From IMG/VR virus record IMGVR_UViG_3300037137_000696, positions 1 to 24,036 of that record: a DNA stretch of 24,036 nt; one strand, 5' to 3'. A program made the position numbers and the translations under genes. Every line of letters starts with the position of its first letter. Positions within the stretch are counted from its first letter, which is position 1. Origin of the DNA: a virus. Of this stretch, positions 1-24,036 are shown piece by piece. The notes under the pieces were generated by a model, which worked only from the letters and a program-made list of their open reading frames with translations, was not told where the DNA came from and searched no databases.

Positions 1-114
1 GCACCATTGGTTATTGCGCCGCACCCCCATTGTTTTTACTTTTCCGCAAGCCTGGCAGATTCGTTTAAGATAACCCAAGATCTGCCTTACTATGATCTTC
101 TCAGGCAGGTTCAT
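1..114 (-). CDS. Mini zinc-ribbon protein, C-terminus cut by window edge
   Basis: A short frame opens at the ATG at 114-112, inside the last codons of the preceding gene (14-base overlap), and runs off the left edge after 38 residues. It reads MNLPEKIIVR and so on, then shows a CxxC knuckle at C20 and C23 and a further Cys at residue 38, the last codon in view. The spacing C20-x2-C23-x14-C38 matches the complete mini zinc-ribbon gene at 901-1044, where a fourth Cys follows at position 41. I infer a treble-clef or zinc-ribbon fold and predict a Cys three codons beyond the edge. The role is unknown: it could bind nucleic acid or be a small regulator. No clear Shine-Dalgarno is seen, so translation probably depends on coupling to the upstream gene. 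The main risk is that the frame stops just outside the window. Confidence 0.5.
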   Translation of the reverse strand, partial: MNLPEKIIVRQILGYLKRICQACGKVKTMGVRRNNQWC

Positions 115-439
115 TGGCTTTTTTTACGATAGCAACCGCCATTTCCCGCAACATATTAAACTCACTATCCTTTAACTGCTCTACTTCATCCTTGGCCTTT
201 AAAATCATATAATCTTTAAATGCTTTCTGTTTGGCTTCGTCCGTAGGTAATCCTTGAGTGGCAACATATTGGGCGGCCTCAATAAGCAAATCCTTAAGTG
301 TTTCCCATGCCATTTGCGCTGCCCTACTTAAAACTTCCCTTAAAAATGGCTTGGCCAGGCCCCAAAGTTTGCTGATAAGTGCCTTGACCTTATCAATAAT
401 ACCCATAAACCAATTTCCTATCGCACTGAATATCCCCAT
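101..439 (-). CDS. Small amphipathic-helical phage protein, function unknown
   Basis: This 112-residue protein starts one base after the stop of the gene before it (TAA-T-ATG). The first 35 residues are hydrophobic and amphipathic (MGIFSAIGNWFMGIIDKVKA and on), rich in Trp and Ile and broken by Lys. The remainder is predicted to be soluble helix with many charged residues (AFKDYMILKAKDEVEQLKD). There is no clear long membrane segment, but the N-terminus could lie on a membrane. It sits in the cassette of small genes after the appendage genes, where many phages keep lysis genes, and has the same overall plan (hydrophobic N-terminus, helical tail) as the gene at 568-897. A holin or other lysis helper is possible but not shown. 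Confidence 0.6.
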   Translation of the reverse strand: MGIFSAIGNWFMGIIDKVKALISKLWGLAKPFLREVLSRAAQMAWETLKDLLIEAAQYVATQGLPTDEAKQKAFKDYMILKAKDEVEQLKDSEFNMLREMAVAIVKKANEPA

Positions 440-440
440 A

Positions 441-599
441 TTAACCGCCTTTCTTTTTTTGGAAATCTTTTCTAATATCCTCTATTGTAACCGGCTTGTA
501 GTTTACCTTTGCCGGTGGTAAGTCTTTCTCCCCTGGCCAGCCTTTCCGGATTGTAATATTAAACCCCCTAAATATCCTTTTTAGCCATATCCAGGACAT
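441..599 (-). CDS. Small basic protein of unknown function
   Basis: The open frame extends up to 644, but the codon there is TTG and would give a 77-base overlap with the upstream gene. The ATG at 599 is preferred: it has a G-rich stretch (GGGGGC) just upstream and a more usual 32-base overlap, giving 52 residues. The N-terminus is aromatic and basic (MSWIWLKRIFRGFNITIRKG) and could form an amphipathic helix. The C-terminus is Lys-rich (DIRKDFQKKKGG). I do not recognise the family. It lies between two small, possibly membrane-associated genes and its stop nearly touches the next start, so it was probably kept as part of that cassette. The start site is the main uncertainty. Confidence 0.45.
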   Translation of the reverse strand: MSWIWLKRIFRGFNITIRKGWPGEKDLPPAKVNYKPVTIEDIRKDFQKKKGG

Positions 600-897
600 T
601 TTTAGCCCCCGAGCTGATTTTAAAGTCCGGCAACTTGGCGGCAATCCTATCTACGATTGCAGAGATTACCATACGGCTTAAAAAGCCTAGTTTTAGCGTA
701 CCCTGCTCTTCCAGTAAGGCAATCGCTCGCATTACAAGCATCTTTCTATCTTGACGGTCAATAAGTCCATCCTGGGCCCTCTTTTCGGCTTCTTGCACTA
801 ATGGCTCGGCTATTTTATCTAACCTGGCAACCCATTTCCGGATAAAGAGCCATGCCGCCAGGATACCCCCGAAAACTGCGCCCCATTTAATGTCCAT
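568..897 (-). CDS. Small membrane-anchored protein, holin-like candidate
   Basis: A 109-residue protein with an ATG at 897 preceded by GGGGTGAG, a reasonable ribosome-binding site. Residues 4-20 (KWGAVFGGILAAWLFIR) form one short hydrophobic segment. After it come charged helices (LVQEAEKRAQDGLIDRQDRK) and a second amphipathic stretch (LGFLSRMVISAIVDRIAAKL). One N-terminal membrane segment followed by a charged helical body is the plan of several small phage holins such as the LL-H-like group, and the location after the appendage genes fits a lysis cassette. The similarity is one of layout only. It could also be a virion-associated membrane protein. No endolysin is in view to support a lysis role. 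Confidence 0.6.
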   Translation of the reverse strand: MDIKWGAVFGGILAAWLFIRKWVARLDKIAEPLVQEAEKRAQDGLIDRQDRKMLVMRAIALLEEQGTLKLGFLSRMVISAIVDRIAAKLPDFKISSGAKNVLDMAKKDI

Positions 898-900
898 TTC

Positions 901-1044
901 TCACCCCTTTTGTACTGTACCGCAACTAGTACAAACCCACTTATTTTTTATTTTTCTTTGGGCTGTGTGTGTTAGACAAGTTGTGCAAATTACATCCCCC
1001 CGCCATTTATTGCCATTTTGGTCTTTCTTCTCTGATAATCTCAT
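901..1044 (-). CDS. Mini zinc-ribbon protein (47 aa)
   Basis: This complete 47-residue frame has an ATG at 1044-1042 and a TGA at 903-901. It contains two CxxC knuckles, VICTTC (C20, C23) and WVCTSCG (C38, C41), separated by 14 residues with a basic stretch (QRKIKNK) between. This is the classic layout of a zinc ribbon, with a Gly after the last Cys. It overlaps the upstream gene by 38 bases and fills most of what would otherwise be a 110-base gap before the next gene, starting four bases before that gene's ATG. Four Cys in the right register are unlikely in a random 47-codon frame. The role is unknown; such mini-proteins often bind nucleic acid or partner proteins. The upstream ribosome-binding site is weak, so coupling is likely. 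Confidence 0.6.
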   Translation of the reverse strand: MRLSEKKDQNGNKWRGDVICTTCLTHTAQRKIKNKWVCTSCGTVQKG

Positions 1045-1198
1045 CTTCGGCTTGTAGGTAATCATCTTTTTCGGTTATCGGTATTTCCTTGCCTTCGTTA
1101 TCTATGGTTATAAACATCTGATTTTCTTCTCTATATAAGTATTTCTCATAGGCTAATTGTTTTATCCTATCCTCTAATGATTGAGGTTTATTTTCCAT
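1007..1198 (-). CDS. Small acidic protein of unknown function
   Basis: A 63-residue protein starting at the ATG at 1198, with AAGGA a little upstream, and overlapping the preceding stop by 11 bases. It is strongly charged and soluble: a helical N-terminus (EDRIKQLAYEKYLYREENQ), then a short likely beta-hairpin (MFITIDNEGKEIPITEKDDY) and an acidic helix (LQAEDEIIREERPKW). There are no membrane segments and no Cys. I do not recognise the family. The overlap on both sides suggests it is a genuine part of the small-gene cassette rather than a chance frame. Confidence 0.55.
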   Translation of the reverse strand: MENKPQSLEDRIKQLAYEKYLYREENQMFITIDNEGKEIPITEKDDYLQAEDEIIREERPKWQ

Positions 1199-1373
1199 TC
1201 TTTAGAAAATCCTTGAAATCATCAAACCGCTTATCAATATGCCCCTTTAAATCCTCAATTCTCTGATTAAGGGCATCTTTAATCGGTTCGTGTTTTTCGA
1301 TACAGTCTGAATGTTTTACATATTGCCCGTTGCTTCCAGATAGTTTTATCTCGACCCCAAAAGGTAATTTCAC
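1188..1373 (-). CDS. Small coiled-coil protein, GTG start
   Basis: A 61-residue protein that begins with GTG at 1373 (GTGAAATTACC), with a G-rich stretch over the previous stop acting as a possible ribosome site. The first 20 residues look beta-like (KLPFGVEIKLSGSNGQYV). Residues 23-61 form a charged helix with heptad-like spacing (IKDALNQRIEDLKGHIDKRF, then DDFKDFLKNGK). A single Cys lies in HSDCIEKH at residues 22-29. Small phage proteins with a Cys/His-bearing head and a coiled-coil tail are common next to holin genes, but their role is usually unknown. It is translationally linked on its 3' side by an 11-base overlap with the next gene. Confidence 0.55.
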   Translation of the reverse strand: MKLPFGVEIKLSGSNGQYVKHSDCIEKHEPIKDALNQRIEDLKGHIDKRFDDFKDFLKNGK

Positions 1374-1379
1374 TCAACT

Positions 1380-1580
1380 TCACCGCCCTTCAATTACCGC
1401 TTCCAACATCTTACAGAATAATCTTCTCTTGCCACGATTCTTCAATAGCGTCAATAAAAACCTGGCGTTTTTTAAAGACATTATTACCGTCCCTATTTCC
1501 GGTGTGTGTATCCAGACCTTGTTGTCCTCGTCGTCCCATAAAACTTGAATACCCTTGTCTGTTATCTTCCATGGGAACAT
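1380..1580 (-). CDS. Small protein of unknown function
   Basis: A 66-residue protein whose ATG at 1580 lies three bases after the stop of the 32-residue membrane gene (TGA TAA ATG). It begins MFPWKITDKGIQVLWDDEDN, looks like a small beta-sheet up to about residue 36, then changes to a basic helix (NARFLLTLLKNRGKRRLFCK). No convincing membrane segment is present. I do not recognise it. The tight junctions on both sides and the steady use of one strand support it as a gene. Spanin-like or lysis roles cannot be ruled in or out from the sequence. Confidence 0.5.
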   Translation of the reverse strand: MFPWKITDKGIQVLWDDEDNKVWIHTPEIGTVIMSLKNARFLLTLLKNRGKRRLFCKMLEAVIEGR

Positions 1581-1583
1581 TTA

Positions 1584-1682
1584 TCATTTATGTTTTTCTG
1601 CATAATCTATCCCAAATACAAACCCTGCGGCGAATATCAAAACTGCCACAACTATTCCAGTTAAAATCTCGGATATGTCCAT
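1584..1682 (-). CDS. 32-residue single-span membrane peptide
   Basis: The ATG at 1682 follows the stop of the beta-helix gene with no gap (TAA ATG), and the frame ends at TGA 1586-1584. The product is almost all one membrane helix: after MDISEI it reads LTGIVVAVLIFAAGFVFGID and ends in a short charged tail, YAEKHK. Such tiny single-span proteins are common near phage lysis genes, as holin, antiholin or spanin partners, but nothing here proves the role. It fills the roughly 100-base gap between its neighbours. The near-perfect hydrophobic stretch and exact junctions make it a better candidate than a random short frame. Confidence 0.6.
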   Translation of the reverse strand: MDISEILTGIVVAVLIFAAGFVFGIDYAEKHK

Positions 1683-3239
1683 TTATAGTACGAATACTTG
1701 GCTATCGTCTACGGCTCCGCCTGCCGCTACATACTCATCCGCACCAATGTCCCAGGTGCCTGAACGGGTAACGCCGTCGATGTCGGTGGTGAAAGTTCCA
1801 CTTAAATCAGTACCTGCGCCAATGAAATCTGTTGCGGTTGATTTTAAATGGAAATCTTCCGAACCTGCCGTTGTTGATACAAAATAATCTGAGTAAGATG
1901 TTTTGTTAATTATGCCAGCGGTTAAGTCTGGGTCGTCCCCTGTTGCATCGTATGTTGCATTATTGCTACCTGTTCCTGCGGTGACTTGATACAAAGCAAC
2001 ATTTGCCGCATACATCACCAAATTATTATATAATCCTGTTCCGTAACGATGAAATGCCCTATAAAATCCGTAAGTCGTATTGTTTGCGATAAAGGGACTG
2101 TTTGCTCCATCATGAGATATTGCATTGGAATATGCCGTCCTATCCGTGTCATAAATAATGTTGTTATAAATTCTGGTATAACTTCCTCTGCCTTGTTGGA
2201 CATCTATTCCTGAATAACTTTTTGAACGGACAAGGCAATTACAGACAGTTGTATTTGCCTGGTATTGTGTGAAGTAAATTAGACCTCCGTTACCCTCGCC
2301 TCCTGTCCCTGTTTTATTTCTGCCGTCAACCTGCAAACCATTTATAGTGCATTTACTTGTGTCTATATTATTTGTTACGGTCAATGGGATGACATCTGTA
2401 GAAGGATATAAGAGATAATATGAAGTCGAATAAACCCCCTTATGCCTCGCCGCACTCGCCGTGTAGATGTTAATATAATCATTTACGGTCGTCGTATAGT
2501 TATGTATTGTTACCGCCGTCGTATCCGCGCTACTCCAAGTCCCGTCTATCTCCACAGTAAACCAACCATCGCCTGTAAGGTCTTGCTCGTTGGCGTTCAT
2601 GCAGGCTTCGAGAGAGGTGTAATCACCGCCGGAAGGCATAACTGTTTTTTTAAGGAATTCGGCGGCGAAACATTTCTTCACCCAATAATTCCAAGCGATA
2701 TTTAGATATGGATTTACCTTCTTGGTAATTCTACGCCAGAGATATGCTATCGGAGAATTTATCGGTGCGGATATTTCACTCGCTAATCCTGTCTTAGTTA
2801 TCGTATTAGCGATTAAGGAAGTTTTAGAAAAAGTTACGGTATTTGTTTTTATGACGGTAATATCTGTTTTAGGCAGGGCATATTTACGATGGCGAAGCAT
2901 TACCATAATAGGCATACCTCTTTCATCTATGCCTTTTTGCTCCATTAAACTTTGTTCATATTGCTTGGCTTCTACCTCATTCATCCCTGGCACTTTCACC
3001 ACAATGAAATTAGGCAGACATTCCTCTTTGCCCCATACCCAATTATCAGGACGGACAACAACTATATCGCCTATTTGGGAGCGTGCCTCATAGGATTGCT
3101 TATCCCCTGGCGATAATTTATCCACTTCTACCTGGGTAAAACTATCCATCCAATGCGGTTTTGCACGGACTAATAATTCAGCCGCCCAGCAATTCCCCGC
3201 CCACAACAACAAAATCAAAATGGTAAGTTTAGTTTTCAT
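1683..3239 (-). CDS. Signal-peptide-bearing beta-helix appendage protein
   Basis: The frame opens with a TTG at 3242, but the ATG one codon later (3239) is the likely start, giving 518 residues and an 11-base overlap with the gene before. Residues 1-20 look like a Sec signal peptide: MKTK, a hydrophobic core (LTILILLLWAG) and a probable cleavage site NCWA|AE. Residues 22 to about 105 match a domain often seen alone in phage genomes (GDIVVVRPDNWVWGKEE, then FIVVKVPG). From about residue 195 the protein reads as a right-handed parallel beta-helix (GGDYTSLEACMN, INGLQVDGRN, IYNNIIYDTD, FIANNTTYGF, LYNNLVMYAA) and closes with DIDGVTRSGTWDIGADEY, a common end motif of bacterial beta-helix proteins. 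A receptor-binding or polysaccharide-degrading appendage is the best guess. No catalytic residues can be assigned. Confidence 0.8.
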   Translation of the reverse strand: MKTKLTILILLLWAGNCWAAELLVRAKPHWMDSFTQVEVDKLSPGDKQSYEARSQIGDIVVVRPDNWVWGKEECLPNFIVVKVPGMNEVEAKQYEQSLMEQKGIDERGMPIMVMLRHRKYALPKTDITVIKTNTVTFSKTSLIANTITKTGLASEISAPINSPIAYLWRRITKKVNPYLNIAWNYWVKKCFAAEFLKKTVMPSGGDYTSLEACMNANEQDLTGDGWFTVEIDGTWSSADTTAVTIHNYTTTVNDYINIYTASAARHKGVYSTSYYLLYPSTDVIPLTVTNNIDTSKCTINGLQVDGRNKTGTGGEGNGGLIYFTQYQANTTVCNCLVRSKSYSGIDVQQGRGSYTRIYNNIIYDTDRTAYSNAISHDGANSPFIANNTTYGFYRAFHRYGTGLYNNLVMYAANVALYQVTAGTGSNNATYDATGDDPDLTAGIINKTSYSDYFVSTTAGSEDFHLKSTATDFIGAGTDLSGTFTTDIDGVTRSGTWDIGADEYVAAGGAVDDSQVFVL

Positions 3240-5196
3240 CAAATTTAACAGTCATTCCCCAATTACTCGGCGTTCCATTTACAGTTGTAGTATTTAAAGC
3301 AAGCCAGGCATTAGCGGCTATTGCGGCATCGTTAAAATCATCCACACTCGTTCCTTGCCCCGCTAATGTTTGCCAAAAGGTAGTATTGAGATTTACACAC
3401 GTTTGCCCCGTAACATTACATTCCTGCAAGACTGCGACAACATCAGTTCCGCCCGTGCAAGCCATACTGACATTAGTAATAGTAATCGCCTTGGGTGTTT
3501 GCCATAAGAGGACATCATGGCTTGCGGTGATATTATAGATAGAGATAGACTTGGTTTGATTTTTAAGGGCTAACGCCCCGTTGTCAAATGCGATTGTCGC
3601 CTTTGCGCCAGTTGCACCTGGGAATATGTCATTGACCGCCCCTGTAATCGGAGAAGTAGTCGCTAAGTCGCCAAGCATATTTATTGAAATAGTAGTATCT
3701 ACATCATTGCCAGGCAAAATATTATCAACAGAAGTTGTGCCGTTTATCAATACAGGAGCTGTGGCAACGATGTCGCCAGTCATAGTAATTGCGAGGGTTA
3801 CATCAGCATCTGCGCCTGGGAATATATCATTTTCAGCACCAGTTAAAGGCGCTGTAGTTACTAAATCCTTTAATAATGTACCCGCCATTTTCCCATTGAA
3901 GGTAGTCCAATCAGTAGAATTTAAGTATCCATCAACAGAAGTTGTCGCTTTAGGAATGACGATTGTTAAAGTTGCCCCTTCACTTCCTGCCGCTCCACCA
4001 GTAATAGGTGCGGTAGTAGCAACAGAAGCGACATAGTTACCGGTGGTATTGGAGGTAAGGGCGATTAAATTATCCAAACCACCTGCCAAGGCGGTAGCGG
4101 TATCGGCATTGCCTGTTAAAGCACCAGTTACTCCGCCATCAGCCCAAAGCATACCGTTTATCTCCACATCATCTTCAAACAGAACATCCCCACTTGAAAG
4201 AGAATGTCCAGAGGTAGCAGTTCCGCTATCACCTATCCTGAACATTGGGGCAATCTCTGTAGTTGTGGCATTTACACCGCCATCACTCGCCCCAGTCATA
4301 GCGTAGAAGTCAAAATAGTGTGTAGTTGCTACATCGGATTGAGTACGTTCTCCCATAACCACAGCACTATAATCCCCTTTGTCTGCTCCATTACTATTTA
4401 ATAAAACGAAAGTAGGAGAGATATAGTTATCATGGCCTGTATCTCCAGAAGGGTTATTGTTTGTGTAATCTGTAAAAAGATAAATGGCAGCACTATCACT
4501 CGCCGCCTGTCTCCTTATAGCCCAGGAAAGGAAATCATCACCGGCACCGTTTAAATCATAGGCCCATACAATATCAATATCCGCGCCAATAGAAGTATAA
4601 GCCACATTATCATCGGCCCTCATAAGGAGACCAGCATACGCATTTATCGCATTCCCAAAATATGTCTGGTCTTCAAAGTAAGCGGAATAGGTACCATCGC
4701 CGGTAACAACTAAAGAAGCTTCCTCTTTCTCATTTACTGTCGTACCAGTCCTCTTATCATTTATCCAAATTAAACCCGTAGGATTGCCAGATACCCATTC
4801 TGTTCCAGCAGTATTAGTTTGACTAACAAGCCATTGATCTGCCGCAGCAGTCAAATTAGTATATAAAACATTACTTGCTGGGGCAAATACAACTAACTTT
4901 AATATATCAGTTGTAGAATTATAAGTAAATTGCGCATCTCCTTTCGCTCCGGTAGCAGATGAACCGAATAGTACTTGCTCAGCAACAAAACCCTCGGCGG
5001 TTACATTACCGGTTCCTGCGAGAGAGATAGCATCTATCGTTTCTAATGCCTTCTGGACATCGGTATCAGTTCCCGATAGAACACCATCAAAATTGGTGGT
5101 ATTGGTGGCAACCTGTCGTGCCTTGGGATAATACTGCGCCCAGGAAATTCCTGTCAATAATATAAAACATATAATAACTAAACTAACTTTTCGCAT
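3229..5196 (-). CDS. Fibre-like appendage protein with signal peptide
   Basis: A 655-residue protein with a very good ribosome site (GGAGGTAAGAT before the ATG at 5196). The N-terminus, MRKVSLVIICFILLTGISWA followed by Q, is a textbook Sec signal peptide, which is unusual for a tail fibre. After it comes a motif typical of fibres (LSGTDTDVQKALETID), a beta-rich middle section, and from about residue 392 a series of imperfect repeats of the form TTAPLTGAENDIFPGADADV. The C-terminal part (from about residue 545) is a separate beta-sandwich-like domain with three Cys. It overlaps the fibre adaptor before it by 14 bases and the beta-helix gene after it. Either the virion protein is exported, or the hydrophobic segment anchors it in a membrane or assembly; the sequence cannot decide. 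Confidence 0.8.
   Translation of the reverse strand: MRKVSLVIICFILLTGISWAQYYPKARQVATNTTNFDGVLSGTDTDVQKALETIDAISLAGTGNVTAEGFVAEQVLFGSSATGAKGDAQFTYNSTTDILKLVVFAPASNVLYTNLTAAADQWLVSQTNTAGTEWVSGNPTGLIWINDKRTGTTVNEKEEASLVVTGDGTYSAYFEDQTYFGNAINAYAGLLMRADDNVAYTSIGADIDIVWAYDLNGAGDDFLSWAIRRQAASDSAAIYLFTDYTNNNPSGDTGHDNYISPTFVLLNSNGADKGDYSAVVMGERTQSDVATTHYFDFYAMTGASDGGVNATTTEIAPMFRIGDSGTATSGHSLSSGDVLFEDDVEINGMLWADGGVTGALTGNADTATALAGGLDNLIALTSNTTGNYVASVATTAPITGGAAGSEGATLTIVIPKATTSVDGYLNSTDWTTFNGKMAGTLLKDLVTTAPLTGAENDIFPGADADVTLAITMTGDIVATAPVLINGTTSVDNILPGNDVDTTISINMLGDLATTSPITGAVNDIFPGATGAKATIAFDNGALALKNQTKSISIYNITASHDVLLWQTPKAITITNVSMACTGGTDVVAVLQECNVTGQTCVNLNTTFWQTLAGQGTSVDDFNDAAIAANAWLALNTTTVNGTPSNWGMTVKFDEN
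3585..4020 (-). repeat. Degenerate repeats in fibre shaft
   Basis: Inside the 655-residue fibre gene, the protein shows successive units with a shared pattern: TTAPITGG, then TTAPLTGAENDIFPGADADV, ATAPVLINGTTSVDNILPGN, and TTSPITGAVNDIFPG. Units differ in length but keep the [AT]T[AS]P core and a following aliphatic beta strand (TLAITM, TISINM, TIAF). The DNA has diverged, so these are old protein-level repeats of a fibre shaft rather than recent duplications. Confidence 0.6.
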
Positions 5197-5530
5197 ATCT
5201 TACCTCCACCTCGTCGTCTATCAGTACAAGTCCTGTTGCGAATGTTACGCCTTGAAGTCCAACATCTTCAGTATAAGATGATCCCTTTTTCTGGATAATC
5301 CCATTTAAGAGAACCAATATGGAATTAGCCACAAAAGCATCAGTCGTGGAAAATGCTACCTGACCCTCAGTAGCAACAAATTGGTCTATACCATAGGCAG
5401 GACTTATCCCTAAAGCGGATGGCTGTTTTAATAGCCAAGTCCGCGTAGTAGAATCATACTGTAGAATATCATTATCGGCAGGATTTACCTTGCTGACATC
5501 ACCCGGAGCCTGTAGACTATGAAACCACAT
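5183..5530 (-). CDS. Small fibre-associated beta-domain protein
   Basis: A 115-residue protein whose start codon shares one base with the preceding stop (TAATG at 5530). The N-terminal part (VNPADNDILQYDSTTRTWLL) resembles the short repeats of tail fibres. Residues 50-115 form a recognisable appendage module: FVATEGQVAFSTTDAF, LVLLNGIIQKKGSSYTEDVG, VTFATGLVLIDDEVEVRY. That module is common in phage fibres and adaptors and is beta-rich. It precedes the large fibre gene with a 14-base overlap, which suggests it acts as an adaptor or extra binding module on the same appendage. There is no signal peptide, in contrast to the two genes that follow. Confidence 0.75.
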   Translation of the reverse strand: MWFHSLQAPGDVSKVNPADNDILQYDSTTRTWLLKQPSALGISPAYGIDQFVATEGQVAFSTTDAFVANSILVLLNGIIQKKGSSYTEDVGLQGVTFATGLVLIDDEVEVRYAKS

Positions 5531-6420
5531 TACTTCTCCTTCGCGCGTAATTCTTGAAGTGTCTTGATTTTAGCCTCTACTTCCCTTGTCCGTATATCCA
5601 GGAGCTTTTGATTTGCGTCAATGGTAAGTTGCTTCTCATTAATCTGCTTATTCATATCTTCCAACACCTTGAATTGCTGATTGAGACTGTTAGTGCGGTC
5701 TTGATTATCTTTTTCTTTAATAGCCAACTCTTCGGCAAGTTTCTTATTCGCCTCTTTTTCCCTCTTTACAACTTCGGTCTTAATATTTATATCATCAAGC
5801 ATAACCTGGATTTCCGCTTTGTAGGATTCCAGTCCAGTTTTCTCCTTGTCTAATTCCGCTAAATCCTTTAAAAGTTTATCCAATTTCTGTTTATATAATC
5901 CTTCATTTGCTTTATTGTCCGTTTGTTTTGCCAGAACATCCGCTTCCTGGCGGTCAAGCGTCGCCTTGCGTGTGGCAAAGTTAATATTAGCCTCATCCAC
6001 TTCTTTTTTTAAGGCTATTGCCTGGCTCAACAGTTCATTGGCTTCGGTTTTCTTCTGTTGTATACCACTCTCTGTGGCTATTTTGTAGGAGTCAAAATCC
6101 ATTCGTTCCTGGTTTAACTTAGCAAGTGCGTCATCAGACTCTTGCATAGACCTCTTGGACATCTGAAGAAACTCGGTTGCCTCATTCCTTGTTTTTACCG
6201 CATAATCATTGGCTTCAACTTTTATCTTCTTGGCAGAGTCAAGTATAGCCTGTGCCTTATTCTGTGCCTCGGTTATTATCGCTTCGGCTTTAGCCCTGGC
6301 TTCAGCCATAGGAACATTGATATCCCTGACTATCTGTGATTTTAAGATATCCAGTTCGTCAATTTCCTTTTTAAGCTTGCCGAGTATTATATATTTTTCC
6401 TGGACTTCCTGTTCTAACAT
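5530..6420 (-). CDS. Long coiled-coil protein, probable virion stalk component
   Basis: A 296-residue protein with a strong ribosome site (AGAGGAGGATT) before the ATG at 6420. Nearly its whole length reads as alpha-helix with heptad periodicity: EKYIILGKLKKEIDELDILK, an Ala/Glu/Lys-rich stretch (AEARAKAEAIITEAQNKAQA) resembling the b-subunit stalk of ATP synthases, and several later Leu/Ile-Lys-Glu segments. There are no Cys and no membrane segments. The position between the ejection proteins and the fibre genes suggests a structural rod or scaffold that joins appendages to the virion, or an assembly chaperone for them. Coiled coils give false similarity easily, so no family is named. Confidence 0.75.
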   Translation of the reverse strand: MLEQEVQEKYIILGKLKKEIDELDILKSQIVRDINVPMAEARAKAEAIITEAQNKAQAILDSAKKIKVEANDYAVKTRNEATEFLQMSKRSMQESDDALAKLNQERMDFDSYKIATESGIQQKKTEANELLSQAIALKKEVDEANINFATRKATLDRQEADVLAKQTDNKANEGLYKQKLDKLLKDLAELDKEKTGLESYKAEIQVMLDDINIKTEVVKREKEANKKLAEELAIKEKDNQDRTNSLNQQFKVLEDMNKQINEKQLTIDANQKLLDIRTREVEAKIKTLQELRAKEK

Positions 6421-6442
6421 TTAATCCTCCTCTGTTATCTCT

Positions 6443-6841
6443 TTACTGAGTGAATTTCTTTTGGAGAGATAACCACATTTTAACCACCGTATCTGTAACC
6501 GTTCCTGTCTGCTCCGTTATCTTAAAACGTACATAAGGTATCGTTACCGGCATAAGTTGCATATGCTTGATTGTCGTTGCGGTAAGCGCCGTCTCAATAT
6601 CGCCTATGGTCTTTGGTACTCCGAAGTTGACATCCGCCGCGTTTTCAGCCACCGGAAGAACTATTGACTGCTCCATTTCTATCTTCAAATTGGGTAGACC
6701 TGTGCAGGAGACGATATAACTTAGGGCGAAGTAGTCAACATCCCCGAACCTGAAAGTGTCGGTGTAGATAACCGCACTTGAGCCGAGCGTGATGTTCTGA
6801 CTTCCTGCTAACTTCATTGAAAATGCAACGGGTTCATTCAT
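6443..6841 (-). CDS. Small beta-sandwich structural protein, cement-like
   Basis: A 132-residue beta-rich protein with AAAGGAGACC before the ATG at 6841. It alternates hydrophobic strands and loops (FRFGDVDYFALSYIVSCTGL, LKIEMEQSIVLP, IPYVRFKITEQTG, KMWLSLQKK). The pattern, ending in a Tyr-[VL]-Arg-Phe-Lys strand, is shared with the gene at 22637-23005 and more loosely with the Bbp16-like cement protein at 20045-20488. I read all three as small jelly-roll or beta-sandwich proteins of the virion surface. This copy is placed after the ejection proteins and before the coiled-coil gene, so it may decorate the tail or fibre base rather than the head. Confidence 0.7.
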   Translation of the reverse strand: MNEPVAFSMKLAGSQNITLGSSAVIYTDTFRFGDVDYFALSYIVSCTGLPNLKIEMEQSIVLPVAENAADVNFGVPKTIGDIETALTATTIKHMQLMPVTIPYVRFKITEQTGTVTDTVVKMWLSLQKKFTQ

Positions 6842-6859
6842 AAGGTCTCCTTTATTGAG

Positions 6860-9800
6860 TTACCAGTAACGTTTCTTTTTGTTCCCCGAAGGGATTATAT
6901 CTTTTATAATTTGTGCCGCTTGTGAACTTCCGGGTATTCCCGCCAACGAACCCGAAGCTCCAATCGTTTTTACTATACCTTTTAATTTAGTTTCTGGAGT
7001 TTTCCCTTTTACTATATTTCCGGCTCCTTCTAATATATCCTCTACGGTATTTATCACCGGAACAGGATTAGATGAATAAGTGATTGAAGAAACTAATTGT
7101 CCCACCAATGGGACACTTTGAATCATTTGCAACAAAACATTCATAACAAAATCCTGTTCTTTTTTCTTATCTTGCGCTAATGCTCCTGTTATCTTTCTTG
7201 AACCCCTACGGATACCTTCCTCAACTGCTCCGGCAAATACTAATAACCAAAACACGGAAGAAATAGCCTTACCGTAATTTTTTTCTTTAATCCCCATTCT
7301 CCATACCTGGCGATTTATATTGTCCCATCGTGCAAGCATAAAACTCTGGAATGTAAGGATTGTTTTGTTGATTGACTTATTATCAGTAAGTCCATATCCA
7401 GCAGTAATGGCAAGGGGTTGGTCTTTAAAGAATGATGAACCTTGGCTTTGACGCATTAACCGTGTTGCTTCTTGTACTAATTCAAGGTTAGGATTTTCAA
7501 AATCAACAGCAATTCCTTTCTCTGCCGCCAGTTTCTGATAAGAACCACTTGCCGCAACTGAACGCATAATCCCGTCTAAAACTTGCAAAGGTTTAGTTCC
7601 TACCCTTGTTAAATTAGCTAAAAATCCTTCACCAAATTCCCTAAAAGCAATATCATCCCCTACTGCTTTTTTAACCTCTGGAAAATTATCCATAATGAAA
7701 TTGCGCCACTCTGGAGATACGGCGATATTAGTAGCCCCTTTAGTTGCCCATTCTGTACCTATGGTTGCTATGGTATCGGAGAATGAAGAAAACTGCACCA
7801 GTGCTGAAGATAACCTAAAAGCTAAAACACCCGCACCGATATTCCTACGCAAAATATCTAAAGCGGCAATCCGTTTTGCCCCTTCCGTTCCGCCCTTACG
7901 TGCCATTAAATCTAACCATTGAAGCCAAGCAAGAGTGCCGACATCACCTAATTTTTCTCTCATTTCAGGAGAATTGATTACTTCAAAATACATCTTTATA
8001 TTCTTCCCGGTATTAAGCATATAAGCTACATCATCCATATGCCTACGGAATATCTTATCTATATTGGTTTCAAGTTTTATATTGCTTATTGTGGCACGTT
8101 CTTTTGTAAACCCCTGTTCTACTGTTTTTGTCTTACGGGTAGTTATCTGTTCAGGTGTTTGTCCAAAACGTTCATATATCTCTAAATCCGACATCAATTC
8201 ATAATCAGACATAAAAGATACATAATTTTCTTGTTCGCCGACATCAGCATTATAAACTTCCTTAGAATATTGCTTAACCGCAGGAAATTCTTTATCAAAA
8301 GTATCCAATACGAATTGATACGCTTTTTCTTCTGCCGGAGTTAATTTTATAGCGCTTACTTCTTCTTCTGTAATTCCACTATTAGCAAGTCTCTCTAATC
8401 CACCTTCCTGTCTTGAAGCCGCTATAACACCTATCCTCTCAAATTCTTTTTCGGTAAAATCTTTAGTTAACCCATACCACTGCTTGGTTACTTCATCATT
8501 GTAAGTAAGATATTTAGAAAAATCCGCGTCTAAGGCTTTCTTCATTGACTTCATTCCAGTAACATCAGCCAAACCATCTATCGGAGTAAGTCCTACGCCT
8601 GTTTTTTGAGCATAATTTTGTAAAGTAATAGTCCTCTCTACCCAAGAATTTACTTTATCGCCTATTGGAACTTTAGGCAATATTTTAGACTTTATCGGAG
8701 TTGCCTCTTTAACCAATTCAGTCTTAATTCTCTCTTTTTTTGCAACATAGACCGCTTCTCTGGCTTTTAGCTTAGTTTTTCCTAACTTCTCTAAATTACT
8801 TATCGTTTCGCTAACTTGGCGCAGTTGGTCTAAGGTCATATCTTCAAGATTAACCTTATCAAGCATGGCAAGTTTCTCAGCAGGTATGTCTATCGGCCTT
8901 CCTTCAATTTTCATCCTTTCGACAAATGTTTTCATTCCTTCACGCTCAGCGAGGGTTCTTTCTTGCCTTTTCTTTAAGTCAAATTTAGATTTAAGTTGCT
9001 CTATCATTCCTTGATATTCGACTGCTATATCTTCGGTCGGAGCAGATTGAATATCCTGAATTAAATCTTTTACCTCATCGCGCAATGCCTTTTTCTGCCT
9101 CTGATTTTCTCTTACCTCGGCATATTCTTGTTTAAGATTTTCAAGCTTATATTGAGCCTTAACTTTTTCGGCTTCTGTATTAAAATTAGATATTTTCAAT
9201 TCTTCTTCTAATTTGGCAATATCGTCCTCATATCTAAAAAACTGCTTAACTGCCCCGGCCATCAACTTATCTTCTTCTTTTTCGGCTTCTTTAGTTAACT
9301 GTTTAGATAATTTTTCTTCTTGTCCTAACATACGTTTAAGAGCTTCGGATTCTTTAATTACACCACCTACCTTAATTTGACCGGTAGTTTCACGGATAAT
9401 CTTCTTAACTTGACTTGTAGGTATTACGCTTGGTTTAGGTTTTATTACAGGAATCTTCCCCTCTCCTGTGGGTTGGGAGAGTTTGGTTCTTTCTGGTGAT
9501 TTCCATATTCCGTCAGTATCTTTTACCAAACCATTAGGAGCATATATTTCGCCTGTTCCTGTTGAGTATTCAATATCTCTTGCATCTACTTTTATTGGTA
9601 ATATCTCTCCAGACTTATTCTTTGTCTTACCATAAAATTCAGCACCTTTCTTATTAGGGCTAAAGAATGATTGACTTTCTACTTTACCGCTTTCGATTAT
9701 CTTTTGTGCATTTTCTATACTTGTTCCATGATAAATTGTTACTGAACCATCTCCATTTATGGAAATACGATATTTCTGTTCCTTAGCAGTATCTACTAAG

Positions 9801-10864
9801 TCTTGTGCCGCAGTAACTCTTTCTTGAAACTCCACCTTCCCCTCACCTGTGGGTTGTTCAACCTTAGGCAGATTTAGTTGGGAAAGAGTAACGACTATTT
9901 GCCTACCCATCATATCTATGGTAACACGCTTATCGGTTATCTCTTTAATTATCCCTTCCTGAATTATGCCTTTCGCATCCTTGAATCCTACGGTCTGACC
10001 TATCTTCGGGAGTTTAATCTGGCCTGCTTCATTCATATGTTGCAAATCTTCTATGATTAACCCCAACAGACTTCTTTTCCTGGCATAAGATTGTAATGTA
10101 GATGGGCCTCCACCCTGACCTTCTCCTATGGCTGTTTCTGAGGCGACAAGTTCAGCTTCAACGGCAGTCAACTTTTCGAGTGCGGTTTTCTTGAATTGTG
10201 TTTTAAGTTCATTTTTTGTAGTTTCTTCTGCGACTGGCCCGGCGGGAAGTATTCCCCGCATCTTTTCTTTAGCGGCGAGTTCTGCGGCTGAATCAAGTTT
10301 TCTAATTATGCTTCTAGCCAATAGTTCCCGTTTTAACGCAGCTTTGGCTAAACCCAAAACCCCGTATTCTATAATGGACTCAGATATATCGGCGATTATC
10401 TCAGCTACAGGAGGAAGGTCTTTGGTTCCAGGGAGGCGCCTATATAGTTGAGGGGTGGCCTCTGGGTAAGTAATGCCTTTGAAGAGTTTATCCATGATGT
10501 TGCCTTCCGCACCCTTTGCCGCCAATCCTTTTACTGCCTGGACTACAGGATATAGACCGCCAGTCATTACTGTCGACAGGGCTACACCTGTCAGGGCTTG
10601 CTTTCGGGGACTGGTAAGTTCCCAGTCAAATTTCAATCCAACAGGAACTTCCTCTCCAGCTTCTTTATACATCAGTTCGACATTTGCCCGCGCCTTGATT
10701 GGCGGCGGCCTATAAGGTATCTCGCCGGGCTTAGCGGCTCTTATGAATGTTCCGTCTGTTATGGATTCAATACTATTCGCAGTAGGAATATCAAAAATAT
10801 CCTTCTCTAAAAGACCATCTTCTCGTTCTCTTACCGGAATAGCGGTTTCTACGTCAAATGGCAT
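6860..10864 (-). CDS. Giant gp16-like ejection protein with ADP-ribosyltransferase-like domain
   Basis: A 1334-residue protein, starting on a TAATG overlap, in the position of T7 gp16, the largest internal protein ejected with the DNA. Residues 85-190 hold Ala/Gly-rich hydrophobic helices. Residues 288-331 look like a small SH3-like beta barrel (GQTVGFKDAKG, KRVTIDMMGRQIVV). Residues 375-445 look like an ADP-ribosyltransferase fold: VTIYHGTS (H379), SFFSPNKKGAEFYG (Y411) and STGTGEIYAPNG (E439), fitting an H-Y-E triad. This block lies between two in-frame direct repeats encoding QPTGEGK. Residues 500-720 are long coiled coils, and the C-terminal third is helical with hydrophobic segments (SSVFWLLVFAGAVEEG near 1202; VLLQMIQSVPLVGQLVSSI) and a basic tail (GNKKKRYW). 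The C-terminal half loosely recalls large polyvalent phage proteins. No lytic transglycosylase motif was recognised. Confidence 0.85.
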   Translation of the reverse strand: MPFDVETAIPVREREDGLLEKDIFDIPTANSIESITDGTFIRAAKPGEIPYRPPPIKARANVELMYKEAGEEVPVGLKFDWELTSPRKQALTGVALSTVMTGGLYPVVQAVKGLAAKGAEGNIMDKLFKGITYPEATPQLYRRLPGTKDLPPVAEIIADISESIIEYGVLGLAKAALKRELLARSIIRKLDSAAELAAKEKMRGILPAGPVAEETTKNELKTQFKKTALEKLTAVEAELVASETAIGEGQGGGPSTLQSYARKRSLLGLIIEDLQHMNEAGQIKLPKIGQTVGFKDAKGIIQEGIIKEITDKRVTIDMMGRQIVVTLSQLNLPKVEQPTGEGKVEFQERVTAAQDLVDTAKEQKYRISINGDGSVTIYHGTSIENAQKIIESGKVESQSFFSPNKKGAEFYGKTKNKSGEILPIKVDARDIEYSTGTGEIYAPNGLVKDTDGIWKSPERTKLSQPTGEGKIPVIKPKPSVIPTSQVKKIIRETTGQIKVGGVIKESEALKRMLGQEEKLSKQLTKEAEKEEDKLMAGAVKQFFRYEDDIAKLEEELKISNFNTEAEKVKAQYKLENLKQEYAEVRENQRQKKALRDEVKDLIQDIQSAPTEDIAVEYQGMIEQLKSKFDLKKRQERTLAEREGMKTFVERMKIEGRPIDIPAEKLAMLDKVNLEDMTLDQLRQVSETISNLEKLGKTKLKAREAVYVAKKERIKTELVKEATPIKSKILPKVPIGDKVNSWVERTITLQNYAQKTGVGLTPIDGLADVTGMKSMKKALDADFSKYLTYNDEVTKQWYGLTKDFTEKEFERIGVIAASRQEGGLERLANSGITEEEVSAIKLTPAEEKAYQFVLDTFDKEFPAVKQYSKEVYNADVGEQENYVSFMSDYELMSDLEIYERFGQTPEQITTRKTKTVEQGFTKERATISNIKLETNIDKIFRRHMDDVAYMLNTGKNIKMYFEVINSPEMREKLGDVGTLAWLQWLDLMARKGGTEGAKRIAALDILRRNIGAGVLAFRLSSALVQFSSFSDTIATIGTEWATKGATNIAVSPEWRNFIMDNFPEVKKAVGDDIAFREFGEGFLANLTRVGTKPLQVLDGIMRSVAASGSYQKLAAEKGIAVDFENPNLELVQEATRLMRQSQGSSFFKDQPLAITAGYGLTDNKSINKTILTFQSFMLARWDNINRQVWRMGIKEKNYGKAISSVFWLLVFAGAVEEGIRRGSRKITGALAQDKKKEQDFVMNVLLQMIQSVPLVGQLVSSITYSSNPVPVINTVEDILEGAGNIVKGKTPETKLKGIVKTIGASGSLAGIPGSSQAAQIIKDIIPSGNKKKRYW
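9455..9475. repeat. Direct repeat, copy 2 (3' of ART-like domain)
   Basis: This 21-base segment matches 9836-9856 at 20 of 21 bases. It encodes QPTGEGK at residues 464-470 of the gp16-like protein. The two copies are 381 bases apart (127 codons), so the frame is kept, and they bracket the ADP-ribosyltransferase-like domain. Confidence 0.85.
9836..9856. repeat. Direct repeat, copy 1 (5' of ART-like domain)
   Basis: This copy encodes QPTGEGK at residues 337-343, directly after the SH3-like domain. It differs from the copy at 9455-9475 by a single base. Recombination between the two would cleanly remove 127 codons, and the arrangement looks like the mark of a domain gained by duplication of a linker or by insertion. 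Confidence 0.85.
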
Positions 10865-12357
10865 TATTTAACCTTTGGTTTAGGAGCTTCTACGTCTAAG
10901 ATATCACCCATTGGAGTTATTGTTTTTATTGCCCCGTTTTTATCCATAGTTTCCTTTCCTTCTTGCGGATAAGTAGCGGCTTGAGGATGGAGTATCATTA
11001 CTTCCTTGCGTATCGCTTCATTGATTGCTATTTCTGGAGTTTGTCCTTTAGATACCCCTTCCATATATCTTTTGAATAACCTTGCTTTTATTTCTGGCTT
11101 TTCTTCAGCATATTCATCAGACCAGATAGATATTGCCTGGAGGAAACTCTTTTTAGGCAGAACTTTCTCTAAGGTATCTTTTGTTATCCCTTGATTAAAT
11201 GTATTTAAAACATTAAAATCTTCGTCGGATATTTCACCCGTAGCGTTCTTTTGCAATATTTTTAATTTAATATCTTCGGGGTTCTTTTCAGGATTTAAAA
11301 TATCCTCGGCAATATTATTAAAGGTTTCAGATTTAGTCTCCGCCTCCTCTTTTCTTAACAGGGAATTTATGTATGCCTCGGCAAATCTCGGTTTGAGAAT
11401 TCCCTTGTTCATATCATTTTTAGCCATTCTCATCAAGTCAGAATAAGACGCGGAATTATTCACCTTCATCTGGATTAACTCATCTTCTCTTTCTGTGCGA
11501 AATTGCTCCGCCTGCGATTCTCTAAGATTTCTAAGTTGCCTGTCCGATACTTCTAAACCCTCAACTATCTCGCCGTACTTCTCTTTCGGTATTTTTGCTT
11601 TTATCTTTTCGTCATTCAGAAGCGCCTTCGCCTCTTTCAATGTGCCACCCATCTGAAGAATAGAGTCTGCCGCATTGTAGGTTGCTTTAGCTATATCTTC
11701 GTTGACTTCTAAGTCCATTTGAGCAAGCGGTGTGCCTAACCTGTTCCTCTCATCTAAATGGTTCTTGATGATTTTATCTATTGCCATGCCTAATGTAGCA
11801 GGGTCAGCTTTAACGCTTTCAACAAGGGTCTTACTCAATGCGTCAAAGGTATCTTTAGCGGCTTTTCTTGTTTCGGCTATCTCATGTTTAATAGTAAACT
11901 CTCTGCCGGATAAGTAGTGGCTGGAAAGTCGTTGCGTCAACTCACTCCTATAACCCTCATGCTTTACTTTTTTAAGTATGCTATCGCGCAAGTCTGCACT
12001 TCTCTTTTCATACTCTGTTGCCGCGCCATTGGTCTGGTAACCCATTCTATCGCCTATACCATCGGGGATTTCCGTATCAACTCCGTCAATCTTTATGACC
12101 TTAGTCTTATCATTATGAAGAATATCCTGATTAGCAAGAATAAACTCATTCTCTAACTCAGCATTTTTGACTTTATACATCTGTTCAGCTTTTTCTTGGA
12201 ACATCTGCCCGATATCGCCGACTCCCTCTATGAGTTTACTCGTAGCCGCGGTTACATTTTCGCCAAAGGCCCCACGCACCGCCCCTGGTATATTATATTC
12301 TGCAACTCTCGGAGTCTGGGTTGATACTGTCTGTTGTGTTGTAGGAATTTTAGGCAT
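10864..12357 (-). CDS. gp15-like internal (ejection) protein
   Basis: A 497-residue, highly charged, almost wholly alpha-helical protein without Cys. Its start shares a base with the preceding stop (TAATG at 12357). The N-terminus is Thr/Gln-rich (TTQQTVSTQTPRVAEYNIPG) and is followed by long amphipathic helices, such as LIEGVGDIGQMFQEKAEQMY and EYEKRSADLRDSILKKVKHE. Repeated motifs of the type 'DxNVLNTFNQGITKDTLEK' recur in the C-terminal half. Size, helix content and location between a gp14-like and a gp16-like gene fit the middle internal core protein of T7-like phages, which lines the channel formed across the cell envelope during DNA entry. The call rests on order and composition more than on a specific motif. 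Confidence 0.7.
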   Translation of the reverse strand: MPKIPTTQQTVSTQTPRVAEYNIPGAVRGAFGENVTAATSKLIEGVGDIGQMFQEKAEQMYKVKNAELENEFILANQDILHNDKTKVIKIDGVDTEIPDGIGDRMGYQTNGAATEYEKRSADLRDSILKKVKHEGYRSELTQRLSSHYLSGREFTIKHEIAETRKAAKDTFDALSKTLVESVKADPATLGMAIDKIIKNHLDERNRLGTPLAQMDLEVNEDIAKATYNAADSILQMGGTLKEAKALLNDEKIKAKIPKEKYGEIVEGLEVSDRQLRNLRESQAEQFRTEREDELIQMKVNNSASYSDLMRMAKNDMNKGILKPRFAEAYINSLLRKEEAETKSETFNNIAEDILNPEKNPEDIKLKILQKNATGEISDEDFNVLNTFNQGITKDTLEKVLPKKSFLQAISIWSDEYAEEKPEIKARLFKRYMEGVSKGQTPEIAINEAIRKEVMILHPQAATYPQEGKETMDKNGAIKTITPMGDILDVEAPKPKVK

Positions 12358-12914
12358 TATTTTCCTTTCCCGTAACCTTTATAATCGTAGTAACCTTTAG
12401 CCACTGAAGAAGCGCCGCCTAAGATACCCGTGGCTAAACCGATATTGCCAGCTTTCCTGGCTTGCTTAGCGGCCATACCGTATTGTGTTGCCTGGGTAGA
12501 TAAACCCCATTTCTCAAGTGCCGCCTGATTATTTATACTCCAGGAGGCTACATCGGCATTATAACGAACAGTAGACTCGTCAAGTTTCTGGGTGCGGAAA
12601 AGGTCTGTAGCAATATCGCCTTCACTTACAGAGCCACCGCCTATGCCACTTGCCGCCCTTGCCGCGCGTTGCTCTCCGGCCAATACCATATATTTACGTT
12701 GCAACTGCTTGGTATCTTCGGCAGCCTCAGTCTGGGTAAGCCGGACATTCTGTTCTGCTGTGCGCTGGGCTAACATGGCTTGTTGTTTAGCTACGGCTTG
12801 ATTATATTTATTCATTTCTTCTTCGGACTTACCCTGCTGATAAGCCATAATCCCACCGCCCACGGCAGAGGTTACGCTTAATGCTATCCCGACTACCGCT
12901 AATGCTACAGGCAT
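12357..12914 (-). CDS. gp14-like internal virion protein
   Basis: A 185-residue protein starting ATGCCTG at 12914, two bases after the upstream stop. The N-terminus is a hydrophobic Ala/Gly segment (ALAVVGIALSVTSAVGGGIM, residues 4-23). A Gln/Ala-rich helix follows (NQAVAKQQAMLAQRTAEQNV), then the glycine patch ASGIGGGSVSEGD, more helix, and a C-terminal Gly-rich stretch (GLATGILGGASS, then YKGYGKGK). This arrangement is typical of the smallest T7-type ejection protein, gp14, which inserts in the outer membrane of the host at the start of DNA entry. The position directly before the gp15- and gp16-like genes strengthens the call. Confidence 0.8.
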   Translation of the reverse strand: MPVALAVVGIALSVTSAVGGGIMAYQQGKSEEEMNKYNQAVAKQQAMLAQRTAEQNVRLTQTEAAEDTKQLQRKYMVLAGEQRAARAASGIGGGSVSEGDIATDLFRTQKLDESTVRYNADVASWSINNQAALEKWGLSTQATQYGMAAKQARKAGNIGLATGILGGASSVAKGYYDYKGYGKGK

Positions 12915-12916
12915 AG

Positions 12917-13363
12917 TTATTTCTCCCTTTGGTAGATAATGATATCGCCTACGTTATTAAAAAAGAAAAACCCTAATTTCCGGAACATCTTCATTAATCC
13001 AGGTTCACCTGCTTTAGCGCAAACCCTGATTTTATCTGTAAAACCAAACATATGCTGGATCATCAATTCCGCCGATTCCATTGAAGCCTTCAAGCCGATA
13101 GGCGGGGTATTAGGGTCCTTTAATGCTTCCATAAGGTATCTATTGCCCTGTTGAAAATATCCTATTACTCCTGCACGTCCACCTTCATGGTTTACTGCCC
13201 AGAACTTACCGGAATATCTGTCTAAAGTTTTGATTGCCTCCCTGCGCCCTACATGACCGTTCCGGGGAGTATCCGCAATCTCAATGACATAACCCATATC
13301 CTGCGCTTCCAAGGGTTCTAAGGTTACTTTTTTACCTGTCAATATCGGTCTGTTATCGGGCAT
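12917..13363 (-). CDS. GNAT-fold virion-associated protein
   Basis: The open frame reaches 13492, but that would overlap the upstream gene by 140 bases. The ATG at 13363 has GAGGA at the right distance and leaves an 11-base overlap, giving 148 residues beginning MPDNRPILTGKKVTLEPLEA. The layout fits the N-acetyltransferase (GNAT) fold: a first strand KVTLEPLEAQD, a central strand AGVIGYFQQGNR, and the closing RVCAKAGEPGLMKMFRKLGF, similar to the 'N..s..ly.k.GF' end of that fold. The acetyl-CoA loop (Q/RxxGxG/A) is not clear, so it may be inactive. Related GNAT-like proteins occur in virion gene clusters of T7-like and BPP-1-like phages, where they may serve structural roles. Confidence 0.65.
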   Translation of the reverse strand: MPDNRPILTGKKVTLEPLEAQDMGYVIEIADTPRNGHVGRREAIKTLDRYSGKFWAVNHEGGRAGVIGYFQQGNRYLMEALKDPNTPPIGLKASMESAELMIQHMFGFTDKIRVCAKAGEPGLMKMFRKLGFFFFNNVGDIIIYQREK

Positions 13364-13850
13364 TTGCTTCCTCTTTCTTAAAGGTAAAATATTGAAACAT
13401 CCTGTTATCAACGCCAAAGGGAATAATCTCACCGAACTCTGCGCCAATCCATTTAAGCCAGAGTATCGCCGGCTTGTTGCGGATGTCCACATAGTTGTAA
13501 AGCACGGGGTATAACTCCAACATGGTCTTGATGAAGTTTCTGCATTGCCTTAAAAAAGTCCTCTCTACCTTATCCAATTTCTGTGAGGTCAAAAACCATA
13601 TTGCCGCTTCTTTTACTAAGAGGTCTTGGGGTCTTAATATACCACCCATAGCAAGTACCTCGTTATCTGTTATTATGGAAAAACAGAATACCGAATGGGA
13701 GAAAGAATAGAATAATGATTGCTCTGGTGTAAAATGATGTACCGCCCAGAGTTCATCTATGGTTGTTGAGCGCAGATTATCTTTGAGCGAAGTGATGTCG
13801 CTTACTTCTGCATCCCTACAATATCCTACTTTTGAGCGATAATATTCCAT
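13353..13850 (-). CDS. gp13-like GNAT-fold protein (DUF2833-like)
   Basis: A 165-residue protein that starts with a TAATG overlap at 13850. The order of motifs resembles the T7 gp13-like, DUF2833-type group: an N-terminal VSDITSLKDNLR, a middle strand SIITDNEVLAMGGIL, then AIWFLTSQKLD and, near the end, YVDIRNKPAILWLKWIGAEF, which corresponds to the 'VD.RN..ai.wL.wlGF' signature. T7 gp13 is needed for proper assembly of the internal core proteins. The next gene is a second GNAT-like protein, so two related folds are encoded side by side. Acetyl-CoA binding residues are not obvious, and an assembly role is likelier than catalysis. Confidence 0.75.
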   Translation of the reverse strand: MEYYRSKVGYCRDAEVSDITSLKDNLRSTTIDELWAVHHFTPEQSLFYSFSHSVFCFSIITDNEVLAMGGILRPQDLLVKEAAIWFLTSQKLDKVERTFLRQCRNFIKTMLELYPVLYNYVDIRNKPAILWLKWIGAEFGEIIPFGVDNRMFQYFTFKKEEANAR

Positions 13851-14470
13851 TAGTATAGTTGTGTTGTGCCACCTGCGGTGAATATCGGCATTACCCCTAA
13901 TATGGTTATAGGCAAAGGGTCTGACTGGCGAAAACAGAACCTGCCCCCGTCACTATAACCTTGCCCTAAAGTTACCTTAATATCATCGGTATATAAATCA
14001 CCTGTATCGGTATGATAATCTCCCAAGACTTCGTGCATATCGGTGAAGTTGGGCCCAAACCAGCCACCTCTTGAGTTTAATATCCTCATCACTACCCGGC
14101 TTACCAAGACACGTTTTCCTTGGGTAGTCCCATCACCCAGGGGTACTTCAATATTGAGAGTTTCTAAATCGGCATTATAGGGAAGCCCGACATTAACCAG
14201 ATACGCAGGATTGCTTAAGGTCACCGTCCCCCCTGAGACTTCCTGTTGCGTCTGGACTATCCCATCAGCAAGGATAGACACGGTTTGGCCATCCAAGTGG
14301 TCAAGTCCGTTTACATAAATAGTGGGCGTTCCGGTAGCCCTGGTATCCTGTATTATTCCACTATCAACAAAGAATTGGTGTATAGGGTCAAAGGTTTTCA
14401 ACCTCTGCTCCATGCGCTCCACATACCTTTGCCCGCCCCTGTTGACTATCGCCCATACTGCATTGAACAT
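13850..14470 (-). CDS. Detached C-terminal part of gp12-like tail nozzle
   Basis: A 206-residue protein that reads as the last section of a podoviral nozzle rather than a complete protein. It opens MFNAVWAIVNRGGQRYVERM, which in intact relatives follows directly on the '..ESVCVIP' strand, and continues with HQFFVDSGI, IYVNGLDHLDGQTVSILADG, a set of beta strands (NIEVPLGDGTTQGKRVLVSR) and closing strands ending TTQLY. The preceding gene stops only nine bases earlier and in the same frame, with a ribosome site AGGAGA between the stop and this ATG. I infer that the nozzle is built from two polypeptides. The alternative, occasional readthrough of the TAA, would give one very long protein. Confidence 0.8.
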   Translation of the reverse strand: MFNAVWAIVNRGGQRYVERMEQRLKTFDPIHQFFVDSGIIQDTRATGTPTIYVNGLDHLDGQTVSILADGIVQTQQEVSGGTVTLSNPAYLVNVGLPYNADLETLNIEVPLGDGTTQGKRVLVSRVVMRILNSRGGWFGPNFTDMHEVLGDYHTDTGDLYTDDIKVTLGQGYSDGGRFCFRQSDPLPITILGVMPIFTAGGTTQLY

Positions 14471-14479
14471 ATCTCTCCT
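14471..14479 (-). promoter_or_regulatory. Ribosome-binding site at the nozzle split
   Basis: The nine bases between the upstream TAA and the downstream ATG read AGGAGAGAT on the coding strand. AGGAGA is a strong Shine-Dalgarno core at a good distance from the ATG at 14470. Its presence supports reinitiation at the downstream part and argues against the stop being a sequencing error. Confidence 0.8.
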
Positions 14480-17400
14480 TTAAGGCCACCAATAATTTAA
14501 TGTTGGATAACTTGCGGTTGCTTCAAGCCAGACCGCAGGATTATACCATGTCGCGTTGGTAAAATTCCAAGGAGTAACTCCTGCATAAACCGCGTGCGTC
14601 TTTAGATAAAAGTCGGTTGCGTCATCCTCGTCAGTACCGTAGCCTCCGGCTACAAGACGGCTTACTGTCGCCGCACCTACCTTGCCGATGGCTATCACAT
14701 AGCTCGCGGTAGCCCATGAACAGTTGGTAAGTGTAGTTGTAGCCATCATGCCTATAAAGCCGCCCATGTAGGTGGTAGTGGCGCCGCTTCCCCGGGTAAC
14801 ATTGCCTGCTGAGTAACAGTTTAGAATAGATAGCACCCTGGAGTAGCCGGCGAAACCGCCGACTCCGTTGGCGATTGTAACGTCGGTAGTGGTCACGGTT
14901 CCTATAGCATAGCAGTTCTGCAGGGTGAGTGATACGCTCTTGTTCATGTATCCGAAGAACCCTCCTATGCTATCTCCATCGCCGTTTACGATATCTATAT
15001 CTACTGTAGTATAACAATCCTGGATAGTCCCCTGATAACTCTCAGCGATAAAGCCGCCTACAGTATCCGAGTCGCCATGTCCACTGTGAACGCCGGTCAA
15101 GGTTATCTGACCAGTGGCATAACACTTGGAAATATCCCCCCAGTTTATAGCGCCATAACCAAGAAATCCGCCTATAATTGAATGTGATTTAGCCACAGTT
15201 AATATAGTTAAATCTATATTTATATTTTCAGCATAACAGTTTCGAATAAGTGGGTCACCGCAATATCCCATAAATCCAGCTATCACATCACCCCCGGCAT
15301 CATCGCAGGTAATAGTAAAATTCTTGACGAAACAATATTCAATGCGATACCGTCCAGTTATAGCATCCCATGCGCCCCCCATAAAACCACCGCAATTCAT
15401 AATATCATTAACAGTTGGTTCGGCAGAACAATTCATCGTGAAATCGGTTACATCACAATGCCTGACAATAGTGTCAAGATTATCCGAGGTAAAACAGTCT
15501 CCGGCAAAACCGCCTGCGGAAAGAAGGTCAGTATCATCATCTGAAGAATTTATCGTTACATTGGAAACATGAATATCATATAAAAATGCACTCAATATAA
15601 ATCCTACTACCGAACCTAACGCATAACTGCCGGTAAGAACGACATTCTCCAGGTTAAAGTTTTTGACTACACCGCGGTCATCCTTATCATCGGTATCATC
15701 ACCTATGTAGCCGAATAATCCAACTATATTTTTTTCATATCCAGTTTCACCATCAGAAGTAAGGTTACTTATAGTATGTCCCCTGCCGTTGAAAGTGCCG
15801 GTAAATACAGGGAAAGGACCTATCGGTTGCCAATCAACGCCTGTAAGGTCAATGTCATTATCCAGGACATAATCGCCGTCTACGTCATCATTCATGGCTT
15901 GCAACTGCGCGGCTGTCCTGATATGCACTTTATTTGTATCAGTATCATATAAGCATAAGTTACAATATTCCTCTGTGCGGGCAGTAAAATCAGTAGTCCA
16001 GCGGGCAACATTACTTAAGCGAAATTCGTCAAGCCAACCGGCAAAGTAATTACCGGCATTGCCGTCACATCCGATTACCATATCGTCATCCATCGTCGGA
16101 ATAATCGCCGCCATGCTTCCAGTTTCGGTAACGGTCTGCTTAACCGCGTCGATGAATAAAAACCATGTCCCTGTTGTAATGCCGTTTCTTACAAAGACGA
16201 TATGATACCAGGTATTAAGAGAAGGGTTAAAGGCGCAAGCTACAGAAGCGGTCACGCCGGTATTTATCACGGTAAAAGTCAATTTATCGGTAGAGGCAGT
16301 ATAGGTAAATTTGAATAAATTTGTCGCACTCTCCCTTACCGTAATAAAACAACAATCCTGAATAATACTAAATCTTACCTGACATTCAAGGGTAAAACTA
16401 CTTGTGCCTAAATCCCAATCGTAACTATAATTATAGGGGATGTAGATATAGTCAGAGTTACCGTCGAGCATAAGTGATGAACCGCCAAATTTCTTTTGCG
16501 CGGTATCAAGTTGCGCCGTGCCTTCAAAAATAAAATCATGGAATGTCTCGGCGGTATACATAATCGCCGTATCTTCGCCGTTAAAGGGCGCATAAATTCG
16601 GGTATACAAATCACAATAAGTGTAATCATCTTCGGCAGGCGGGATATAACCTTCCGCGGGCATAACGCATACCGATTCGAATAAATCATCTCCTTCATTG
16701 GTATCATGCCAACTCCAAGCCAAGACTTCCTGCTCGCGCATATAAGTCATGCTCAAGAGTATGCCGTCATCCCTTACCGCCCAGACAAGCGAATCAGGTT
16801 CTTGTTGGTATGCCATCTCTATGATATTGTGGTTGAAGAACAGATGGTTTGATAAGATACTGATATTCGCCCCACTGAAGGTATCGGTAAACAACTCATA
16901 GCCTAAGTCCCTGACTACCGCGCCTCTTGATTGTACATAGATAGTTCTATTGCTGATGATGCAGGGTTGTATGCCTGACGAACCATTATAACCGTTAGCC
17001 CTTGCCTGTATGGTAAGCGGTGAAAGTACGCTATTTTCGGTAGAACCTACTGACCATTCTGAACCACTGGTAAAAGCCAGTAACTGCAATAAAGAGACAA
17101 GTCCGTTGATGGCATTTAATTTCTGGGAGGGAAGATTTATGGTTACGCCATCAGAGGCCACAAGGGGGTCATTGCGTAAGAAATCATAGTAATTACCGGT
17201 CTGGGTCATCCAGAGAGTCTGTGGGTCGTAGTAACTTCCGGCAAAGACAAGTCTATCCTGTGAGAATACTACGCATGACGGCCAACCACGATAATCACTC
17301 CATGCCCCTTCTGCCCAGTCAATCGTTGTTGCTGTTGAACCGGCCACGCGTTGCATATCTACCGCAACCTTAGAAGATGATAGATACTCCGTTATCTTAG

Positions 17401-18622
17401 CCACACCTTGATGTGTATATGGGTCAGAGGTCAAATCTACATTGATTGTTCCGCCGAATGTTCCTGTTGTGGGATTCTGCGAGGTTGCCCTGATTAAGAA
17501 CGGCAAAGCCCCGTCAGACATATCCTCAGAACCATAGGTATCGACATTAAAATCATCGGTGCTTGAGAACTGTCTTAAAGTAGTCCAGGTTGTCCCATCC
17601 GTTGATTTCTGGACTTTAAACTTGCCTGTCCATTTGCCATGCGAAATTACCCGCCAGGTACCGCCACAAGTTATTGACGAACCCTCAGTAGCCTTAGTGA
17701 AAGCCTGAGCTGTAGCTTGGCCTTCTATGTAATGATTTAACTGTAATACCCCGCCCACATGAGTAGGGTAAAAATAAGTTGCCGCTGCTGTCAGAGTGGC
17801 CGGAGTAGCGATTGTAGACAACTGCATCGTAAGTGTCGCATCATCATTGCCAAGCCTAAAAGGGCCATTCTGGAAGTCATAGAGGGAAAACTCCCAGTCC
17901 GTGTTACCGTATCTGGTAAGTTCCCTGGGTTGAAAATCTGGGTGAGTGATAAAGAGGACATCCGCTGACTGAGCGAATCTTAGGGCGAATATATCATCTT
18001 CTGAGTAAGGGCTTACTACCTCATAGATAGTTTGCCCCAGCCAGGCTGTGCCTACTGTAAAAGCTGTTCCTGAAGTATGTGCTTGGATACAGAAGTATAT
18101 CGTGGGGGTAGCTGTACCTGATGTTACCGCGGCATAGATACCGGCTGCATAAGAAGTAGTAGCAATCCATTTATTTATATCTATCGTCCATTTATTAGCC
18201 GCTAGGTCGGTTGCAAAGGTGCTAGAGGTATGGTCTTGTAGGCAAGAATAGATTATCCCACTTGCCCAGGTGATGTCGTATAGAGAATAAGTTGTGGTAG
18301 CAACCCAGGCATCGCCTGTCTCTTTTTCTACCGCGCCATCCTCGGTAAAGAAACGACAATAGTAATCGCCGAATTCTATGACATAGTTTTCATCTGCGGA
18401 GAATTGAAAGTCTACTACTCTGGCCTTGGAATTATCTTTCTTGGTTGCGGCTATCTTTTTAAATCCGGGGCGGTTAGAGATACCTCCGTGAGGATGGATA
18501 TAGAAGTTGCGTAGTTTTCGTGCGCCGGTGGCGTACTTCTGTATGTCAACTCTCGCATATAAAGACGGAGCAAATTCACCTCCGCTGAAACTCGACTTTA
18601 TTACTTGGACTGGCGTTGCCAT
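14480..18622 (-). CDS. gp12-like tail nozzle fused to LamG and GLUG adhesin domains
   Basis: A 1380-residue protein with a composite layout. Residues 1-95 are the usual start of a podoviral nozzle (SSFSGGEFAPSLYARVD, ARKLRNFYIHPHGGISNRPG). Residues 104-196 hold two tandem carbohydrate-binding-module-like units (AWVATTTYSLYD, YSCLQDHTSS; KWIATTSYAAG, YFCIQAHTSG). Nozzle sequence then resumes (SPYSEDDIFALRFAQSADVL) and runs to about residue 655 (LSMTYMREQEVLAWSWHDTN). Residues 676-890 look like a LamG/concanavalin fold (FGGSSLMLDGNSDYIYIP, NTWYHIVFVRNG, GWLDEFRLSNVARW). Residues 895-1325 contain at least eight GLUG-type units (NDIDLTGVDWQPIG, FTGTFNGRGHTISNL, then repeated GGFxGY and xxCYAxGxI). 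The terminal nozzle section is missing and encoded by the next gene. It should form the tail tip and bind surface glycans. Confidence 0.85.
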   Translation of the reverse strand: MATPVQVIKSSFSGGEFAPSLYARVDIQKYATGARKLRNFYIHPHGGISNRPGFKKIAATKKDNSKARVVDFQFSADENYVIEFGDYYCRFFTEDGAVEKETGDAWVATTTYSLYDITWASGIIYSCLQDHTSSTFATDLAANKWTIDINKWIATTSYAAGIYAAVTSGTATPTIYFCIQAHTSGTAFTVGTAWLGQTIYEVVSPYSEDDIFALRFAQSADVLFITHPDFQPRELTRYGNTDWEFSLYDFQNGPFRLGNDDATLTMQLSTIATPATLTAAATYFYPTHVGGVLQLNHYIEGQATAQAFTKATEGSSITCGGTWRVISHGKWTGKFKVQKSTDGTTWTTLRQFSSTDDFNVDTYGSEDMSDGALPFLIRATSQNPTTGTFGGTINVDLTSDPYTHQGVAKITEYLSSSKVAVDMQRVAGSTATTIDWAEGAWSDYRGWPSCVVFSQDRLVFAGSYYDPQTLWMTQTGNYYDFLRNDPLVASDGVTINLPSQKLNAINGLVSLLQLLAFTSGSEWSVGSTENSVLSPLTIQARANGYNGSSGIQPCIISNRTIYVQSRGAVVRDLGYELFTDTFSGANISILSNHLFFNHNIIEMAYQQEPDSLVWAVRDDGILLSMTYMREQEVLAWSWHDTNEGDDLFESVCVMPAEGYIPPAEDDYTYCDLYTRIYAPFNGEDTAIMYTAETFHDFIFEGTAQLDTAQKKFGGSSLMLDGNSDYIYIPYNYSYDWDLGTSSFTLECQVRFSIIQDCCFITVRESATNLFKFTYTASTDKLTFTVINTGVTASVACAFNPSLNTWYHIVFVRNGITTGTWFLFIDAVKQTVTETGSMAAIIPTMDDDMVIGCDGNAGNYFAGWLDEFRLSNVARWTTDFTARTEEYCNLCLYDTDTNKVHIRTAAQLQAMNDDVDGDYVLDNDIDLTGVDWQPIGPFPVFTGTFNGRGHTISNLTSDGETGYEKNIVGLFGYIGDDTDDKDDRGVVKNFNLENVVLTGSYALGSVVGFILSAFLYDIHVSNVTINSSDDDTDLLSAGGFAGDCFTSDNLDTIVRHCDVTDFTMNCSAEPTVNDIMNCGGFMGGAWDAITGRYRIEYCFVKNFTITCDDAGGDVIAGFMGYCGDPLIRNCYAENINIDLTILTVAKSHSIIGGFLGYGAINWGDISKCYATGQITLTGVHSGHGDSDTVGGFIAESYQGTIQDCYTTVDIDIVNGDGDSIGGFFGYMNKSVSLTLQNCYAIGTVTTTDVTIANGVGGFAGYSRVLSILNCYSAGNVTRGSGATTTYMGGFIGMMATTTLTNCSWATASYVIAIGKVGAATVSRLVAGGYGTDEDDATDFYLKTHAVYAGVTPWNFTNATWYNPAVWLEATASYPTLNYWWP

Positions 18623-18725
18623 TATTATGCCCTTTTAACCATGCCAGATATAACCAGCAGGTTTGTTTGCATCCTGAGTCCGGGGTTGAACTGCAATTAC
18701 TGCACGGATAAATACTTGACATCAT
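18576..18725 (-). CDS. Cysteine-rich mini-protein (49 aa)
   Basis: The start codon overlaps the stop of the tail gatekeeper gene in an ATGATG/TGA arrangement, and the frame runs for 49 residues into the first codons of the nozzle gene in another frame. It covers a 99-base gap that otherwise has no gene. The product starts MMSSIYPCSNCSS and has four Cys, C8, C11, C18 and C22 (CxxC, then CxxxC), followed by WLYLAWLKG. Small phage proteins with the pattern CxxC...CxxxC then Trp-rich helix occur in other tailed phages, so I think it is a real metal-binding mini-protein. Its function is unknown. The 47-base overlap with the nozzle start weakens the case slightly. Confidence 0.55.
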   Translation of the reverse strand: MMSSIYPCSNCSSTPDSGCKQTCWLYLAWLKGHNNGNASPSNKVEFQRR

Positions 18726-19345
18726 CTCGCATCTACAAAAGCCGAAGTCCCTTCGTTTACTTTATCAGGATTGTTTTCCAACGCACTCATGCGCTCCGCC
18801 TCGCCCATCATGTCATTAAATATCTTCATCATGGTGATGCCCAGGTTAGGGTCTCCGGTCAAGGGCATAGCCATTGCCGCAGCCAACCGATAGCTTAAGA
18901 CACTCACAAAGCGCGCGTCATAAAAAGTGGGGTCAGCCAAATCAAAGGTATATTCACCGAGTGCCGAGGGAGTATTACTTACAATTACTTTCTGGGAATT
19001 TGTGGCATCGTGTAAAACCCTGAAGTCATCGCTGATGGACTTATTGGCCTTACTCTCATTGTAGACTTTCCAAAGTGCCAAACAGTTGCCCGGGTAAGTA
19101 TAGGCATAACTCCAGTCTCCTGCATAAGTCCCAGAAGCAGTAAGTGTAGCGAAGTTAGAAGAAGGGGTAAGAGTAGCCACGACCGTGCCAAAGGCCCAAT
19201 CGTGGCCGCTCAATGCTTCTTTTCTTGCAGTATCCCATACTCGCGCAGCCACCTCCGCCGCAATAGATGCCTCTGATGTCGCTGAAATAGGTGCTTGCGC
19301 TATATGGCCAAGCGCCAAGTTAATAATCTCTACTTGCGTAGCCAT
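18722..19345 (-). CDS. gp11-like tail tubular protein A / gatekeeper
   Basis: A 207-residue protein with AAAAGGAGATT before the ATG at 19345. The start MATQVEIINLALGHIAQAPI is the hallmark of the T7 gp11-like tail adaptor family, followed by AAEVAARVWDTARKEALSGH and DWAFGTVVATL, both strongly conserved features. The middle is beta-rich (YAGDWSYAYTYPGNCLALWK), with a later VSNTPSALGEYTFDLADPTF and a closing helix where it reads FVSVLSYRLAAAMAMPLTGD. Length fits the family (about 190-210). It forms the ring between the portal and nozzle in podoviral tails. It lies directly before the cysteine-rich mini-protein and the nozzle gene. Confidence 0.88.
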   Translation of the reverse strand: MATQVEIINLALGHIAQAPISATSEASIAAEVAARVWDTARKEALSGHDWAFGTVVATLTPSSNFATLTASGTYAGDWSYAYTYPGNCLALWKVYNESKANKSISDDFRVLHDATNSQKVIVSNTPSALGEYTFDLADPTFYDARFVSVLSYRLAAAMAMPLTGDPNLGITMMKIFNDMMGEAERMSALENNPDKVNEGTSAFVDAR

Positions 19346-19356
19346 AGAATCTCCTT

Positions 19357-19695
19357 TTAACTTGCCTTGAATACTGCATAACTGACTGATGCCGGGCCGC
19401 TATCCGTGTTTAACGTAATCAAGAACCCTGTGGAAGCAGTTATAGTTAATTTAGCCACATACGCCGCAGTCGCATAACTGATGACATTGGCCAAGACTAT
19501 ATCAGCCGCGGCTATCGTAGTTAGTGATACCAGTTGAGTAGCGCAAGTCATCGCCTGTATGCCTGCCTTTACTGTACTATAGGCAGTCTTTCTTGAGTCT
19601 GTACCGTTATGGCTATGGCCTGTAGTGATATCAAGTATCTCCTCTAACAGTTGGTTCTTGTCGCGCCGGTCGATATTCCAATTACTCTTTGCCAT
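19357..19695 (-). CDS. Small structural protein with duplicated beta domain
   Basis: A 112-residue protein with AAGGGGGCG before the ATG at 19695. The N-terminal 45 residues are charged (NWNIDRRDKNQLLEEILDIT) and contain GHSHNGTDSRK, a His-rich motif common in phage fibres and fibre-attachment proteins. The C-terminal part (about residues 51-110) is beta-rich and clearly related to the gene upstream: AAYVAKLTITASTGFLITLN and SVSYAVFK correspond to NAYVIKTVITAGTGFVITLS and SVAYAVFK there. A virion role is inferred from position between the capsid and tail genes; it might form a head or collar fibre. The exact role is unknown. Confidence 0.65.
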   Translation of the reverse strand: MAKSNWNIDRRDKNQLLEEILDITTGHSHNGTDSRKTAYSTVKAGIQAMTCATQLVSLTTIAAADIVLANVISYATAAYVAKLTITASTGFLITLNTDSGPASVSYAVFKAS

Positions 19696-19704
19696 ATCGC
19701 CCCC

Positions 19705-19989
19705 TTAAGAGTTGTTCTTAAATACCGCGTATGCTACTGACGCGCCTGTGCAGGCGTTAGACAAGGTTATTACAAACCCCGTCCCTGCGGTTATGACAGT
19801 CTTGATGACATAAGCATTAGTCGCGCCTAAGTCGGCCATACTCGTTACTATCCTGTCTGTCGCCTCAATAGTCGCTAACACCACAGATAGAGTTACGGTG
19901 TTATTAACCATGCTTGCCAATCCTACCGTCGGCCATGCGTAGTTAAAAAATTTCAGCATGTCCATACTATCAAATTGTGTTTTTGCCAT
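19705..19989 (-). CDS. Small structural protein, paralogue of its downstream neighbour
   Basis: A 94-residue protein beginning MAKTQFDSMDMLKFFNYAWP, with GGAGGAGC just before the ATG at 19989. After residue 28 it is beta-rich (VNNTVTLSVVLATIEATDRI, then IKTVITAGTGFVITLS), with no Lys-rich tail and an end in AVFKNNS. The last 60 or so residues align with the last 60 of the following gene, so the two arose by tandem duplication, and their N-terminal parts have different sequence. It is the first gene after the terminator-like hairpin at 20003-20034. A small virion or head-tail joining function is plausible but unproven. Confidence 0.65.
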   Translation of the reverse strand: MAKTQFDSMDMLKFFNYAWPTVGLASMVNNTVTLSVVLATIEATDRIVTSMADLGATNAYVIKTVITAGTGFVITLSNACTGASVAYAVFKNNS

Positions 19990-20002
19990 TGCTCCTCCGA
20001 TT

Positions 20003-20034
20003 AAAAAAGGGAGGGGACATAGAGTCCCCGCCCC
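20003..20034 (-). terminator. Rho-independent terminator-like hairpin after capsid genes
   Basis: On the coding strand a perfect 6-bp stem (GGGGAC / GTCCCC) encloses a 5-base loop, TCTAT. It extends by three more G-C pairs beyond a single mismatch, and six T residues follow at once (20008-20003). This is a strong intrinsic-terminator structure. It lies 11 bases after the cement-protein stop and only 13 bases before the next start codon, which leaves no room for a new promoter in between. It probably allows some readthrough and lowers expression of the tail genes relative to capsid and cement. An alternative is a stabilising 3' hairpin after processing. Confidence 0.85.
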
Positions 20035-20044
20035 GCATTACTGC

Positions 20045-20488
20045 TTAGAGAACCTTATCAAGGGTCATATCGACATCCTTTAACAAGATACAGTCGATAT
20101 TTCCTGTCGCGCCAGTAGTGGCCTGATATAACACCCTCAGATAGCGGTATCCTATTCCGGCAGGATCACGCTTGAATATAGTCATCGGGAGCTTCGCGCA
20201 ATATACCACCTGGCCTGTAGTAGCCATCTGTTGCATAGTCTGCCGTTGTTCTACCGCATAGGCGGCTGTGGCAAATGCTGTATCAGCGGCTATCTGCAAG
20301 AAGAAGGTGATACTTGCTGCTGCCGTCACGCTAAAGGCGGTGTTGGTCAGGAACTGAACATATAACTCATCATTGTGTCCATAACCCGTCGAGAGCATAT
20401 CGATATAATACGTCGATGATGCTGTGGTTGTGGCCACAAGAGTCAACGCCTGTGCATTACTCAAATACAATAAATCGTCAAGATACAT
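20045..20488 (-). CDS. Bbp16-like capsid cement protein
   Basis: A 147-residue protein with the best Shine-Dalgarno in the window (AGGAGG before the ATG at 20488). It begins MYLDDLLYLSNAQALTLVAT, then STYYIDMLSTGYGHNDELYV, LQIAADTAFATAAYAVEQRQ and near the end YRYLRVLYQATTGATGNIDC. This pattern (DLLxLSxAQA, then a beta-sandwich with a YLRV strand) matches the Bbp16 family, the cement protein of Bordetella phage BPP-1 that binds the outside of the capsid lattice. Position directly after the major capsid gene and the strong ribosome site fit a protein made in capsid-like amounts. The capsid transcript appears to end just after it. Confidence 0.8.
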   Translation of the reverse strand: MYLDDLLYLSNAQALTLVATTTASSTYYIDMLSTGYGHNDELYVQFLTNTAFSVTAAASITFFLQIAADTAFATAAYAVEQRQTMQQMATTGQVVYCAKLPMTIFKRDPAGIGYRYLRVLYQATTGATGNIDCILLKDVDMTLDKVL

Positions 20489-20517
20489 CTAAAACCTCCT
20501 TGTGTTCTACCTAATTA

Positions 20518-21549
20518 TCAGGTAGTTGTGGTTAATGCTGTTTCGGTATTCGTGAGACTATCGCACCGTCTACAAGGCACACCCATGAAACTTAACGTCG
20601 GCCTTGATATGCTCGGCCCCTGTAACTGGTCAAGGGTGATGAACGCATTGGACTTGCTTAACATCTTTACCCTCAACATAGCGCGGACTCTGTTGTTCAT
20701 GTAGAATATCGGCCTTACTCCGCCCACGGGTGGGAACTTGTCAAGCGCCTGCGACATGAACTTGATAATATTCGCAGAGGTGTCCGATGTGTCTCCTGCT
20801 GTTTCTAATGCCACGATACCGACGTTGGCAATACGCACTACATAGCGCCAGTCTCTTACACTGAGGCCGATTTTCCATTGATAGTGCGTCCTATAGGCCT
20901 GGTATCTGCCTGCCGGAGTCTGAGTATCATAGATTGTCTGCTCGCCTAAATCATTCATGGCAAGCCCTGCCTGGCTGCCCTTGGGAAAAATCCCGTGGAT
21001 AGTATCGCTACTCCACCCTACCAGCCATATCGAGGTGGAATTTGTTCCGCCGCCTGCGTCTATTACGTTGCCTGCGGTTGTTGATACGCCGCCATTAACC
21101 TGATAATAGCGCGGTGCCAACCCTACGAATTTCTCAGGGTCAACAGAAGTGTCGCCATATACCAAGGCAGTGGCCATCGCCTGGTTCATGCCTTCGATGA
21201 CTGCTTTATCTTCAGAGAGTCTCCAGGCCGAGGTGTTACCGTTTAACATAGCGAGGTCTTTATCAATTTCGCTATATGCTTCAAGCATGCCGCAGGTATC
21301 GACTATCTGGTTGGTGCTTGACTTCGCCGGCAGAACGCCTTTGTTTAACAAGCGCCAGGTCGGTGTAGGTAAAGATGCACGCACTGTGGTTTTATGACCA
21401 GTGGGCAAATTACCCTCGATAAACGGAACATCATCGAGTATTTCATTATAGTTGGTCAAGATTTCCGCGACTGCGGCAATCTTTCCGTCCGGGTCTAAAC
21501 GTCTGCTGATGTCCAGCAACGTAGGCCAATTATTTGATTGCATAGCCAT
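20518..21549 (-). CDS. Major capsid protein, Bbp17/epsilon15-like HK97 fold
   Basis: A 343-residue protein with AAGGAGACTT before the ATG at 21549. Early motifs (NWPTLLDISRRLDPDGKIA, NEILDDVPFIEGNLPTGHKT) and later ones (LAMLNGNTSAWRLSEDKAVI, EGMNQAMATALVYGDTSVDP, KFVGLAPRYY, IFYMNNRVRAMLRVKM) match the major capsid protein group of BPP-1 (Bbp17) and epsilon15, which has the HK97 fold. Length is within the usual range (about 330-340). It follows the scaffold gene and precedes the cement gene, as in those phages. No separate protease is seen, in keeping with scaffold-directed assembly. Confidence 0.88.
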   Translation of the reverse strand: MAMQSNNWPTLLDISRRLDPDGKIAAVAEILTNYNEILDDVPFIEGNLPTGHKTTVRASLPTPTWRLLNKGVLPAKSSTNQIVDTCGMLEAYSEIDKDLAMLNGNTSAWRLSEDKAVIEGMNQAMATALVYGDTSVDPEKFVGLAPRYYQVNGGVSTTAGNVIDAGGGTNSTSIWLVGWSSDTIHGIFPKGSQAGLAMNDLGEQTIYDTQTPAGRYQAYRTHYQWKIGLSVRDWRYVVRIANVGIVALETAGDTSDTSANIIKFMSQALDKFPPVGGVRPIFYMNNRVRAMLRVKMLSKSNAFITLDQLQGPSISRPTLSFMGVPCRRCDSLTNTETALTTTT

Positions 21550-21564
21550 TATAAGTCTCCTTTA

Positions 21565-22299
21565 TTATTTGTTCATGTTCGGGTAGAGGATTTCCTCCGG
21601 GGACTTCTTTCCCCCGACTGCTTTACCCGTGTCCACTAATTTCTCTTCACTGAATAATCTGCCTATCTTCGCCATGTCAAGAATGAACGCCTTTTGATTT
21701 CCCATGCCCGAAGCGTTTAATAACTCTAGAGTCTCAGGCGATAATAGGTTTTTTACTTTAGCCACAAAAGCCAGTTCACTCTTGGCGTTTATGCCTAAAG
21801 CTGTCATTGTTTCTTTTGCAGATGTATCAAGGAAGGCCTTGAATTCGGTTGCTTTTGCGTCGCTCTCCTCTTTCATCCGCACAAACCAAAGGTCAACCAT
21901 CTTCTGTGCCTGGGCGTTAGTGAGTCCTGCGTCCTTAAATATAGGTGTAACCTTATCCAATTGTGCCTGGTCTAACGTCATACCTTCAGGGAGCTTAAAC
22001 TCATACTTCTCAGGTACACCTTTCGCTTTCTCATCTGCCAAAGCTTTCACTTTTGCTGCTTCCTGCGCCTTGATTAAAGCCTCACGTTTGCTAAAATCTT
22101 CGGGGCTTAATGTGGCTGGTTCAGCCGCAAGAAGTCTTTTGCTCTCTGCCTCTTGCTCAGTCTTTTCTTGAGCACCGGCAACATCCAGGATGCTTTCATC
22201 CGGGCTGGCTATCGGTTGGTCAGAGGTCGCTATTATTGATGCTGGCGCTGCTACAGCTCCCGTTGGTGTGGTCGCTGGTGTTACAATTGGGTCTGCCAT
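21565..22299 (-). CDS. Capsid scaffolding protein
   Basis: A 244-residue protein starting two bases after the preceding stop. Its low-complexity N-terminus, rich in Pro, Ala and Thr (DPIVTPATTPTGAVAAPASI), precedes charged helices. The sequence KYEFKLPEGMTLDQAQLDKV and then FKDAGLTNAQAQKMVDLWF is the signature of phage scaffolds found directly before Bbp17-type capsid genes. It ends in SPEEILYPNMNK, also typical. It should assemble with the capsid protein inside the procapsid and leave or be degraded during maturation. No protease motif (Ser-Lys or Ser-His-Glu) was recognised. Confidence 0.8.
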   Translation of the reverse strand: MADPIVTPATTPTGAVAAPASIIATSDQPIASPDESILDVAGAQEKTEQEAESKRLLAAEPATLSPEDFSKREALIKAQEAAKVKALADEKAKGVPEKYEFKLPEGMTLDQAQLDKVTPIFKDAGLTNAQAQKMVDLWFVRMKEESDAKATEFKAFLDTSAKETMTALGINAKSELAFVAKVKNLLSPETLELLNASGMGNQKAFILDMAKIGRLFSEEKLVDTGKAVGGKKSPEEILYPNMNK

Positions 22300-22301
22300 T
22301 A

Positions 22302-22637
22302 CTATTCCTCCTTGGCTTGTTTGCTTTTGAGTTCTGAATAATATTCCCTTTGCATCTGAGCGTAGGCATTGGGTTCGGCCCTGTCTACATCCTGTATCAG
22401 CCAGATGCCGATATCACGCCTGCCCTCATTGAAAGCCGTCTGCATGGAGTTAAGTGAGAAGGATGCCTTGAATACGCCTGCTTCGCTTAATATTCTCCAT
22501 ACCAAACGCCTGCCTTCCGGGATTTTCAGAACTTTCTGCAAATCATCAATTTCTCTGGTTCTTCGTTTCTCAAATTCTTTCTGTACTTCCTTATTCTGTT
22601 CATCTATCTTGAATATATCAATATCCTTCTCAGCCAT
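22302..22637 (-). CDS. Bbp19-like phage protein
   Basis: A 111-residue, largely helical protein whose ATG at 22637 overlaps the previous stop by one base (TAATG). The core LQKVLKIPEGRRLVWRILSE, AGVFKASFSLNSMQTAFNEG and RRDIGIWLIQDV matches the Bbp19-like family ('..pEGRRvlw.lLe.aGvf.tsf..n...t.fneGrRnvGl.ll..i'), present in BPP-1 and many other podoviruses just before the scaffold. The N-terminal 40 residues are charged coiled-coil-like (NKEVQKEFEKRRTREIDDLQ). Its biochemical function is not known; context suggests a role in head assembly. Confidence 0.85.
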   Translation of the reverse strand: MAEKDIDIFKIDEQNKEVQKEFEKRRTREIDDLQKVLKIPEGRRLVWRILSEAGVFKASFSLNSMQTAFNEGRRDIGIWLIQDVDRAEPNAYAQMQREYYSELKSKQAKEE

Positions 22638-23005
22638 TACTCTTTCTCACCCTGGAGTACATAGTTAAGTGACATCGTTACTGATGCTCCGGGGACAGCT
22701 TTAAACCTCAAGTAAGGAGATACTACCGGGGTAAATGGGATATACATTGTAAGCGCCGTAAATACCGCGGCGCATATTGCTCCTACTGCTACTACCGTGG
22801 CATTGGTAGGGTCTAACCAACTTATCCCGTCAATCGATGTCTGTTGAGTTATGGTCAGAGAACCCGTAGCAGTCCAAGTGATATGCAGGCCTCCGTAGAT
22901 ACCTCGCAAATTACCCATTTCGAACATATTTGAGTAACCTGTCGAACCTGCGTTTATCACCTGCGCGTTCATTACTGTTTTTTTATCAGTCCATACTTGG
23001 CTCAT
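22637..23005 (-). CDS. Small beta-sandwich structural protein
   Basis: A 122-residue beta-rich protein with AGGAGGGATT before the ATG at 23005. It reads as alternating strands (GIYGGLHITWTATGSLTITQ, QTSIDGISWLDPTNATVVAV, LTMYIPFTPVVSPYLRFKAV, TMSLNYVLQ). The same plan, in particular a TGxLxI strand, an SI motif and a PYxRFK strand, occurs in the gene at 6443-6841, so the two are likely distant paralogues. I interpret it as a virion decoration or fibre-base protein. It lies between the right-edge fibre gene and the capsid gene block. Confidence 0.7.
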   Translation of the reverse strand: MSQVWTDKKTVMNAQVINAGSTGYSNMFEMGNLRGIYGGLHITWTATGSLTITQQTSIDGISWLDPTNATVVAVGAICAAVFTALTMYIPFTPVVSPYLRFKAVPGASVTMSLNYVLQGEKE

Positions 23006-23017
23006 AATCCCTCCTAT

Positions 23018-24036
23018 TTATGCATAACTTCTATATTTTAAAAAACTCCCCGCCTGAATATAGACATTTGTTCCTGTGGTTTCAGAAGCTAATTGAATTT
23101 TTACATTGCCCGATGGCGATGCGCCTGCAACTACCATCCCTTTAACCAATACGGGCCACGATTGTGTTTGGTTAACTAATCCACCCACAGCAATCAATAA
23201 AGCAGTATTAATATTACCGAAGGCTAAAAGTTGAGTAGTGGCAGTTTGTGATTCGTTAATCAAAGCCACACCATCAGTCATGCCTGTGGGCCAAGCCAAT
23301 CCGACTCTGGGATTTACAATCGCGGTTGCCGTGCGAATCATTAGAATCGCTTCAAACTCATAATTTGTATTAAGAAGTGGGGCGAAAGCCAATTCGGTAA
23401 CGTTCACTGCCGCGGTACTTGATGTTGAGAATTGAGAAGTCACTTTTGTATAAGTCCAGGGGTCGGAGCCTCCACTCGGAGTTGCCCACGTCCCATCATC
23501 TTTCAGATATTTGCCGGATGGTGTACCGGTAGCGGGAACCCCTGCCTTTTTGGTTGTTGAAAAGGCAGGTAGTCTATCCCCGTCCAATGTTCCTGCATTT
23601 ATAGTGGAAGCATCCTGATTATGGGCAGTCGGTGTTCTGGCGTCAGATAATCTTGAGTCGTTAGTAATAACAGCCGTTCCGGTTACTTCGCTTGGGGGAT
23701 GACTATGAGATGAAGGTGTCCTTGCATCCGTATTCCTGGGGTCTGTATTGGTAACAAACTTATTCGTTCCTGATGGGGTTCCGTTCGTTCCTGCCAAGGC
23801 AGATTTCTGGTCTGTGGTAGGGTCATTGGCATTGGAATGGTCTAAACTATTTGAATGGTCAAGGGAATTACTATGGTCTAATGTATTGCTGTGCTTTTCA
23901 TCAACCGCATCTTTTACCTCAGCAGCAGTGGAAGTATTAGTACCATCCGATACATTCTCAGCATTATCAACTTTACCATCATTGTCAGTATCATAGGTTC
24001 CTTTATACATATCCCCACCACCCCCGCCCCCAGCAT
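23018..24036 (-). CDS. Fibre-like protein with calcium-loop motif, N-terminus beyond window
   Basis: An ATG exists at 24010, but the frame stays open upstream to the window edge and encodes a glycine-rich stretch (GGGGGGD) just before it, typical of an internal hinge in phage fibres; this is therefore probably the C-terminal part of a longer protein. After the hinge comes MYKGTYDTDNDGKVDNAENV, with a perfect 12-residue EF-hand-type loop (D, D, D, G, V and E at loop positions 1, 3, 5, 6, 8, 12). A tandem LDHSNS repeat follows, then TDPRNTDARTPSSHSHPPSE, RLSDARTPTAHNQDAS and LDGDRLPAFSTTKKAGVPAT, a common fibre shaft motif. The last 120 residues are a beta-rich head. It may bind receptors. Confidence 0.8.
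   Translation of the reverse strand, partial: AGGGGGGDMYKGTYDTDNDGKVDNAENVSDGTNTSTAAEVKDAVDEKHSNTLDHSNSLDHSNSLDHSNANDPTTDQKSALAGTNGTPSGTNKFVTNTDPRNTDARTPSSHSHPPSEVTGTAVITNDSRLSDARTPTAHNQDASTINAGTLDGDRLPAFSTTKKAGVPATGTPSGKYLKDDGTWATPSGGSDPWTYTKVTSQFSTSSTAAVNVTELAFAPLLNTNYEFEAILMIRTATAIVNPRVGLAWPTGMTDGVALINESQTATTQLLAFGNINTALLIAVGGLVNQTQSWPVLVKGMVVAGASPSGNVKIQLASETTGTNVYIQAGSFLKYRSYA
23831..23893 (-). repeat. Tandem 18-base repeats (LDHSNS) in fibre gene
   Basis: Three successive units encode LDHSNS or its close variant (HSNT-LDHSNS-LDHSNS-LDHSNA). The DNA copies are imperfect but share the ATGGTC core on the plus strand at regular 18-base spacing. Such repeats can change in number by slippage and would alter the length of the linker between the calcium-loop region and the shaft. 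Confidence 0.75.

Follow-up and report, generated by a model that had tools for sequence, protein, structure and literature searches.

A podoviral tail nozzle apparently made from two chains, one with a candidate glycan-binding arm

The tail nozzle of podoviruses, which closes the DNA channel, is regarded as a conserved component made of one chain. The window analyzed here is a 24,036-base genome fragment recorded from an uncultured virus. It raises the question of whether a nozzle can be encoded in two genes, with a large adhesin-like region at the break between them. We consider it probable (roughly 0.8) that the products of two adjacent genes, ORF1 and ORF2, are two chains that together make up a single protomer of a podoviral tail nozzle and that ORF1 carries a candidate glycan-binding arm. 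Assembly of the nozzle from two chains is the part that we infer strongly.

The podovirus structural genes of the window lie on the minus strand, in the order protease, major head protein, adaptor, ORF1, ORF2, gp13-like protein, and internal virion proteins. ORF1 (positions 14480 to 18622) encodes 1,380 amino acids, and ORF2 (13850 to 14470) encodes 206; both are on the minus strand, as the earlier note had placed them. The tail adaptor (tail tubular A-like; 18722 to 19345, minus strand; phrog_394, E 1e-40) lies directly upstream of the nozzle. A T7 gp13-like internal virion protein (13353 to 13850, minus strand; PF11090, E 2e-10; phrog_308, E 7e-38) lies directly downstream. This is the usual podoviral position of the nozzle gene, with phrog_394 upstream and phrog_308 downstream. 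The gene order of phage Carin-1 (adaptor as the upstream connector, nozzle, small gene) matches it. The 24-kb record contains no second copy of ORF2 and no second nozzle.

Solved nozzles are usually single polypeptides, which is not a defining property. The nozzle of the window occupies two ORFs, each with its own start and stop. In profile searches, ORF1 residues 5 to 656 matched positions 4 to 503 of phrog_376 (tail protein, 712 positions) with an E value of 6e-147. ORF2 residues 3 to 201 matched positions 509 to 711 with an E value of 1e-48. The two ORFs thus tile the whole profile, in order and without overlap, and no portion of the nozzle is missing. The nozzle part of ORF1 (residues 1 to 656; 16655 to 18622, minus strand) contains the N-terminal platform strands and nearly all of the propeller. 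It also contains two CBM5/12-like segments near residues 100 to 200. The earlier note had read the nozzle as running to about residue 655, followed by an insert, with the missing C-terminal part encoded as a second polypeptide. The profile matches bear this out. The strand that it expected at the start of the next gene ('..VWxIV.R..RYVER') is present, and ORF2 opens with AVWAIVNRGGQRYVERM.

The same split was retrieved from an independent contig, IMGVR_UViG_3300033489_000060 (L002), which shares the insertion site, the arrangement, and the junction sequence of the window. Amino acid identity between the two is 94% in the nozzle part, 76% in the insert, and 95% in ORF2. DNA identity is only 84 to 88%. 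Between the two contigs, dN/dS is lowest in the adaptor (0.036), followed by the nozzle part (0.042), ORF2 (0.068), and the LamG domain (0.073), and highest in the GLUG arm (0.151). Purifying selection on both nozzle pieces is strong, nearly as strict as on the adjoining adaptor. The middle GLUG units are only about 62% identical between the two contigs. The GLUG arm appears to be the fastest-changing part, as a receptor-binding domain should be.

The site of the break was placed on a structural model of a relative (L007), which is a single chain; the two chains of the window were placed on it by homology. The nozzle of L007/L008 has 882 amino acids and is uninterrupted at the insertion site of the window. 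An AlphaFold2 model of the L007 nozzle was built from 40 sequences with a pLDDT of 85.8. It matched the Carin-1 nozzle (8ck1) with a Z score of 42.9 (661 residues, rmsd 1.9 A); for T7 gp12 the Z score was about 27. The predicted model has the propeller-plus-platform fold of nozzles. Its C-terminal part is integral to that fold, so the possibility raised earlier that ORF2 fails to complete the nozzle is not borne out. Unrelated propellers could be matched only up to about L007 residue 700, which indicates that the first ~25 residues of ORF2 are part of the propeller.

The insertion maps to the L007 turn at residues 676 to 679, between strands 667 to 675 and 680 to 688. This is a hairpin in the last (velcro) blade of the propeller, on the side of the fibre dock and platform. 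Strand pairing was deduced from strand order. By this homology placement, the nozzle part of ORF1 stops after the first C-terminal strand of the last blade, in the hairpin that leads to the second, and ORF2 opens with that next strand. In the T7 nozzle, an N-terminal strand completes the closing blade (velcro), the fibre dock comes after the propeller, and three strands of the platform jelly roll come from the N-terminus of the protein (PMC6702177). From this anatomy and the position of the insertion, the closing blade would receive its last two strands from ORF2, which would also provide the C-terminal platform part. The remaining platform strands would come from the N-terminus of ORF1, so the pieces would be interlocked at two sheets.

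The insert behind the nozzle part has about 725 residues. A short linker leads into a LamG domain, behind which lies a GLUG-type region. The LamG domain (residues 720 to 874; 16001 to 16465, minus strand) matched Laminin_G_3 (PF13385) with 49.6 bits against a curated cutoff of 27.6 (E 6e-13), and its match is to a jelly roll fold. The GLUG-type arm with its N-cap and C-terminal cap (residues about 896 to 1380; 14483 to 15937, minus strand) matched GLUG (PF07581) with 32.4 bits against a curated cutoff of 20.5 (E 1e-7). Its tandem units form a beta-helix in the model. The LamG and GLUG assignments of the earlier note stand. Its count of at least eight GLUG units depends on the method, with 7 strong units by unit HMM (residues 1037 to 1301; 14720 to 15514, minus strand) and about 10 by eye when weaker ones are counted.

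A model of the 724-residue insert was built from 12 sequences with a pLDDT of 73. The modelled LamG jelly roll matched LamG/ConA-type domains, with Z scores of about 19 to a domain of arabinanase AbnA and 17 to 19 to lectin-like domains of clostridial proteins. The clostridial match reflects a very common fold and is uninformative on toxicity. Residues 239 to 585 of the insert model matched 3n6z, a right-handed beta-helix, with a Z score of 25.2 and 21% identity. Lower-ranked matches to the helix were polygalacturonase, the adhesin PfbA, and the HK620 tailspike. The arm is thus predicted to start with a compact LamG domain and to continue as a right-handed beta-helix similar to the GLUG helix of IgA1 proteases. 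Glycan binding is a function that we infer only from the fold of this model. Among cultured phages, the insert has LamG similarity and one partial match in the GLUG region (PV036413; 49% of the insert, 27% identity). No cultured-phage homologue covers 80% of it. A search of viral contigs with the insert matched only the L002 contig, and a sequence search of the PDB gave no match.

The junction (14468 to 14482, minus strand) reads CCT-TAA-AGGAGAGAT-ATG and contains the ORF1 stop, a Shine-Dalgarno site (AAAGGAG), and the ORF2 start. The gap from stop to ATG is 9 nt and in frame in both the window and L002. The Shine-Dalgarno site is strong and overlaps the ORF1 stop, which is TAA in both copies. 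The GLUG region ends in a cap-like segment, ..WNFTNATWYNPAVWLEATASYPTLNYWWP, immediately followed by the TAA. In L021 and L147, too, the GLUG part closes with the cap-like form of WNFTNATWYNPAVWLEATASYPTLNYWWP. The window junction contains no endonuclease and, with a 9-nt gap and no Rfam intron, no intron. Introns were also rejected for the breaks of seven related loci, which gave no Rfam match.

Viral and genome contigs were scanned with the two nozzle parts as queries; the 137 usable loci fell into 91 clusters. Single-chain nozzles were found in 65 clusters and split nozzles in 10; the remainder were truncated or unresolved. On the nozzle tree, the split state (10/75 resolved clusters) requires a minimum of 5 changes. 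The split nozzle is recurrent: about ten other lineages have one, the break falls at several points, and the adhesin types are many. Several of these lineages are single metagenome contigs, and frameshift errors are possible in L024 and L021. An intact nozzle with a separate homologue of ORF2, proposed earlier as grounds for refutation, was found in 0 of 101 single-chain loci. The cultured relatives Vibrio phage 1.185.O, BPP-1, Shamal, and Carin-1 have single-chain nozzles (4/4 gene maps).

The break of the window and L002 is designated C. A nearby break, C', lies between HDTG and IESLAVIP in L026, where an antisense HNH homing endonuclease (NUMOD4+HNH_3) lies between the nozzle pieces. Break D, at the fibre-dock/FCCH site (ORF2-equivalent residues about 40 to 50), was found in L004/L005, L011, L019, L021, L024, L026, L062/L079, L101/L102, and apparently L006. 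Break A, after about residue 60, was found in L131 and L147, and break B, at about profile position 314, in L131. Frameshift damage was rejected for L131. Its pieces tile the profile (1 to 59, 64 to 312, and 316 to 525) with overlapping start and stop codons, and it has a GLUG arm. The nearest relative after L002 is L011 (62%). It is also split, but at D, and its LamG domain is apparently divided between its nozzle pieces, as judged by eye. Domains at or beside the breaks include LamG, Gly_rich_2, GLUG, F5/8C, and BNR (sialidase-like). No domain was recognized at the L062/L079 breaks.

GLUG and compact domains are distributed differently. In 50 single-chain nozzles scanned, FCCH was found in 27, CBM5/12 in 21, LamG in 4, and GLUG in 0. 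The GLUG unit HMM, run on all ORFs, matched only split nozzles and one unrelated tail protein (L146). The split nozzles with GLUG are those of the window/L002, L021, L131, L006, and L147; in L006, GLUG starts directly behind the broken nozzle. Among the nozzle-search cases, GLUG was present in 4/12 split and 0/65 single-chain clusters (Fisher p about 4e-4, calculated by hand with kinship ignored). Compact LamG, CBM, and FCCH domains also occur in single-chain nozzles. The ends of a beta-helix are far apart, which may make it hard to loop into a closed hairpin, and a cut chain would avoid forcing the hairpin ends apart. LamG also occurs in the split nozzles of L004, L011, and L101, so this rule fits GLUG better than LamG.

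Readthrough of the single in-frame TAA, with some full-length fusion carrying ORF2 as an extension, would explain why ORF2 is in frame across 9 nt in the window and L002, and the pieces of L004 are also in frame. We regard it as improbable. ORF2 has its own ATG and a strong Shine-Dalgarno site over the stop, where an extension made by readthrough would have no start signal of its own; the TAA is kept in both copies, and a hexamer requires ORF2 in equal amounts. The pieces are in different frames in L011, L019, L026, L101, L131, and L147, which makes readthrough impossible as a general route. At the breaks, the pieces are linked by Shine-Dalgarno sites or TAATG/ATGA overlaps, and their frame relations vary, which favors translational coupling over readthrough. 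That the arrangement is an assembly or sequencing artefact is hardly credible. The source is a metagenome contig, but the identical junction in the independent contig L002, despite the DNA divergence, refutes an artefact, and the dedicated Shine-Dalgarno site and the complete GLUG C-cap ahead of the stop also argue against one.

ORF1 could instead be a separate adhesin and ORF2 a remnant, with the working nozzle encoded elsewhere, since the record is only a 24-kb fragment. This is very unlikely, given the strong purifying selection on both parts and their position between the adaptor and the gp13-like gene; there is no second nozzle in the record or beside the split nozzles of relatives. A neutral origin deserves more weight, though we doubt it. 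Insertions by mobile endonucleases or recombination would then fall at tolerant loops, adhesins would gather there, and the break would serve no display. L026 has the only endonuclease found between nozzle pieces, and its breaks mean that not every break serves an adhesin. The nrdA gene of phage Aeh1, split by mobE and functional, is a precedent (PMC2988022). An endonuclease is absent from the window junction, and none was found by Pfam in the scanned ORFs at the other breaks. Most breaks have an adhesin-type domain, and within nozzles GLUG is confined to the split ones.

Under the preferred reading of two chains in one protomer, the chains would co-fold. ORF2 would contribute two strands of the closing blade, along with the C-terminal portion of the platform jelly roll, and six ORF1-ORF2 pairs would form the hexameric nozzle on the adaptor dodecamer. 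Output of the two ORFs may be matched through their close spacing and the stop-overlapping Shine-Dalgarno site. The break would turn the insert into an arm tethered at one end; compact LamG, CBM, and FCCH domains could loop without a break. The LamG domain and beta-helix, at the free C-terminus of ORF1, would form an arm on the outer tail flank that may attach to surface glycans and so keep the virion at the cell. The earlier note had the arm at the tail tip, which is unlikely. The insertion is on the fibre-dock/platform side, which is the outer surface in T7 and SU10. In SU10, blades 1 to 3 point away from the tail axis (PMC9509320). The arm thus probably leaves the tail flank, away from the tip.

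The nozzle, LamG, GLUG, and genes in pieces are each already known. The single-chain nozzles of Carin-1 (8ck1) and T7 (gp12) resemble that of the window in fold, gene position, and neighbors, and Carin-1 is also a sequence relative. Additional residues are present in its nozzle at the later, FCCH-type site. Those nozzles are one polypeptide, whereas in the window the chain is cut in the closing-blade hairpin and bears the LamG-GLUG arm. Phage genes in pieces include Aeh1 nrdA, T4 gene 60/39, and split gene 43, and the Aeh1 ribonucleotide reductase is reported to be functional despite its split (PMC2988022). They likewise make one protein from two chains that need reassembly, and Aeh1 nrdA is the closest precedent (PMC2988022). 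They are enzymes, mostly split by mobile endonucleases, whereas here a virion structural protein is split beside adhesin modules in several lineages and positions. In SU10, the fibre-dock loop is an extension of blade 1, and the blade 1 region bears the receptor-binding apparatus on the outer flank (PMC9509320), a placement like that predicted here. SU10 docks separate trimeric fibres, whereas the predicted binding domain of the window is covalent in the nozzle chain.

IgA1 proteases and related surface proteins (3n6z and 7uvk) share with the arm a right-handed beta-helix of GLUG units (Z 25). The arm has no protease domain and sits on a phage nozzle. LamG/ConA-like domains of cyanophage baseplate proteins and Rhizobium phages are about 33 to 38% identical to the LamG domain of the window. 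They sit on baseplate or other structural proteins, whereas that of the window sits on a split nozzle. Our literature search, which covered few subscription papers, found no report of a two-chain or split nozzle. It found no paper linking GLUG, phage, tail, and adhesin.

Two loci have spare pieces. L019 encodes a core (phrog_376 positions 1 to 557) followed by two tandem C-terminal parts, one (541 to 711) with F5/8C and SPS repeats and one (542 to 711) with BNR. L147 encodes two N-terminal platform pieces (8 to 56, and 9 to 62 with a GLUG arm) and a core (66 to 710, E 8e-156). Judged from these gene layouts, L019 and L147 suggest that a nozzle piece may anchor alternative adhesins. It is possible, at a tentative grade, that nozzle fragments are plug-in anchors and that the six sockets of a virion take alternative adhesin-bearing pieces. 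The window would then be the simplest member of this kind, with a single arm on its N-terminal piece.

With relatives broken elsewhere and other adhesins attached, the tail nozzle gives the impression of a socket into which different adhesins can be exchanged. A nozzle cut at several loops, with varied binding domains, would be a new route of arm attachment beside docked fibres and tailspikes. Annotation that assumes one nozzle gene would overlook the binding protein or give the pieces wrong names. The breaks would also provide natural split points in a virion protein. They suggest a testable rule, that solenoid arms require a broken chain and compact domains do not.

Several compared loci encode the tail nozzle (phrog_376) in more than one ORF. 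The nozzle of L131, a Phycisphaerae MAG contig, consists of three overlapping ORFs of 64, 321, and 800+ amino acids (8693-12248). The third starts with a GLUG module, which is fused to the nozzle at about profile position 316. L011 contains a nozzle with an inserted LamG domain (2715-7525). This domain seems to be divided, with its first half at the end of ORF1 and its second half at the start of the ORF for the C-part; a 112-amino-acid ORF and a glycine-rich ORF of 401 amino acids lie between the halves. L026 encodes an HNH homing endonuclease (NUMOD4 and HNH_3) between two nozzle pieces (4851-5366, minus strand), on the strand opposite to both.

Two loci contain duplicated nozzle pieces. In L019 (IMGVR_UViG_3300030616_000078, 8992-14749), the nozzle core precedes a tandem pair of ORFs, each with the nozzle C-part at its end. 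Their heads differ, one containing F5/8C and SPS repeats and the other BNR, and ORFs at this locus overlap at TAATG. L147 (IMGVR_UViG_3300010391_000191, 3487-9172) encodes the N-terminal platform segment twice, in ORFs of 138 amino acids and of 923 amino acids with a GLUG arm. A 697-amino-acid ORF with the remainder of the nozzle follows both.

The window nozzle contains two similar CBM5/12-like segments in tandem (18020-18330, minus strand), at about residues 100-200 of its N-part. A CBM5/12 match was present in 21 of 50 single-chain nozzles; L012 and L034 have one close to the site equivalent to the window insertion.

Two small phrog_28213 proteins are encoded at opposite ends of the window's structural region (22640-23005 and 6446-6841). 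They are 24% identical and are possible paralogues. The large ORFs of 519, 655, and 1,334 amino acids (1683-5196 and 6860-10864) had no confident Pfam family, and the sole match of the largest was phrog_9880. They are candidate tail spike and internal proteins. The profile phrog_30010 matches the window's protease-like gene and also separate nozzle stretches, as if it had been assembled from joined or deleted genes.

Long low-complexity runs of the SPSASPS type join adhesin heads to the nozzle C-part in L004 (9047-13036) and L019 (11178-13007). In another virus, L146, a GLUG module is fused to a DUF2460 protein (1704-3509), and GLUG arms are therefore not restricted to nozzles.
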